64,000 nucleotides of DNA. Source: an uncultured Spartobacteria bacterium. Its GTDB lineage: Bacteria > Verrucomicrobiota > Verrucomicrobiia > Chthoniobacterales > Chthoniobacteraceae. Under the pieces are notes generated by a model that was given only the letters and a program-made list of their open reading frames with translations, had not been told where the DNA came from and searched no databases. The position numbers were made by a program, and so were the translations under genes. This document shows, piece after piece, positions 1 to 64,000 of this stretch. Numbering within the stretch: the first letter of the stretch is position 1; the number at the start of each line of letters is the position of its first letter. The DNA is taken from positions 1-64,000 of the forward strand of contig CAIXGS010000013.1 of assembly GCA_903919125.1 (NCBI GenBank). The letters are read 5' to 3'.

Positions 1-1
1 G

Positions 2-3000
2 GCTTTCGCAGCACAGTCTGGGGCAGTGAGCGCGATCCTCGCAGGTACGCAGAGCTTGGTGAAGGACGGAGCAGGTGCGCTGACTTTGAGCGGGGTGAAC
101 TCGTACAATGGTGGAACGACGGTGAACGACGGCTCATTGCTGCTCTCCAGCGGGAATGACCGTCTTTCGACCAGCGGCTCCATTACGACGACCGGCGGTG
201 TGCTGGACCTCGGCGGCAATGGCCAAACGACGCTGGGAACAATCACCTTTGCGGGCGGCATCGTTCAAAACGGGACGTTGACGGCCACGGGGACGGCGTA
301 TGTGGCGCAAAGCGGGACGGTGAGTGCGATTCTGGCTGGTACGCAGAGTTTGGTGAAGAGCGGGACTGGGGCGCTCACTCTGAGTGGAGTGAACTCGTAC
401 ATGGGAGGAACCACATTGAACGACGGTTCGTTGCTGCTCTCCGGCGGGAATGACCGTCTTTCAACCAGCGGCTCCATCACGACGACGGGCGGTGTGCTGG
501 ACCTCGGCGGCAATAGCCAAACGACGCTCGGGACGGTCACTTTTGCGGGCGGCATCGTTCAAAACGGAACGTTCACGACCACGGGGACAGCGTATGTGGC
601 GCAAAGCGGGACGGTGAGCGCGATCCTCGCTGGCACGCAGAGCCTAGTGAAGGACGGAACTGGGGCGCTGACTTTAGGCGGAGTGAACAGCTACACGGGT
701 GGGACGACGCTGAATGACGGCTCGCTGCTACTCTCAGGCGGGGATAATCGCCTTTCAACAAGCGGCTCCATCACGACGACCGGGGGTGTATTGGACCTTG
801 GCGGTAATGGTCAAACGACATTGGGAACGATCACGTTTTCGGGCGGCGCGGTTCAGAACGGGATCCTGACGGCGACTGGGACCGCGTTTGTGGCGCAAAC
901 CGGAACGGTGAGTGCGGCTCTCGCTGGGACGCAGGGCTTGGTGAAGAGCGGCACTGGGGCGCTGACATTGAGCGGGGTGAGCAGTTATACGGGTGGGACA
1001 ACGGTGAGCGCAGGTTCACTAATTCTTGCTGGAGGGGACGATCGCCTCTCTTTGAGCGGTGCGATTACGACGACGGGCGGGGTGCTGGATTTAGGTGGAA
1101 ACGGTCAGAGCAGCTCGGGAACGCTTACGTTTGCCGGTGGTGTCGTACAAAACGGGACGCTCACGGCGACTGGCACGGCGTTCGCGGCGCAGTCTGGGAC
1201 GGTGAGCGCGGTGCTTGCGGGTGCCCAGGGTTTGGTGAAGAGCGGGACGGGGACTTTGAGCCTGAGCGGAGTGAACTCGTACACGGGTGGTACAACGGTG
1301 AGCAATGGAACGCTTGAGCTTATTGGTGGCGATGACCGTCTTTCCACGAGTGGGGCAATTACGACTACGGGGGGCGTGTTGGATTTGGGAGGCAACAGCC
1401 AGACGACGCTCGGGACGATTACGTTTGCGGGCGGCTTAGTTCAAAACGGGACCTTTATCTCGACAGGGACGGCGTTCGCGGCGCAGTCCGGGACGGTGAG
1501 CGCGATTCTGGCTGGCACGCAGGGTTTCGTGAAGAGCGGGACTGGGGCGCTGACTTTGAGTGGAGTGAACTCGTACATTGGGGGAACCACGCTGAACGAT
1601 GGCTCGTTGTTGCTTTCCGGCGGCGATGACCGCCTCTCGACAAGCGGCTCCATCACGACGACGGGAGGCGTATTGGACCTAAGCGGCAATGGCCAAACGA
1701 CGCTGGGAACGATCACGTTTGCTGGCGGCGTGGTTCAAAACGGGACCTTTATCTCGACTGGGACGGCGTTCGCGGCACAGTCTGGAACGGTGAGCGCGAT
1801 CCTGGCTGGGACGCAGAGTTTGGTGAAGGACGGATCCGGCGCACTGACGCTGAGCGGGGTGAACAGCTACACGGGTGGGACGACGGTGAACGGCGGCTCG
1901 TTGCTGCTCTCGGGTGGGAATGACCGTCTTTCGACCAGCGGCTCCATCACGACGACAGGCGGCGTATTGGACCTTGGCGGCAATGGCCAAACGACTTTGG
2001 GAACGGTCACATTTTCGGGCGGCGTAGTTCAGAACGGTACGCTGACAGCGACTGGGAAGGCTTTCGCAGCACAGTCTGGGGCAGTGAGCGCGATCCTCGC
2101 AGGTACGCAGAGCTTGGTGAAGGACGGAGCAGGTGCGCTGACTTTGAGCGGGGTGAACTCGTACAATGGTGGAACGACGGTGAACGATGGCTCGTTGCTG
2201 CTCTCCGGTGGGAATGACCGTCTTTCGACGAGCGGCTCCATCACGACGACGGGCGGCGTGCTGGACCTTGGCGGCAAGGGCCAAACGACGCTGGGAACGG
2301 TCACTTTTGCTGGCGGCGTGGTTCAAAACGGAACGCTCACGGCGACAGGAACTGCTTACGTGGCGCAGAGCGGAACGGTGAGCGCGATCCTTGCTGGCAC
2401 GCAGAGCCTAGTGAAGAGCGGGACTGGGGCGCTAACTCTGAGCGGGGTGAACTCGTACAATGGTGGAACGACGGTGAACGATGGCTCGTTGCTGCTCTCC
2501 GGTGGCGATAACCGACTTTCGACGAGCGGCTCCATCACCACGACGGGCGGCGTACTGGACCTCGGCGGCAATAGCCAAACGACGCTCGGGACGGTCACCT
2601 TTGCTGGCGGCGTGGTTCAAAATGGAACGCTCACGGCGACCGGGACAGCGTATGTGGCGCAAAGCGGGACGGTGAGCGCGATTCTCGCTGGCACGCAGAG
2701 TCTAGTGAAGGACGGAACAGGGGCGCTAACTCTGAGCGGGGTGAACTCGTACACGGGTGGGACGACGGTGAGTGTTGGTTCGTTGCTACTCTCAGGCGGG
2801 GATGACCGACTTTCGACTAGTGGCTCCATCACGACAAGTGGCGGCGTATTGGACCTTGGTGGCAATAGCCAAACGACGCTGGGAACGATCACATTTGTTG
2901 GTGGCGAGGTTCAGAACGGGACGCTTACGGCGACAGGGACCGCGTTTGTGGCACAAGCCGGAACGGTGAGTGCGGCTCTCTCTGGGACGCAGGGCTTCGT

Positions 3001-5690
3001 GAAGAGCGGCACTGGGGCGCTGACCTTGAGCGGGGTGAGCACTTACACAGGTGGAACAACGGTGAGCGCAGGTTCACTAATTCTTGCTGGAGGGGACGAT
3101 CGTCTCTCTTTGAGCGGTGCGATTACCACGACGGGCGGGGTGCTGGATTTTGGTGGAAGCGGTCAGAGCAGCTCTGGAACGATCACGTTTGCCGGCGGCG
3201 TGGTACAAAGCGGCACGCTGACGGCGACTGGAACGGCGTTCGCGGCGCAGTCCGGGACGGTGAGCGCGGTGCTTGCGGGTGCGCAGGGTTTGGTGAAGAG
3301 CGGGACGGGGACTTTGAGCCTGAGCGGAGTGAACTCGTACACGGGTGGTACAACGGTGAGCAATGGAACGCTTGAGCTTGTTGGCGGCGATGACCGTCTT
3401 TCCACGAGTGGAGCGATTACAACCATTGGGGGCGTGTTGGATTTGGGAGGCAATAGCCAGACGACGCTCGGGACGATTACGTTTGCTGGCGGCCTAGTTC
3501 AAAACGGTACCTTTATCTCGACAGGGACGGCGTTCGCGGCGCAGTCCGGGACGGTGAGCGCGATTCTGGCTGGTACGCAGAGTTTGGTGAAGAGCGGGAC
3601 TGGGGCGCTCACTCTGAGTGGAGTGAACTCGTACATAGGAGGAACCACATTGAACGACGGCTCGTTGCTGCTCTCTGGCGGCGATGACCGTCTCTCGACT
3701 AACGGCTCCATCACGACGACGGGTGGTGTATTGGACCTTGGCGGCAAAGGGCAAACGACGTTGGGGACGGTCACCTTTGGCGGTGGCGTAGTTCAAAACG
3801 GGACGCTGACTGCGACTGGGACGGCGTTCGCGGCACAGTCTGGGACGGTGAGCGCGATTCTCGCTGGTACGCAGAGCTTGGTGAAGGACGGATCCGGCGC
3901 ACTGACCTTGAGCGGTGTGAACAGCTACACGGGTGGGACGACGTTGAACAGCGGCTCGTTACTGCTTTCCGGTGGGAATGACCGTCTTTCGACCAGCGGC
4001 TCCATCACGACGACCGGCGGTGTGCTGGACCTTGGCGGCAATGGTCAAACGACGCTGGGAACGATCACTTTTGCGGGCGGCGTGGTGCAAAACGGGACCT
4101 TTATCTCGACAGGGACGGCGTATGTGGCGCAAAGCGGGACGGTGAGCGCGGTGGTTGCTGGTACGCAAAGCTTGGTGAAGGACGGAGCCGGGGCGCTGAC
4201 TTTGAGCGGGGTGAACAGCTACACGGGTGGGACGACGGTGAACGACGGCTCGTTGCTGCTCTCCAGCGGGAATAATCGACTTTCAACCAGCGGCTCCATT
4301 ACGACGACAGGCGGCGTGTTGGACCTTGGCGGCAATGGCCAAACAACGCTGGGAACGATCACTTTTGCGGGCGGCATCGTTCAAAACGGAACGCTCACGG
4401 CTACGGGGACGGCGTATGTGGCGCAAAGCGGCACGGTGAGCGCGATCCTCGGTGGAACGCAGAGCCTAGTGAAGGACGGAACCGGGGCGCTGACGCTGAG
4501 CGGTGCGAACTCGTACACGGGCGGGACGACGGTGAACGACGGCTCGTTGCTACTCTCAGGCGGGGATGACCGACTTTCGACCAGCGGCTCCATCACGACG
4601 ACGGGCGGCGTACTGGACCTCGGCGGCATAAGCCAAACGACGCTTGGAACGGTCACCTTTGCTGGCGGCGTCGTTCAAAACGGAACGCTCACGGCGACCG
4701 GGACAGCGTATGTGGCGCAAAGCGGGACGGTGAGCGCGGTGCTCGCTGGGACGCAGAGCTTGGTGAAAGACGGAGCTGGGGCGCTAACCTTGAGCGGGGT
4801 GAACAGTTACACGGGTGGGACGACGGTGAGCGCAGGTTCGCTATTGCTCTTTGGTGGAGATAACCGGTTGTCCATACTTGGCGATATCACCACCTTGGGC
4901 GGGGTGCTGGACCTTGGGGGGAACAGTCAGTTAACGATTGGGACCATTACATTTGCCGGCGGTGTGGTTCAAAATGGAACATTAATGGGTACTGGGACGA
5001 CCTACGTGGTGCAGAGCGGTACGGTGAGCGCGGAGATTATTGGACAACAGGGCGTGTTGAAGGTTGGTACGGGGACCGCCAGCCTCAGCGGGGCGAACAC
5101 GTACTTAGGCGGCACAACGGTATTTGACGGAACACTTCAACTTGTCGGCGGCGATGACCGCCTTTCCACGAGTGGTTCGATTAAAACCAACGGAGGCGTG
5201 CTGGATTTGGGAGGCAATACCCAGAGTACGTCTGCTGTGATTACATTGGCTGGCGGCGTGGTTCAAAATGGAACGCTCACGGCGACTGGAACGGCGTTCG
5301 TGGCACAGTCTGGGACGGTGAGCGCGGTGCTTGCGGGCGCGCAGGGCTTGATTAAGAGCGGAGCTGGTGCGGTGACATTGAGTGGAGTGAATGTTTTCAC
5401 TGGTGGAACCAGGGTGGATAGCGGCTCCCTGGTGTTTAGCGGTGGGGATGATCGGCTTTCGCTCAACGGCGCAATCACGACCACTGGCGGGGTATTGGAG
5501 CTTGGGGGGAACAGTCAGAGCACATCGGGGACAATCACGTTTGCTGGCGGGGTGGTTCAAAACGGGACGTTGACCGCTACAGGGACGGCGTTTGTGGCTC
5601 AAAGTGGTACGGTGAGTGCGGTACTTGCGGGTACACAGGGTTTGGTGAAAGACGGCACTGACGCTGTGACACTCAGCGGCACAAACACCT
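2..5690 (+). repeat. First block of 294-bp tandem repeats in the adhesin gene
   Basis: About 20 consecutive 294-bp (98-codon) units, beginning at bases 26, 320, 614 and so on in 294-base steps, stay in frame with hardly any length variation. Each encodes one passenger unit. Many neighbours are nearly identical at the nucleotide level, which indicates recent duplication or gene conversion. Units from about 4,860 to 5,690 are more diverged. Confidence 0.95.
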
Positions 5691-8600
5691 ATTCGGGTGG
5701 TACGACACTTCAGTCTGGACGCCTTAATCTCAATGTTTCGGGGACTGCTCTCGATTCATCGATTGGGACGGGCTTGCTCGTGATCAATGGAGGAACTTTG
5801 GCCAATACTTCCGGCTCAAGTGTGACACTTGCGACAAACAATCAGCAGATCTGGAGCGGTGACTTCACTTTTGCGGCTGGGAATGCGCTCAATCTTGGAA
5901 GCGGCACAGTGACTTTGGCCGCTAGTCTTGCGGTGACGGTGGAGACTGGCACGCTTTCCGTTGGCGGGATAATCGGCGGTAGCGGATTGGGATTGACCAA
6001 ATCAGGGGATGGAAACCTCGTGTTATCCGCTTTGAGCACCTATGACGGCGGGACGAAGGTGACGGCTGGCATTCTCACTTTGGCGTCAGGTGCTGACACG
6101 CTCTCGAGTCTCGGTGAGATTACGGTTTTTGGCGGGATACTCGACCTCTCAGGGGCCACTCAGTCGACTTCTGGTACCATCACGTTTGCGGGCGGGTTGG
6201 TTCAAAATGGTACGTTGACTGCTACTGGAACAGCGATCGCGGCGCAGAGCGGCACGGTGAGCGCGATCCTGGCTGGCACGCAGAGCCTAGTGAAGGATGG
6301 GGCAGGGGCGCTGACTTTGAGTGGGGTGAACTTGTACACAGGCGGAACCACTTTGAATGGTGGTTCGCTGTTGCTCTCTGGCGGCGATGACCGTCTTTCG
6401 ACAAGCGGTTCGATCACGACGACGGGTGGCGTTTTGGACCTTGGTGGCAATAGCCAGACAACGCTGGGAACGGTCACGTTTGCGGGTGGGGTGGTTCAAA
6501 ACGGGACTCTTACGGCCAGCGGGACGGCGTATGTGGTGCAAAGCGGAACGGTGAGTGCGATCCTCGCTGGTACGCAGGGCTTAGTGAAGGACGGAACAGG
6601 GGCGCTAACTCTGAGCGGGGTGAACTCGTACGCGGGTGGGACGACGTTGAACGGTGGTTCGTTACTGCTCTCCGGTGGGAACGATCGTCTTTCGACGAGC
6701 GGCTCGATCACGACAACTGGCGGCGTCTTGGACCTTGGCGGCAATGGCCAAACAACGCTGGGAACGATCACTTTTGCGGGCGGCATCGTTCAAAACGGAA
6801 CGCTCACGGCTACGGGGACGGCGTATGTGGCGCAAAGCGGCACGGTGAGCGCGATCCTCGGTGGCACGCAGAGCCTAGTGAAAGACGGAGCTGGGGCACT
6901 GACTTTGAGCGGGGTGAACTCGTACAGTGGTGGGACGACGTTAAACGACGGATCGTTGCTGCTATCCGGCGGGAATGACCGCCTTTCGGTAAGCGGCTCG
7001 ATCACGACGAGTGGCGGTGTATTGGACCTTGGCGGCAATTCGCAAACGACGCTGGGAACGATCACTTTTACGGGCGGCGTGGTTCAAAACGGAACACTGA
7101 CGGCTACGGGGACGGCGTATGTGGCGCAAAGCGGCACGGTGAGTGCGATTCTCGCTGGTACTCAGCGCCTGGTGAAAGACGGAGCCGGGGCGCTGACCCT
7201 GAGCGGGGTGAATTCCTACACAGGCGGAACCACATTGAATGACGGTTCGTTGTTGCTTTCAGGCGGAGACGACCGTCTTTCGACAAGCGGCTCGATCACG
7301 ACGACGGGCGGCGTTTTGGATCTGGGCGGCAATTCGCAAACGACGCTGGGAACGATCACGTTTGCGGGTGGCGTGGTTCAAAACGGAACGCTCACCGCTG
7401 CTGGAACGGCGTTTGTGGCGCAGAGTGGTACTGTGAGCGCGATCCTCGCTGGCACGCAGAGCCTGGTGAAGAGCGGAGCGGGCGCGCTGACCTTGAGCGG
7501 GGTGAACTCGTACACCGGTGGGACGACGGTGAGCGACGGTTCGTTGCTGCTCTCCGGTGGGGATGATCGTCTTTCGACAAGCGGTTCCCTCACGACGAGT
7601 GGCGGCGTATTGGACCTTGGCGGCAGTGGGCAGACGACGCTAGGAACTATCACGTTCGCGGGCGGCGTGGTTCAAAACGGGACGCTCATCGCGACTGGCA
7701 CGGCGTTTGTCGCGCAAAGCGGAACGGTGAGTGCGATCCTCGCGGGGACGCAGAGCTTGGTGAAAGACGGTGTCGGAGCGCTTACTTTGAGCGGGTTGAA
7801 CTCGTACACAGGCGGAACGACTTTGATTAGCGGCTCATTGGTGCTCGCTGGCGGGGATGACCGTCTTTCGACTAGCGGTTCCATCACCACAACGGGTGGC
7901 GTATTAGACCTTGGCGGCAATTCGCAAACGACGTTGGGGACTATCACTTTCGCGGGCGGCATCGTTCAAAACGGAACGCTCACGGCGACTGGGACTGCGT
8001 ATGTGGCGCAAAGCGGCACGGTGAGTGCGATTCTTGCTGGTACGCAGAGCCTGGTGAAGAATGGGGCAGGGGCGCTGACTTTGAGCGGGGTGAACTCGTA
8101 CACCGGTGGGACGACGCTGAACGACGGTTCGTTGGTGCTGGCTGGTGGAGCTGACCGTCTTTCGACAAGCGGCTCAATCACCACGACGGGTGGCGTTTTG
8201 GACCTTGGCGGCAATGGTCAAACCACGCTGGGAACGGTCACCTTTGCGGGTGGCATCGTTCAAAGCGGCACGTTGACGGCTACAGGCACCGCGTTTGTTG
8301 CGCAAAGCGGCACGGTGAGCGCGATTCTCGCTGGGACGCAGGGCTTGGTGAAGGACGGAGTCGGGGCGCTGACTTTGAGCGGGGTGAACTCGTACACCGG
8401 CGGAACCGCTTTGAATGACGGTTCGTTGTTGCTTTTAGGCGGCGATGACCGTCTTTCGACGGGCGGTTCCATCACGACAACAGGCGGCGTATTAGACCTT
8501 GGCGGCAATTCGCAAACGACGCTGGGAACGGTCACATTTGCGGGCGGCGTGATTCAAAATGGAACGCTGACGGCCACAGGTACCGCGTTTGTTGCGCAAA

Positions 8601-11600
8601 GCGGAACGGTGAGCGCGATCCTGGCTGGCACGCAGAGCCTAGTGAAGGATGGGGCAGGGGCACTGACTTTGAGCGGAGTGAATTCGTACAATGGTGGGAC
8701 GACGGTGAACGACGGATCGTTGTTGCTCTCCGGAGGAGTTGATCGCCTTTCGACGAGCGGCTCGATCACGACCTCAGGTGGGGTGTTGGACCTTGGAGGC
8801 AATGGTCAAACGACGCTGGGAACGGTCACGTTTGCGGGCGGCGTGGTTCAAAATGGAACGCTGACCGCGACTGGAACGGCGTTCGTCGCACAAAGCGGAA
8901 CGGTGAGCGCGATTCTCGCCGGCACGCAGAGCCTAGTGAAAGACGGAGCTGGGGTGCTGAGTTTGAGCGGGTTGAACTCGTACACAGGCAGGACGACGGT
9001 GAACGACGGATCGTTGCTGCTCTCCGGTGGGAACGACCGTCTCTCGACGAGCGGCTCCATCACGACGACGGGTGGAGTTTTGGATCTTGGCGGCAATGCG
9101 CAAACGACGCTCGGAACGATCACTTTTGCGGGCGGCGTGGTTCAAAACGGAACGCTCACGGCTACAGGGACAGCGTATGCCGCGCAAAGTGGGACGGTGA
9201 GTGCGATTCTCGCGGGTACGCAGAGCTTGGTGAAGGGCGGAGTCGGGGCGCTGACCTTGAGCGGGGTGAACTCGTACACAGGCGGAACCACGGTGAGCGA
9301 CGGGTCGTTGCTGCTCTCCGGTGGGGATGATCGACTTTCGACAAGTGGTTCTATTACGACGAGTGGCGGTGTATTGGACCTTAGCGGCAATTCGCAAACA
9401 ACACTGGGAACGATCATCTTTGCGGGTGGCGTGGCTCAAAACGGAACGCTCATCGCGACTGGCACCGCGTATGTGGCGCAGAGTGGTACTGTGAGCGCAA
9501 TCCTCGCGGGTACGCAGAGCTTGGTGAAGGGTGGACCTGGGGCGCTGACCTTGAGCGGGGTGAACTCGTATACAGGCGGAACCACGGTGAGCGACGGTTC
9601 GTTGCTGCTCTCCGGTGGGAACGACCGTCTTTCAACGAGCGGTTCCATCACGACAAGTGGCGGCGTTTTGGACCTAGGCGGCAATTCGCAAACAACACTG
9701 GGAACAATCACCTTTTCGGGCGGCATCGTTCAAAACGGAACGCTCATCGCGACTGGAACGGCGTATGTGGCGCAAAGTGGGACGGTGAGCGCAATCCTCG
9801 CGGGTACGCAGAGCTTGGTGAAGGGCGGAACTGGGGCGCTGACATTGAGCGGGGTGAACTCGTTCACAGGTGGAACCACGGTGAGCGACGGTTCGTTGCT
9901 GCTCGCTGGCGGAGATGACCGCCTTTCGACAAGCGCCTCCATCACTACAACGGGTGGCGTATTAGACCTTGGCGGCAATTCGCAAACGACGTTGGGGACT
10001 ATCACTTTCGCGGGCGGCATCGTTCAAAACGGCACGTTGACTGCGACTGGAACGGCGTATGTCGCGCAATCCGGTACGCTGAGCGCAATCCTCGCTGGAA
10101 CGCAGAGCTTGGTGAAGGACGGCGTCGGGGCGCTGACTTTGAGTGGCGTGAACTCGTACACCGGCGGAACCTCGGTGAACGACGGCTCATTGCTGCTGGC
10201 TGGTGGGAATAATCGTCTTTCGACCAGCGGCTCCCTCTCGTCAATAGGCGGCGTACTGGACCTTGGAGGCAATTCGCAAACGATGCTGGGGACGATCACT
10301 TTTGCCGGTGGCATCGTTCAAAACGGAACGTTGACGGCTACAGGCACCGCGTTTGTTGCGCAAAGTGGTACGGTAAGCGCGATCCTGGCTGGCACGCAGA
10401 GCCTAGTGAAGGACGGAACTGGGGCGCTGACTTTGAGCGGGGTGAACACTTTCACCGGTGGGCTGACCTTGCAGCAAGGGCTACTAAATCTTAACGCATC
10501 TGGCACCGCCCTAGGCTCACCCCTTGGACTTGGAACCCTCACTATAAACGGTGGGTCTTTGGGTAACTCTTCCGGTTCCAGCGTCACCCTAGCAACGAAC
10601 AACGCCCAGATTTGGAACGGCGACTTCTCTTTTGCGGGTAGCAATGATCTTAATTTGGGAGTGGGATCGGTCACCTTAGGAAGTAGCGTCACGGTGACAG
10701 CGGAGAGCGGCTCGCTGACCATCGGTGGAGTGATTGCGGGAAGCGGGTTTGCGCTGACAAAGTCCGGGGCTAGCACCCTGGTTCTCACCGCAAATAACAC
10801 TTACGATGGTGGCACTAACATCGGCCAAGGCTTGCTGGTACTGAGCGGTGGGAGTGACCGCCTCTCCACGGCCGCGCCTATCACGGCTATCGGTGGAACG
10901 CTGGATCTAGGGGGAAACAGCCAGGCCACCTCGGGCACGATTACGTTCACCGGCGGTACCATTCAAAACGGAACGCTGATTTCAACGGGGACAGCGTTTG
11001 TCGCGCAGTCTGGTGTGGCGAATGCAGTGCTCGCGGGAACGCAGGGCTTGGTGAAAAACGGTTCTGGCACGTTTAGTTTAATTGGTGCGAATACGTTTGT
11101 GGGGCCTGTGAACATCAGCCAAGGGACCGTCGCTTTGTTTGGAGGCGCCGCTCTCGCGGACACTGTGGCGCTTACTATCGGAACTAGCGGCACTCTGGCA
11201 TTGAACGCAGATGAAACAATCGCGACGCTCTCCGGTTCTGGGTTGCTTTCGCTTGGAACTTACAAGCTGACGACGAATTCCTCGGAAAGTAGCGTTTTCA
11301 GTGGAGCGTTGAGCGGGTCGGGCGCGGTTGAGAAAGAGGGGGTGGGTTCTCTCACGTTTAGCGGCAACTCCACCGACTTCACCGGGGTTTTACGTGTTTT
11401 AGGCGGAACTGCGATGCTTGGAGCGGGCTCGCCTTTAGGAAACGGCACGGTGGAGATCTCCAATCTCGGGGCAATTTCCTTAATTTCTTCTGGATCTTTG
11501 GGTGCGATTTCCGGAGCAGGCAAAGTTCTGCTTTCAGGCGCCACACTCACCCTCAGTGGGTCGCAGAACACCACACTCAATGGGGTAATTTCCGGACTAG

Positions 11601-14600
11601 GCGCCGTGGTTAAGGCCGGTTCCGGCGACCTGACGCTCAATAATTCAAACACCTTTAGTGGTGGATTTACCCTCTCAAGCGGCGCGGTGCGTCTGGGAAA
11701 CAATGCGGCCCTAGGTTCTGGAACTCTTTACCTTTTTGGGGGAACTCTCTCGGCGGCTGATGCGCTCAACGCCCGCACCATCTCAAATCCTGTCATTGCG
11801 GCCGGTAGCGCTGAATTGGGAGATCTCACTCAAAGTGCTGCTTTGACGCTCTCCGGCTCCGTCTCACTTTCTGGTAGCGTCGAGTGGAACGTGCAGAGTC
11901 CTGTGCTCATTTCAAACGGAGTGACGGCTTTGGGTGCTTTTGGATTAACCAAAGTGGGCGATTCCACGCTTACCCTTGGCGGATCGAGCGGGTACGGTGG
12001 CGGGACTACAATCGTGGCGGGATCGCTTGTTCTTTTGCCGGGTGCTGGTGGGTTATCAACCAGTGGTTCGATTACTTCCACGGGCGGCGTTTTCGATCTT
12101 GGTGGTAACCTGCAAACCACTTTGGGAGCGATCACTTTCGTCGGTGGGACGGTTCAAAACGGGACACTCATTGCGAGTGGAACCGCGTTTATTGGGCAAG
12201 GCGGGCGTGTGAGCGCGGTCCTCGGGGGAACGCAGGGCCTCGTGAAGTCCTCGTCGGCCACACTCACGCTTAGCGGCGCCAACTCGTATACCGGCGGAAC
12301 CATTTTGAACGAGGGATCGCTTGTACTGAGTGGCGGGAGTGATCGTTTGAGTCCCTCAGGGGCAATTTCACTGCTGGGCGGAGTGCTCGACCTTGGTGGG
12401 AACAACCAAACGACTTCCGGTGCGATTACGATTTCCGGTGTGCAGATCCAAAACGGCACGCTGACCGCCACAGGGAGCGCCTTTAATGCGCAATCGGGAA
12501 CTGTGTCCGCTATTTTAGCCGGAACCCAAGGATTAACCAAGACTAGCGGCGGGGTTCTGACCCTCTTGAGTGCCAATCAATACACTGGAGCGACGAGCGT
12601 TGCCGCCGGTTCATTGACGATTTCTGGGAGCGGTTCTTTGTCGCAGAGCACTGCGGTCTCCGTGGCCGCCGGCGCGACCCTTAACTATTTCCCAACGAAT
12701 CCGAGGACACTCAACGTGGGTAGCCTCTCGTTAGCAAGCGGCGCCGTCCTCGGAATGAATTGGGGTGATGGGATTGCAGCGAGTGGAGTGGCGTCTGTGA
12801 GTGGTTCGCTTACGTTGGGACTCTCTGGGGCGTTTGTGAGTGGCCAAGCCTACACGCTGTTCACTGGCGGTGCGGGGAGCTCTCTCAACGGCGCCCATTA
12901 CACGCTGACTGGGACGGCTGCTTATGATTACTCGCTGTCGTTGAGCGCGGGCGAAGTTCGGATCATTCCAACGACCCCAACCGATGTGCTCTCCGCTTAC
13001 TGGGTCGGCGGCCGTTCTTCCTCCAGTCCGAAGGTATGGAATGCGGAAAACTGGGCGAGGGACGCCGCCGCTTCTACGCTCACGGCACGCACGCCGACGT
13101 CGTTGTCTACAGTCTTTCTTTCTGCAGAAACGGCTTTAGCGGCTAATCAGGTCGGGATGACATTGGGCGCCAATACGAACATCGTGGGTTTGGTGGCGTC
13201 CTCGGTTTCGACGATGAGCCTGCTGGATGACGGTTACATTTTGCAGGTCGGTACTGGCGGCATAGCCGTGAACGTGGGCGGCGGGAGTCTTTCGTTAGCG
13301 GGTGCGATTGATCTCGCTGGAAACCAGACTTGGAGCAATCGCGGAGCGGGGCAACTCATGGTGAGCGGCAGCGTCAATATCGGAAGCAACACGCTTCAGC
13401 TTTCCGGTAGTAGCCCGTTAGTGGTATCTGGAACAGTGACAGGTACCGGGGGTGTGCTTGCGAATAACACGAGCACGCTGACGCTCCGTGGAGCAAACAG
13501 CTACACGGGGGGGACCACTGTGAGTGCGGGTTCTGTCCTGCTCTTGGGCGGGGACAACCGGCTCTCCACAAGCGGCTCGATCACTGCGGCGGGCGGTGTG
13601 GTAGATCTCGGTGGTAATCGCCAGAGTACGACCGGAGCGATCACGATTTCCGGCGGTTTGATCCAAAATGGAACTTTGACAGCTCTCTCCAGCGCCTTTG
13701 ACGTTCGCGGCGGGGGTGCCAGCGCCGTACTTGCCGGTTCTCAAGCGTTGGTGAAAGCCACGGCTGCCTCCATGACGCTCAGTGGAGCAAACACTTATTC
13801 AGGTGGAACCACTCTCCAAGAGGGTTTGTTGAATCTCAATAACGGAGGAAACGCCTCGAGTTCCGCCATAGGGACTGGAACCCTGACGATTCTTGGTGGC
13901 ACTTTTGGGAACACGTCCGGTTCCAGCGTCACTTTGGCGACTCAAAACACGCAGGTTTGGAATGGTGACTTTGCTTTTGCTGGCACTAGCGATCTGAACT
14001 TGGGGACGGGCGCGGTGACTTTGGGTAATAATCGCACCGTGACCGTCAACACGGGCACCCTGACGGTCGGTGGGTTGGTTAGCGGCGGCACCTTTGGCAT
14101 TACGAAGGCTGGCCCGGGGACGCTCGTTCTTGCCGGTGGCTATTCTTTCAGCGGTCCTACGCAAGTTACGGGTGGCCGCTTGGACATCGGAAGCGGCGTT
14201 ACTATCGGGACTGGCACGATTTCTCTGAGCGATGATGCGCTCTTGGGGTTCCAATTGGGGGCGGATCTGACCATTCCCAACAAGATTATTGGAGGTCGTG
14301 TGTTGACCCTCAACCCGCTCTACAATGTGTTTTGGGATGGAGGCACCACCGCGCAGGTGGACTTGATTGTACCCGATGGAGTGAATCAGACGGTCAACCC
14401 CGGTACGCTCGGGTGGTATGTCACCGTCACCGTCGTTGAGGGCGGTTCCCTAGCACCCTCAACTTCCGGTTCGTCCTCGCTGACCAACAAAATTGTGCTC
14501 TCAGGGACGACTTCCTCGGGTTCCGAGATTTCCCTGAGAGAAGACCAGTCCCTGACGCTTACAGGGACTTTGTCCGGCACCGGCACTCTCGCCAAGAGTG

Positions 14601-17290
14601 GTGCGGGCGTCCTGACTCTGAGCGGAACCAACACGTTTACTGGGGGATCGGAGGTCCGTAGCGGCACTTTGGAAATTCTGAGTTCGCACGCGCTAGGCGA
14701 CGGCAGTGTCGAGGTAGGCACGGGTGCCATTCTTGCGGTGAAGGCGGGTTCTCTTGGAAGTTCCGTATCCATCTCCAATGCGATTTCTGGAACAGGTGAA
14801 CTTCTCAAGAGCGGTAGCGGTTTGGTGGTGGTGACAGGTTCCTCTAATACGTTCACGGGCGGGACCAATATCGGCGCGGGCACTCTCGAGATCCGCCAGA
14901 GTGGGGCGCTGGGCAGCGGATTGGTGAGCATCGGCACCTCGGCTTCTTTAAATGTCAATGTGGGAGCCAACGAAACGGTGGTTTTGAGCAACAACATTTC
15001 TGGGGATGGCTATTTGATCAAAGAGTCCAAGGGGAAACTCTCTGTGACATCCTCCGGAAACAAGTTTTTGGGCACGCGCCTCATGGACGGTGTTCTGGAC
15101 GTATCCTCCGCCACCGCGCTCGGCAGCAAGTTGGCACTGAACGGTGGCACCTTGAGCTCTTCAGTGGACCTCAATTTCTCCATCCCTGTGACCGTGGGCG
15201 GAACCATGACCGTATCGCCCGGAACTGGGAGCGTGACCGAGATGAGCGGAGGGTTCTCTGGTAATGGCGTTTTGACGAAGACGGGGGCGGGAGTGTTGAA
15301 AATTAGCGGCACCCTTTCCGTCGACTCTGGAGTTTTAGAAGTGGTGAACGCGACCAGTGGCTCCGGCGGTCTCGAAAAAGCAGGTTCGGGGACGCTGCTT
15401 TGGTCTGGAAGCGGTACCGTGCAAGGCTCCGCTCAGGTGGCTGCGGGTACTTTGCAAATGTCAGGGGATCAGGTCCTGCGGGATGTAACCAAACTGGGCG
15501 AGGGAAAAATGGAGGTCTTGGGCAACTCGAAGTTCTTGGGAGTCACCACGCTTCAATCGGGTACTATTGTGGTGAACCGCCAGAGTGCACTGGCAGAGGT
15601 GCCGTTATTGGTGGTGGGAGGCAAGGACTCTGAGGGTTCGTTCCTCGATGTAACCGCGATTTCAAGCGGGCTTGTCGTCGGTGACAATATCAACCAGACC
15701 CTCAAGGGCCGTGGTACTATTCTTGGAAGCGTTTCTATTGAGGCTCAAGGTTATCTCGCTCCGGGTAATTCCATCGGCACACTGACCATGGGCTCTCTTT
15801 CCTTTGCCCCTGGTTCCATTTACGAAGCGGAGTACCTCGTTTCTGGGGGAACTGGAACAAGCGATTTGCTTCGGGCTCAAGCGGCGGCTGGTGGGACGGG
15901 GTTAGCAATTCTCACGGGCGGATATGTGCTTCCCAAAGCGGTCTCTCGCCTCACGGATTTTAGCGCGCACTCCTTCTCGATTATGAGCGCGGGCGGCTCT
16001 TTAGGGTTGGTCGGGCGCTTTGACGGGGTAGTTCAAACTGCTGCGATCGGCGCGTCGCTCGTCTATTTGGACGGGAGTGCGAGCGATTCGTCGCTGACTT
16101 CTGGCACGGTAAACGCGCTCAAAATGGTTCTGCAGCGGGTGCCCTACGCAGTGCTCGGTGGTGGAGGTGTGGCTAGTAGTGTTGGTGCAATCCTCGATGC
16201 AAACCTTGCCACGACGGACGCCAATTTGTCCGCCATGCTCGACGGACTGGACGCACTCCAAAGCGTCCCTCAAGTCCAAGCCGTTCTCGGGCGCGTCAAC
16301 CCCCGTGCGTACTCGGAAGTTTACTCCCTCGCAGTGAGTCACCTGCAGGATGTGCAAAAAACGCTCTCAGACCGCCTCATCTCGCTGGGTGCCGCCTCAG
16401 TTCGTTCGTCCTCGTTTGGAGGACCGTCGTTAGCACAAGAGGGGGAAATGCAATGGAGCGCTTGGTCGAATGTTTACGGAAGTTCCGGGGTCCGCAAGGC
16501 AGAGTCGCCCTCCATCGGTGGTTCAACGTGGAACACTTTTGGGAATGTAACGGCTGTGGAACGCAATTTTGGTTCTCTGACTTTCGGCTTCTTTGGCGCG
16601 GTGGGAACGGCCTCCAATCAGATCAATTCGCCAGAATCGACGATTTCCTCCGAAAGTTGGCATACGGGTCTGTATTCAAGTCTGCCTTTGAGCGACCGGA
16701 TCTTTTTCGATTCCTCGTTGCTCTACGGTCAAGCGGACAACATCGTCAAGCGGTCCCTTCCGTATCTTGCTTCGGCAGCGGGTGCCCGTGGGGAGGTTCA
16801 CACAGAGGAATGGCTCCTTCAACTGGGCTTCGGGGCGCAACTGGCTCCTAAAGAGACAGACTGGAGTGCGGTATTGAGTGCGGGATTCTCGGGCGGGGCT
16901 GTCCGTATGGGCGAGGTGCGGGAAACGGGCGTTGGCGGATTGGGGGTAGAGGCGGCGGGGTTCCGCAACTGGATGGCGATGGGGCGCGTGGGATTTGAGG
17001 TGGCGAAGGATTGGCAGGTGCACGGCATTCCCCTGCGCACGGCAGCAAGCGTCTCATGGACGTACGACTTCGACGCGGATCCCCGATCCCTTGGGGTTCA
17101 CCTACAGGGTGTTCCGGGCAATGAGTGGACGATCACCAGCGAGGAGCGTTCCGCAAATGCGTTCCATGCGGGCGTATCCTTGGAAGTGGGACTGAGTGAG
17201 CGGCGCACCCTGAAGGTCTACGCCGAGGAGGAGCTATTGCGAAGCAGCAGCGTGTTCCATGGTGGTGTGAATTTCCTGATCGGCTTCTAG
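2..17290 (+). CDS. Giant PATR-repeat autotransporter adhesin, 5' end outside the window
   Basis: The frame is open from base 2, so signal peptide and start lie to the left; 5,762 residues are visible. The passenger consists of about 35 near-identical 98-residue units (landmarks GTVSAILAGTQ, ALTLSGVNSYTGGTT, GGVLDLGGN, GGVVQNGTL), then more diverged beta-helix repeats and three copies of a second module. Near 15.7-15.8 kb it has LAPGNSIGTLT, a typical signature ahead of autotransporter barrels. The last ~280 residues, from about 16,440, alternate polar and aromatic beta strands and end in Phe, as expected of an outer-membrane beta-barrel that exports the passenger (type Va secretion). It is rich in Gly, Ser and Thr and has no visible catalytic motif, so a surface adhesin or structural fibre is likely. 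Family assignment is firm; ligand and function are unknown. A glycan-synthesis operon follows 125 bases downstream. Confidence 0.93.
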   Translation, partial: AFAAQSGAVSAILAGTQSLVKDGAGALTLSGVNSYNGGTTVNDGSLLLSSGNDRLSTSGSITTTGGVLDLGGNGQTTLGTITFAGGIVQNGTLTATGTAYVAQSGTVSAILAGTQSLVKSGTGALTLSGVNSYMGGTTLNDGSLLLSGGNDRLSTSGSITTTGGVLDLGGNSQTTLGTVTFAGGIVQNGTFTTTGTAYVAQSGTVSAILAGTQSLVKDGTGALTLGGVNSYTGGTTLNDGSLLLSGGDNRLSTSGSITTTGGVLDLGGNGQTTLGTITFSGGAVQNGILTATGTAFVAQTGTVSAALAGTQGLVKSGTGALTLSGVSSYTGGTTVSAGSLILAGGDDRLSLSGAITTTGGVLDLGGNGQSSSGTLTFAGGVVQNGTLTATGTAFAAQSGTVSAVLAGAQGLVKSGTGTLSLSGVNSYTGGTTVSNGTLELIGGDDRLSTSGAITTTGGVLDLGGNSQTTLGTITFAGGLVQNGTFISTGTAFAAQSGTVSAILAGTQGFVKSGTGALTLSGVNSYIGGTTLNDGSLLLSGGDDRLSTSGSITTTGGVLDLSGNGQTTLGTITFAGGVVQNGTFISTGTAFAAQSGTVSAILAGTQSLVKDGSGALTLSGVNSYTGGTTVNGGSLLLSGGNDRLSTSGSITTTGGVLDLGGNGQTTLGTVTFSGGVVQNGTLTATGKAFAAQSGAVSAILAGTQSLVKDGAGALTLSGVNSYNGGTTVNDGSLLLSGGNDRLSTSGSITTTGGVLDLGGKGQTTLGTVTFAGGVVQNGTLTATGTAYVAQSGTVSAILAGTQSLVKSGTGALTLSGVNSYNGGTTVNDGSLLLSGGDNRLSTSGSITTTGGVLDLGGNSQTTLGTVTFAGGVVQNGTLTATGTAYVAQSGTVSAILAGTQSLVKDGTGALTLSGVNSYTGGTTVSVGSLLLSGGDDRLSTSGSITTSGGVLDLGGNSQTTLGTITFVGGEVQNGTLTATGTAFVAQAGTVSAALSGTQGFVKSGTGALTLSGVSTYTGGTTVSAGSLILAGGDDRLSLSGAITTTGGVLDFGGSGQSSSGTITFAGGVVQSGTLTATGTAFAAQSGTVSAVLAGAQGLVKSGTGTLSLSGVNSYTGGTTVSNGTLELVGGDDRLSTSGAITTIGGVLDLGGNSQTTLGTITFAGGLVQNGTFISTGTAFAAQSGTVSAILAGTQSLVKSGTGALTLSGVNSYIGGTTLNDGSLLLSGGDDRLSTNGSITTTGGVLDLGGKGQTTLGTVTFGGGVVQNGTLTATGTAFAAQSGTVSAILAGTQSLVKDGSGALTLSGVNSYTGGTTLNSGSLLLSGGNDRLSTSGSITTTGGVLDLGGNGQTTLGTITFAGGVVQNGTFISTGTAYVAQSGTVSAVVAGTQSLVKDGAGALTLSGVNSYTGGTTVNDGSLLLSSGNNRLSTSGSITTTGGVLDLGGNGQTTLGTITFAGGIVQNGTLTATGTAYVAQSGTVSAILGGTQSLVKDGTGALTLSGANSYTGGTTVNDGSLLLSGGDDRLSTSGSITTTGGVLDLGGISQTTLGTVTFAGGVVQNGTLTATGTAYVAQSGTVSAVLAGTQSLVKDGAGALTLSGVNSYTGGTTVSAGSLLLFGGDNRLSILGDITTLGGVLDLGGNSQLTIGTITFAGGVVQNGTLMGTGTTYVVQSGTVSAEIIGQQGVLKVGTGTASLSGANTYLGGTTVFDGTLQLVGGDDRLSTSGSIKTNGGVLDLGGNTQSTSAVITLAGGVVQNGTLTATGTAFVAQSGTVSAVLAGAQGLIKSGAGAVTLSGVNVFTGGTRVDSGSLVFSGGDDRLSLNGAITTTGGVLELGGNSQSTSGTITFAGGVVQNGTLTATGTAFVAQSGTVSAVLAGTQGLVKDGTDAVTLSGTNTYSGGTTLQSGRLNLNVSGTALDSSIGTGLLVINGGTLANTSGSSVTLATNNQQIWSGDFTFAAGNALNLGSGTVTLAASLAVTVETGTLSVGGIIGGSGLGLTKSGDGNLVLSALSTYDGGTKVTAGILTLASGADTLSSLGEITVFGGILDLSGATQSTSGTITFAGGLVQNGTLTATGTAIAAQSGTVSAILAGTQSLVKDGAGALTLSGVNLYTGGTTLNGGSLLLSGGDDRLSTSGSITTTGGVLDLGGNSQTTLGTVTFAGGVVQNGTLTASGTAYVVQSGTVSAILAGTQGLVKDGTGALTLSGVNSYAGGTTLNGGSLLLSGGNDRLSTSGSITTTGGVLDLGGNGQTTLGTITFAGGIVQNGTLTATGTAYVAQSGTVSAILGGTQSLVKDGAGALTLSGVNSYSGGTTLNDGSLLLSGGNDRLSVSGSITTSGGVLDLGGNSQTTLGTITFTGGVVQNGTLTATGTAYVAQSGTVSAILAGTQRLVKDGAGALTLSGVNSYTGGTTLNDGSLLLSGGDDRLSTSGSITTTGGVLDLGGNSQTTLGTITFAGGVVQNGTLTAAGTAFVAQSGTVSAILAGTQSLVKSGAGALTLSGVNSYTGGTTVSDGSLLLSGGDDRLSTSGSLTTSGGVLDLGGSGQTTLGTITFAGGVVQNGTLIATGTAFVAQSGTVSAILAGTQSLVKDGVGALTLSGLNSYTGGTTLISGSLVLAGGDDRLSTSGSITTTGGVLDLGGNSQTTLGTITFAGGIVQNGTLTATGTAYVAQSGTVSAILAGTQSLVKNGAGALTLSGVNSYTGGTTLNDGSLVLAGGADRLSTSGSITTTGGVLDLGGNGQTTLGTVTFAGGIVQSGTLTATGTAFVAQSGTVSAILAGTQGLVKDGVGALTLSGVNSYTGGTALNDGSLLLLGGDDRLSTGGSITTTGGVLDLGGNSQTTLGTVTFAGGVIQNGTLTATGTAFVAQSGTVSAILAGTQSLVKDGAGALTLSGVNSYNGGTTVNDGSLLLSGGVDRLSTSGSITTSGGVLDLGGNGQTTLGTVTFAGGVVQNGTLTATGTAFVAQSGTVSAILAGTQSLVKDGAGVLSLSGLNSYTGRTTVNDGSLLLSGGNDRLSTSGSITTTGGVLDLGGNAQTTLGTITFAGGVVQNGTLTATGTAYAAQSGTVSAILAGTQSLVKGGVGALTLSGVNSYTGGTTVSDGSLLLSGGDDRLSTSGSITTSGGVLDLSGNSQTTLGTIIFAGGVAQNGTLIATGTAYVAQSGTVSAILAGTQSLVKGGPGALTLSGVNSYTGGTTVSDGSLLLSGGNDRLSTSGSITTSGGVLDLGGNSQTTLGTITFSGGIVQNGTLIATGTAYVAQSGTVSAILAGTQSLVKGGTGALTLSGVNSFTGGTTVSDGSLLLAGGDDRLSTSASITTTGGVLDLGGNSQTTLGTITFAGGIVQNGTLTATGTAYVAQSGTLSAILAGTQSLVKDGVGALTLSGVNSYTGGTSVNDGSLLLAGGNNRLSTSGSLSSIGGVLDLGGNSQTMLGTITFAGGIVQNGTLTATGTAFVAQSGTVSAILAGTQSLVKDGTGALTLSGVNTFTGGLTLQQGLLNLNASGTALGSPLGLGTLTINGGSLGNSSGSSVTLATNNAQIWNGDFSFAGSNDLNLGVGSVTLGSSVTVTAESGSLTIGGVIAGSGFALTKSGASTLVLTANNTYDGGTNIGQGLLVLSGGSDRLSTAAPITAIGGTLDLGGNSQATSGTITFTGGTIQNGTLISTGTAFVAQSGVANAVLAGTQGLVKNGSGTFSLIGANTFVGPVNISQGTVALFGGAALADTVALTIGTSGTLALNADETIATLSGSGLLSLGTYKLTTNSSESSVFSGALSGSGAVEKEGVGSLTFSGNSTDFTGVLRVLGGTAMLGAGSPLGNGTVEISNLGAISLISSGSLGAISGAGKVLLSGATLTLSGSQNTTLNGVISGLGAVVKAGSGDLTLNNSNTFSGGFTLSSGAVRLGNNAALGSGTLYLFGGTLSAADALNARTISNPVIAAGSAELGDLTQSAALTLSGSVSLSGSVEWNVQSPVLISNGVTALGAFGLTKVGDSTLTLGGSSGYGGGTTIVAGSLVLLPGAGGLSTSGSITSTGGVFDLGGNLQTTLGAITFVGGTVQNGTLIASGTAFIGQGGRVSAVLGGTQGLVKSSSATLTLSGANSYTGGTILNEGSLVLSGGSDRLSPSGAISLLGGVLDLGGNNQTTSGAITISGVQIQNGTLTATGSAFNAQSGTVSAILAGTQGLTKTSGGVLTLLSANQYTGATSVAAGSLTISGSGSLSQSTAVSVAAGATLNYFPTNPRTLNVGSLSLASGAVLGMNWGDGIAASGVASVSGSLTLGLSGAFVSGQAYTLFTGGAGSSLNGAHYTLTGTAAYDYSLSLSAGEVRIIPTTPTDVLSAYWVGGRSSSSPKVWNAENWARDAAASTLTARTPTSLSTVFLSAETALAANQVGMTLGANTNIVGLVASSVSTMSLLDDGYILQVGTGGIAVNVGGGSLSLAGAIDLAGNQTWSNRGAGQLMVSGSVNIGSNTLQLSGSSPLVVSGTVTGTGGVLANNTSTLTLRGANSYTGGTTVSAGSVLLLGGDNRLSTSGSITAAGGVVDLGGNRQSTTGAITISGGLIQNGTLTALSSAFDVRGGGASAVLAGSQALVKATAASMTLSGANTYSGGTTLQEGLLNLNNGGNASSSAIGTGTLTILGGTFGNTSGSSVTLATQNTQVWNGDFAFAGTSDLNLGTGAVTLGNNRTVTVNTGTLTVGGLVSGGTFGITKAGPGTLVLAGGYSFSGPTQVTGGRLDIGSGVTIGTGTISLSDDALLGFQLGADLTIPNKIIGGRVLTLNPLYNVFWDGGTTAQVDLIVPDGVNQTVNPGTLGWYVTVTVVEGGSLAPSTSGSSSLTNKIVLSGTTSSGSEISLREDQSLTLTGTLSGTGTLAKSGAGVLTLSGTNTFTGGSEVRSGTLEILSSHALGDGSVEVGTGAILAVKAGSLGSSVSISNAISGTGELLKSGSGLVVVTGSSNTFTGGTNIGAGTLEIRQSGALGSGLVSIGTSASLNVNVGANETVVLSNNISGDGYLIKESKGKLSVTSSGNKFLGTRLMDGVLDVSSATALGSKLALNGGTLSSSVDLNFSIPVTVGGTMTVSPGTGSVTEMSGGFSGNGVLTKTGAGVLKISGTLSVDSGVLEVVNATSGSGGLEKAGSGTLLWSGSGTVQGSAQVAAGTLQMSGDQVLRDVTKLGEGKMEVLGNSKFLGVTTLQSGTIVVNRQSALAEVPLLVVGGKDSEGSFLDVTAISSGLVVGDNINQTLKGRGTILGSVSIEAQGYLAPGNSIGTLTMGSLSFAPGSIYEAEYLVSGGTGTSDLLRAQAAAGGTGLAILTGGYVLPKAVSRLTDFSAHSFSIMSAGGSLGLVGRFDGVVQTAAIGASLVYLDGSASDSSLTSGTVNALKMVLQRVPYAVLGGGGVASSVGAILDANLATTDANLSAMLDGLDALQSVPQVQAVLGRVNPRAYSEVYSLAVSHLQDVQKTLSDRLISLGAASVRSSSFGGPSLAQEGEMQWSAWSNVYGSSGVRKAESPSIGGSTWNTFGNVTAVERNFGSLTFGFFGAVGTASNQINSPESTISSESWHTGLYSSLPLSDRIFFDSSLLYGQADNIVKRSLPYLASAAGARGEVHTEEWLLQLGFGAQLAPKETDWSAVLSAGFSGGAVRMGEVRETGVGGLGVEAAGFRNWMAMGRVGFEVAKDWQVHGIPLRTAASVSWTYDFDADPRSLGVHLQGVPGNEWTITSEERSANAFHAGVSLEVGLSERRTLKVYAEEELLRSSSVFHGGVNFLIGF
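26..4141 (+). repeat. Higher-order duplication: two 2,058-bp blocks of seven units
   Basis: Bases 1-129 are identical to bases 2,059-2,187, a shift of 2,058 = 7 x 294. The unit types repeat in the same order with this shift. The unusual SAALAGTQ unit with the LSLSGAITT variant at about 908 recurs at 2,966, and the AVLAGAQGLV unit at 1,202 recurs at 3,260. A seven-unit block was therefore duplicated in tandem. Confidence 0.85.
5708..6058 (+). repeat. Second passenger module, copy 1
   Basis: A ~117-residue module (LNLN...GTALDSS..GTGLLVINGG, then SGSSVTLATNN, then a DFTFA..N.LNLGSG segment and STYDGGT) interrupts the 98-residue array. It recurs at about 10,469 and 13,814. Confidence 0.85.
6059..10468 (+). 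repeat. Second block of 294-bp tandem repeats in the adhesin gene
   Basis: About 15 further 98-codon units follow, with ILAGTQ landmarks at about 6,258, 6,552, 6,846 and onward to 10,374 in 294-base steps. A 137-bp stretch at 6,728-6,864 is identical to 4,319-4,455 in the first block. The spacing of that pair is not a multiple of the unit, so conversion has crossed the intervening module. Confidence 0.93.
10469..10816 (+). repeat. Second passenger module, copy 2
   Basis: Same module order as at 5,708: LNLNASGTALGSPLG, TLTINGGSLGN, SSGSSVTLATNN, DFSFAGSNDLNLG, NTYDGGT. It closes the second 98-residue array. Confidence 0.85.
13814..14163 (+). repeat. Second passenger module, copy 3
   Basis: The most diverged copy of the module (LNLNNGGNASSSAIGTG, TSGSSVTLATQN, DFAFAGTSDLNLGTG). 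It lies among single-copy beta-helix repeats nearer the barrel. Confidence 0.8.
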
Positions 17291-17415
17291 AAGACGATGC
17301 TTGAAATTGGTTTGGGGCGGAATGGGTAGGGGAAAACCCTTAGGGATTTGAGGGGGTGAGTCCTGATTCGGGGCTCTTTCTTTTGTGGCACAGTGAGCGT
17401 GTGTCTTCCCTTATT

Positions 17416-18885
17416 ATGAACGCGCACCCCGACTATCTCGCTCCACAAATTTCTAGAAAGAAAGTGCTTGTGGTTGATGACCATTCTGTGGTTCGGCGGG
17501 GCTTGGTCACGCTAATCAATGAGCAGGACGACTTGGATGTGGTCGGAGATGCTGGCAACGACGCGGATGCCCTCTTTTTGTTTCGGCAAAACGTACCGGA
17601 TTTATTGCTGGTGGATTGGTCGCTCAAACAGCGTGATTCGGTGGGTTTGATTGTGTCGCTACTGCGTGAGAAGCCGGAATTAAAGGTACTCGTGCTTTCG
17701 ATCCACGATGAAATGACGCATGCTGATTTGGCGTTGGAGGCGGGCGCGCGCGGTTACATTATGAAGAGGGAGGCGGCCGAGAAGATTGTCGATGGAATCC
17801 GGGTAGTTCTGAGAGGGGATTTTTTTCTGAGTGAGCGGGCCTTGAGCGGGCTAAGGGAAACCGCGCTTAAGAGGGTCTCTGGGGGGAGTGTGGTTGGCGC
17901 AGGTGCCATTGTTAGTGAGGGTCCACACAAAGAGCCGTTTGCTGGGTGGGCGGTATCGGTGGTTGTGCCGGTGTTTAATTCGAGAGAAACCTTACCCCGC
18001 TTATGCGAGCAGCTCGTGTGTGAATTGGGCGACTTGGAGCAATTGCAGATCATTCTCGTGGATGATGGGAGCACAGATGGCTCCTCGCAGGTGTGCGCCG
18101 AGATGCACGCGCGCTATCCCTCCCATGTCGAGTTTCTGCTGCTAGCGCGCAATTTTGGGGAGCACAATGCCGTGCTTGCCGGTGTAAAACACGCTACAGG
18201 GGATTACTGCGTGGTGATGGATGACGATCTCCAGAATCCGCCGCAGGAAGTAAAAATGCTTCTGCGTCAGGCGGCTCTCGGATTTGATTTAGTTTATTCC
18301 CGCTACAGCAAGCGGCACCACCCTCTTTACCGGCGATTGGGGAGCATGCTGCAAAATTGGACGGCTTGCCTGGTCTTGGGAAAACCGAGGGAGTTGTATC
18401 TTTCGAGCTTTAAGGCTTTTTCGGCCAAGGTGATCCGCGAGGTGCGCAGTTACAACGGGCCGGAGCCTTATCTAGATGCCATATTGCTACGAGCAACGGC
18501 GAACATTGCCACGGTGGAGTGTCGTCATCAGGCGCGGGGCGGCGGGCGCTCGGGTTACACGTGGCGGAAATTAATAGGCCTTTGGTTGCGTCTCTTTCTC
18601 GGGTTTTCGGTGTGGCCCGTACGTTTTGTGGCGCTGCTAGGGGTCGGCGTTTGTGGTTGCGGAGCTTTTTTAGAAAGCGCCAACCCCGCCGCTTCATTGG
18701 TTTGGTTGGAACGTGCGTGCGTTGTTTTTCTGTTGGCGCTGATTGGAGAATATGTTGGGCGAATGCATCTCGTTCTCAACGCTGCCCCGCAATTTGTCGT
18801 CAAACGCCGTGGGCTGCGTGCAGCCGTTAACCTAGGCGGGGTGCGCCGGGAAATGGAAGTCGACGGGCGTTATGAGACGATTTGA
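17416..18885 (+). CDS. Receiver-domain / GT2 glycosyltransferase fusion, membrane-anchored
   Basis: 489 residues in one uninterrupted frame. Residues ~15-135 form a CheY-like receiver with all switch residues visible: D21/D22, phospho-acceptor D67 (LLVDWSL), Ser in VLSIHDE and Lys in YIMK. Where a NarL-type regulator would have its HTH, a linker leads at about residue 175 into a GT2 domain (VSVVVPVFN, LVDDGSTDG, MDDDLQNPP). Two C-terminal membrane segments and an IGEYVGR motif match the GtrB/ArnC/DPM1 family, which transfers a nucleotide-activated sugar to undecaprenyl phosphate. ATG 17416 was chosen because the receiver fold starts soon after; in-frame GTGs lie at 17,356 and 17,401. The stop overlaps the next start by 14 bases. 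Each half is recognised clearly; phosphorylation control of lipid-linked sugar synthesis is inferred. Confidence 0.88.
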   Translation: MNAHPDYLAPQISRKKVLVVDDHSVVRRGLVTLINEQDDLDVVGDAGNDADALFLFRQNVPDLLLVDWSLKQRDSVGLIVSLLREKPELKVLVLSIHDEMTHADLALEAGARGYIMKREAAEKIVDGIRVVLRGDFFLSERALSGLRETALKRVSGGSVVGAGAIVSEGPHKEPFAGWAVSVVVPVFNSRETLPRLCEQLVCELGDLEQLQIILVDDGSTDGSSQVCAEMHARYPSHVEFLLLARNFGEHNAVLAGVKHATGDYCVVMDDDLQNPPQEVKMLLRQAALGFDLVYSRYSKRHHPLYRRLGSMLQNWTACLVLGKPRELYLSSFKAFSAKVIREVRSYNGPEPYLDAILLRATANIATVECRHQARGGGRSGYTWRKLIGLWLRLFLGFSVWPVRFVALLGVGVCGCGAFLESANPAASLVWLERACVVFLLALIGEYVGRMHLVLNAAPQFVVKRRGLRAAVNLGGVRREMEVDGRYETI

Positions 18886-20680
18886 ACCAGCTATTTTCGC
18901 TGGGTTAGTCTTCGTTTTGGCTTGGGTGATTTTCGTCCCGACCCTCGGCTACCCCATGGTCTTTGATGACGAGATTTATCTCGTGGAAAATCCCATATTC
19001 AAAAACGCGTCCAATTTTTTAGCGATTTTTCGGGATTTTAAGAGCGTCGCCAATTTGGCCGCTCAAAGTGGTCTGGACGGGGATCTATCGACCAACTTTC
19101 TCATGCGTCCTCTCACGTATGGGACCTTTCATCTCAACTACAGACTGGGAGGTTTGGCCCCCTCAGGCTATCGCGCCGTAAATATCCTGATTCACTGTGC
19201 CAACGCTTTTTTAGTGTGGTGGTTGGCCTCCCTCTTTTTGCGAGGCTGCCGCTTTGCGCTTTTGCCCCATAATGCGCCTTTGCGTCTCATGCCAGCCTTT
19301 GCGGGTTTGCTGTTTTTCGTTCACCCCCTCCAATTGGAGTCCGTCGTGTACGTTATCCAGCGGGCCACTTCGCTGTGTACCTTTTTTTACCTCGGAAGCC
19401 TGGTTTGTCACTTCGAGGCGAACGCAAGAGGCAGTGCCGGTTGGCGCCTGGTGTCCGTTGTCTGTGTCGTAGCGTCCATGCTTTCGAAGGAAAGCGGTGT
19501 GACTGCGCCTGTTTTGGCGGTGATTTTGGATGTGATGATGTTTGGCGTGCGTCCCTTGCGTGCGTTTTGGCGGGCGCGCTGGCTGTTACTTCTGCTTCCA
19601 ATGCTTCCGTTGCTATTGATGGCGATTGGCCGCGCACGTTCAGGCGGTATGGACGGAATGGCGGTCCTTAATATCGCCCATAGTGAAGCGGATACTGCTT
19701 ATGCACTGCATTATACGATGACCCAGCCTTTGGTGTGGTTGCGTTATCTTGCGCTATTCTTATGGCCTGCTGGACTGAATATTGACCCGTTTATTGCCCC
19801 AGTCTTAAGCCCGCGAGAACCTAGGTTTTGGGGTTCCGTGCTGGTGGTCCTGGGTGTATTTTGCACTGCCATTTTGCTTTGGATTCGGGCGCACACCCGG
19901 TTTCTGGGGCAAATTGCCGTGCTAGGACTTGTCTGGTTCGCATTCACCATAGCACCGGATTCTTCTGTGGTGCCGCTTCCGGATCTAATGGCCGAGCACC
20001 GGACTTATCTGCCCTCGGTGGGTGTGTTCTTGGTGGCGGCGGGATTGCTCTGCGCTTGGCCTGTGGGTGCGAAATGGACAGTGGTTTTCGGAGCGACAGC
20101 GCTTTTGAGTTCCACCGCAGCGACGCTCGAGCGCTCCGGTGTGTGGTCGTCCCCAGAGCGTATGTGGAGGGATGTTTGCGATAAAAGTCCGCAGAAGCCT
20201 CGGCCGTGGATCAATCTGTGTGCGGCGTATTTTGAAGCTGGAAAACTAGAGCTAGCGGAGCAGGCTTGTTTAAATTCTATCAAGGCTCAGCCCACGGTGC
20301 CCGCTTTCTCGAACCTCGCGGTTCTGTACCGCGCTCGTAACCTCCCTGAGAAAGCGCTTCAGAGCGCGAAAGAGGGGTTGCAACTGCGCCCCTCGGGATA
20401 CGACCACCTCTTGTTGATTCAACTCGGGGAGGTGTGCTGTGAATTGAGACGCTGGCATGAGGCGATATCCGCCTTTACTGAGGTTCTCGAAATGTACCCC
20501 TCTCTCTTCCAACCAAGACGTATGCTTGGATTCTGTTATCTCGAGATAGGGAATGTCGACGCCGCTGTGGCAACCTTCCAAGTCGGTCTGCAGCATCATC
20601 CTGGCAACCCTGAATTACTCGCTTCTATCGCGCGCGCTCAAAGTAGTCCCCCTCCGATGCGCCTGCGCCTAGGCCGCTAA
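18872..20680 (+). CDS. TMTC-like multi-pass membrane glycosyltransferase with C-terminal TPRs
   Basis: 602 residues. An N-terminal membrane segment (~8-26) is followed by FDDE (D32, D33, E34) in the first outer loop, as in GT-C enzymes. The segment MRPLTYGTFHLNYRLGG and following helices resemble the bacterial relatives of TMTC O-mannosyltransferases. Some ten hydrophobic helices run to about residue 420. The C-terminal third holds TPR-like helices (RPWINLCAAYFEAGKLELAE, NLAVLYRARNLPEKALQSA). GT-C enzymes of this kind move a sugar from a polyprenyl-phosphate donor to protein or lipid outside the cytoplasm. The gene just upstream would make such a donor, and its stop lies 14 bases inside this gene, suggesting coupling. 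The acceptor is unknown. Confidence 0.78.
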   Translation: MRRFEPAIFAGLVFVLAWVIFVPTLGYPMVFDDEIYLVENPIFKNASNFLAIFRDFKSVANLAAQSGLDGDLSTNFLMRPLTYGTFHLNYRLGGLAPSGYRAVNILIHCANAFLVWWLASLFLRGCRFALLPHNAPLRLMPAFAGLLFFVHPLQLESVVYVIQRATSLCTFFYLGSLVCHFEANARGSAGWRLVSVVCVVASMLSKESGVTAPVLAVILDVMMFGVRPLRAFWRARWLLLLLPMLPLLLMAIGRARSGGMDGMAVLNIAHSEADTAYALHYTMTQPLVWLRYLALFLWPAGLNIDPFIAPVLSPREPRFWGSVLVVLGVFCTAILLWIRAHTRFLGQIAVLGLVWFAFTIAPDSSVVPLPDLMAEHRTYLPSVGVFLVAAGLLCAWPVGAKWTVVFGATALLSSTAATLERSGVWSSPERMWRDVCDKSPQKPRPWINLCAAYFEAGKLELAEQACLNSIKAQPTVPAFSNLAVLYRARNLPEKALQSAKEGLQLRPSGYDHLLLIQLGEVCCELRRWHEAISAFTEVLEMYPSLFQPRRMLGFCYLEIGNVDAAVATFQVGLQHHPGNPELLASIARAQSSPPPMRLRLGR

Positions 20681-20684
20681 AGTC

Positions 20685-21725
20685 ATGCATAAACCCAGCT
20701 CCTCCCTCGGCGAAGCGTCTCTTGCATCAGACCAACTCCTGCAGCCCTTTTTTTCGGGTAAAAAAGTTCTCGTCACAGGTTCAAAGGGATTTATCGGCCG
20801 TGCCCTGTGTCTCAGGCTGAGGCGTTTGGGCGCTTTCGTTGTGGGGGTGGATCTTGTCGCAATGCCAAGTTGCGCTGGTGAAATGGAGGGTGAGTTCCAG
20901 GCGGACTGCTCAAACCAGGAGTTTCTGGCAAGGGTTCTGCCCGGGGTGGAGGTGGTTTTTAACCTGGCCGGCCGCTGCGGGCATTTGGAGTCTATGCAGG
21001 ATCCACTTGGTGATTTGGCTGCGAACCTCACCGCTCCTCTTGCCGTGCTGGTTGCCTGCAGGCGTTGGGCGCCCTCCGCTCATTTGCTCTACGCTGGAAC
21101 GCGGCAGATTTACGGACGTGTGCAGCGTCTGCCTGTGGCCGAAGATCACCCCCTTGCGCCGCTGGACGCTAACGGTATACACAAAATGGCTGCGGAGCAA
21201 CACTGTCTGCTTTTCGCAAGGCACTTCGGTCTGTGTACCACGGTGTTGCGTCTCACCAATACGTACGGTCCTGAAATGCGCCGAGGTGGTTTTGGACAGA
21301 CCTTTTTGGGAGAATGGTTTCGTCGTGCGCTTTGCGGTGAGGAGATTGTGGTGTACGGGGAAGGCACTCAGGTGAGGGATTTGAATTATGTGGACGATGT
21401 GGTGGAGGCTTTTTTGCGCGTGGCGCAGGCAGGAAGAAAGACCGCCGGAGAGGTGTTTAATCTTGGAGGGAGGGAGGTGTCAGCGTTGTGGGAATTGGCG
21501 TGGAAAATCGCGAAATTTTCGGGCTCGAAGGTGGGGGTGCGTAGGGAGCCATTTCCAGCAAGCCTGAGTCAGATTGACATCGGTGATTATCAGGGAGACT
21601 TCGGCAAGATTCGTGGTGCGGTGGGGTGGGAGCCGGTAGTCGGTGTCGAGGCGGGGTTGAGGAAGACTTGGGAGGCGATGGTTGCGGAGGTCGAGGCGGG
21701 AAGGGGGAGGGTGTATGGACGTTGA
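20685..21725 (+). CDS. NAD-dependent epimerase/dehydratase, nucleotide-sugar enzyme
   Basis: 346 residues of the extended SDR family. The Rossmann motif is VLVTGSKGFIG (~26-36), NAD contacts include FNLAGR, and the sugar-binding part has LRLTNTYGPE and VYGEGTQVRDLNYVDDV. The usual catalytic YxxxK reads NGIHK, with Asn at 163 and Lys at 167. Tyr is therefore missing, though the rest of the fold is intact; I recall an NGINK-type subgroup with the same change. It starts 4 bases after the preceding stop and its end overlaps the aminotransferase start by 11 bases. It likely supplies or modifies an NDP-sugar for the glycosyltransferases alongside; the exact reaction cannot be told. Confidence 0.85.
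   Translation: MHKPSSSLGEASLASDQLLQPFFSGKKVLVTGSKGFIGRALCLRLRRLGAFVVGVDLVAMPSCAGEMEGEFQADCSNQEFLARVLPGVEVVFNLAGRCGHLESMQDPLGDLAANLTAPLAVLVACRRWAPSAHLLYAGTRQIYGRVQRLPVAEDHPLAPLDANGIHKMAAEQHCLLFARHFGLCTTVLRLTNTYGPEMRRGGFGQTFLGEWFRRALCGEEIVVYGEGTQVRDLNYVDDVVEAFLRVAQAGRKTAGEVFNLGGREVSALWELAWKIAKFSGSKVGVRREPFPASLSQIDIGDYQGDFGKIRGAVGWEPVVGVEAGLRKTWEAMVAEVEAGRGRVYGR
21701..21710 (+). promoter_or_regulatory. Strong Shine-Dalgarno that fixes the aminotransferase start
   Basis: AAGGGGGAGG lies 4 bases before ATG 21715 inside the end of the epimerase gene. It supports this start over the upstream in-frame ATG at 21,682, which has no such site. Confidence 0.7.
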
Positions 21726-22851
21726 GATCCCTCTCACGAAGCTTTGGCTGCAAGTTCCTGAAGAGCAGGAGTTGGTGGCGTTGGCTCTTCAACGGGTGCT
21801 GGCATCGGGTTCGTATATTTTAGGGCGTGAAGTGGCGGCCTTTGAGGAGGAGTTTTCGGCTTATTTAGGGGGAGTGTGTGGCGTCGGTGTGGCGTCCGGC
21901 ACTGATGCCATTATGCTGGGGCTGTTGGCTGGAGGTGTGGGGGTTGGGGATGAAGTTCTAGTGCCTGCCTTCGGTTCAGGTGCGACGGTGACTGGGGTGC
22001 TTGCGGCGGGGGCTACGCCGGTGTTGGCTGAGGTGGGCTGGGAGTTTGGATTAGATTTGGAGCGCCTTAGCGAAGCCCTAACGCCCCGAACACGGGCTAT
22101 TGTGGTGGTTCATCTTTTTGGGCGCATGGACGAGATGACTCCAATTCTTGCCTTTGCGAGAGCGCATCAACTTTGGGTTGTGGAGGATTGTGCCCAGGCC
22201 CATGGTGCGGGCTATTGGAGTGAGCCTCTCCAACGATGGTGCAAGGCGGGCACTATGGGCGACGTGGGCGCTTTTAGCTTTTATCCCACCAAAAATCTCG
22301 GCGGTATGGGAGACGGCGGCTTTTGCTGTACGGCTTGCCCCGTAGTTCTGGAACGCCTCCGGGAATTGCGTCAATACGGATGGCGTGTCCGAGATGACTC
22401 TGGCTCTGCGGGGCGCAATAGCCGTCTCGATGAGGTGCAAGCAGCCGTGTTGAGGGTTGCGTTGCCAAAATTGGACGCTTGGAATGCACGGCGGACCGTC
22501 ATTGCGGCTTATTATCAAGAGGGACTCAGGGAGTTTTGCTCGCCAGATATGATTCTTCCGCTGCCGGATGATTCGCGTCGGAAGTCTGTATGGCACCTCT
22601 TTGTGGTGCGTGCACGCTTGAGGCAGAGATTGACTGGCGGGTTGACTGGGCGCGGCATAGGATTTGGAATTCATTACCCCAAGGCGCTTTCCCAGCAGAC
22701 GGCCTACCAGCCGTTTGGCGCGGGAAGAGTGTTTCCCGTGGCGCAGCAGTTGGCAGCGGAAGTGTTAAGCTTGCCTCTGTCGCCTTTTCTAGGTGAGTCC
22801 TGCCGCAGGAAAGTTCTGGCGGTAGTAGCTGAGTTTTGTCGCAAAATATGA
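21715..22851 (+). CDS. DegT/DnrJ/EryC1/StrS family sugar aminotransferase
   Basis: 378 residues, the usual family length. Landmarks are GREVAAFEEEFSAYLG, the cofactor-binding GVASGTDAIMLGLLA, VEDCAQAHGA and the PLP lysine region FSFYPTKN with Lys at residue 193. Such enzymes put an amino group from glutamate onto a keto-sugar nucleotide in the cytoplasm. Paired with the epimerase/dehydratase just upstream (11-base overlap), it suggests that the cluster makes an amino-deoxy sugar. Its stop overlaps the histidine kinase start as ATGA. The specific sugar cannot be read from sequence. Confidence 0.9.
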   Translation: MDVEIPLTKLWLQVPEEQELVALALQRVLASGSYILGREVAAFEEEFSAYLGGVCGVGVASGTDAIMLGLLAGGVGVGDEVLVPAFGSGATVTGVLAAGATPVLAEVGWEFGLDLERLSEALTPRTRAIVVVHLFGRMDEMTPILAFARAHQLWVVEDCAQAHGAGYWSEPLQRWCKAGTMGDVGAFSFYPTKNLGGMGDGGFCCTACPVVLERLRELRQYGWRVRDDSGSAGRNSRLDEVQAAVLRVALPKLDAWNARRTVIAAYYQEGLREFCSPDMILPLPDDSRRKSVWHLFVVRARLRQRLTGGLTGRGIGFGIHYPKALSQQTAYQPFGAGRVFPVAQQLAAEVLSLPLSPFLGESCRRKVLAVVAEFCRKI

Positions 22852-24092
22852 ATCAACGCGTTGTCTTCGGATTTTCCCTCACGGTGCTTATTTTGGTGGT
22901 CATTGGTTGGGTTTCCTACCAAAGCATTCTTGAGTTTCGTTCCACGGCACAAGTGGTGTCGCGCTCTAATCACATGGCAGATTTGCGCGAGAACTTACTG
23001 ACGGACGTCGTGAGCGCCGAAAGCGAGACGCGCGGGTATGTGATCACTCGGCGCTCCGAATATCTTAACTTGTACAAGGAGGCGCTGGGTGAGGTTCAAA
23101 ATGGCATGAATAAATTGCGCGCCAGAAGGGATCTGAGCATTTCACCCCAGTTGGTGGATCGGCTTCTTGAGCTTATCGAACTGCGCATGGAGCGTTTGCG
23201 CCTGACAATTGAGGAAAGGGATAAAACGAATCTGGAAGCTCTTGATGGTGTCCTCGGGCCGGGAAAAAAGCTGATGGATGAAATTCGTACAATTTCTGGA
23301 ACTCTGGAGACTGAGGAGCGGAACAGACTGGAGCATTTGGATCTGCGGCTTAAAATAATTTCTGCGCGGAGCACGTGGATCATTGGCGCGGGGAGCGTGT
23401 GTGCTGTATTGTTTCATTTAATGAGCACCCTGGCTCTCAGTCGTGCCATTTCCAATAGGGAACGTTTGGAGCGTTCGCTGCTGGAGATTAGCGAGCGCGA
23501 ACAGCGGCGAATCGGACAAGATTTGCACGACGGGCTGTGTCAGCAGCTTACAGGAATTTCGCTCATGATTAGCAGCTTTCAGCGCAATCTGTCGCCTGAT
23601 GCGGAGGCGGAGCAAAGGCAGATTGTGCGCCTCATAAACGGGTGTATTGAAGAAGCCCGTTTAGTCACTCGTGGGCTGCACCCAGTACCCAACGAACCGG
23701 CTGGTCTAGTGGTGGGACTCAGGGAGTTGGTGGATAAAGTCCATTCTGAAACGGCGATTAGTTGTGAACTCTTAATTACTGGCGAAGTCTATATTGTGGA
23801 TCTTGCTATTTCCTCGAATCTTTATCGGATCGCGCAGGAGGCGGTTCGTAACGCGATAAAGCATTCCGGTGCAAAGACTATCCGAGTGCATTTGCTTATG
23901 TCTGTTGGTAATATTAATCTGACGATAGAAGACGATGGTAGTGGTTTTCTTCTGGATAGCTCTCGCAGGGGGTTGGGATTGGAGATTATGCGGTATCGTG
24001 CGACATCCATCGGTGGACGTTTGTCTGTGAAATGTAACCAGCCAACAGGAACGCTGGTGGACATTCGTGTCGCGAATCCCGTTACCCAATAA
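22848..24092 (+). CDS. CHASE3-type sensor histidine kinase, HisKA_3 (NarX-like) class
   Basis: 414 residues. An N-terminal membrane segment (~5-25) is followed by a mostly helical outer domain with TDVVSAESETRGYVITR, typical of CHASE3. A second membrane segment lies near residue 180. The dimerisation domain REQRRIGQDLHDGLCQQLTG carries the phospho-accepting His, and the ATPase domain has NLYRIAQEAVRNAIKHS (N box) and EDDGSGF/RGLGLEIM (G boxes). ATG 22848 overlaps the preceding stop as ATGA. It should phosphorylate the NarL-type regulator 25 bases downstream and could also serve the receiver-glycosyltransferase fusion at the head of the operon; the latter is inference. Confidence 0.92.
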   Translation: MNQRVVFGFSLTVLILVVIGWVSYQSILEFRSTAQVVSRSNHMADLRENLLTDVVSAESETRGYVITRRSEYLNLYKEALGEVQNGMNKLRARRDLSISPQLVDRLLELIELRMERLRLTIEERDKTNLEALDGVLGPGKKLMDEIRTISGTLETEERNRLEHLDLRLKIISARSTWIIGAGSVCAVLFHLMSTLALSRAISNRERLERSLLEISEREQRRIGQDLHDGLCQQLTGISLMISSFQRNLSPDAEAEQRQIVRLINGCIEEARLVTRGLHPVPNEPAGLVVGLRELVDKVHSETAISCELLITGEVYIVDLAISSNLYRIAQEAVRNAIKHSGAKTIRVHLLMSVGNINLTIEDDGSGFLLDSSRRGLGLEIMRYRATSIGGRLSVKCNQPTGTLVDIRVANPVTQ

Positions 24093-24117
24093 GCTACAGG
24101 GCGTATGTCTTAGATTT

Positions 24118-24777
24118 ATGAATGCGCTTCGTTATCGGATCTTACTTGTGGATGACCATCCGATTGTGCGTCAGGGGATAAGGCTTCTTCTCGCGGGGGA
24201 GCAGAGGTTTGAGGTGTGCGCCGAGGCCTCCAGTTGGCCAGAGGCTTTGGATGCCGTTGCCGCTTGCACTCCGGACGCTGTGGTTCTGGATATTTCCCTG
24301 AGAGAGCGGATGGGCTTGCTCCTTATTCAGGATATGGTGGCCATCGTGCCGCACTTGAGAGTGCTGATTCTCTCCATGCATGATGAATTGGTTTATGCTG
24401 AACGCGCTATTGTCGCTGGCGCTCACGGGTACGTCATGAAAACCGATGCTGCCCAAAATGTCTTGGAGGCGCTGGATCGAGTTCTCGCAGGGGGCATTTA
24501 TCTGGGAACACGCGTGGCTGGTCTGCTGCTTGAACGAGCCCTCCATCCTTCTAAGGGAGCGACGCGTTCTGGCATCGAATCTCTGACAAACCGCGAATTG
24601 GAGGTGCTTTCGCTCATCGGCACGGGGCTGAGTTCCGACTCCATAGCTACCCGCCTTTCGTTGAGTGTGAAGACCATTGAAGCACACCGCGGCAATATCC
24701 GCAGCAAGCTCGGCTTGGAAACAGGAGAAAGCCTCTTGGAGCTTGCTCTGCGCTACACCCGCGACTTGCGCGGTTAA
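24118..24777 (+). CDS. NarL/FixJ-family response regulator
   Basis: 219 residues. The receiver has D12/D13, phospho-acceptor D58 (AVVLDISL), Ser in LILSMHDE and Lys in GYVMK. The C-terminal LuxR-type HTH contains LTNRELEVLSLIGTGLSS and LSVKTIEAHRGNIRSKLG. ATG 24118 gives the standard N-terminus; an upstream GTG at 24,067 would overlap the kinase. Kinase and regulator form an ordinary two-component pair. The receiver resembles that of the glycosyltransferase fusion, including the rare HDE after the switch Ser, so the two may share an ancestor. Targets are unknown. Confidence 0.95.
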   Translation: MNALRYRILLVDDHPIVRQGIRLLLAGEQRFEVCAEASSWPEALDAVAACTPDAVVLDISLRERMGLLLIQDMVAIVPHLRVLILSMHDELVYAERAIVAGAHGYVMKTDAAQNVLEALDRVLAGGIYLGTRVAGLLLERALHPSKGATRSGIESLTNRELEVLSLIGTGLSSDSIATRLSLSVKTIEAHRGNIRSKLGLETGESLLELALRYTRDLRG

Positions 24778-24870
24778 CCCTGAGTGCGGGTCGCTCCCAA
24801 CTCCCTCTGCCCCCCACTCAAGGGGAGAGGCTGACCTAGAGCCAAATTTCAACTGCGCACGCGTCGGCTT

Positions 24871-27453
24871 TTAGCCTTCAGTCTCTCCGCCAGACTCAAC
24901 TGCGGGAGCTACTTCCGCTTCGGTCGTGGTCCGTGTTTTGATCTTGTACACCCGCTGGATCCCGACGTCTGCGCGGATACGCTCTGGCAAGTCGTGGAAA
25001 CAATCCGGGTTGCTATGGACTATCGGTCCCCAGTGGCCCCGCATCGCCGCTTCCACCGCCGGGGTATTGAGCAGGCTTTCTGGGACTTCCAAGTACTGCA
25101 ACGGATCGCTTTGAATGCGTCGGGCCCAGTAGTTGGAGCGGACCTTGCGGATGCCGGCATCCTTGAGCTCTTTGGCGCTCATTTCCGCATCTGGGAGATG
25201 GGGTTGAACTCGAACGCGGCTTTGAACTTTGGCCTGCTTTTCTTCTCGTTCGACTTTGCGCGACTTCGCGTCTTGCTTCTCTTTCCAGTCCTGAAGTGAT
25301 TCAGCGGCACGGAGTTCAGTGGGAATTTGCTCCCACTCAACGCGGCCCTCTTTGACGGAATTTAGCCATTCAGGGACGGCAAGCTCCAGCAACTCCTCGT
25401 CCTGATGGAACGCCTCGGGAGCGACTTGGAAATAGGCCCAATTTTGGCGCACCAATTCGCTGATGCCTTCATAGGCAGCCGCGCGAATCATTGGGTGATT
25501 TTGCGCAGACGGCTGCAGTTTAGTGAATTGCCAAGGAGCGTTGCGCAGTTCGATGAGCATGGTACCCGCCTTTTGACGGTTCCAATGGTTGCTGTTGCGC
25601 CAAAGTTGGAGAGTGACTTTGGTGATGGTCGGAACCGCTGCGATTTCCGCAAAGGAAACTTCCATCTGTGGCAGAAGCGGTTGGGCGGCTAGCCAAGCCT
25701 CGACCACATGTTTCTGAGCGCGAACCTCCGCAGGAATGGACGGCCATTCCACATCGAATTCCGCGATTCGCTCTAGCCAAAGCGCCGCGCATTGTTCTTG
25801 TAATTTGGGAATCGTGCGGACTTCAGCGGGCAACTGGTCCCAACCCTTAATTCCCTGATGCGCAAACCACACGGACCAACCATCAGCAAGGGCAGTGGCC
25901 ATTTCAGGCAAATGATGTAGCTCGGCGGGAACCGCACGCAGCGCGCGCTCTTCGCCGGTTTGCACCGCCTTGCAATAGAAGTTTACCCGAGCGGTGATCA
26001 CCCGAGGATCGTTGCGCAGCTGTGGTGGAATCTTGTACGCCTCAAGGGCTTCTGAATTAATCAGTTCAATCCAAGGGCGCGACCATGCTTCCAGCGCGTC
26101 CGCATTATCGCGTAAACGTTCCGGAATGCGGTCAAAGGAGAAAATCGCGCTGGCCAAGTGTTTAATCCAAGGTTTGGACCAAGATAAAAGCGCGTCTTCA
26201 CCCTGTTGGAACCGCTGAGGCAGGTGTTCAAACGGAATGGGACTTTCCTCGTAACGCTTCAGGTCGTTGCGCCTTTGGATGGCAAGAATGGCGGGTTCGC
26301 TTTTGAAATCGGGGGGGATTTCGCGGTGATAGAAGCTGGGATCCGCCTCCAGTTTTGCACAATAAAGAACAATAAGTTCAGCGTGGAAGGCCAGCAACTC
26401 GGCGAGAAGCGCCTTTTGTGTGTCGTTCAATTCCTCTTGAGAAAGGCGCTGTAAACGCTTCCAAACGGCTCCTGGAACGCGAGTCAAATGGCCGGTGGCA
26501 TGGGCAACTTGAATGAAGTGTACTTGGTTCTCCGCTGAGAAGTGGGAAGGCAAGAGCGTTTCCGTCGTCGCGGTGATCGAGAAAAAGGATTCTCCAAACT
26601 GGTCAAAATGGCCTCCCGCTGCCGCTGAACCTAGAAGATTCATGTGGCGATTGCCAAAATGGCCCTCAGGTAGGGCCGGCACTTGGGTAGAGAGGCTTTC
26701 CAGTAGCGCTGCGTGGTCTTGCCCAGGGGTGGTCGCCTCTGCGGCCTCTGAACCTTTAAGGTCGCTCTTAGAAAGCCGTGAGACGAAGGAATCGCGTAAA
26801 TGGTTGTGCAGAGCCAGAAAGTGGGCCAGTGGCTCCCCGTTTTTTTGTCCCCACGCGGACAGAAGCTTGGCTCGGGAAATAGTCTTGGTCTTGAGGCGTT
26901 TGATCGCCCAATCGCCAGCTTCTGCTCCATGGGAGAGGCAGAGCTCCAAAAACGTTTTGCCTCCGACGTCGTGCTGGAGATCCAACGCCTTCAGGTAAGT
27001 TGCACCAATCGAAGCAAACTCTCCTGCGTGCACAGCGGCTGCCCAAGGCGTCGTTCCGCTGGCGTCTTGTTGGCAAAGCGCGTGGCCCAAGTTTTCAGCG
27101 GAGACTCCCTGCGCTGCCAACTTTTCGAGCGTGACGCAAAGGCGGCGCTCGGAGGCTGCGGCCAGAAGTTCGCTCAGCACATTGGGATCTGAAGGATGCT
27201 CAGAAGTTCGCGCTTCGGTCGGGGCGTTTTGTTCCGCGTGGGCGTGTTCCGCGTGGGCGTGTTCCGCGTGAGCGTGTTCCGAGTGAGCGTGTTCCGCGTG
27301 GGCGTGTTCCGCGTGGGCGTGTTCCGCGTGGGCGTGTTCCGCGTGAGCGTGTTCCGGGTGAGCGTGTTCCACGGGAGGGGTCGGAGCCTCTGCGTGAGGC
27401 TGCACATCGGGGTGTGATTGGGGCTCGGCGGGCTCGGCTTGTGGGGTGTTCAT
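24871..27453 (-). CDS. Large uncharacterised protein with His-rich (EHAHA)n segment and helical repeats
   Basis: 860 residues; I recognise no family. After a Pro/Glu-rich start, residues 29-73 are nine copies of EHAHA (variants EHAHP, EHAHS), which should bind divalent metal ions such as nickel, zinc or copper. Residues ~90-220 look ankyrin-like (GTTPWAAAVHAGEF, GGKTFLELCLSHGAE). From ~390 to 640 and again near the C-terminus, a loose 30-40-residue helical motif recurs with the pattern IP-x2-LR-x2-P...A...W (for example IPERLRDNADALEAWSRPW and IPAEVRAQKHVVEAW). There is no signal peptide or membrane segment. It converges on the response-regulator gene and is separated by 426 bases from the PspA operon upstream. 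Possibly a metal-responsive scaffold; this is a guess. Confidence 0.8.
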   Translation of the reverse strand: MNTPQAEPAEPQSHPDVQPHAEAPTPPVEHAHPEHAHAEHAHAEHAHAEHAHAEHAHSEHAHAEHAHAEHAHAEQNAPTEARTSEHPSDPNVLSELLAAASERRLCVTLEKLAAQGVSAENLGHALCQQDASGTTPWAAAVHAGEFASIGATYLKALDLQHDVGGKTFLELCLSHGAEAGDWAIKRLKTKTISRAKLLSAWGQKNGEPLAHFLALHNHLRDSFVSRLSKSDLKGSEAAEATTPGQDHAALLESLSTQVPALPEGHFGNRHMNLLGSAAAGGHFDQFGESFFSITATTETLLPSHFSAENQVHFIQVAHATGHLTRVPGAVWKRLQRLSQEELNDTQKALLAELLAFHAELIVLYCAKLEADPSFYHREIPPDFKSEPAILAIQRRNDLKRYEESPIPFEHLPQRFQQGEDALLSWSKPWIKHLASAIFSFDRIPERLRDNADALEAWSRPWIELINSEALEAYKIPPQLRNDPRVITARVNFYCKAVQTGEERALRAVPAELHHLPEMATALADGWSVWFAHQGIKGWDQLPAEVRTIPKLQEQCAALWLERIAEFDVEWPSIPAEVRAQKHVVEAWLAAQPLLPQMEVSFAEIAAVPTITKVTLQLWRNSNHWNRQKAGTMLIELRNAPWQFTKLQPSAQNHPMIRAAAYEGISELVRQNWAYFQVAPEAFHQDEELLELAVPEWLNSVKEGRVEWEQIPTELRAAESLQDWKEKQDAKSRKVEREEKQAKVQSRVRVQPHLPDAEMSAKELKDAGIRKVRSNYWARRIQSDPLQYLEVPESLLNTPAVEAAMRGHWGPIVHSNPDCFHDLPERIRADVGIQRVYKIKTRTTTEAEVAPAVESGGETEG
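27235..27369 (-). repeat. 15-bp tandem repeat encoding EHAHA
   Basis: Nine in-frame copies of a 15-bp unit, nearly perfect on the DNA level, encode residues 29-73 of the large protein. Copy number of such a tract can change by slippage without breaking the frame. Confidence 0.95.
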
Positions 27454-27879
27454 CGGAAGGTGGGTGCGTTTGGGAAATGGGGCGGTGAAGTGATGGTTGG
27501 CTCCGGGCAGATCCCTTCTAAATGGCCACCAAAGTTTGTTCCGCGATGTAAAACGTTTGTCAGAATGTCACGCTAACTGAATCTTACGCACTAGCAAAGT
27601 TCCCTGATGTTTTTTGGGTACATTTATGAATTGGCGATTCTTTTCGGGCGGGAGAGGGCGCCGAGTGTGGCGGGCGAAATGCCAAGGAAGTTCCAGAGAA
27701 CAAGTAAACCGGTGTCTGCAATTTAGAAAAGGAGATGCCAGCAGCGTTTCTCTCCACAATAATCAACCTGAGGAAAGGAGCCGCCCGACGTTAGATCCGT
27801 CGGTTCTCCTTGGCCAACCGTAGATTCCTGCCGGTCGGCCTGCATTCGAGTCGCACTTTCCGCCCTTGAGCGGGAATTT
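27454..27879. other. 426-base gap upstream of the large His-rich protein
   Basis: No convincing gene on either strand. It should hold the promoter of the 860-residue protein and the end of the PspA operon transcript. A 6-bp stem (CCGACG/CGTCGG) occurs near 27,785-27,803, but no run of T follows it in the transcribed direction. Nothing else was recognised. Confidence 0.5.
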
Positions 27880-28596
27880 TTAACTGCCGTGAGGCAACGA
27901 AAGACTAGGGGAGCCGCCCCCTAAAAGGCCGCTTTTGAGGCGCTGCAACTCCGCTTCCACGGAGGCATCACCCACGGCGTATTTGTCCAAAAGGGCTTGG
28001 CCCGCTGGTGCTGCGGAGGCAGCAAGATCTTCGTAGGCTTCCGCTACAGTTTCTTGTTTGTTGACGGATTTTTCCAAGTTATCCAAGGCGGCAAGCCCGC
28101 CTTTGTTGGAGTGAAACTCGGAGGACGCCTTGGCTAAGTCGGTGCGAATTTGCGCTGCTTGGGAGCGTGCCTGAAGCTGGGTAATATTGCTGCGCGCCTT
28201 GGCGACCTTCATGCGTGCGGTGTTGAGTTGCTCCCGCAACTTCAAAACGAGTTCCTTGTTTGCAGAAAGTTGAGCGCCAAGTGCCTGAGCTTGTTGCTCT
28301 GCTTTTTGTTTAAGGGTGATAGCGTCCCTGGCATCGGTCTCGTTTCCGGCTTGCAACGCTTGGGCTGCGACCGCCTGATACTTGCTTACCTCCGAAGCGC
28401 TTTCGGCGGTTTGGCGTTCCAGCATCTTGGTCTCGGCGATAAGCGTGGCGATTTTGGAGGTGAAGCCTTCGATCTGCTTTTCGCTGTCGGTGATCGCTAG
28501 TTTGCCGTCGCGTACGGGATCGGAAAGGGCTTCGGCCGCCTCCTGATTTTTTGCGCGGAACCAATTGTGGATAGCCTGAAAAAGGTTGTCAGCCAT
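27880..28596 (-). CDS. PspA/IM30 family protein (YjfJ-like)
   Basis: 238 residues, almost entirely coiled coil, with the N-terminal NLFQAIHNWFRAKNQEAAEALSDP layout of PspA paralogues, long Ala/Gln/Lys heptads, and a tail ending in LQRLKSGLLGGGSPSLSLPHGS. PspA proteins form oligomers on the inner face of the membrane and stabilise it under stress. The gene is last in a five-gene - strand set with gaps of 17-49 bases. The neighbours resemble the E. coli yjfI-yjfJ-yjfK-yjfL group, so this is probably the YjfJ counterpart rather than the PspF-controlled PspA. No sigma-54 site was recognised. Confidence 0.85.
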   Translation of the reverse strand: MADNLFQAIHNWFRAKNQEAAEALSDPVRDGKLAITDSEKQIEGFTSKIATLIAETKMLERQTAESASEVSKYQAVAAQALQAGNETDARDAITLKQKAEQQAQALGAQLSANKELVLKLREQLNTARMKVAKARSNITQLQARSQAAQIRTDLAKASSEFHSNKGGLAALDNLEKSVNKQETVAEAYEDLAASAAPAGQALLDKYAVGDASVEAELQRLKSGLLGGGSPSLSLPHGS

Positions 28597-28645
28597 AGGA
28601 TTAAGAAAGGTAAAAAAGCGCGGATTCTGGGGGTTCTAGGAAAGA

Positions 28646-29068
28646 TTAGCGGTTGGCGGTGATGAGGTCTTTACCAAGGACTATCGCCTCCAGGAGCCTG
28701 TTCAGAGAGAAGGTGATTTCATCATCATTAAGATCCTCTGTGAGAAGTGTGTCCGTAAGTACCACTGGACATTGTGAAGCCTCTGCATCGTTCTCCGAGG
28801 CTCCGATAATGGCGAAGGCGTAAGGGCTGATTTGCATGTTGGCGTCAAGGGCAGCCAAACAGAAATGAGCGAGCTGGTTTTCTGTAAAGTCGCCGAGAAC
28901 AGCAATCTGACAGGTGATGCGCAGCTCGTTTTCTAAGAAGGTGAAAGCGGCGGTGAGTGGCCATTCAGCGTCGCCCACTGCGATGCAAACCGAGTTGGCG
29001 CTCAGGTGGGCAGCGTGGCCGCGCGCTTCTAAAAAGGACTGGAGGCGAATGGGAGTGTTGATGAGCAT
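28646..29068 (-). CDS. DUF2170 (YjfI-like) small acidic protein
   Basis: 140 residues, acidic and soluble, with no signal peptide. The mixed alpha/beta sequence (VCIAVGDAEWPLTAAFTF, FCLAALDANMQISPYAFAII, DEITFSLNRLLEAIVLGKDL) fits the YjfI/DUF2170 family in length and ending. The assignment leans on position: directly before a PspA homologue and after a DUF2491-like gene, as in yjf operons. Biochemical role unknown. Its start is 46 bases after the preceding stop. Confidence 0.65.
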   Translation of the reverse strand: MLINTPIRLQSFLEARGHAAHLSANSVCIAVGDAEWPLTAAFTFLENELRITCQIAVLGDFTENQLAHFCLAALDANMQISPYAFAIIGASENDAEASQCPVVLTDTLLTEDLNDDEITFSLNRLLEAIVLGKDLITANR

Positions 29069-29114
29069 AGGGGCGAGAGACGGGGGGCAGTTTGAGTGGA
29101 CTCGAAGAAAAAGT

Positions 29115-29783
29115 CTAGATGCCTAGAACGTCAACTTCTGAGAGTTGTATGGGGCAACCGAGAAAGAAGCGCAAAAAGCTACGGCGACTGCGTTCTTCTC
29201 CCACGTCCAGAATGAGGAATTCTGGATTCTCTGCCGGTTGATCGCAGCGGTATTCCACGAGGGTGGCGAGCATTTGCGCTGGTAGACCCGCGCGGGCGGG
29301 GGACTCGGAGTAATGGCACTGGAGTTCGCCCTGCGGCTTTAACGCGTAAAGCAATTCGAGCGGTGGGGCTCCTGCAGCTCCGGGCACGGTTTGCACCAGA
29401 GATGTCGTGTAACGCAACTCGGAGGGCTCGAAGGAATTGAGATCGGCGGGGGTTTGGAACAGCCAATGCATCCCGCGATCAAGCAGGTCTGCTCGTTCTC
29501 CGCCGGATAAGCCGGGTGGCTCAAAATAAAGAGTGAGATCCACAAGGTCATCGACGATTTTCACCAGAAGAAAGGCGGCCTGTTCCGTGTCGTCCAACGT
29601 GAAAATGACATACGTGGAGAGGCCGTCCAGTTGTTCGCAACGTGCCACAGAGCGCACCGTGTAGTCCAGTCCGCGCACCCCGAGTCCGCGTCGCATCGAA
29701 TCCTGTATTCCCTGAGCGTCGCTGATGGTGACGATGCTTTTGGGTTTAACAGCCTGCCAGTCTGATGGGTTGGTTTTGTCCAT
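29115..29783 (-). CDS. DUF2491 (YjfK-like) protein
   Basis: 222 residues, close to the ~219 of E. coli YjfK. It is soluble, with no signal peptide or membrane segment. A beta-rich core (YTVRSVARCEQLDGLSTYVI, FTLDDTEQAAFLLVKIVDDL, LTLYFEPPGLSGGERADLLDR) ends in FLRFFLGCPIQLSEVDVLGI. I assign DUF2491 from overall pattern and from the DUF350 and PspA neighbours; a profile search would settle it. Function in the envelope-stress set is unknown. Confidence 0.65.
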   Translation of the reverse strand: MDKTNPSDWQAVKPKSIVTISDAQGIQDSMRRGLGVRGLDYTVRSVARCEQLDGLSTYVIFTLDDTEQAAFLLVKIVDDLVDLTLYFEPPGLSGGERADLLDRGMHWLFQTPADLNSFEPSELRYTTSLVQTVPGAAGAPPLELLYALKPQGELQCHYSESPARAGLPAQMLATLVEYRCDQPAENPEFLILDVGEERSRRSFLRFFLGCPIQLSEVDVLGI

Positions 29784-29831
29784 GTGGCGAGTTGGGAATG
29801 GAAGATTTTTGAGGACTTAAAAAAGGGGATT

Positions 29832-30686
29832 TTAAAAAATCATTCGCAGCGCTACGCGGACAATGACGAACAAAAATAAGCAGGTGATCAGTCCGGTCAC
29901 CAATCCCATTCCAGAGTTATGGTAGTACGGCGGCGCGTCGAAGGGTTGCCCGTAAGACGAGTAACTCGGACCGTATGAGCCGTAGCCGCCGCCGTAATTA
30001 TAGTTGTGATGTTGCATCAGGGCGCCAAGCATCACCGCGTCGCGTACCACTTCGTAAGTCCGCCAACCCGAGCTGTCCCAGTAACCGTACCCGCGGTGGC
30101 CGACGTCGTAATGGACTGGATAGGAGCGATTGTCGACGAGGACGGTTTGGGGGATGTGCGCCGGGCGGGAGGTAGGTTCGCTGGCGTAAGAGGAGGAATA
30201 TTTTTTCGCGTGGGTGGACTCAAAATTGCGTACGGCATCGGCGCGGCTCGAGAAAGTTCGGGAGCTTTCTCCAGATTTGCGTGCGATGGCGGCGTCTGTG
30301 GCGCGGGAACTTCCGGCTGAATCGCTACTAAAACGAGAGGAACTTCCCCAACCGGATTGAGGGGAGTTGGACGGAGGCGCACCACCCGAACGAGAAGCGG
30401 TGTCAGTGCTTTTTCCTGCACCCCAGCCTCCGGAGGATGGCGAGCTTGCCGGTGCTCTGGAAGGTGCGGGTGCGGGGGCCGAGCGACTGCTGCCGCCACT
30501 CCAAGAACTTCCGCTGCTGGATGAACTCCGGCCGCCACCGCCGCCACCGCTAAAAGAGCTGCGCCCGCCGCCGCTACTCGATCTGCCGCCACCGCCACTT
30601 CCACCGCGGGCTAGAACAGCACACGGAGTGGCGACCAGAAGCGTGGCAACGCTCGCAAACCGAATAATCTGCTTTGTAGAAAACAT
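29832..30686 (-). CDS. Exported Gly/Ser-rich protein with C-terminal membrane segment
   Basis: 284 residues. ATG 30686 follows a GGAGG site by 9 bases and gives a clean signal peptide (FSTKQIIRFASVATLLVATP...AVLARG). Residues ~25-130 are a low-complexity Gly/Ser/Pro stretch. A folded part follows (VLVDNRSYPVHYDVGHRGYG, WDSSGWRTYEVVRDAVML), then a Tyr/Gly-rich patch and a C-terminal hydrophobic helix (MGLVTGLITCLFLFVIVRVA). It is probably tethered in the inner membrane with a flexible periplasmic arm. It sits 17 bases after the DUF350 gene, inside the yjf-like operon. No named family recognised. Confidence 0.8.
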   Translation of the reverse strand: MFSTKQIIRFASVATLLVATPCAVLARGGSGGGGRSSSGGGRSSFSGGGGGGRSSSSSGSSWSGGSSRSAPAPAPSRAPASSPSSGGWGAGKSTDTASRSGGAPPSNSPQSGWGSSSRFSSDSAGSSRATDAAIARKSGESSRTFSSRADAVRNFESTHAKKYSSSYASEPTSRPAHIPQTVLVDNRSYPVHYDVGHRGYGYWDSSGWRTYEVVRDAVMLGALMQHHNYNYGGGYGSYGPSYSSYGQPFDAPPYYHNSGMGLVTGLITCLFLFVIVRVALRMIF

Positions 30687-30703
30687 GGGGTAAATGCCTC
30701 CGC

Positions 30704-31594
30704 TTAAGGAGTAATAACCCGTGCCAGAAGAAGTGCAACCGCGACAAAGCAAACCGCTGAGAGAATTCCCGCTGCAGGATTGCGATCCGTCTCGATTTCT
30801 TTGGCGATTGCCGCGTGTGGCAAAAACACGCGGGCCGCGATGAGCGCCGTCATAAAGAGCAGCAACAGACCGATCGCTGCGACCCCCAAAGTTAACGCGA
30901 TTTCGAGCGCAAGGTTGTTAGCGGCCCCAGTGAGGGCGGCGTCCACAAGGATGCCGACGGCTACTAAAAAACCGGCCAAACTAAAGCCGGCCGCAACGTT
31001 GTTTTGTTCGAGCGTTTTCTGCACATCGTACCCCGCTACTCGGGTGAATAACCACCCCCCGGAGAGCAAGATAACCTGTCCCAGTGTCCAGAACACCAGC
31101 AGATCGCGCAGGGCAAACCAGGGTGAGGCGCTTTCACCGGAGAGCGCTCCGTGGAGCACGAGGCCGGCGGCGATACAGCCACCAGCGACTACGGCACCGG
31201 CGCCAGCATTGCGGTCCTCGATCATTTCACGACTCACGCCAAAGCGGTGTATGACTCCGTGAGCCACCATCCAAACGCTCGCCCTCATGAGCAGCGCCAC
31301 CAGCACTCCCTGCACTGCGAGAAGTTCCACCGCGCTCAGGAGCGAAGTTAAATCCAGCGCCGGGTTTCTGGGAAAGGCGGCGGTGAGGGCGATCGCGGCG
31401 CCGAGCAAGTAACCCGCAATGGCTGCACCGAACGCGGGATTGTCATTCTCAGTGAGTTCGTTGGCGAAGTCGAAGGGCTCTGTCCACTGGTAGAGGGCTT
31501 TAGCAAACCAGAGTGCGGCGAAGGCAACGAGAAACAGGGGAAGGCTCCAACCCAATCGGTCGAGAAGCGGAAGGAGATCGTGGGAGAGGTTCAT
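30704..31594 (-). CDS. DUF350 (YjfL-like) membrane protein, two DUF350 repeats
   Basis: 296 residues with about eight hydrophobic helices in two similar halves. Each half carries an ENxNPAxG-type motif (ELTENDNPAFGAAIAGYLLG and EQNNVAAGFSLAGFLVAVG), and the marks recur in the middle (EDRNAGAGAVVAGGCIAAGL) and near the end (ETDRNPAAGILSAVCFVAVA). This fits the DUF350 family, of which YjfL is a single-unit example. It is an inner-membrane protein, first gene of the five-gene set, with 248 bases upstream for a promoter. Function unknown; DUF350 proteins often accompany PspA-like proteins. Confidence 0.85.
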   Translation of the reverse strand: MNLSHDLLPLLDRLGWSLPLFLVAFAALWFAKALYQWTEPFDFANELTENDNPAFGAAIAGYLLGAAIALTAAFPRNPALDLTSLLSAVELLAVQGVLVALLMRASVWMVAHGVIHRFGVSREMIEDRNAGAGAVVAGGCIAAGLVLHGALSGESASPWFALRDLLVFWTLGQVILLSGGWLFTRVAGYDVQKTLEQNNVAAGFSLAGFLVAVGILVDAALTGAANNLALEIALTLGVAAIGLLLLFMTALIAARVFLPHAAIAKEIETDRNPAAGILSAVCFVAVALLLARVITP

Positions 31595-31796
31595 CGTAAG
31601 CGAAAAGCTTAGGGCAAGGTCGCATCTTTCACAAACGCTGGCAAGATTCAGAAAGGCAATGGAGATGGTGGTGTCTTAACCTTCAAGATCACGGAATCTT
31701 GTGCCGCTCAGCAAGGTTAGATGATCTAGTCTGATTTGGTTCAATGTGAATGGTTTGTAAGTAAAACGGGCTTTATTGCATGGAGAAGTGGGGCCG

Positions 31797-31820
31797 CAGG
31801 GGACAGACACGAATGGCACT
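31797..31820. repeat. Short GGGGACAGACAC motif left of the CRISPR array
   Basis: GGGGACAGACAC at 31,799-31,810, followed by GAATGGCACT, lies about 30 bases before the first CRISPR repeat. Its core recurs inverted right of cas9 (37.5 kb) and near 41.4 kb. It resembles short REP-like dispersed elements; no transposase is nearby. Confidence 0.45.
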
Positions 31821-31842
31821 TAGTTAAGGGCGTCTTTCGTGG

Positions 31843-32734
31843 GATTTTTACGCCAACCCCGGCGGAGTCTGTTACAATTCAGGTGATTGATTCTGACGAG
31901 ATTCCGTTGTTCTGACTTCACCCCTCGGCGGAGTCTGTTACAATTCCGCTAGGGCTGGAACCTATGGTTACCAAGTTCTGACTTCACCCCCCGGCGGAGT
32001 CTGTTACAATCGCCTTGAGGCGCGCCGTTATTTAACCGACGTTCTGACTTCACCCCCCGGCGGAGTCTGTTACAATGGGTATATGTTGCAAACACACACT
32101 ATATGTTCTGACTTCACCCCCCGGCGGAGTCTGTTACAATTAAGAGTAGCTTCTACCCATTCAGCTTCTGTTCTGACTTCACCCCCCGGCGGAGTCTGTT
32201 ACAATGGCCGATGACACGACACCAGCGGACCACATGTTCTGACTTCACCCCCCGGCGGAGTCTGTTACAATTCCACCGCTCACCATGACGTGGAATGACG
32301 GTGTTCTGACTTCACCCCCCGGCGGAGTCTGTTACAATCTGCAAAGCCGGATTGATGAACAAATCGTTGTTCTGACTTCACCCCCCGGCGGAGTCTGTTA
32401 CAATAATTGAAATCAGCGACCCTGTAGACCTAACGTTCTGACTTCACCCCCCGGCGGAGTCTGTTACAATGCGCTACTTCACGCTGGCTTTTCGTGGGAA
32501 GTTCTGACTTCACCCCCCGGCGGAGTCTGTTACAATGTTGCCACCGAAAGCAAAGTCGATGAGACGGTTCTGACTTCACCCCCCGGCGGAGTCTGTTACA
32601 ATAGGTAAGTTGCAAGCTATCTGCAGGGTTACGTTCTGACTTCACCCCCCGGCGGAGTCTGTTACAATGGGCGACGCGCGGCAAGAATTACTGGCTGTGT
32701 TCTGACTTCACCCCCCGGCGGAGTCTGTTACAAT
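31843..32734 (+). CRISPR. Type II-C CRISPR array, 14 repeats and 13 spacers
   Basis: The 36-bp repeat begins GTTCTGACTTCACCCCCC and ends GGAGTCTGTTACAAT on the + strand. Repeats start at 31843, 31909, 31975, 32041, 32105, 32170, 32236, 32303, 32369, 32435, 32501, 32567, 32633 and 32699. Spacers are 28-31 bp, mostly 30. The first repeat has lost its 5' half and the second has one change; the other twelve are identical. Orientation is + because the tracrRNA beside the array pairs with the repeat's 5' part and each repeat ends in a -10-like element. Degeneration at the left end implies that new spacers enter at the right, near cas2. No spacer matches anything I noticed in this window. Confidence 0.98.
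32726..32734 (+). promoter_or_regulatory. Extended -10 element at the 3' end of each CRISPR repeat (last copy shown)
   Basis: Every repeat ends in TGTTACAAT, matching the extended -10 consensus TGnTATAAT. The Neisseria type II-C repeat ends in the near-identical TGCTACAAT and drives crRNA transcription from each repeat. This last copy could also drive the tracrRNA that starts about 45 bases on. Confidence 0.6.
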
Positions 32735-32774
32735 AGGTTTGACAGATCCGTCTTTTTTCGAAAGAGTTGCAACC

Positions 32775-32857
32775 GTAATTGAGTCCGCCGGGGGGTGAAG
32801 TCTCAACTGAATTTAAGCCACTCGAACCACTGCATAGCACGTTCGAGTGGCTTTTTC
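32775..32857 (+). ncRNA. tracrRNA of the type II-C system
   Basis: Bases 32,784-32,802 are an exact 19-nt complement of the CRISPR repeat. Then comes a 2-nt mismatch (the bulge) and AAC at 32,805-32,807, which pairs with the repeat's first three bases; this is the usual crRNA-tracrRNA lower stem/bulge/upper stem. The tail is a single 12-bp stem-loop followed by five T. The 5' end is not determined; a TTGACA at 32,739 has no good -10 at the right distance, so transcription may begin at the last repeat. It is very short for a type II-C tracrRNA. Confidence 0.85.
32816..32856 (+). terminator. Rho-independent terminator ending the tracrRNA
   Basis: Perfect 12-bp stem AGCCACTCGAAC/GTTCGAGTGGCT with a 13-base loop and T5. 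On the other strand no T-run follows, so it acts on the + strand transcript. Confidence 0.85.
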
Positions 32858-32888
32858 TGTCTGCACATCAACAATCTGCTCTCCTTCG

Positions 32889-33236
32889 CTAATCCCAAAA
32901 CTCGACCTGTTTTGGCATCATGGGATCCACTGTCCGTTTACCCTGTCGATAGTTCTTCCCCACCACTGTGACACTCTTACCCCATTGCTGGTCCGTTAAA
33001 AACATCAACCGCACATTTCCTGCCTCCGGAGTCATAGATTTGACTCGCGCGATGTGCGTGTCCATTTGCTCGTAACTGATGCACGGTCTGGCGTAGATGC
33101 TCCACTGGATCATCAAATATCCGTCATCCAGCAGGTCATGCCGAAAACGGGCGGCTGTCTTTTTCTCCTCCTGCGTCAGCACAGGAAGATCAAACATAAC
33201 CATGATCCAACCCATACGAAACGCACTTACCTTCAT
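32889..33236 (-). CDS. cas2: CRISPR-associated Cas2
   Basis: 115 residues from ATG 33236, which overlaps the cas1 stop as ATGA. It has the Cas2 opening WIMVMFDLPVLTQEEKKTAARFR with the conserved Asp, then GYLMIQWSIYAR, and ends in the type II layout. Cas2 is the structural partner of Cas1 in the complex that inserts new spacers. It lies between cas1 and the tracrRNA/array and is transcribed towards them, opposite to the array. Confidence 0.95.
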   Translation of the reverse strand: MKVSAFRMGWIMVMFDLPVLTQEEKKTAARFRHDLLDDGYLMIQWSIYARPCISYEQMDTHIARVKSMTPEAGNVRLMFLTDQQWGKSVTVVGKNYRQGKRTVDPMMPKQVEFWD

Positions 33237-34120
33237 TCCCCTAGCAACGGCACCCAAAAATCCGAATGTTTCCGTGCGGCAAAACTGCGGGCCAGCGATG
33301 AAATTGAAATATCGATAGCGTCCATCAGTTTGACTGAGTACCTAGAGTGCTGAAGGCGGGTTTCCTTCAGTTCAGTTCCCACCTTTTTTGCCCACGCCTT
33401 CATGTCCCCTCCTCCGGATTTTTGGAAATCAGCCAGCATCATATCCACCATCGGTCGAAATGGCTCCATGACGTCAAACACCAGCGGCGTCGAACGATAT
33501 CGCGGCATATGTTTCACCCCCAACGATGGCAATAGTCCATGCACCAACAGGCTCCTGTGGCAAAGAGCCGACAAAACAGCGTACCCATAATTCAGCATTT
33601 GGTTGATCGCCGTACCCTCTTCGCGATCCCTGCGCGAGGTGTCAGCTTCGATGGCTGGAAAATAAAGCTTCCAATATCTGCGCGCGCAGTTGCCCTCGTC
33701 GATTTTGCCGGTCTTTAAGGCGAGCTCCAGGTGCTTGTTTTTAAAGCCCAGTTTGTCAAGCACCCTAATCTGGTTTTCGGTTTTCCCCTCCAACATCCTC
33801 TGCCACAATCTTTCGCAAAGTTTCTTAGGTTGGGAGACTTGGCTTAAAAAGGCACTCAAATCAACCACCCTCGTTAAACCCACAGTCATTCCGCAGGGTT
33901 GGTATCGTTCGTTGCAGTGTAAAATTAGTCCGTCTGTTTCAAGAATAGAGGACACAAAATGCGAAGTAAGTGTGACGCCCCGAGCAGCGATCACTACCGC
34001 ACGTATATCGGTATGTGGAAGCCTTCGTTCAGTTCCATCCTGCGCCTTGCAAACAATAAATCCCCGGTCCTTGGAAAGCAGGGCCCCGTGCTGCATTACG
34101 TGCAGGACATGGAAGCTCAT
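33233..34120 (-). CDS. cas1: CRISPR-associated Cas1, type II
   Basis: 295 residues, standard for type II-C Cas1. Visible landmarks: KDRGFIVCKAQDGTERRLPHTDI, the beta-strand domain RAVVIAARGVTLTSHFVSSI, the helical catalytic part EGTAINQMLNYGYAVLSALCHRSLLVHGLLPSLGVKH and PLVFDVMEPFRPMVD, with the metal-binding Glu, His and Asp in place. It is the integrase of spacer acquisition. It starts 12 bases after the cas9 stop and overlaps cas2 by 4. Confidence 0.96.
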   Translation of the reverse strand: MSFHVLHVMQHGALLSKDRGFIVCKAQDGTERRLPHTDIRAVVIAARGVTLTSHFVSSILETDGLILHCNERYQPCGMTVGLTRVVDLSAFLSQVSQPKKLCERLWQRMLEGKTENQIRVLDKLGFKNKHLELALKTGKIDEGNCARRYWKLYFPAIEADTSRRDREEGTAINQMLNYGYAVLSALCHRSLLVHGLLPSLGVKHMPRYRSTPLVFDVMEPFRPMVDMMLADFQKSGGGDMKAWAKKVGTELKETRLQHSRYSVKLMDAIDISISSLARSFAARKHSDFWVPLLGE

Positions 34121-34132
34121 AGATAAAGATGC

Positions 34133-37100
34133 CTAAATGCGCTTCAAGCCGGCTTTCATAAATCTTTCTAAAACGATCGCAAAACTTATTTGTCCTGTTG
34201 CCGTTTTCAGTTTCACTTGGCCATTCGATTTGATCGTCGATAATTCATAAACCCCAGCTGCTAATGGCATTTGAGAATGCTCCACCAGTGTGTCCAGAGA
34301 CACGGCGCAGCCGCTCTGAAAAAACTCCACAAATACGCCGTCCTTGCCTCTTACCTCTTCTCTCACCGCAGCCACCGACTCAAACACGTACACAGGCCGC
34401 ACTCGGTATTTCCCTGCCGGATCCCGATAAACTACCTGCCCCTTGTGGCTCCCCGATGCTTTCCGATACGCACCGCAACCGTCTTTCGAAAAGTCCCGGT
34501 ATTCCTCAGCACCGCCAACATTCACCGACACAATTTTAACGCGACTGCCAGGCGAGCCATCCTGACGGCGGAGGGTTAATGTTTCGCAAAAAGCCTTCCA
34601 CTCCACTTCCTCGGGCTCTTGTGACACGAAGTCCTGCGCAAGACTCCGGATTTTTTTATCTCGAATTGAGCCCACCTGTTTCGTCAAATAACCGAGATCG
34701 TAGGCTGTCTTCCCAGGGGCCACTGGCTTGTAGCCCATGTCTAAAAAACTCGTCCGCTGGACGATGATGGTCTCCTGCCCAGAGAGGCGCCCTCCGTAAA
34801 CCGTAGCAGCGAGGGTCGGTTTTTCAAAACACAGCTTCCTAGGCATCAAGGATTCCAAGTACCTCTGAAAAAACTCCTTGTGTACCCCGTCTGGGAATCG
34901 GAAGAAATGTTCTTTCGCGGCATCCCTCATCCAACCTGGGATAAAATTGATGACCATGGCATCCAGCGCGTGATGCCTGCCATCGTTCCGGTTTTTCTTT
35001 TCCGCCTCACTTTCATCCGCCGTATCAGGATGCAGGATACTGTTGAGCTTGTACTTCCGACGCACGCGCGCAGTGAGTCCTCCATTAATTACGGCAACAC
35101 GTTTTACGCCCTGCTTATCTACGCCATTTCGCCAGCCAAAATAGGCGTCAAGGATCGCTCTGGATAGCTTTGTGATCCACGCGGTTTCTGCGAGGGATGT
35201 GTACCGCTCTGCAAGTTCGACGGCATCTTCATTGAGCAGCAGTTTCACCTTCTTGTTTCGTAACGCACTGGCCGACCCATTAACGCGGTTCACATATGCG
35301 TCCCAAGCGGTGCCCCTCGAAAGCCATTCAAAAGGCGTCCTCACTCCTTTCTCTGCATTGGCTTTTTGTGTTGTCAGGAGATAATTCAACATCGAGTCCG
35401 GCCCGCCCCGTTCTCTAGGCACAATGTGGTCGATCTGGTACAAATCCAAATCAGTCTCTTTCAGAGGATCACCCGTATAAAGGCATACTCCACCTTGAAT
35501 CCGGAAAAGTTCCATCTTTAGCCCGCCGCTCTTAGCGCTGGCCCCCAGCATTGTCGCTTCGTCTCTCGACTTTTTTCGCAGGGTCTCCCGCTCTTTCACA
35601 AACTTGCGGTACTCTATCAAAGCCTTGGGCCCCATGAAGTCTGTTCGAATAAACTCGATGGCCACGGTTTCAGGCACGCCATGTGCAGCATGAAGCGTCT
35701 TAATCCGTTCAAAAAACTGTCCTAGACGGTGTCGCACAATCGGATCGTTCTGAGAACCGATGATACGCCTCACTGCCACTTCTTCAGATTCGCTGCTCTG
35801 AATCAGGGCGTCGAGCTTCTGATCTGGGATATAAATCCCCTCCCAAGTATCGCCCATCCGATCTAAAAAAATCAGATCGCCCTCAATCAATCCTTTCAAA
35901 GGGTTTGTGTTGCCTCGAATACCCTCCAACTCTACCAATCGTTGGCGTTTAGGTGGTTCACCAGACAAGATGAGTCGCTTTAATATTTCCAATGCAGGCC
36001 GACAAAACCTGCTCCTGCCTCCTGATCTTGGCGCCTCTACCTCTTCATGGCCCGGAAGAGGCCTCGCATTAAATTTAATGCACCATTTCTTCCACTGTGC
36101 AGCAGTGACTTTATAGCCGATCTTTTCTGCCTGCGAAAAAATCTCGCAAACTTCAGACATTGTCAGTCCCCTTTGCTGAGCGCTTTCAGCCTGCACCCGC
36201 ATGTTGCGAAGCTTCATGAGAAAAGTGGCCTCAAAAACCACCCGTGATTCTGGAAGCGGTTCTTTTCCCGTGCTCTTAATTTTACAGACGTTCAGTCGGG
36301 GAATAAGGGAACACTTCTCAATAATCCGATTGTCAAAGCGAGGAATCTTCTGCCCGACAACTCCCTGCCAGTCTGTCTCGCCGCCCTCGCGAAGACCAAA
36401 TTCCTTCCGCGTTTGGACATCATACGACGCATACGGTTGCTCTGCGGGGCCCCACAACAAAAAGTCCGCTTTGCCTTGTAGACTTGGTACCTGCAGTGCA
36501 GCTTGCTCACACAAAAGACGCACCTCTTTTTCCACCATCCACCGAGGAACAATTTGATTCCGAGTGGTGTCGGCTGTGTGGTCAATTCGTTCTTTTAGAG
36601 TCGCTGGCTTTGATGGATCCATCAGACCCATTTTCACCGCATCAAAATAACACTGCAACCGGCACTCTTCATGGTCCGGAAACATCGCTTCCAATTCCCG
36701 AGTGAAAAGGTTCATCCGTTCCCTTGTCGTTCCTTCCTCCTTATCTGCATCCGCCTCCTTGCGCCTCCCACTTTCCTTGGTCTTCCAAGGAATATCCGGA
36801 TCGTACCCCCTTCGTTGGATCGCTGAATGGAGGGCCTTGTAAATCTGCCAAGGCTCCAAAACTTCGCCCCTCAATAATTTGATTCTCAGCAAACAAGAAG
36901 TGTAACAAGTGTTGTCCCCCTGTTTGGCAAATTCACGCTCCAGCCTAGGATCCGCCGGATGCTTTAGCTCCCACTTTGAGGTGGTAGGATTCTTCCAGAC
37001 CGAGCGCTTCTGCAAAGGAATCTGGCCGGCCATCAGCCATACATGATCCAACCAAGATTCTCGCGCCTGATGCGCGAGGCGTGTTCGGTACATTCGTCGC

Positions 37101-37240
37101 CGCTTACCTGCCTCTTTTGTGGAGGCAAACTCCTGTGGAATCAGAAGCGATGCAACGTGGAGAAATTCGTGGGTCGCGGAATCACGAACAGCCTCACCAA
37201 TAGAACCAATACCAAGATCAAATGACCAAACGGTTGCCAT
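34133..37240 (-). CDS. cas9: Cas9, type II-C RNA-guided nuclease
   Basis: 1,035 residues from ATG 37240, in the compact II-C size range. RuvC-I is SFDLGIGSIG with D8, the Arg-rich bridge helix KRRRMYRTRLAHQAR follows, RuvC-II is VAIEFIRTDF with E529, HNH is YQIDHIVPRERGG with H605, and RuvC-III is GRHHALDAMV with H757 and D760. All expected catalytic residues are present, so both DNA strands should be cut. An upstream in-frame start at 37,267 adds nine unlikely residues. No cas4 or csn2 is present, hence type II-C. The C-terminal PAM-reading domain resembles nothing I know closely, so the PAM cannot be read. Confidence 0.97.
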   Translation of the reverse strand: MATVWSFDLGIGSIGEAVRDSATHEFLHVASLLIPQEFASTKEAGKRRRMYRTRLAHQARESWLDHVWLMAGQIPLQKRSVWKNPTTSKWELKHPADPRLEREFAKQGDNTCYTSCLLRIKLLRGEVLEPWQIYKALHSAIQRRGYDPDIPWKTKESGRRKEADADKEEGTTRERMNLFTRELEAMFPDHEECRLQCYFDAVKMGLMDPSKPATLKERIDHTADTTRNQIVPRWMVEKEVRLLCEQAALQVPSLQGKADFLLWGPAEQPYASYDVQTRKEFGLREGGETDWQGVVGQKIPRFDNRIIEKCSLIPRLNVCKIKSTGKEPLPESRVVFEATFLMKLRNMRVQAESAQQRGLTMSEVCEIFSQAEKIGYKVTAAQWKKWCIKFNARPLPGHEEVEAPRSGGRSRFCRPALEILKRLILSGEPPKRQRLVELEGIRGNTNPLKGLIEGDLIFLDRMGDTWEGIYIPDQKLDALIQSSESEEVAVRRIIGSQNDPIVRHRLGQFFERIKTLHAAHGVPETVAIEFIRTDFMGPKALIEYRKFVKERETLRKKSRDEATMLGASAKSGGLKMELFRIQGGVCLYTGDPLKETDLDLYQIDHIVPRERGGPDSMLNYLLTTQKANAEKGVRTPFEWLSRGTAWDAYVNRVNGSASALRNKKVKLLLNEDAVELAERYTSLAETAWITKLSRAILDAYFGWRNGVDKQGVKRVAVINGGLTARVRRKYKLNSILHPDTADESEAEKKNRNDGRHHALDAMVINFIPGWMRDAAKEHFFRFPDGVHKEFFQRYLESLMPRKLCFEKPTLAATVYGGRLSGQETIIVQRTSFLDMGYKPVAPGKTAYDLGYLTKQVGSIRDKKIRSLAQDFVSQEPEEVEWKAFCETLTLRRQDGSPGSRVKIVSVNVGGAEEYRDFSKDGCGAYRKASGSHKGQVVYRDPAGKYRVRPVYVFESVAAVREEVRGKDGVFVEFFQSGCAVSLDTLVEHSQMPLAAGVYELSTIKSNGQVKLKTATGQISFAIVLERFMKAGLKRI

Positions 37241-37662
37241 AAATCGTAGGAATAAGATGTCTACCAACCGTCGATCTGAAGCAGATAGATTTTGTAATTT
37301 ACACCTCGAAACTACTTTTTAAGCCTGTCCGGGGAGCGTTAAGGGAGAGTTGCTTTTCCCCGATTCTACGCGTGCCGTCCAGCGAAATCCGGCCATTATG
37401 CGCGAGTTTGGCTTTGGTTTCCGGCAAAAGACTGGCTTTGGTGCAAATCTCGTCCCGTTCATCTTGCTCCCCAGTATCCGAGCCTCAGTTTTATCGTTAA
37501 TTTGGATCAAAAAGTGTCTAGGGATCAAAAAGTGTCTGGCCCCGTTTCTCCCGTACCCGTGGTGGATCAAAAAGTGTCTGGTCCCGTTTCTCTCGTAGCG
37601 GGCGTTTGCCATTGAGGAGACTGCGAAAGGTTCGCTCGCTGAAATAAGGTCGTGAGTTTATT
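37241..37662. other. 422-base gap between cas9 and the Fur-family gene
   Basis: No convincing gene. It should hold the divergent promoters of the cas operon and of fur-katG. The main content is three copies of a 16-bp direct repeat at 37,504-37,579 with their GTGTCTGGTCCC-like extensions, and an inverted repeat at the fur end. Confidence 0.5.
37504..37585. repeat. Three 16-bp direct repeats with GTGTCTG(G)CCC core
   Basis: GGATCAAAAAGTGTCT occurs at 37,504-37,519, 37,522-37,537 and 37,564-37,579. The last two continue as GGCCCCGTTTCTC and GGTCCCGTTTCTC. The core is the inverse of the GGGACAGACAC motif near 31.8 kb and resembles that near 41.4 kb. Probably remnants of a short mobile or REP-like element. 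Confidence 0.75.
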
Positions 37663-37678
37663 TTGACGGAATCAAATT
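37660..37678. promoter_or_regulatory. Imperfect inverted repeat at the fur start, candidate operator
   Basis: ATTTTGA, five bases, TCAAATT: 6 of 7 positions pair. It covers the TTG start at 37,663. If it is an operator for the Fur/PerR protein itself, translation more likely begins at GTG 37,717. Resemblance to a classical Fur or Per box is weak. Confidence 0.3.
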
Positions 37679-38193
37679 CTCGACAGAATCTATTTTTTGA
37701 TGAAGTATCCACTCCTGTGTTCTCTAACGTAAACATTCTTAGGAAACGCCGAATCCCCGTCACGGCCCAACGCCTTGCCCTGCTTAGAGCTGTGGGCGCG
37801 CAGCCACATGCTACGGCGGACGCACTGGCTGAGGCGGTTCGCTCGGAGATCGGTGCCATTTCAAAACAGGCGGTTTACAACACGCTCGGGACTTTCGTGG
37901 AAAAGGGCATTCTCCGGCGGATCCAGCCAGCCGGATCAGCGGCGCTTTACGAGGCCCGAGTCGGCGATAACCACCACCACCTCATCTGTCGATCCTGCAG
38001 GAAGACGGTGGATGTGGCCTGCGTGGTGGGGGAGAGGCCTTGCCTGAAGGCGGTCGACGATTCGGGGTTCCAGATCGACGAGGCAGAGGTGATTTTTTGG
38101 GGAACCTGCTCCGAGTGCCTTGAAAAGAGCGGAGCCAAGACGGCCAGATTGGGTGAGCCCCATGACTTTTGCGAACAGACGAACAATCCCTAA
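37663..38193 (+). CDS. Fur/PerR family peroxide-type regulator
   Basis: 176 residues from TTG 37663; GTG 37717 would give 158 residues with a typical N-terminus. The winged-helix part has IPVTAQRLALLRAV and ISKQAVYNTLGTFVEKGILRR. The metal site shows GDNHHHLICRSC, and two CxxC pairs (CRSC, CSEC) should bind structural zinc. The DNHHH arrangement and the adjacent katG, 9 bases downstream, point to a PerR-like repressor that senses peroxide through metal-catalysed histidine oxidation. The expected logic is repression of its own operon until peroxide appears; this is inferred from family and context. Confidence 0.88.
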   Translation: MTESNSRQNLFFDEVSTPVFSNVNILRKRRIPVTAQRLALLRAVGAQPHATADALAEAVRSEIGAISKQAVYNTLGTFVEKGILRRIQPAGSAALYEARVGDNHHHLICRSCRKTVDVACVVGERPCLKAVDDSGFQIDEAEVIFWGTCSECLEKSGAKTARLGEPHDFCEQTNNP

Positions 38194-40629
<2,436 letters not shown>

Positions 40630-40648
40630 ACAAGGTTGCTGCAGACAC

Positions 40649-40677
40649 GGCGGCGTCCGCAAAGGGCGCCGCCTTTT
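40649..40677 (+). terminator. Rho-independent terminator after katG
   Basis: Stem GGCGGCG/CGCCGCC with a loop of 11 bases, followed by TTTT, 20 bases after the katG stop. Confidence 0.8.
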
Positions 40678-40749
40678 GTCTGTTGTCGCTCCCCTCAGGC
40701 GCTCCAGTCATTTTGCTCCGCACTTCACTCCTGCTACGCAATTCGTCTT

Positions 40750-41042
40750 TTACAGATCTTTAGTCCATTTCTGCGAATCCTCAGAGCAATGGAAGATCTG
40801 GTAAACACTCACCAAGCCATTTTCACACCTGTAAAAGAACGTGTACGGGAACTTCCGAGGCAAACCCTTCCGATAGCCCTTCACCACTGGAAAAATCTCT
40901 GGGTGCCGTTGAACCATCGCAAAACAAGCAGAGAAGGCACGCAAAAACTCATGCGCCAACCCTGTTCCTTTGCTTCGTGCGATTGGAAAGCTTCCGCCAA
41001 CTTGGCCTTGGCCTCATGAGTAATCGCGATCCGATTACCCAT
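40750..41042 (-). pseudogene. RelE/ParE-type toxin with a one-base frameshift
   Basis: ATG 41042 opens MGNRIAITHEAKAKLAEAF and SHEAKEQG, the usual ParE start, but the frame then runs off and stops. One base along, the rest of the fold continues: LAHEFLRAFSACFAMVQRHP, EIFPVVKGYRKGLPRKFPYT and FFYRCENGLVSVYQIFHCSE. The two halves join exactly if one base is restored near 40,958-40,962 after GAACAGGG. The complete protein would be ~97 residues, normal for the family. The start overlaps the antitoxin stop by 8 bases. Either the toxin has been inactivated or the sequence has a one-base error. Confidence 0.75.
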
Positions 41043-41256
41043 GATTTTTGACGATCCACTCTCTTGCAGAGCCCCACGTTTCCAAAGATGCAGGATTCTG
41101 CTCAGCCTTGATACGAATCCGCTCTACCTCCTCGATTTGCCAATCGGGTACAGGGATTTGATCTGCTTCTTTGGCAATACTGTCCCAAAGGTCTTCGACG
41201 AGCTGTAGCCGTTCAGCGCAACTCAACTCAAAAAGCGGTGCGAATTCAGCGGTCAT
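41035..41256 (-). CDS. Addiction-module antitoxin of the RelB/ParD-like 'addiction module component' family
   Basis: 73 residues, acidic, with FELSCAERLQLVEDLWDSIA and PVPDWQIEEVERIRIKAEQNP, the pattern of the unstable antitoxins paired with ParE/RelE toxins (PF09720 type). It overlaps the start of the frameshifted toxin by 8 bases. AAGGAG lies upstream of its ATG. The intact antitoxin with a broken partner suggests a decaying module or one kept for protection. Confidence 0.82.
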   Translation of the reverse strand: MTAEFAPLFELSCAERLQLVEDLWDSIAKEADQIPVPDWQIEEVERIRIKAEQNPASLETWGSAREWIVKNHG

Positions 41257-41372
41257 TATAACATCCTACTCCTTTACGGGGAGATTGGAAATCGATTTTG
41301 CTTTCTAAGGGTGGCATCACGCTGCACTGGCAGAGATGTTCTTAAAGAAGGTTGCTCTGCTGATTCCCGGCG

Positions 41373-41420
41373 GGCTAAAGAGCGGGGGAAAGTGTCGGCT
41401 AAAGAGCGGGGGAAAGTGTC
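41373..41420. repeat. Two tandem 24-bp repeats with AAAGTGTCTGTCCC end
   Basis: GGCTAAAGAGCGGGGGAAAG followed by TGTC occurs twice back to back (41,373-41,396 and 41,397-41,420). The second copy runs on into TGTCCCTGTACC, giving the GTGTCTGTCCC core shared with the elements near 31.8 and 37.5 kb. Confidence 0.8.
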
Positions 41421-41527
41421 TGTCCCTGTACCACGGGCAGTTGCGGCTGTGGAGGCTCTCCAAAAACTGACGTGATTATCATCAGGCTGAAGGCTGCCAT
41501 GATGACGCGTGAGTAAATCTTGTTCAT
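41399..41527 (-). pseudogene. Remnant of an exported protein, truncated at a repeat element
   Basis: ATG 41527 gives 42 residues: a good signal peptide (MNKIYSRVIMAAFSLMIITS, then VFGEPPQP) and then a tail (QGQTLSPAL) coded entirely by the repeat element at 41.4 kb, with the stop inside it. It reads like the first part of a secreted-protein gene whose body was lost when the repeat arrived. It could also be a chance reading frame. Confidence 0.25.
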
Positions 41528-41862
41528 CGGGAGGGGAAGGCTGGGAGTCGACGGGCCGAGGTCAAGGCATCGGAGCGTAGCGCCCATGTATCGGATGACT
41601 TTGTTCAGGTAATGTCCGTCGAAGGTGTTTCTTATTGAGACCGGGGGATAAGAAGCCGTTTTTAGCAAAAGATTACTCGAAACCCGATGGTTCGCTGGAA
41701 TTCAAATGCGCTAAATATTATGCCAATACAGCTTTCACTATGCGACTTTCAGTATCCCAGTTTCCGGAGGCCCCCGCCTAATCAGTATAACAAAATGCAC
41801 AGCTCGTTCGAGAAGGTGCAAAAGGCTATTGGGCAGTTTAGACACGACCCCGTAGCTGGAGT

Positions 41863-41891
41863 TTGACCGGTCTGACCGGTCGTGGTATTGT
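41863..41891 (+). promoter_or_regulatory. Promoter with embedded double operator for the Phd/VapC module
   Basis: TTGACC (41,863-41,868), 17 bases, TATTGT (41,886-41,891). Two copies of the palindrome GACCGGTC (41,865-41,872 and 41,874-41,881) fill the -35 edge and spacer, well placed for autorepression by the antitoxin. The expected start of transcription is at 41,897-41,899, right at the ATG, so the mRNA may be leaderless. Confidence 0.65.
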
Positions 41892-41898
41892 GGCCTCT

Positions 41899-42126
41899 AT
41901 GAAACTTATCGCCGCATACGAGGCTAAATCGCGATTCTCCGAGCTTCTTCGAGAAGCTGCTGCAGGGGAGGTTTTTATCATTACACGAAACGGACAAAAA
42001 ATGGCTGAACTTCGTGCTTGCCAATCTGATAAACCCAAAAGGATACGCGGAATGATGAAATCGGAGATTCCCCCTGTACCTGCTGACTTCAACGACCCTC
42101 TGGATATTTTCGCTGAATACCAATGA
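41899..42126 (+). CDS. Phd/YefM-family antitoxin
   Basis: 75 residues from ATG 41899. The N-terminal MKLIAAYEAKSRFSELLREA and VFIITRNGQKMAEL are the Phd/YefM DNA-binding fold; the C-terminal part, ending DPLDIFAEYQ, should wrap the toxin. It likely represses its own promoter through the GACCGGTC pair and neutralises the PIN toxin whose start overlaps its stop as ATGA. An in-frame upstream start at 41,863 lies within the promoter and is unlikely. Confidence 0.92.
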   Translation: MKLIAAYEAKSRFSELLREAAAGEVFIITRNGQKMAELRACQSDKPKRIRGMMKSEIPPVPADFNDPLDIFAEYQ

Positions 42127-42515
42127 AAGTTCTTCTAGATACGTGTGCTCTTGTATGGTTTCTGCGAGATGATTCAGAACTGTCAGAGAAGGCAGCTCAA
42201 CTGATCGAAAATCCGAATACGGATGCTTTTGTTAGCGTGGTTAGCATTTGGGAAATCGCGATCAAAGCATCGCTTGGAAAGATTCAAACTCCAATTGGGT
42301 TTCGGGATTCGTTAGAGGACAAGTTAAAGGCCTCGGGATTCAATATCCTCCCTATTGAATTTCAACACGCAGTTGGAGTGCATGACCTTCCCACCGTCCA
42401 TAACGATCCATTCGACAGGCTACTAATATCACAGTGCAGGAGTGAAAAGCTAACAGCCATTACTAACGATACTCGCTGGATGGATCCTCGATACAGTATC
42501 TCTGTACTTTGGTAA
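42123..42515 (+). CDS. VapC-like PIN-domain toxin
   Basis: 130 residues. PIN nuclease landmarks are all present: LLDTCALVWFL with the first Asp, VSVVSIWEIAIKASLGKI with Glu, and HNDPFDRLLISQC with the later Asp pair, followed by TNDTRW. Such toxins are Mg-dependent RNases that cut tRNA or rRNA and stop translation until the antitoxin is restored. It is coupled to the antitoxin by a 4-base overlap. It appears intact. Confidence 0.93.
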   Translation: MKVLLDTCALVWFLRDDSELSEKAAQLIENPNTDAFVSVVSIWEIAIKASLGKIQTPIGFRDSLEDKLKASGFNILPIEFQHAVGVHDLPTVHNDPFDRLLISQCRSEKLTAITNDTRWMDPRYSISVLW

Positions 42516-42690
42516 CTCCGCTCTACGTCAATAATACGCAGCCCAATGAAGTTGCTGTAGTTGTAAACCTTATATGCTTCAGGTGGACCGCTCGCGTCGC
42601 AGCAGTACGTCTTTCGCTTTTTAGTCGAGGTTCAGTTTGGACGATCGAAGTCTCACCGCATCCACGTCGCATTGACCTCTAAGAAACAGA

Positions 42691-42732
42691 AATAAAACGC
42701 AGGGCACAGTCATTTTACTGACTGCACCCTGC
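42691..42732 (-). terminator. Terminator of the oxidoreductase gene (- strand)
   Basis: A 15-position stem, CGCAGGG..CAGTCA with TGACTG..CCCTGCG and a 2-base mismatch, spans 42,698-42,732. Read on the - strand it is followed by TTTTATTT, so it ends the transcript of the gene that stops at 42,803. Confidence 0.7.
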
Positions 42733-42802
42733 GGTAATTCAAGCTTTAGTAAAGACTTCTTAAAGGCTCCGTTTAAGCCCCTTAAGAAAGGCTTAGATGG
42801 CC

Positions 42803-44197
42803 TTAGTACTCGCGCTTGGTCTTGCGACCGGGTTCGGGCACTGGGTAGAGACCGTTTGCGTCGGCGAGCACGGGAGCAGGGGAGTCCATGGTGAACTTGT
42901 CTGCGTCAGGAGCGTACTCGTGCTCGTGGTTGAGCATCTCGTCTAAGGTGACTTCCTGAGCGGTGTGTGTGGCGTAACGGCCCATGGAAGTGACCAAGCT
43001 CGCCATCACTCCGCGCTCGACTTCGTTGTACGGCTTGTCGTTGCGAATGGCATCTGTGAGATCTTCCCATTCGTTGAAGTAAGGATCATCCGCCACCTTG
43101 GGATCCGGCGAGGTCCAAAGCATATTTTCTTTGCTCGGGTTTTGCCCTTTGTAAGTGCTCGAGGGCCTACCGCAGTCTCCGCTCTTGGAGACGATCGCCA
43201 TCCCCTTGCTGCCGTGCGCGTAACTGGAGTAAATCGGGAGAGCGCCATTCATGCAGCGGCCATCCATGAACAACTTCGTGCCATCCTGGAACGTGTATTC
43301 CACCGAATACGAATCCAAGTTTTGATCCACGTAAGGTTTGCCGCTGGGGGCTGTGCGGAAAGTGCGACCTCCGACGCCGTGGCACTTGACCGGCCAAGCG
43401 TTTTTGAGCCAGCAGAGATGGTCGACGTGATGAATGTAGAAATCGCTGAAAGCGCCACCGCTGGCCCACAGAAAGCTGTGGAAACGGGAAATCTGCCACA
43501 GCAGTTCTTTCGGTTCACCCGGCCATGGTTCGGAGAATGCCGACCCGATGATGCCCTGCATCCGGTAGCCGCGCATGAAGTTGATGTCACCGATCTCGCC
43601 GTCCTGGATGCGCTTGTAAAGCTCCTGCATCGCGTGGCTGTGGCGGGACATCAGTCCGACGCCCACTTTCAAATTTTTGGCGGAGGCCTGTTTTGCAAGT
43701 TCCAGCATGCGGCGCGAAGTTGGGCCGTCAGCCGTAATGGGCTTCTCCATGAACACGTGCAAACCCTTCTCGATCGCGTACTTAAAGTGTACCCAACGGA
43801 AGGCGAGCGGAGTTGTGAAGATCGCGATGTCGCCTTTGCGAAGGCAATCCATTGCATGTTTGTACCCATCGAAGCCGATGAACTTGTGGTCGTCGGAAAC
43901 ATCCACCTGATCGGGGAACTTGGCTTTGATGGATTTGTAGCTGTTGTCCAGCTTCTGTTGAAAGACGTCGGCCATGGCGACCAACTTGAGCGACATTTTC
44001 TGTCCCAAGGCGTTCACCACTGCTCCAGTGCCGCGGCCGCCGCATCCGATGAGAGCGATTCTCAACTGGTCGCTGCCCTGCGCGAAGACATGGGGCACTT
44101 TGACGTTTGCGAGAGCGGAAGCTCCGATGGTAAGGCCGGAGGCTTTAAAGAAATCTCGGCGGGATAGGATTGAAGTTGTATCTGAGGAGGGAGTCAT
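42803..44197 (-). CDS. Gfo/Idh/MocA family oxidoreductase, Tat-exported
   Basis: 464 residues. The N-terminus has a twin-arginine signal (SRRDFFKASGLTIGASALANV), so the folded protein with bound NAD(P) should be exported. The Rossmann motif LRIALIGCGGRGTGAV follows, then MEKPITADGPTSRRMLELA with the catalytic Lys of EKP, and the C-terminal half typical of these sugar/inositol dehydrogenases. Such Tat-type members abound in Planctomycetes and Verrucomicrobia. Substrate unknown. It appears monocistronic, between the VapC toxin (convergent) and a TPR protein. Confidence 0.93.
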   Translation of the reverse strand: MTPSSDTTSILSRRDFFKASGLTIGASALANVKVPHVFAQGSDQLRIALIGCGGRGTGAVVNALGQKMSLKLVAMADVFQQKLDNSYKSIKAKFPDQVDVSDDHKFIGFDGYKHAMDCLRKGDIAIFTTPLAFRWVHFKYAIEKGLHVFMEKPITADGPTSRRMLELAKQASAKNLKVGVGLMSRHSHAMQELYKRIQDGEIGDINFMRGYRMQGIIGSAFSEPWPGEPKELLWQISRFHSFLWASGGAFSDFYIHHVDHLCWLKNAWPVKCHGVGGRTFRTAPSGKPYVDQNLDSYSVEYTFQDGTKLFMDGRCMNGALPIYSSYAHGSKGMAIVSKSGDCGRPSSTYKGQNPSKENMLWTSPDPKVADDPYFNEWEDLTDAIRNDKPYNEVERGVMASLVTSMGRYATHTAQEVTLDEMLNHEHEYAPDADKFTMDSPAPVLADANGLYPVPEPGRKTKREY

Positions 44198-44314
44198 GTG
44201 AGGACTTTTCTTGCTTCAAGGCGCTGGTGTCAACGTTGTAAGAAGCGGTTTTTTCTTAGGGGATTTTTAGGGGCTTAATGAGAAGGCGAAAAAGAAAAAA
44301 GAGAGCGAGGCGAC

Positions 44315-45052
44315 TTACTGTTTCGCGGGCTGGGCAGGCGGTGCTGCAGGAACTTGGGTAGCTGCAGGTGCTTCGGCTGGGGTCGGTTGGGCGAGTGCCG
44401 GTTCGGGCGCAGAGGGGTGTTCGGCGCTGAGTTGTTGGGATTCCAAAAGAGCTTCGTTTGCGAATGAAGAGGTTGGGAACTGGCTCTGGAGGCTCTCATA
44501 AGATGCCTTAGCTTCTTCGAATTTGTTCTGTGACTTGTAGATACGGGCGATGCGCAGCTGCGCAGCTGGGGCGGCGAATCCTCGCGAATCCGAGGCCAGT
44601 AAACTGCGGTACGCCATGAGCGCTTCATCCTGTTTTCCTTGTGCCTCGAGCGTTGCGGCGATTCCCAGACGTGCTGCGGAGGCCATGGGATGGTCAGCAG
44701 AGGAAGACAGGAAATCGCGTAACGTTTTGAGCGACTCCTCGAGCTGCCCGTTAGCGCGCTGTTTGCCCGAAAGCAGCAACGCGGCGTTTCCTGAGGCGAC
44801 CATTCCTCGGTGGCCGTTTATAAACTCCGACAACTGTTCGGGCGTTTGGGCAAGGGCAAAAGCCTCCGCAGCTTCGAGATTTCGACGATATGCCAAAAGC
44901 TCGCTAACGGCATAGGTCAGCATTGAGGCTACAAGCAGTGCGACTGAAATCTGAATGGCCTTGCGATGGCGAATCCAGAATTCAAGCAGGTCGAAGCCTT
45001 GATCGTCTGCGGCATGCGAGGGAGGAGAGGGAAGGGAGGGAAGTTCGGACAT
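44315..45052 (-). CDS. Membrane-anchored TPR protein (YfgM-like)
   Basis: 245 residues. A short cytoplasmic start leads to one membrane segment (RKAIQISVALLVASMLTYAV), then TPR repeats (ALLLSGKQRANGQLEESLKT, ARLGIAATLEAQGKQDEALM, QLRIARIYKSQNKFEEAKAS) and a Pro/Ala-rich tail. The layout matches YfgM, an accessory of the Sec translocon, or related tol-pal-like TPR proteins. The role is inferred from layout only. The beta-helix gene lies 24 bases upstream in the same direction. Confidence 0.8.
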   Translation of the reverse strand: MSELPSLPSPPSHAADDQGFDLLEFWIRHRKAIQISVALLVASMLTYAVSELLAYRRNLEAAEAFALAQTPEQLSEFINGHRGMVASGNAALLLSGKQRANGQLEESLKTLRDFLSSSADHPMASAARLGIAATLEAQGKQDEALMAYRSLLASDSRGFAAPAAQLRIARIYKSQNKFEEAKASYESLQSQFPTSSFANEALLESQQLSAEHPSAPEPALAQPTPAEAPAATQVPAAPPAQPAKQ

Positions 45053-45076
45053 AGAAGTTGTGAGGTTAAAAGTGAG

Positions 45077-45766
45077 TTATACTTCTCGGGTTATAATATG
45101 CTGCTCTTGAGTGGTTTTTACCGTGCAGTTCGCGCCGAGCACGCCGCGCCATTGAGTGCCAGGGTACATCATCGCGTTGCGTCCGATTATCGAGCCGGGA
45201 TTTAGCACCGAGTTGCATCCGATTTCTGCACGGTCGCCAATAATCGCGCCGAACTTGCGTAAGCCCGTTGGGAGGTAGCCTCCAGAGCCATTGGAGACAA
45301 GTACTTCGGAGTGATCTAGGCGCACATTCGAGAGGATAACACCCGCGCCCAGATGCGCTTTGTAACCGAGGATGGAGTCGCCAACGTAGTTAAAATGAGG
45401 GACTTGCGCCTCATCGAAGAGGATCGAGTTCTTAAATTCGCACGAATTGCCCAGTACGCACCCAGAGCCGACAATTACGTTTTCTCGGATATAGGCGCCG
45501 TTTCGAATCTCGCAACCTTCTCCAATCCAGGCCGGTCCTTTGATCATTGCTCCTTGTTCAACCACCGTGCCCGCGCCAATGAAAACCGCTCCACTAATGA
45601 AGGGCTTGCCGATGAGCCGACCGTGAATTCCCGGTTTGAGCCGGAACTGAAGGTAGCTGCTGATTTGTGCAAGCGCGTCCCACACGTTGACGGCGCTTTC
45701 GAAAAGCATCCGATGCTCAGAGTGTTGCAGGTCGAGAAAAGTCTCCGGGCTATAAAGTGAGGACAT
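45077..45766 (-). CDS. Left-handed beta-helix protein related to GlmU/UDP-sugar acyltransferases
   Basis: 229 residues from ATG 45766 (an upstream TTG at 45,790 is less likely). From about residue 55 it is hexapeptide repeats: PFISGAVFIGAGTVVEQGAM, PAWIGEGCEIRNGAYIRENV, VGSGCVLGNSCEFKNS, KFGAIIGDRAEIGCNSVLNP. This is the left-handed helix of nucleotidyl/acyltransferases. It lacks the pyrophosphorylase domain of GlmU and resembles stand-alone GlmU C-terminal homologues found next to other genes in this phylum. Substrate unknown. It is followed 24 bases later by the TPR gene. Confidence 0.85.
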   Translation of the reverse strand: MSSLYSPETFLDLQHSEHRMLFESAVNVWDALAQISSYLQFRLKPGIHGRLIGKPFISGAVFIGAGTVVEQGAMIKGPAWIGEGCEIRNGAYIRENVIVGSGCVLGNSCEFKNSILFDEAQVPHFNYVGDSILGYKAHLGAGVILSNVRLDHSEVLVSNGSGGYLPTGLRKFGAIIGDRAEIGCNSVLNPGSIIGRNAMMYPGTQWRGVLGANCTVKTTQEQHIITREV

Positions 45767-45936
45767 CTCAGATGGGGTGGTGAGTTTCAAAAATCGCGGG
45801 GCGCCTGAGGAATTGGGATTAGCGTTAGGGGTCGCAGCGGGGGGACATTAAATGACAAAGACCGCAAAGAACTCAAAGAGGTTCGCTAAATTCTGCGCTT
45901 TAAGTGCGGCTTTTATTTCAGATTTCATCTTCAACC

Positions 45937-47334
45937 CTAGCCTCGGGTGAGTTGCGGGCCAAGTTTGGTATCCTTCAGTTGCCAGCCCAATCTTGCGATA
46001 TCCGCCCTGAGTTCATCGGAAAGTGCCCAGTCTCTTGCCGATCTAGCAGCTTCGCGTTGTTGTACTAAGGCAAGTACTTCAGCGGGAACTGAGGCCGCTT
46101 CTGGCTCAAACTCGAGGATTGAATTCAGGGAGGTGAAGTCTGCAAGAACTCGAGCCGCTTCAGCGGGAGTTAAGCTGCCGGCGTCCAGGGCTCGGTTGGA
46201 TTCGCGAACCCAGTCGAACAAATGACCTAATGCACCGGAGATGTTTAGATCCTCGTCGAGCGCTTCCAGAAAACGCTTTTTTGCGGGAGACTCGCCTAGT
46301 GCGGGAGGGGTGTCGCTGGCGAAAAGCCGGAGCCTTTCCCCCCAAGCATCCAAGCGTTCTAGGGCGGAACGTGCAGCGTCTAGTCCTGGAAGGGTGAAAT
46401 TTAAAGGCAGTCGATAATGCACACTGAGAAGCGCATAACGGATTTCTCTGCCGGAATAATTTCGTTCAAGAAGATCGCGAATGGAGTAAAAGTTTCCGAG
46501 CGATTTGCTCATCTTCTGACCGTCGACCATGAGGTGTGCGCAATGTAGCCAGTACTTTGTAAACTGTTTTCCAGTAATACATTCTGACTGAGCGATCTCC
46601 GCCTCATGGTGCGGAAAAATGTTATCGACTCCGCCGCAGTGAATATCCAATTGAGGCCCTAATAAGGAGGTAGCCATCGCGCTGCATTCAATATGCCAAC
46701 CAGGGCGGCCGCGGCCCCAAGGGCTTTCCCAAAACACATCGCCGTCGTCAGGGACCCAGGCCTTCCATAGCGCGAAGTCGCCCACGGATTCCTTTTCGTA
46801 TTCGTCGCTTTGAATGCGGCCTGAGGGACGCAATTCATCGAGGTTCAAATGAGCGAGCTGCCCGTATTTTGTAAAGCGTGCGATCCGGAAATAAACTGAG
46901 CCGTCTTCTGCTTGATAAGCAACGTCTTGAGACTGGAGCTCTGTGATCATTTCGATCATCCGTTCGATGTATTTTGGCTCGGTGGCTGCCGGGTAATGAG
47001 CGGCGCGCTTGATCCGAAGAGTATCGAGGTCTGAGAAAAAGGCGTCCTTGAACTGTTGGGTAAAGTCAGCCAAAGGAACTTGGCAGCGCTTGCAACCGGC
47101 GATGGTCTTATCATCGACGTCCGTGAGGTTCATGACGCGTTGGACATCGTAGCCACGGATCTCCAAGTGGCGCTGGAGGAGATCTTCAAAAATGTACGCG
47201 CGGAAGTTTCCTATGTGGGCAAAATTGTAAACGGTTGGGCCACAGGTATACATCTTGACGCTCCGGCCTTCGGCGTCCAAGGGTTCGAATAGCTCGATAG
47301 AGCGTGAGGCAGTGTTGAAAAGGCGTACGGACAT
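45937..47334 (-). CDS. cysS: Cysteinyl-tRNA synthetase
   Basis: 465 residues, the normal length. Class I landmarks: CGPTVYNFAHIGNFRAYIFEDLL (HIGH motif and first zinc Cys), GWHIECSAMA, GGVDNIFPHHEAEIAQSE, and KMSKSLGNF. It charges tRNA-Cys with cysteine in the cytoplasm. It is the last gene of a - strand operon, 18 bases after ispF. Confidence 0.98.
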   Translation of the reverse strand: MSVRLFNTASRSIELFEPLDAEGRSVKMYTCGPTVYNFAHIGNFRAYIFEDLLQRHLEIRGYDVQRVMNLTDVDDKTIAGCKRCQVPLADFTQQFKDAFFSDLDTLRIKRAAHYPAATEPKYIERMIEMITELQSQDVAYQAEDGSVYFRIARFTKYGQLAHLNLDELRPSGRIQSDEYEKESVGDFALWKAWVPDDGDVFWESPWGRGRPGWHIECSAMATSLLGPQLDIHCGGVDNIFPHHEAEIAQSECITGKQFTKYWLHCAHLMVDGQKMSKSLGNFYSIRDLLERNYSGREIRYALLSVHYRLPLNFTLPGLDAARSALERLDAWGERLRLFASDTPPALGESPAKKRFLEALDEDLNISGALGHLFDWVRESNRALDAGSLTPAEAARVLADFTSLNSILEFEPEAASVPAEVLALVQQREAARSARDWALSDELRADIARLGWQLKDTKLGPQLTRG

Positions 47335-47352
47335 AGGGAAGCGTCAAATGGA

Positions 47353-47874
47353 TTACATTTCGGAAGGCACCTCGTCGGGGACGAGCACTGAGGCAACGGC
47401 CAAAGCCGCGATGCCTTCCTCCCGTCCTACGAATCCCATCCTCTCATTGGTTGTCGCCTTGATACCAATTCGTGCGAGAGGTAGCCCCAGTACTTCGGCG
47501 AGATGCTGCCGCATTGCCGGCACGTGAGGACCGACTTTCGGCGCCTCGGCGATGAGCGAGGAGTCGATGTGAAGCAGTCGGCCTCCGCGGTTGCGCACGA
47601 TTTCTGATACCCGTCGTAGAAGCTCAAGTGAGCTAATTCCACGATAAGCTGGGTCCGTGTTGGGGAAGTGGTGTCCTATATCTAGCTCGCCCACAGCACC
47701 TAAGATGGCATCCGCAATCGCATGACAGAGCACGTCCGCATCCGAATGCCCGTCCAAGCCGCGTGGGGAGGGGATTTCAACGCCGCCTAAAATAAGCGGG
47801 CGCCCCTCAATGAAACGGTGTACGTCGTAACCAATTCCCGAGACGGGAATCATGCCAGCAGAGGGATTGCTCAT
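47353..47874 (-). CDS. ispF: 2-C-methyl-D-erythritol 2,4-cyclodiphosphate synthase
   Basis: 173 residues from ATG 47874, which overlaps the upstream stop as ATGA. Motifs GIGYDVHRF, GLDGHSDADVLCHAIADAILGA, DIGHHFPNTDP and IKATTNERMGFVGREEGIAA are diagnostic, with the zinc ligands Asp and His in place. It makes the cyclic diphosphate in the MEP isoprenoid pathway. ispD lies 5 kb away on the other strand rather than fused or adjacent. Confidence 0.97.
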   Translation of the reverse strand: MSNPSAGMIPVSGIGYDVHRFIEGRPLILGGVEIPSPRGLDGHSDADVLCHAIADAILGAVGELDIGHHFPNTDPAYRGISSLELLRRVSEIVRNRGGRLLHIDSSLIAEAPKVGPHVPAMRQHLAEVLGLPLARIGIKATTNERMGFVGREEGIAALAVASVLVPDEVPSEM

Positions 47875-48650
47875 TCTACGGAAATATCCATGGTGCCGTT
47901 CCATGCGCGGACGCTGATTTTGTCGGGGTTCTCGGCGCGTGGCGTACATTCGAAACGGCCCCCAGCTGCCTCCACAAGAAGTTGTCCGGCAGCAACGTCC
48001 CACAGGCTTACGGATTGTTCGATGTACGCGTCCAGACGTCCGCAGGCGACGTACGCGAGATCCAAAGCGGCGCTGCCCATCAGTCGGCATTTACGGGCAC
48101 GGCGCACGTACTTTTCAAGAAGAGCGGTGGCTTGAATGGCGACGTCGGGGGACTTCGACATGCCTACGGAAACAACGCCATCGGAGAGCGTGTTGCGCTG
48201 GCTGACTCGGATGGGATTGCCGTTGAGTTTGGGCGTTTGACCTAGCTCAACTTCCCAGAGCTCGTCACGCATCGGATCGTAAATGACGCCTACTTGTATA
48301 ATTCCTTTGTGTCTTAGCGCTATTGAGATACAAAAGTGGGGGATAGAGTAAAAGAAGTTCACAGTGCCGTCGATGGGATCGACAATCCATTGCCATTCGC
48401 TGTCCTGATTGCCGGCGAGTCCTTCTTCGCCGTAGATCGCGTGTGTCGGAAAATCAGCGAGGAGCGCGTCGGTAATGAGTTGTTGGGACTGGACGTCGAG
48501 ATCCAGTTTGATGTCGTGGGCGAGCATCTCCGCGACGTCCAAGGGGCGTCCGAACTGTGAGCGGATCAGTTTACCTGCAGAGCGTGCAGCGGCGATGGCC
48601 GAGGCAAGCGGGGAGTTGGGGATTGGAGAATGGGTGATGGAAGTGGTCAT
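47871..48650 (-). CDS. Inositol monophosphatase family protein
   Basis: 259 residues. The metal-binding motifs are complete: IYGEEGL, WIVDPIDGTVNFFYSIPHF and SLWDVAAGQLLVEAAGG. The family removes phosphate from inositol phosphate or related sugars (SuhB, CysQ or histidinol-phosphate types); which one cannot be decided. It starts 63 bases after coaC and overlaps ispF by 4 bases. Confidence 0.93.
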   Translation of the reverse strand: MTTSITHSPIPNSPLASAIAAARSAGKLIRSQFGRPLDVAEMLAHDIKLDLDVQSQQLITDALLADFPTHAIYGEEGLAGNQDSEWQWIVDPIDGTVNFFYSIPHFCISIALRHKGIIQVGVIYDPMRDELWEVELGQTPKLNGNPIRVSQRNTLSDGVVSVGMSKSPDVAIQATALLEKYVRRARKCRLMGSAALDLAYVACGRLDAYIEQSVSLWDVAAGQLLVEAAGGRFECTPRAENPDKISVRAWNGTMDISVE

Positions 48651-48713
48651 GGAAGCGAACGCTGAAGTAAAATGGCTGAGAAGGCGGGATTGAAACGGCC
48701 GGTTAAAGAAGGG

Positions 48714-49256
48714 TTAAAAACTAAGTAGAGAAAGCGCGGCATCTACAATTTCTACAGGCTCAGCCATGCGCCCAATCCCTTCATAACCACAAGCCAAGAG
48801 GCCTTCGGCAGGGCCGATGAATTGGGCGCCTCGAGTTTTGAGTGTTGCTATATTACTTTGGGTTGCAGGGTGTTGCCACATGTTGCCGTTCATTGCTGGG
48901 GCTAGGAGCATGGGCGCACGCGTTGCGAGGGCGATCTCCGCGAGCGGATGGCCGGCAAGCCCGTGTGCAAGCTCTGCGAGGACGTTCGCGGAGGCCGGGG
49001 CGATCAGGAGTAGCGAAGCTTTATCTGCGAGTGCGATGTGGACCGGTCGCCAATCTGGTCGATCAGCGGCGGCACTTGTCAGGACTTCATGGCGTGAAAG
49101 TGTTTGAAGTGTGAGGGGCGTGATGAAGCGCTCGGCGGCGCTTGTCATCACGACGTGCACTTCAATGCCTTCCTTGGTCAGGCGACTGGCGATGTCGGCG
49201 GCCTTGTAAGCCGCAATGGAGCCGGTCACTCCCAACACGACGACACGCTCACTCAC
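48714..49256 (-). CDS. coaC: Phosphopantothenoylcysteine decarboxylase (flavoprotein), stand-alone CoaC
   Basis: 180 residues, only the FMN-binding half of the usual CoaBC fusion. Motifs: VLGVTGSIAAYKAADI, PASANVLAELAHGLAG, PAMNGNMWQHPA and GLLACGYEGIGRMAE. It removes CO2 from 4'-phosphopantothenoylcysteine in coenzyme A synthesis. The start is GTG 49256, overlapping the gmk stop as GTGA. The partner CoaB is not found next to it in this window and must be coded elsewhere. Confidence 0.9.
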   Translation of the reverse strand: MSERVVVLGVTGSIAAYKAADIASRLTKEGIEVHVVMTSAAERFITPLTLQTLSRHEVLTSAAADRPDWRPVHIALADKASLLLIAPASANVLAELAHGLAGHPLAEIALATRAPMLLAPAMNGNMWQHPATQSNIATLKTRGAQFIGPAEGLLACGYEGIGRMAEPVEIVDAALSLLSF

Positions 49257-49894
49257 GCTACACCTCCACTCTTCACGAATCGCGCAGACTTGAGCCGTTC
49301 GGCCTCCATGATTCCGCGGAAGCGCGCTTGGTCGTCTTCTGCAGAGCCGCTTATCAGCAAGTAGTCGTAATCCTGCCAGCAGGCCATTTCCAGAGTCGCA
49401 TTAGTAAGGCGCAGTTGCAGTTGAGCCTCGGTCTCTGTTCCACGTTTAGTCAGGCGCCGAGTCAGCTCCTCCATGCTGGGCGGCGCGAGAAACACGGATG
49501 TGAGCGCCATTGTGATTGCGGGATCTTGGGAAGCGCGGATGGCACGTGCACCTTGGACGTCGACGTCCACGAGGATGTCGGTGCCTTGGGCCAAGTGCAG
49601 TTTGACCGCGTCTTTGGGGGTTCCGTAATAGTGGCCATGGACTTGTGCCCATTCCAGAAAGTTCCCGAGCTCGATCTGTTCCTCGAATTGGACGCGGGAA
49701 AGGAAATGGTAATCTTTTCCATCTATTTCACCTGGACGAGGTTGTCTAGTGGTGCAGGATACCGAATAGACAAAGTCTCCAAAGTGTCGTAAACCGTTTA
49801 ATAAAGTGCTTTTACCAGCTCCAGAGGGGGCGGAAATGAGAAATAAGATCCCAGTTCTGCGGGTGTCAAAAAGAGAAAGAAGTGGGGTGTTCAC
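49253..49894 (-). CDS. gmk: Guanylate kinase
   Basis: 213 residues from GTG 49894, 4 bases after the yicC stop; an ATG at 49,978 would overlap yicC by 80 bases and add an unusual basic extension. It shows FLISAPSGAGKSTLL (P-loop), SVSCTTRQPRPGEIDGKDYHF (GMP binding) and VDVDVQGARAIR. It converts GMP to GDP. The stop overlaps coaC. The order yicC-gmk-coaC matches the widespread yicC-gmk-(rpoZ)-coaBC arrangement, with rpoZ absent. Confidence 0.96.
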   Translation of the reverse strand: MNTPLLSLFDTRRTGILFLISAPSGAGKSTLLNGLRHFGDFVYSVSCTTRQPRPGEIDGKDYHFLSRVQFEEQIELGNFLEWAQVHGHYYGTPKDAVKLHLAQGTDILVDVDVQGARAIRASQDPAITMALTSVFLAPPSMEELTRRLTKRGTETEAQLQLRLTNATLEMACWQDYDYLLISGSAEDDQARFRGIMEAERLKSARFVKSGGVA

Positions 49895-49898
49895 AGCG

Positions 49899-50771
49899 CT
49901 ATTCGATGTTTTGAACCTGCTCTCGGATTTTCTCGAGCTCGGCTTTTGCTGCGACGACCCAATGCGACGTCGGTGCATCGTTGGATTTAACGCTCAGAGT
50001 ATTGAGCTCGCGACCGATTTCCTGAGTTAAAAACTCCAGGGTCCGTCCCACTGGAAGTTTTTGCATTTGAAGGGATTCCAACTGTGCAAAGTGACTTTCG
50101 AGTCGGGTGAGTTCCTCGCTGATGTCGCTACGGTCTGCAAAAAGAGCGAGTTCGCGTAGCAGGCGGTCGTCGTCCACAGGGAGCTCAATCTGCGCATTGC
50201 GAAGACGTTCCAGAAGTTGCTTGCGGTGTTGCCCAGCTAATTCGGGTGCACGCGCTGCGATGGAGGCGGCACAATCTCGCAGGGTGGCGAGTCGCGTGGA
50301 TAGATCTGCGGCAAGGGCGGTTCCCTCGAATGCTCGCATTTTAAGGAGTGCGGTTAAGGCGGATTGAAGCGCCTTTTCCAGTGAGGGCCACGCGGCCTCC
50401 GCATCGATATCTTGTCCTGGGAGAAGCAGCACACCTGGGGCGCGCAAGACGGAGTCCAGAGTTAAGCCACCCTCAATGCCAAGACGTTGCTGCAGCGCGC
50501 GCATAGAATCTGCGTAGATCGTGGCGAGTTCCCAATCTACAATCTGCGGCGAGGAATCCACGGTTGGGTGAATCGTGACTGTCACATTGATTCTACCTCT
50601 TGCGAGGCTCGCGGTGAGTGTCTCCCTAATGCGCCCCTCCAAAACAAAAAGAGTTCTGGGAAGGTTTAACGCAAGATCGATGTGCTTCCGGTTTACGGAA
50701 TGGAGTTCGACTGCGAATCGAAAACCCTCTGCGGTTGCCTCTCCGCGTCCGAAACCGGTCATGCTATTCAT
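49899..50771 (-). CDS. yicC: YicC family endoribonuclease-like protein
   Basis: 290 residues, the typical length. It opens [12 protein letters not shown] and has [19 protein letters not shown] and the C-terminal [13 protein letters not shown] and [21 protein letters not shown]. YicC is an Mn-dependent RNase linked to sRNA turnover in E. coli. It overlaps the trpB end by 8 bases and is followed by gmk, as in many bacteria. Confidence 0.95.
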
Positions 50772-51987
50772 GGTGGTTATCCGGTTGAGGTTCCCTAAGT
50801 AGTAGGGCTGCGGCCTGCGCTACGTCCTTGTCCCCGCGACCAGAAAGATTGGCGACGAGAATTTGAGACGGGTCCATGGTGGGGGCGACCTTTAGCACGT
50901 GCGCCACAGCGTGTGCTGTTTCTAGTGCTGGAATAATACCCTCTACTTGAGAAAGTTGCTGGAATGCGGAAAGAGCTTCGTCATCGGTTGCGTAAGAGTA
51001 GTCAATGCGTCCCTGATCGCGAAGGTAGGCGTGCTCTGGTCCGATGGCAGCGTAATCGAGGCCTGCGGAAACGGAGTGAGTGAGTTGGATCTGGCCATCG
51101 TCGTCGGTGAGCAGATAAGTGCGGGTGCCTTGAAGAACACCGAGTTTCCCTCCCTCAAACCGCGCGGCGTGCTCACCCAGTTTGATGCCGCGACCGCCTG
51201 CTTCTACGCCGGCCATCTTAACCGATTCATCATTTAAAAACGGCCAGAATAGACCGATTGCGTTGCTTCCGCCGCCTACGCAGGCGACGAGTAAATCCGG
51301 CAGGCGCCCTTCGCGCTCTAACACTTGTGCGCGGGTTTCTTCTCCAATGACGCGGTGAAAATCCCTTACAATCATCGGGTAAGGATGGGATCCCAACGCG
51401 GAGCCTAGGATGTAGTGGGTGGTGCGTACGTTGGTTACCCAATCGCGCATGGCCTCGTTGATTGCTTCCTTCAGTGTGGCTTGACCGGCGGTGACTCCGA
51501 CGACCTTTGCCCCCAAAAAACGCATCCGCGCCACATTCAGAGCCTGCCGTTCCATGTCCACAGCGCCCATGTAAATCACGCACTCTAAACCGGCGCGCGC
51601 ACAGACGGTTGCCGTCGCAACGCCGTGTTGCCCGGCTCCAGTTTCCGCGATGATCCGCTTCTTGCCCATGCGCTGAGCCAGTAAGATTTGCCCCAGAGCG
51701 TTGTTTATTTTGTGCGCGCCGGTGTGAAGCAAGTCTTCGCGCTTGAAATAAATTTTGGCTCCGCCGAGTTCCCGAGTGAGGCGGGCGGCAAAATAAAGTG
51801 GGGTAGGACGGCCGGCGAAATCCTTAAGGGAATGCGCGAGCTCAGCTTGGAAAGTGCTGTCCTCGCGTGCTTTGGCATACTCAAGCGAGAGCGTGTTAAG
51901 CGCGTCCATGAGCGTTTCAGGAACGAACATGCCACCGTACTGGCCGAAGTGGCCGTGCGCGTCGGGGAGGTTTTGCAGGTCAATCAT
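50764..51987 (-). CDS. trpB: Tryptophan synthase beta subunit
   Basis: 407 residues. Landmarks [33 protein letters not shown] with PLP lysine K93, [13 protein letters not shown] and the phosphate loop [12 protein letters not shown]. It joins indole and serine to make tryptophan in a complex with TrpA. It heads the - strand operon through cysS; no trpA or other trp gene is nearby. Confidence 0.97.
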
Positions 51988-52096
51988 GGGTTATAGATTA
52001 AGTTTGGAAGGACGCACTGCCAATGCAATCCAGATATGTGCGGATGCATTCGCAAATGCTTTCCCTTTGCTCGAGGTGTTTATAAGTTTGGGGTCT

Positions 52097-52549
52097 ATGG
52101 ATTTTCAGGAGCGAATCGACGGAGACATTAAAGAAGCTATGAAGGCCAAGCAGGCAACTCGACTGGGAGTGCTGCGGATGCTCAAGAGCGCGTTGAAGAA
52201 CCTTGCCATCGAGCAGGGGGGCGCGGCGGCGCGGTTGGACGAGGCCTCCTCGCTGGCTGTTTTGCGAAAGGAATTAAAAAAGAGGCAGGATTCCATAGAG
52301 GGTTTTACCAAGGGTGGGCGGGAAGATTTGGCGGAAAAGGAGCGTGAAGAAGCGTTAGTTTTGGAGGAATACCTTCCCAAGCAACTAAGCGCAGCGGAGG
52401 TGGATGCGCTGGTGGACGCGGCTATTACGGCGGTGGGCGCGACTTCGAAGGCGCAGATGGGGCAGGTGATGAAACTCGCAACTGAGCAGGCTGCGGGGCG
52501 TGTGGATGGGCGTACGCTGAGCACGGCGATCGGTGCCCGTCTGGCCTGA
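52097..52549 (+). CDS. GatB/YqeY domain protein
   Basis: 150 residues from ATG 52097. It shows the YqeY pattern: DFQERIDGDIKEAMKAKQAT, RLGVLRMLKSALKNLAIEQG, LAVLRKELKKRQDSIEGFTK and LEEYLPKQLSAAEVDALVDA, ending in RVDGRTLSTAIGARL. The domain also occurs at the end of GatB, where it binds tRNA; the function of free YqeY is uncertain. It diverges from trpB with 109 bases between. Confidence 0.93.
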   Translation: MDFQERIDGDIKEAMKAKQATRLGVLRMLKSALKNLAIEQGGAAARLDEASSLAVLRKELKKRQDSIEGFTKGGREDLAEKEREEALVLEEYLPKQLSAAEVDALVDAAITAVGATSKAQMGQVMKLATEQAAGRVDGRTLSTAIGARLA

Positions 52550-52619
52550 GGTTATCGATTGTGAGCAGAGTGGCTTCATGGCGGCCTGCTTATGAGTGCC
52601 GACTTTCGACCGCCAAGAT

Positions 52620-53321
52620 ATGAACGTAATCATCGTAGCCGCTGGTGCCTCTCGCAGGATGGGTTTCGATAAGTTGCTCGCTCCGTTGGCGGGACGCCCT
52701 GTTCTCTGGCACTCGATCCGCTCGCTGGCTCTTTGTCCCGAGGTAGACTCCATCACGCTGGTGACGCGAGAATCTTTTTTGAGTGAAGGGCGGGAGTTGG
52801 CTGAATCCGCGGCGTTGGGAAAGTCGGTGTGCGTTGTTCGCGGTGGGGCGGAGCGGCACCTTTCGGTTTGGGCGGGAATCGAAGCGTTGGAGCAGAGCGT
52901 TTCCTACGTTGGGGTGCACGATGCGGCGCGTCCTCTGATAACTCCAAGTGCTGTGGCGGGGTGTCTTGCTCTGGCTCGTGAACACGGCGCGGCGATTTGT
53001 GCGGCTCCTGTGGTGGACACAGTCAAGCGGGCTGATGCCAGCGCGAAGGTGGTTGAAAGCGTGGATCGTGAGGGGCTCTGGGCGATGCAGACGCCGCAGA
53101 TTTTCGAGCTTTCGCTGCTTCGTGAGGCCTATCTGCAAGTGATTGAATCCGGAGTGACGGTGACTGATGAAGGCTCAGCAGTGCAACGGCTTGGCAAGTC
53201 CGTGGCCCTTTTTCACAACACCGATTGGAATTTCAAAATCACGCTTCCACAGGACTTAGCACTCGCGGAACTGGTGTGTCGGGCGCGCAATCATCTCGCA
53301 CAGGAGGAAGGCACATCGTGA
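52620..53321 (+). CDS. ispD: 2-C-methyl-D-erythritol 4-phosphate cytidylyltransferase
   Basis: 233 residues from ATG 52620 (an upstream GTG at 52,596 adds eight unlikely residues). Motifs: VIIVAAGASRRMGFDKLLAP, PVLWHSIRSL, YVGVHDAARPLITP and LWAMQTPQIFE, then VTDEGSAVQRLG. It makes CDP-methylerythritol in the MEP pathway. The stop overlaps the M16 peptidase start as GTGA. Confidence 0.96.
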   Translation: MNVIIVAAGASRRMGFDKLLAPLAGRPVLWHSIRSLALCPEVDSITLVTRESFLSEGRELAESAALGKSVCVVRGGAERHLSVWAGIEALEQSVSYVGVHDAARPLITPSAVAGCLALAREHGAAICAAPVVDTVKRADASAKVVESVDREGLWAMQTPQIFELSLLREAYLQVIESGVTVTDEGSAVQRLGKSVALFHNTDWNFKITLPQDLALAELVCRARNHLAQEEGTS

Positions 53322-54610
53322 GCGATCCTTCTTTGTACGAAGTGACCCGATTACAAAATGGAACGCGGGTTGCGACGGCTTGGATGCCGCATTTGCGAGG
53401 GGTGAGCATTGGCGTTTGGACCGCAGTGGGAGGGCGTCATGAGGCTGCGGCGCAGTGTGGAGTGGCGCACTTTCTGGAGCACTTATTTTTCAAGGGTACC
53501 GGGAGTCGCACGGCCATGGAGTTGACCACGGCGATCGAAGGCGTCGGTGGATATCTCAACGCTTACACCACGGAGGATCACACGTGTTATTACGCAAAGG
53601 CCGACGCCGCTTATTTTGAGCGCAGTGCGGAAGTGCTTTTGGAGATGTACCTTGATGCGCAGTTTCCGGAGCAGGAAATAGAGCGGGAACGGGAGGTGAT
53701 CCGAGAGGAAATTTTGTCTTTAAAGGACAATCCGTCTCAGTGGGCAGAGGATTTGTTGTCTGAAACTTTGTGGCCGAAGCATCCGTTGGGCAGGCCTCTG
53801 ACAGGCTCTTTGGAGAGTTTGCAGCGGCTTGAGCGTCGAGATGTAGTGGCTTTTCGCGATCGGCATTACACGGGCAGGAATACTATCTTCACAGTTGCTG
53901 GTCCCATTTCTCATAAAGAGGTGTTGCGTCAGGTGCGTGCTCCTCTGGAGCGATTGGCCCCGGGAACGGCTTCCAGAGCACAACGCGCTCGAGCCGGGGT
54001 TGGTGCTGTGTGCGTCCAAGAGGCGGATACAGGACAGTCGCACCTCGCGTTGGGGTTTCATGCCTGCAGTCGCAAAGACCCTCGCCGGTTTGCGTTGCGG
54101 CTACTGAGTGTGTTGATGGGAGAGAATATGAGCTCGCGGCTTTTCCAGACTTTGCGCGAGCGCTTCGGGTATTGTTATTCCATGCAAAGCTCGCTGGCGA
54201 CCTTCGAGGAAACGGGTGCTTTGTGCATTTACGCAGACTTAGAAGCGAGCAAGTTGGAGCGGGCGATGGCGGTGATCAAAAAGGAGTGTCTTCGCTTTGC
54301 GCAATGCACGCCCAGCGCTCAGGAGGTGAAGTTGGCCGCTCAGTACGCCATTGGTCAGACAAGGGTGTCTTTGGATAGCGCTACGCAACAGGCCTGCTGG
54401 ATGGCGGAGTCCCTGATGGCGTTTGGGCGCGTGGTGGAACCCGTGGAGGTGGAGGCGGATTATCTGGCAGTGAACCCATTTGAAATTCAGGAAGTTGCAA
54501 AAGAATGGCTTCGCTTCGACAAGGCCGCTTTGGCGCTGGTGGGCGGGGGAATGGAGGCCGTCGCTTTGGAGCGTTCATTGAAGGGTCCAGGAAACGGATT
54601 CTCGCTTTGA
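53318..54610 (+). CDS. M16 family zinc peptidase (processing-peptidase-like)
   Basis: 430 residues from GTG 53318, coupled to ispD by a 4-base overlap. The inverted zinc motif HFLEHLFFKGT (HxxEH) and the downstream EREREVIREEILSLKDNPSQ provide the zinc ligands and active Glu. The C-terminal half (GENMSSRLFQTLRERFGYCYS) contains the substrate-binding Arg and Tyr region. Such enzymes degrade or process peptides. It looks catalytically complete. Confidence 0.95.
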   Translation: MSDPSLYEVTRLQNGTRVATAWMPHLRGVSIGVWTAVGGRHEAAAQCGVAHFLEHLFFKGTGSRTAMELTTAIEGVGGYLNAYTTEDHTCYYAKADAAYFERSAEVLLEMYLDAQFPEQEIEREREVIREEILSLKDNPSQWAEDLLSETLWPKHPLGRPLTGSLESLQRLERRDVVAFRDRHYTGRNTIFTVAGPISHKEVLRQVRAPLERLAPGTASRAQRARAGVGAVCVQEADTGQSHLALGFHACSRKDPRRFALRLLSVLMGENMSSRLFQTLRERFGYCYSMQSSLATFEETGALCIYADLEASKLERAMAVIKKECLRFAQCTPSAQEVKLAAQYAIGQTRVSLDSATQQACWMAESLMAFGRVVEPVEVEADYLAVNPFEIQEVAKEWLRFDKAALALVGGGMEAVALERSLKGPGNGFSL

Positions 54611-54725
54611 GCAGGGGCGTCGTGGGGCGCAAAAAGGCCTTCTTTACAGGCAAAGGGGCAATTTAGAAGATTTCAACGTTTGCAATTCCCGTGGGATCGG
54701 TAAGCTTTCCCCCCTTTTTCTACCT

Positions 54726-56042
54726 ATGAACGCCTCTGTTGAAACACTGCCGAACTGTCTAGCCACAATCCGCGTGGAGGTCGGCTCGGACCGAATCTCG
54801 CCCGCCCGCGAAAAACTCATCCGTGACTACATGAAGGACGCGCGGGTTCCGGGTTTTCGGCCAGGAAAAATGCCCAAGGCAATGGTGGAGAAGCGCTTTC
54901 AAAAGCAAATTCAGGAAGAGTTGCAGTCCAAGGTGCTGGACGATGCGTTGAACGATGCGATTCGGGAGAAATCCCTCCGGGTGCTTCAGGTCCGGGACGT
55001 CGATGACGTTCAATTCAGCAATGAGCAGCTTTCTTTTTCCGCGACGCTGGTCATGTTGCCAGAGTTTGAGCTGCCTGAGTACAAGGGTATCTCGGTTAAA
55101 GTGCCGGTGGATATCGTGCCAGACACCGATGTGGACAAAGTTTTGGAGAATCTTCAAGAGCGCGGCGCGGACTTCATCGACATCACCGAGGATCGGGGAG
55201 CTGCGATGGAGGACTTTGTGGTTGTGGATTATGTTGGAACGCTGGACGGGAAGCCTGTGCACGAGGCGTTCCCCAAGGTGGGAACGGTTCTTTCTCACAA
55301 CGAAGGCTTTTGGCTACGCATGACGGCGGATTCCTTTTTCCCGGGATTCTGCACTCATTTGGAAGGCGCGCGGGCTGGGGAAGTGCGCCAGTTTCAAGTC
55401 GAGGTGCCTGAAGCATTTCCAGTTGAAGGAATGAGCGGACAGAAGCTGGATTACACGGTGACGTTGAAAGAGATTAAGTTGCGGGTGCTTCCCGAAATTA
55501 ACGATGAGCTCGCTGCGGAATTTGCTCCCGGCAAAACGCTTGTTGAGTTGCGCGAGCTGATTCACGCGGACCTCAGTCAGCGTAAGTTGGCTGAGATTGA
55601 CGGCGTCAAGCGTGACCAAATCATGGAACAATTGCTTGCCAAAGTGGAATGCGAGCTTCCAGAAGATATGGCGCGTTCTGAGACCAACCGGGTGCTTTCT
55701 GAAGTTGTCCAAGAAAATCAACGGCGCGGAGTTACGCAGGAGATGTTGCGTGAAAACGAAAAGGAATTGGTGGCGAGTGCTTCGCAAACGGCGCGCAACC
55801 GACTCAAAGGGTCCTTCATTTTGGGGCGCATTGCTGAGTCGGAAAAGTTGACGGCGAGTCGAGATGATTTGATGGGGCGCATAGCAGCCATCGCTAAGGG
55901 AGCGGATATGACGTTTGAGAAGGCGATTAAGGAAGTGCAGTCGCGTCGTATGCTTCCGCAGATAGAGTCGGAAATCATCGCAGCCAAGGCCCTTGATTTT
56001 GTTGTCGCCAACGCTACGGTAACGGTTGAGGACAGCCACTAG
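54726..56042 (+). CDS. tig: Trigger factor
   Basis: 438 residues in the three-part layout: a ribosome-binding domain with VPGFRPGKMPKAMVEKRF, a PPIase domain (EDFVVVDYVGTLDGKPVHEA), and a long helical C-terminal chaperone domain. It folds nascent chains at the ribosome exit. It stands before clpP-clpX, the order found across bacteria. Confidence 0.96.
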   Translation: MNASVETLPNCLATIRVEVGSDRISPAREKLIRDYMKDARVPGFRPGKMPKAMVEKRFQKQIQEELQSKVLDDALNDAIREKSLRVLQVRDVDDVQFSNEQLSFSATLVMLPEFELPEYKGISVKVPVDIVPDTDVDKVLENLQERGADFIDITEDRGAAMEDFVVVDYVGTLDGKPVHEAFPKVGTVLSHNEGFWLRMTADSFFPGFCTHLEGARAGEVRQFQVEVPEAFPVEGMSGQKLDYTVTLKEIKLRVLPEINDELAAEFAPGKTLVELRELIHADLSQRKLAEIDGVKRDQIMEQLLAKVECELPEDMARSETNRVLSEVVQENQRRGVTQEMLRENEKELVASASQTARNRLKGSFILGRIAESEKLTASRDDLMGRIAAIAKGADMTFEKAIKEVQSRRMLPQIESEIIAAKALDFVVANATVTVEDSH

Positions 56043-56246
56043 AGCGTGGAGCGCAGTGTTGAAAAATAGGATGCAGCGAATAGGGTCTTTGGGGCATTAG
56101 TCCGCAAGGCCCATGTGCCAAGGCAGCGCGTAGCGCGCGTCGATAGGTCAAAAGGCTGGATTTTTAGACGCTGTGCCCCCTGCGAAGTGCTATACTGATA
56201 AGACTGTTTTGTTGCTGTTGTTTAGTTTCCGTTAAATTTTAAAATT

Positions 56247-56960
56247 ATGTACCTTCAAAATGCTACTCGGGTCGTGGCCCCGCAATCCTCTTACTATGTT
56301 CCCGTGGTGGTTGAGCAAACGGGCCGTGGTGAGCGTTCTTACGACATTTACTCCCGCCTTCTGAAGGATCGGATCATCTTTCTTGGAACCGGCGTGGACG
56401 ACATGGTGGCAAACTCCATTATCGCTCAGTTACTGTTTCTTCAGATGGAGGATCCGAAAAAGGACATCCATATTTACATCAACTCCCCGGGTGGCTCGGT
56501 GACTGCGGGGTTGGCGATTTACGACACTATGCAGTTCATGACGTGCGACGTGAACACCTACTGCATTGGAATGGCGGCTAGCATGGGCGCCGTCCTTTTG
56601 GCAGCGGGTACCCGTGGGAAACGGTTTGCGCTTCCGAATTCGGATATCATGATCCACCAAGTTTCCGGCGGAGCTTCGGGGACTGCCAGCGATGTTGAGC
56701 GCACCGTGGAATACATGTTCAAGCTCAAAAAACGTTTGATTCGTATCTTGGCTGATCATACCGGCAAGACAGAGGAGCAGGTCAAATTTGACTCAGATCG
56801 CGACTATTATATGTCTGCAGAAGATGCGAAGGAGTACGGCCTTGTGGATGAAGTGGTGAAAAGCCGGCGTGAAATTCCGGGTCCATTGAAGTCTGAAAAG
56901 GCCATCACGGAGCGTTCAAACGACAAGTCCTCTGATAAACCGGAGCCTGCCGCAGAATAA
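56247..56960 (+). CDS. clpP: ATP-dependent Clp protease proteolytic subunit
   Basis: 237 residues, with ~25 extra C-terminal residues ([22 protein letters not shown]) beyond the usual ~200. Active-site Ser112 lies in [11 protein letters not shown] and His137 in IMIHQVSGG. Also present are [20 protein letters not shown] and [16 protein letters not shown]. It forms the barrel peptidase fed by ClpX, encoded 157 bases downstream. Confidence 0.97.
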
Positions 56961-57117
56961 TTTTGGTGAAATTTGCCAACACCGGCTGTTCTCTGGTCGT
57001 GGCAAATGTGAGTTGTGGAATTAGTGATAGAATCAGTTTTGTAAGTGGAATAGGTTTAATAAAACCAATCATGCCTTCTGGGCAAGTTGCTGAAATAATC
57101 TGAAGTAAGGAATAAAA

Positions 57118-58431
57118 ATGGCGCGCGCTTCTAATTTAACGATGTGTAGTTTCTGCGGGAAAAGTCATGCGGAGGTGCGCAAGTTGATTGCCGGTCCCGG
57201 AGTTTATATCTGCGATAGCTGTATTAATGTCTGTAAAGGCATTCTCGACAAAGAACTCAGCGATGAACGGCGTAAGCAGTCCGTGAATTTGCGGGTACCT
57301 AAGCCGGCTGAAATTCGGCGCTCTTTGGATCTTCATGTGATCGGGCAGGAGCGAGCGAAAAAGGTGCTCTCAGTAGCGGTTCACAATCATTACAAGCGGA
57401 TTTTACACAACGGTTCCGGTTCAGGCTCGGCTTCCTTGAGTACGACAGGTGCCACGCCCACCCAGATTGACGCGCTTGCCGACGTCGAGATCGAAAAGAG
57501 CAACATCCTTTTGCTGGGGCCTACTGGTTCGGGTAAAACGCTCCTTGCTAGGACTTTGGCTCGTGTTTTAGATGTGCCGTTTTGTATTGCAGACGCCACG
57601 ACACTCACAGAAGCCGGGTACGTAGGGGAAGATGTTGAAAACATCATCTTGCGCCTTTTGCAGTCAGCCGAATACGACGTGAAGCGCGCAGAGATCGGGA
57701 TTGTCTACATTGACGAAATCGACAAAATCGGGCGGAAAACGGAGAATGTCTCCATTACTAGAGATGTCAGCGGGGAAGGTGTGCAGCAGGCGTTGCTCAA
57801 GATTTTGGAGGGGACGGTTTGCAATGTGCCACCGCAAGGCGGTCGCAAGCATCCGCACCAAGAGTACATTCAGGTGAGCACCGACAAGATTTTGTTCATT
57901 TGTGGAGGCGCCTTCGTGGGCTTGGACAAGATTGTAGGGAAGCGGCGTGGCAAAAGCGCGATGGGCTTCGGCGCTGAGATGAAGGCCGCCAACTCCGATG
58001 CCGCAGAATTGGTTCCCAGCGAACTGTTGAGGCATGTTGAGCCTGAAGATTTGCTGAGTTTTGGAATGATTCCCGAGTTTGTTGGACGGCTACCCGTGGT
58101 TGCCGCGCTGGATCCATTGTCTGAAGACGAGTTGATGGCGATTCTGACTGACACGAAGAATGCGTTGATCAAGCAGTACGCCAAGCTGCTCTCCATCGAG
58201 GGAGTGACGCTCAATGTGACCAAGGACGCGTTGCGAGCTCTTGCGGAGCAGGCCGCGAAGAAAGGGACTGGCGCACGTGCTTTGCGTTCGCTTTTGGAGC
58301 GCATCATGCTGGACGTGATGTTCGACATTCCCAGCCGCGAGGACGTCGCCGAAGTCACCATCAGCCGAGCTGTGGTGGAGGGTAAGCGCCAGCCAACGGT
58401 TCGACGCAAGCAGGACAAGGACGCGGCGTAA
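57118..58431 (+). CDS. clpX: Clp protease ATPase subunit ClpX
   Basis: 437 residues. The N-terminal zinc finger has CSFCGK and CDSCINVC. The AAA core shows [20 protein letters not shown] (Walker A), [17 protein letters not shown] and [13 protein letters not shown] (Walker B), then FVGRLPVV (ClpP loop region comes before). It unfolds tagged proteins into ClpP. The SD sequence TAAGGA precedes the ATG. Confidence 0.98.
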
Positions 58432-58483
58432 GGGCGTTATAAGGTGCTTGATGAGGCCCGGTTGTTGGTGAACTGAAGAAGTC

Positions 58484-59854
58484 ATGGATCACCGGTCGCA
58501 ATCTTCATCCGCGTCGCCGCAGCATTGGGTTCCCAAACGCAGATTGCGCAAGGCGAGGCATTGCGTGGGCTTGGTCGGTTTTTTGGGGGCTATGGCGATG
58601 TCTTTTGGGGGAGCTCATGCGGCGGATCCTGACCAAGGGAAGGAGTCGCCCGCGTACGGGCCCCTGAGCATTTTATCCAAAGTACTCCAACTGGTGCGGC
58701 AGGATTACGTCGATGAGGCGAAGGTGACGTATCCGGCACTCATTTCGGCGGCCTTGCGAGGGATGCTGGCAGGATTAGACCCGCATTCGCAGTTCTTGGA
58801 TGCGCGCGAATTCAAGGCAGTGCAGGAAGATACGCGAAGCCGTTTTAGCGGCGTAGGACTGGTGCTTTCTCAAAAGGATGGGCGACTTGCGGTGGTCAGC
58901 GTGATGGAGGACAGTCCGGGGTTGAGGGCCGGTATTCTAGCTGGGGATCATCTTTTGAAGGTGGACGGTCAATTAACCGAGAAATTGGGCGTGAACGACG
59001 TTGCGACTATTCTGCGGGGAGACGCGGGAAGCGTGGTTAAGTTGGTCCTGTATCGGCCGTCATCACGCGAGACATGGGAGCTTGAGTTGAGTCGGGAAGC
59101 TATCAAGTTGGCGTCGGTTTTTGACGCGAAGCTGCTGGGAGAAGACAAGGATGGTGGAGGGGAGCCTAAAGTCGGGTATGTGCGCTTAAGCCAGTTTAAC
59201 ACCACGACCGCTGCGGAGTTAGGGAATGCGCTTGCGGAGTTGGAGAAGCGTGGCATGCAGGCGCTTGTTTTGGATTTGCGCAATAATCCCGGCGGGTTGC
59301 TGGAAAGCGCGATTGAGGTTGCCGCACAATTCTTGCCGCCGAACTCCGTGGTGGTCTCCACAGAGGGTCGGGTTCCCTCTCAAAACTGCGTTTATCGCAC
59401 GCCAGAAAAGGCTGCTCCTAGACCGGGTTATCCTATTGCATTGGTGGTAAATGCAGGAAGTGCCAGTGCTGCGGAAATTTTAGCGGGTGCTCTCAAGGAT
59501 CTGCGGAGGGCAATTGTGGTTGGCGAAACAACTTTCGGTAAAGGCTCAGTTCAAAGCGTGATTCCGCTGCCCGACGGCACCGCAATCCGCCTGACTACCG
59601 CTAAGTATCTCACGCCGGGCCGACAAATCATTCACGAAAAGGGCGTTCAGCCGACGATTCGAGCCGTACTGACTCCGGAACAGGAGCGACTTCTCGCAAT
59701 GCGGCACCGCTCAGAACAGCTTGATGAAAAAGAGCGTGCAGAGCTGGCGTCCTTCCGTGATCCGCAACTGGATCGCGCTTATGAAACCCTCAAGGCCGTG
59801 GTAATGTTCTCCGCGCGACCGGCCCCGGGACCTTCGACAATTCCCCAAAAATGA
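58484..59854 (+). CDS. S41 carboxyl-terminal processing protease
   Basis: 456 residues. A basic start and hydrophobic segment (GLVGFLGAMAMSFGGAHAA) form a signal peptide. A PDZ domain follows (RFSGVGLVLSQKDGRLAVVS...GDHLLKVDG), then the Ser/Lys protease core with S328 in NAGSASAAEILAGAL and K353 in TTFGKGSVQS, the spacing expected of CtpA/Prc enzymes. It acts in the periplasm on protein C-termini. The stop overlaps tsaD as ATGA. Confidence 0.95.
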   Translation: MDHRSQSSSASPQHWVPKRRLRKARHCVGLVGFLGAMAMSFGGAHAADPDQGKESPAYGPLSILSKVLQLVRQDYVDEAKVTYPALISAALRGMLAGLDPHSQFLDAREFKAVQEDTRSRFSGVGLVLSQKDGRLAVVSVMEDSPGLRAGILAGDHLLKVDGQLTEKLGVNDVATILRGDAGSVVKLVLYRPSSRETWELELSREAIKLASVFDAKLLGEDKDGGGEPKVGYVRLSQFNTTTAAELGNALAELEKRGMQALVLDLRNNPGGLLESAIEVAAQFLPPNSVVVSTEGRVPSQNCVYRTPEKAAPRPGYPIALVVNAGSASAAEILAGALKDLRRAIVVGETTFGKGSVQSVIPLPDGTAIRLTTAKYLTPGRQIIHEKGVQPTIRAVLTPEQERLLAMRHRSEQLDEKERAELASFRDPQLDRAYETLKAVVMFSARPAPGPSTIPQK

Positions 59855-60897
59855 GCGACGACAGTTCGGCGTCTTCGCTCCAAAATCCAGCCCAACCCTT
59901 GGTTCTCGCGCTGGAAACTTCGTGTGACGAAAGTGCGGCGGCTCTCATGCGCGGCACTAATCTGCTCGCGGCTGAGGTTTTTTCTCAGGTCGCCGTGCAC
60001 GGGGAATACGGCGGCGTGGTTCCAGAAGTGGCGTCGCGAAGTCATTTGCGCGCGTTGCGCCCCGTGTTGGACTCGGTGCTCTCTATTGCGGGATTGCAAC
60101 TGCGGGATTTAGACGCTGTGGCCGCGACTTCGGGTCCGGGTTTGGCGACATCTTTAATGTTGGGACTCTCTTTGGCTAAGGGGATTGCGGTGGCGCTCGG
60201 GAAACCGTTTATTCCGGTGAACCACATCGAGGGGCATTTGCTTTCTCCCTTTTTGTCTGAGCCGGAGGGGCCGCGTGCTGCGATTGGCTTGGTGGTGAGT
60301 GGGGGCCACACCCTGCTGGTGCGCATTCGGAGCACGGGCGATTATCAACTTTTAGGGAAGACGCTGGATGATGCTGCGGGAGAAGCGTTTGATAAAGTTG
60401 GTAAGCTTCTCGGGTTGCCTTATCCCGGCGGCCCGCATGTGAGCCAGACGGCGGAGCAGGGGAGTGGTACGCGCTTTGAGCTTCCTCGCAGCATGTTACA
60501 CTCTGGAGACTTTGATTTCTCCTTTAGCGGGCTTAAGACGGCCGTGCGATACCTGCTTCCAAAACATAATCCGGTTCCCGTCGCGGATGTTTGCGCGAGC
60601 TTTCAGGAGGCGGTAGTTGACGTGCTGGTCGCGAAGACTATGCGTGCTCTGGAAGTAGAACGAGTCGATACACTTGCGGTCAGTGGTGGTGTGAGTTGTA
60701 ACCTTCGACTTAGGGAACGCTTCCAGACTGCATGCAAATCAGCAGGCGTGCGTTTGTTGCTTGCCCCCAAAGATTTGTGTACTGACAACGCAGCGATGAT
60801 TGCTTATGTCGCGGCACTGAAGTTGTGCGCGGGCTTTGACTCTCAATTGAACGCGGAGATCGAACCAAATCTACGAACCGCCGACTGGTTGCGCTAA
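59851..60897 (+). CDS. tsaD: tRNA N6-threonylcarbamoyladenosine transferase
   Basis: 348 residues. Landmarks VLALETSCDESAAAL, YGGVVPEVASRSHLRAL, NHIEGHLLSPF (metal-binding His pair) and FSFSGLKTAVRYLL, with the glycine-rich LAVSGGVSCNLRLRE. It attaches threonylcarbamoyl to A37 of ANN-decoding tRNAs. Coupled to the protease gene by a 4-base overlap. Confidence 0.97.
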   Translation: MSDDSSASSLQNPAQPLVLALETSCDESAAALMRGTNLLAAEVFSQVAVHGEYGGVVPEVASRSHLRALRPVLDSVLSIAGLQLRDLDAVAATSGPGLATSLMLGLSLAKGIAVALGKPFIPVNHIEGHLLSPFLSEPEGPRAAIGLVVSGGHTLLVRIRSTGDYQLLGKTLDDAAGEAFDKVGKLLGLPYPGGPHVSQTAEQGSGTRFELPRSMLHSGDFDFSFSGLKTAVRYLLPKHNPVPVADVCASFQEAVVDVLVAKTMRALEVERVDTLAVSGGVSCNLRLRERFQTACKSAGVRLLLAPKDLCTDNAAMIAYVAALKLCAGFDSQLNAEIEPNLRTADWLR

Positions 60898-60940
60898 ATT
60901 ATTCTGTAAAAAATTGTGCGCGAGTTAGTTAGCGGGTTAG

Positions 60941-61822
60941 TTAATATTCCCGCACTAGCAGAGATTCGGCGATTCCCCGCATCATGACCGCCTTTTTACC
61001 GAGCGGTTTGAGTGCTGAAAGTGCTTCTTCCGTGAGTTCAGCCGCTAAAGCTCGAGATTTCTTCAGACCGAATAACGCGGGATAGGTTGCCTTGAACGCT
61101 TTGACATCCTTGCCGGCAGTTTTACCCAGCTTTTCGGTTGATTGTGTGACGTCGAGGATGTCGTCGATGACTTGGAATGCCAGCCCTAGCGCCTGCCCGA
61201 AGTCGGTGAGCGCCTTGAGCTTGGATGGTGTAACGTTCGCGCTCATTGCTCCAAGTCGTAGCGCGCAAGTGAGCAATGCTGCGGTCTTCGCTTGATGGAT
61301 GAATTTCAAGGCGCTCTTGGAGACGGGCTTGCCCTCGCTTTCTAGGTCAAGAACCTGGCCGGCAATGAGCCAGCGGCTTCCAGAGGCCACGGAGAGCTCT
61401 CGCACAAAATCTGCAATGCCGTATCTGGAAGTGGGTTGTGCCTGCGCAAGAATTTCAAATGCAAGCGTCAGAAGTGAATCCCCCGCGAGCACTGCTAGCC
61501 CCTCGCCAAACACGATATGGCAGGTGGGGCGCCCGCGCCTGAGATCATCGTCGTCCATGCAAGGCAGGTCGTCGTGGATGAGAGAATAGGTGTGAATGCA
61601 TTCCACGGCGCAAGCCGCGTGGAGCGCTGCTTCTAAGGCCCCTCCGCAAGCCTCTGCTGCGGCGAGTGCGAGGGCTGGACGCAGGCGCTTACCTCCAGCA
61701 AACAAACTGTAACGCATGGCTTTGTGAATGCTAGCGGGCTTTGTTGACTGCTTGGGTATGAGGCTATCCAGCGCTACATCAACAGTTTGAGCGGCCTTTT
61801 TTAGGTATTCTTGAACTTCCAT
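60941..61822 (-). CDS. Polyprenyl (farnesyl/geranylgeranyl) diphosphate synthase
   Basis: 293 residues. First Asp-rich motif: YSLIHDDLPCMDDDDLRRGRP; second: VIDDILDVTQ; plus the allylic-site GGKRLRPALAL and TAALLTCALRLGA. The DDxxxxDDxxR (two residues longer) first motif is the bacterial IspA type that makes C15 or C20 chains. It converges with tsaD. It would draw on the MEP products of ispD and ispF in this window. Confidence 0.95.
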   Translation of the reverse strand: MEVQEYLKKAAQTVDVALDSLIPKQSTKPASIHKAMRYSLFAGGKRLRPALALAAAEACGGALEAALHAACAVECIHTYSLIHDDLPCMDDDDLRRGRPTCHIVFGEGLAVLAGDSLLTLAFEILAQAQPTSRYGIADFVRELSVASGSRWLIAGQVLDLESEGKPVSKSALKFIHQAKTAALLTCALRLGAMSANVTPSKLKALTDFGQALGLAFQVIDDILDVTQSTEKLGKTAGKDVKAFKATYPALFGLKKSRALAAELTEEALSALKPLGKKAVMMRGIAESLLVREY

Positions 61823-62140
61823 GCGGCGTAAAAATGAGTGACAGAGTCCCTAAGGGTAAACTTAAAAACTCACCAAAGTTTCAACAGATTCGCTTAGGTC
61901 ATGCCAGTCGCGCTCTGGCAACTGCGTCTGCAAACCCGCTTTCACGAACTAAAAAGAGCCGGAGTGAATCACAATTTTGAAGATTTGGTGACTTTCTGTG
62001 GCAACTTCCTTGCGGATTCTGTTGACACTAGGTGCGTCTTTGTTAGGTTGCGCCTCCGCTTTTTTCTGGAAGCACATCCCAACATCTTATGATGGGAAGT
62101 GCGGAAGGAGAGAAGCAAGCCTTGCGCGAGTGCGACAAGT
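61823..62140. other. 318-base gap before tRNA-Thr and tuf
   Basis: No gene seen. It should hold the divergent promoters of the prenyl synthase and of the tRNA-Thr-tuf unit; a candidate for the latter is at 62,022. Confidence 0.5.
62022..62049 (+). promoter_or_regulatory. Candidate promoter for tRNA-Thr and tuf
   Basis: A consensus TTGACA (62,022-62,027), 16 bases, then TAGGTT (62,044-62,049), a poor -10 with 3 of 6 matches. It lies about 90 bases before the tRNA. The -35 is perfect; the assignment rests mainly on it. Confidence 0.45.
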
Positions 62141-62216
62141 GCCTGGGTAGCTCAGTTGGTAGAGCACATCCTTGGTAAGGATGAGGTCGCCGGTTCAATC
62201 CCGGTCCCAGGCTCCA
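62141..62216 (+). tRNA. tRNA-Thr (anticodon GGT)
   Basis: Full cloverleaf: acceptor GCCTGGG/CCCAGGC, D-arm GTAGCTCAGTTGGTAGAGC, anticodon stem CATCC/GGATG with loop TTGGTAA (anticodon GGT), T-arm with GGTTCAATCC, and an encoded TCCA end. It lies 62 bases before tuf, the classic tRNA-tuf arrangement. Confidence 0.97.
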
Positions 62217-62278
62217 CTTGTTGCAGTCACCGCTTTCTTCAACCCCGTATCAATAAACAAAACCACTGACCTGACCCT

Positions 62279-63478
62279 ATGGCCAAGGCGCAATTCGAAC
62301 GCACGAAACCGCATGTTAACGTTGGCACTATCGGCCACGTGGACCACGGCAAGACCACGCTGACAGCAGCTATCACCACCATCCTTTCTAAAAAGGGCTT
62401 CGCGGAAGCGAAGAAGTATGCCGAAATCGACGCCGCTCCCGAAGAGCGCGAACGCGGCATTACGATCAACACCGCTCACGTCGAGTATCAGACCGAGAAG
62501 CGCCATTACGCGCACGTCGACTGCCCTGGACACGCTGATTATGTCAAAAACATGATCACCGGCGCCGCCCAGATGGACGGAGCAATCCTCGTAGTGAGCG
62601 CCGCCGACGGCCCAATGCCCCAGACTCGTGAGCATATTCTGCTCGCCCGTCAGGTTGGCGTGCCTTCCATCGTCGTGTTCATGAACAAGTGCGACATGGT
62701 GGACGATCCTGAGCTTTTGGAGCTCGTTGAAATGGAAGTTCGCGATCTGCTCTCTTCCTACGACTTCCCTGGAGACACTATTCCAATCATCAAGGGCTCT
62801 GCAAAGGCCGCTCTTGAGTCTGGTGATCCAAGTTCTCCTCAAGGTGCCTGCATTCAGGCGCTTATGGATGCTGTTGACGAGTATATCCCGCTTCCTGAGC
62901 GTCCTGTGGATCAGCCCTTCCTTATGCCTGTGGAAGACGTATTCAACATCGAAGGTCGCGGCACTGTCGCCACGGGTCGTGTTGAGCGCGGTATCCTCAA
63001 AAAGATGGAAGAAGTTGAACTCGTTGGCCTCAAGGACACGATGAAGACGACAGTCACCGACATCGAAATGTTCCGTAAGCTGCTGGACGAAGCTCGCGCA
63101 GGCGACAACGTTGGCTTGCTGCTGCGTGGCATCAAGAAGGACGACGTCGAGCGCGGTCAAGTTTTGGCCAAGCCAAACTCCGTCAAGGCTCACAAAAAGT
63201 TCAAGGCTGAGGTGTATGTCCTCTCCAAGGACGAAGGTGGCCGTCACACGCCTTTCTTCAACAACTATCGTCCTCAGTTCTACTTCCGTACCACGGACGT
63301 GACCGGTTCTGTGACCCTCCCCGAGGGCGTGGAAATGGTTATGCCTGGCGATAACGTCAGCGTGACTGTGGAATTGATCACTCCGATCGCCATGGAAAAG
63401 ACCATGCGTTTCGCTATTCGCGAAGGTGGCCGTACCGTAGGTGCAGGCCGCGTGGGTGACATCATCGTCGCTCCTTAG
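62279..63478 (+). CDS. tuf: Elongation factor Tu
   Basis: 399 residues. GTPase motifs GHVDHGKTT (G1), [12 protein letters not shown] (G2), DCPGHADYV (G3), NKCDMVDD (G4) and KGSAKAAL (G5), with the beta-barrel domains 2 and 3 complete to [13 protein letters not shown]. It delivers aminoacyl-tRNA to the ribosome. It stands between tRNA-Thr and tRNA-Trp and is closed by a terminator. Confidence 0.99.
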
Positions 63479-63511
63479 TCTATTTCCCTTCGGGGATCTA
63501 ATCGTTGTTTA

Positions 63512-63541
63512 TTCCCTCGGTCTCGCGGCCGGGGGAATTTT
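63512..63541 (+). terminator. Rho-independent terminator of tuf
   Basis: Nine-pair stem TTCCCTCGG/CCGGGGGAA (one G-T pair), 8-base loop, then TTTT. Confidence 0.8.
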
Positions 63542-63571
63542 CTCCCTAGGAAACCTTTTAAATTTGTTGTC

Positions 63572-63598
63572 GCTCGGCTGATAGCCGGGCTTTATATT
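63572..63598 (+). other. Second hairpin and A/T box before tRNA-Trp
   Basis: GCTCGGCT, GAT, AGCCGGGC makes an 8-pair stem, followed by TTTATATT. It could be a second terminator for tuf, or TATATT (63,593-63,598) could be the -10 of tRNA-Trp, which begins 14 bases on. Confidence 0.5.
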
Positions 63599-63612
63599 AC
63601 CTTCAGAAGCAT

Positions 63613-63685
63613 ACGGCAGTAGCTCAATTGGTAGAGCAGCGGTCTCCAAAACCGCTTGTTGGGGGTTCAAGTCCCTCCTGCCGTG
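63613..63685 (+). tRNA. tRNA-Trp (anticodon CCA)
   Basis: Acceptor ACGGCAG/CTGCCGT, D-arm AGCTCAATTGGTAGAGC, anticodon stem GCGGT/ACCGC with loop CTCCAAA (anticodon CCA), T-arm with GGTTCAAGTCC. The CCA end is not encoded. Its position between tuf and secE is the one seen in many bacteria. Confidence 0.96.
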
Positions 63686-63826
63686 CTTTTTCTGACAAGC
63701 TGGACTGGATAATTTTCCCTATTGGATGTGCTTTTGCACACGCGTCTTGCGTGCAAACCGTGCGCCGCCGTTTTATCCGGTTCTCTAGCTCTGGTATCTA
63801 TTTTCCCACCCCTCCTTTCTGAACGA

Positions 63827-64000
63827 ATGTTTGCCCGTGTATCACTATTTATTTCTGAAGTTAAAGGCGAGCTTCAGAAAGCTAACTGGCCTTGGGATCC
63901 TAAGGAGCGCGGTGTCAAAAAATACCGAGAGTTAATTGATTCTACGACTATAGTGCTGGTCGCCATGGTTCTATTGAGTGGCTTTGTGTCGCTCTGGGAT
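63827..64000 (+). CDS. secE: Preprotein translocase subunit SecE, cut by the window end
   Basis: 58 residues are visible from ATG 63827. FARVSLFISEVKGELQKANW is followed by PWDPKERGVKKYRELIDSTT and the start of the membrane helix (IVLVAMVLLSGFVSLW). SecE is the small clamp of the SecYEG channel. Assignment rests on this pattern and on the preceding tRNA-Trp; nusG should follow outside the window. Confidence 0.88.
   Translation, partial: MFARVSLFISEVKGELQKANWPWDPKERGVKKYRELIDSTTIVLVAMVLLSGFVSLWD

Follow-up and report, generated by a model that had tools for sequence, protein, structure and literature searches.

A NarL-type receiver joined to an ArnC/GtrB-type glycosyltransferase and inherited with a sensor kinase in two verrucomicrobial lineages

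Background

Fusions of a receiver domain to an enzyme, including fusions to a glycosyltransferase, are already known. A census of archaeal two-component systems describes receivers fused to a BcsA-like glycosyltransferase (MTH_548 and its relatives), which occur in Methanobacteriaceae only, and receiver-enzyme fusions of this sort are usually limited to one family or genus (PMC5847659). The gene described here, from a freshwater verrucomicrobial genome, resembles the MTH_548-type fusions in that a receiver is covalently joined to a family 2 glycosyltransferase and in its narrow distribution (PMC5847659). What differs is the class of enzyme, the bacterial host and the co-inherited kinase: the MTH_548-type enzyme is BcsA-like (PF13641) and archaeal, whereas the present one is a bacterial enzyme of the ArnC/GtrB polyprenyl-phosphate kind that is passed on together with a kinase and a regulator of its own. 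In the open-access literature, we came across no earlier description of a receiver attached to a polyprenyl-phosphate glycosyltransferase.

Two-component control of envelope sugar modification, as in the arn operons, is usually understood as transcriptional. An earlier reading of the 64,000-nucleotide stretch of DNA that contains the gene (the window), referred to as the original prediction in this text, proposed that here the enzyme itself is under phosphorelay control. We examined this proposal by domain, structure and genome searches.

Results and discussion

Architecture of the fusion gene

The fusion gene occupies positions 17416–18885 on the plus strand of the window. It is a single ATG-started frame of 489 codons (489 aa) that runs to a stop at 18885 without an internal stop. 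Two Pfam matches were found by hmmscan on this one chain, Response_reg (PF00072, aa 17–128, E 4e-19) and Glycos_transf_2 (PF00535, aa 181–299, E 1e-26). The original prediction that one open frame joins a receiver to a family 2 glycosyltransferase thus held, with the coordinates right. Neither a frameshift nor a stop lies between the domains; the open frame is uninterrupted and recurs in 10 genomes. With an intact receiver, including the phospho-acceptor and the switch residues, an enzyme on the same chain and a fusion conserved in 10 genomes, the protein has the sequence marks of a putative enzymatic-output response regulator.

The receiver spans aa 15–130 (17458–17805, plus strand) and carries the acidic pair D21/D22, the phospho-acceptor D67, S95, Y114 and K117. 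All of these are kept in 10/10 fused orthologues, apart from position 114, which is Y or F. The complete CheY-like receiver that had been predicted, with D67 and its switch residues, was therefore borne out, and a degenerate receiver can be ruled out because the phosphorylation residues are kept. The best family models are NarL-type and match aa 14–145, beyond the receiver proper. The domain is thus of the same subtype as in NarL/FixJ-type response regulators, but no GerE/LuxR helix-turn-helix expected of such regulators was detected in the fusion chain by hmmscan; the glycosyltransferase stands in its place, as the original prediction had it.

Between the two halves lies a variable linker (aa 131–177, 17806–17946, plus strand). 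An AlphaFold2 model of the fusion based on 8 sequences shows a canonical receiver of alternating beta strands and alpha helices (pLDDT about 78–92), low confidence in the linker at aa 161–173, a reasonable N-terminal half of the enzyme and an unreliable C-terminal half; receiver-enzyme contacts are not reliable from this model.

One claim was not supported. The fused receiver had been said to resemble that of the regulator at 24.1 kb, but the two are only 36% identical, while another receiver from the same genome (contig C85) reaches 41%, and they do not pair in the tree. A recent duplication of the 24.1-kb receiver is supported by neither the identity nor the tree. Since the fused receiver is not closest to that of the operon regulator, a shared recognition by the kinase cannot be read from the two sequences.

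The enzyme half

The glycosyltransferase domain (aa 178–412, 17947–18651, plus strand) contains the acidic motifs VDDGS (from aa 215) and MDDDLQNPP (aa 268–276). Two membrane helices lie at about aa 398–422 and 428–452 (18607–18771, plus strand) with a GEYVGR motif at the end, in line with a hydropathy plot that has two hydrophobic stretches centred near aa 400–413 and 433–445. Among solved structures, ArnC is the best match (aa 180–463, E about 1e-37); weaker matches are an archaeal dolichol-phosphate mannose synthase (2e-17) and GtrB (3e-16). PF00535 scores 94 bits on the enzyme half against 27 bits for the BcsA-like PF13641, and the closest solved relatives are ArnC, not BcsA. A family 2 glycosyltransferase with acidic motifs, C-terminal membrane helices and a full-length alignment to solved members has the marks of a polyprenyl-phosphate glycosyltransferase. 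By sequence and fold class, the enzyme half is thus of the ArnC/GtrB type, and both the class and the two membrane helices named in the original prediction agree with the ArnC structure alignment and the hydropathy.

The enzyme half aligns from end to end, both membrane helices included, with ArnC, the undecaprenyl-phosphate 4-deoxy-4-formamido-L-arabinose transferase. Unlike ArnC, the fusion enzyme carries a receiver and has a shorter loop between the helices, and its score with the NCBIfam ArnC equivalog model (NF007986) is 134.5 bits, far below the curated cut-off of 529. GtrB (sll0501; structures 5ekp, 9nyc and others) shares the fold class and the two C-terminal membrane helices, but it is more distant than ArnC and has no receiver.

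Distribution and selection

We searched several hundred distinct genomes (989 counted with repeats), all of this phylum; for large sets, the top candidates per genome were scored. This search revealed the fusion in 10 genomes, seven in the genus of the window and three in one genus of a family of another class of the phylum (f33), so absence from all relatives was not what we found. In the six other genomes of the same genus, a single alignment spans both domains at 59–73% identity (G010 is cut by the contig end), and in the three f33 genomes it does so at 44–47%. QQND01000027.1 (Verrucomicrobia MAG) and CANJZW010000048.1 (Chthoniobacteraceae MAG) are among the carrier records. Samples of the phylum and of the class to which the f33 genome G175 belongs yielded no further fused form among the top candidates scored per genome, which is not proof of absence. 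Other phyla were covered only by a pattern scan and a plasmid search, and the latter showed no fused form in plasmids. One search, run at 1e-70, just missed the receiver-less enzyme of G250 (2e-70) and hence covers strong full-length matches only.

In the receiver tree, the ten fused receivers cluster together (97/90). Among 40 relatives in the enzyme tree, the fused enzymes and that of the LacPavin MAG (locus L027) likewise share one cluster (100/99). LacPavin has a naturally split version of the protein: a lone receiver (L027, 9914–10384), whose acid pair is D-E instead of D-D, immediately precedes a receiver-less enzyme that belongs to the fused clade. Because this enzyme falls within the fused clade beside f33, the split may represent a later fission, with the receiver diverged or replaced, or else two fusions occurred; the long branch of the LacPavin receiver leaves both histories possible.

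Selection was estimated from the f33 loci L060 and L069, the one pair with unsaturated silent sites. The dN/dS values of receiver and enzyme were practically equal, at 0.113 and 0.117, against 0.66 in the linker, so selection holds the receiver about as firmly as it does the enzyme. Only a few independent events stand behind the ten genomes with the fusion. The same arrangement with the same gene partners in two lineages is more than would be expected by chance.

Gene neighbourhood

In the window, the fusion is the first of six overlapping or closely spaced genes on the same strand. Its stop is overlapped by the start of a multi-span membrane protein with C-terminal TPR repeats (18872–20680), followed by an NAD-dependent epimerase/dehydratase (20685–21725; PF01370, E 3e-47) and a DegT/DnrJ sugar aminotransferase (21715–22851; PF01041, E 2e-85) that is ArnB/PseC-like, although it scores below the cut-offs of the PseC and ArnB models. 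The last two genes are a sensor kinase with CHASE3, HisKA_3 and HATPase_c domains (22848–24092; alternative start TTG 22836) and a NarL-type regulator with a receiver and a LuxR/GerE helix-turn-helix (24118–24777; alternative start GTG 24067), all on the plus strand. A kinase in the same gene run as the fusion had been expected and is indeed there. The aminotransferase, the epimerase/dehydratase and the membrane protein together resemble an arn-like set.

This gene order is also found in G001, G003, G004 and G007. At the f33 locus L060, the order is kinase, regulator, fusion and TPR membrane protein, with the epimerase and aminotransferase on the opposite strand, and LacPavin has the kinase and regulator followed by the lone receiver, the receiver-less enzyme and the TPR membrane protein. 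The regulator adjoins the kinase in all three arrangements, both genes lying after the aminotransferase in the genus and before the fusion or receiver in f33 and LacPavin. The G007 kinase (L025) is represented by two overlapping frames (15435–16310 and 16283–16699), through either a frameshift or an assembly error. Immediately before the operon of the window, and on its strand, lies the gene of a giant repeat protein with an autotransporter-like C-terminus (26–17290). It has at least 5754 aa, being cut by the contig start, and was not seen at that place in relatives.

In the TPR membrane protein, D32 and D33 are invariant across orthologues. One orthologue gave a weak match to TMTC_DUF1736 (E 0.009, 16 bits against a cut-off of 27). 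The AlphaFold2 model has a confidence under 50 over most membrane spans, and a profile search against solved structures returned TPR proteins only, among the matches listed. The invariant DD and the TMTC match make the protein a candidate GT-C transferase of the TMTC kind.

Two f33 loci, L069 (about 1035–1487) and L061 (minus strand), encode an HPr-like protein directly before the fusion (PF00381, E 9e-13 at L069); it was not seen at L060. In both, the histidine of the usual GLHxR active site is replaced by aspartate (GLDLR), and the protein is possibly a non-phosphorylatable partner of the fusion. Upstream of the HPr-like frame of L061, and thus just upstream of the fusion region, lies a frame with a PEP-CTERM-like tail, VPEPGTASLLGLVGLAFLVRHLRRRF, whose product may be a glycosylated surface target.

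Co-occurrence of the kinase with the fused receiver

A full-length orthologue of the kinase was found in 8 of the 10 fusion genomes and in 0 of 19 comparison genomes, of which five belong to the same genus and three to family f33 (Fisher's test, about 1e-5, uncorrected for relatedness). The two fusion genomes without a match (G006 and G010) are ones whose fusion contig ends early. In G072, the kinase and regulator are present, but on a different contig from the fusion. G013, from the same family as the window, has the TPR protein, a receiver-less enzyme and the DegT gene, with neither such a kinase nor such a regulator within 20 kb; seven other receiver-less loci likewise had neither in the stretch examined. 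This pattern indicates that it is the receiver, and not the sugar genes, that the kinase and regulator accompany.

A candidate operator

A palindrome close to AGGGnAAAACCCT lies 69–93 bp upstream of the fusion start in 7/7 loci of the genus; in the window it reads TAGGGGAAAACCCTTA (17327–17342). There is a similar palindrome 38 bp before the lone receiver of LacPavin. For 7 of the 8 loci, a score as good came up in no more than 1 of 300 dinucleotide shuffles. The conserved position and the shuffle test suggest that the palindrome is likely the binding site of the operon's NarL-type regulator. The window palindrome is the sole exact match in its genome. Genome-wide, no enrichment indicative of a larger regulon was seen (5 hits with at most one mismatch versus 19 for the reversed control). 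At the f33 loci, the palindrome is weaker, and shuffles often did as well. At L060 (G175), palindromes of the kind CTCGGGGAAATCCCCGAG / CTCAGGGATTTCCCCGAGG stand before the kinase and between the regulator and the fusion; they are a possible f33 form of the operator, not significant against shuffles.

A model for the circuit and its alternatives

Taken as a whole, these observations are best explained by a kinase-controlled response regulator that has a lipid-sugar enzyme as its output, plus a transcriptional arm, an explanation that we hold with moderate confidence. The CHASE3 domain of the kinase would sense an envelope signal. The kinase would then phosphorylate the NarL-type regulator, which would set the transcription of the operon, probably by binding the palindrome before the fusion. 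It would also phosphorylate D67 of the fused receiver and thereby change the activity of the enzyme, its oligomer state or both. On the cytoplasmic side, the fused enzyme would move a sugar from its nucleotide to undecaprenyl phosphate. This is probably a 4-amino sugar, because the operon has an epimerase/dehydratase and an ArnB/PseC-like aminotransferase that could make it. The neighbouring TPR membrane protein may use the lipid-linked sugar outside the cell, passing it to an acceptor. We lean slightly towards the more specific view that the kinase switches the lipid-linked-sugar synthase directly and also drives operon transcription via the second receiver, which would make a two-armed circuit with fast enzymatic and slow genetic control of surface glycosylation.

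The original prediction had placed enzyme control after transcription. This is supported by the joint inheritance of kinase and receiver and by the purifying selection that acts on the receiver, although both the phosphorylation and a resulting change in activity are inferred. With a DNA-binding regulator encoded at the locus and a candidate operator upstream of the fusion, control probably acts on transcription as well as after translation.

Other roles for the receiver have to be weighed against this. ArnC/GtrB enzymes function as oligomers, and the long, variable linker would suit a tethered module, so the receiver might serve assembly or location only, by dimerising or by docking the enzyme to a partner such as the kinase or the TPR protein, without phosphorylation setting the rate. 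We regard this as unlikely, as every fused orthologue retains the phosphorylation residues and the kinase is inherited along with the fusion. It is also conceivable that the fused receiver acts on the kinase and regulator, as a phosphate sink or as a timing element, while the enzyme is incidental and constitutively active. In the genus and in f33, a single kinase does stand beside two receivers, and in LacPavin beside a regulator plus a lone receiver. A sink, however, needs no covalent link to an enzyme, and yet two distant genera have retained the fusion and the lone receiver of LacPavin stands directly before the same enzyme, which makes this reading improbable.

The operon kinase might, alternatively, serve the 24.1-kb regulator only, the fused receiver being phosphorylated by a kinase elsewhere or by acetyl phosphate. 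The low identity between the operon's two receivers and the closer receiver elsewhere in the genome fit such a division, but the kinase orthologue tracks the fusion (8/10 vs 0/19), and we give this possibility slightly less weight still. Finally, the source genomes are draft metagenome assemblies and the LacPavin parts are separate genes, as might be the case if the fusion were an assembly error or a decaying chimera. The open frame recurs in 10 assemblies, which rules out an assembly artefact, and with both domains under purifying selection, we consider this last explanation extremely improbable.

Conclusions

The spread of the fusion seen here is narrow, in a phylum with few genetic models. 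Conserved together with its own kinase, it nevertheless offers a compact, testable case of an enzyme that is itself the response regulator, and the naturally fused, split (LacPavin) and receiver-less (G013) versions allow a direct test of what the receiver contributes. That the joined gene and a sensor kinase of its own have stayed together in two distant lineages suggests that these bacteria control the sugar decoration of their surface by switching the enzyme itself.
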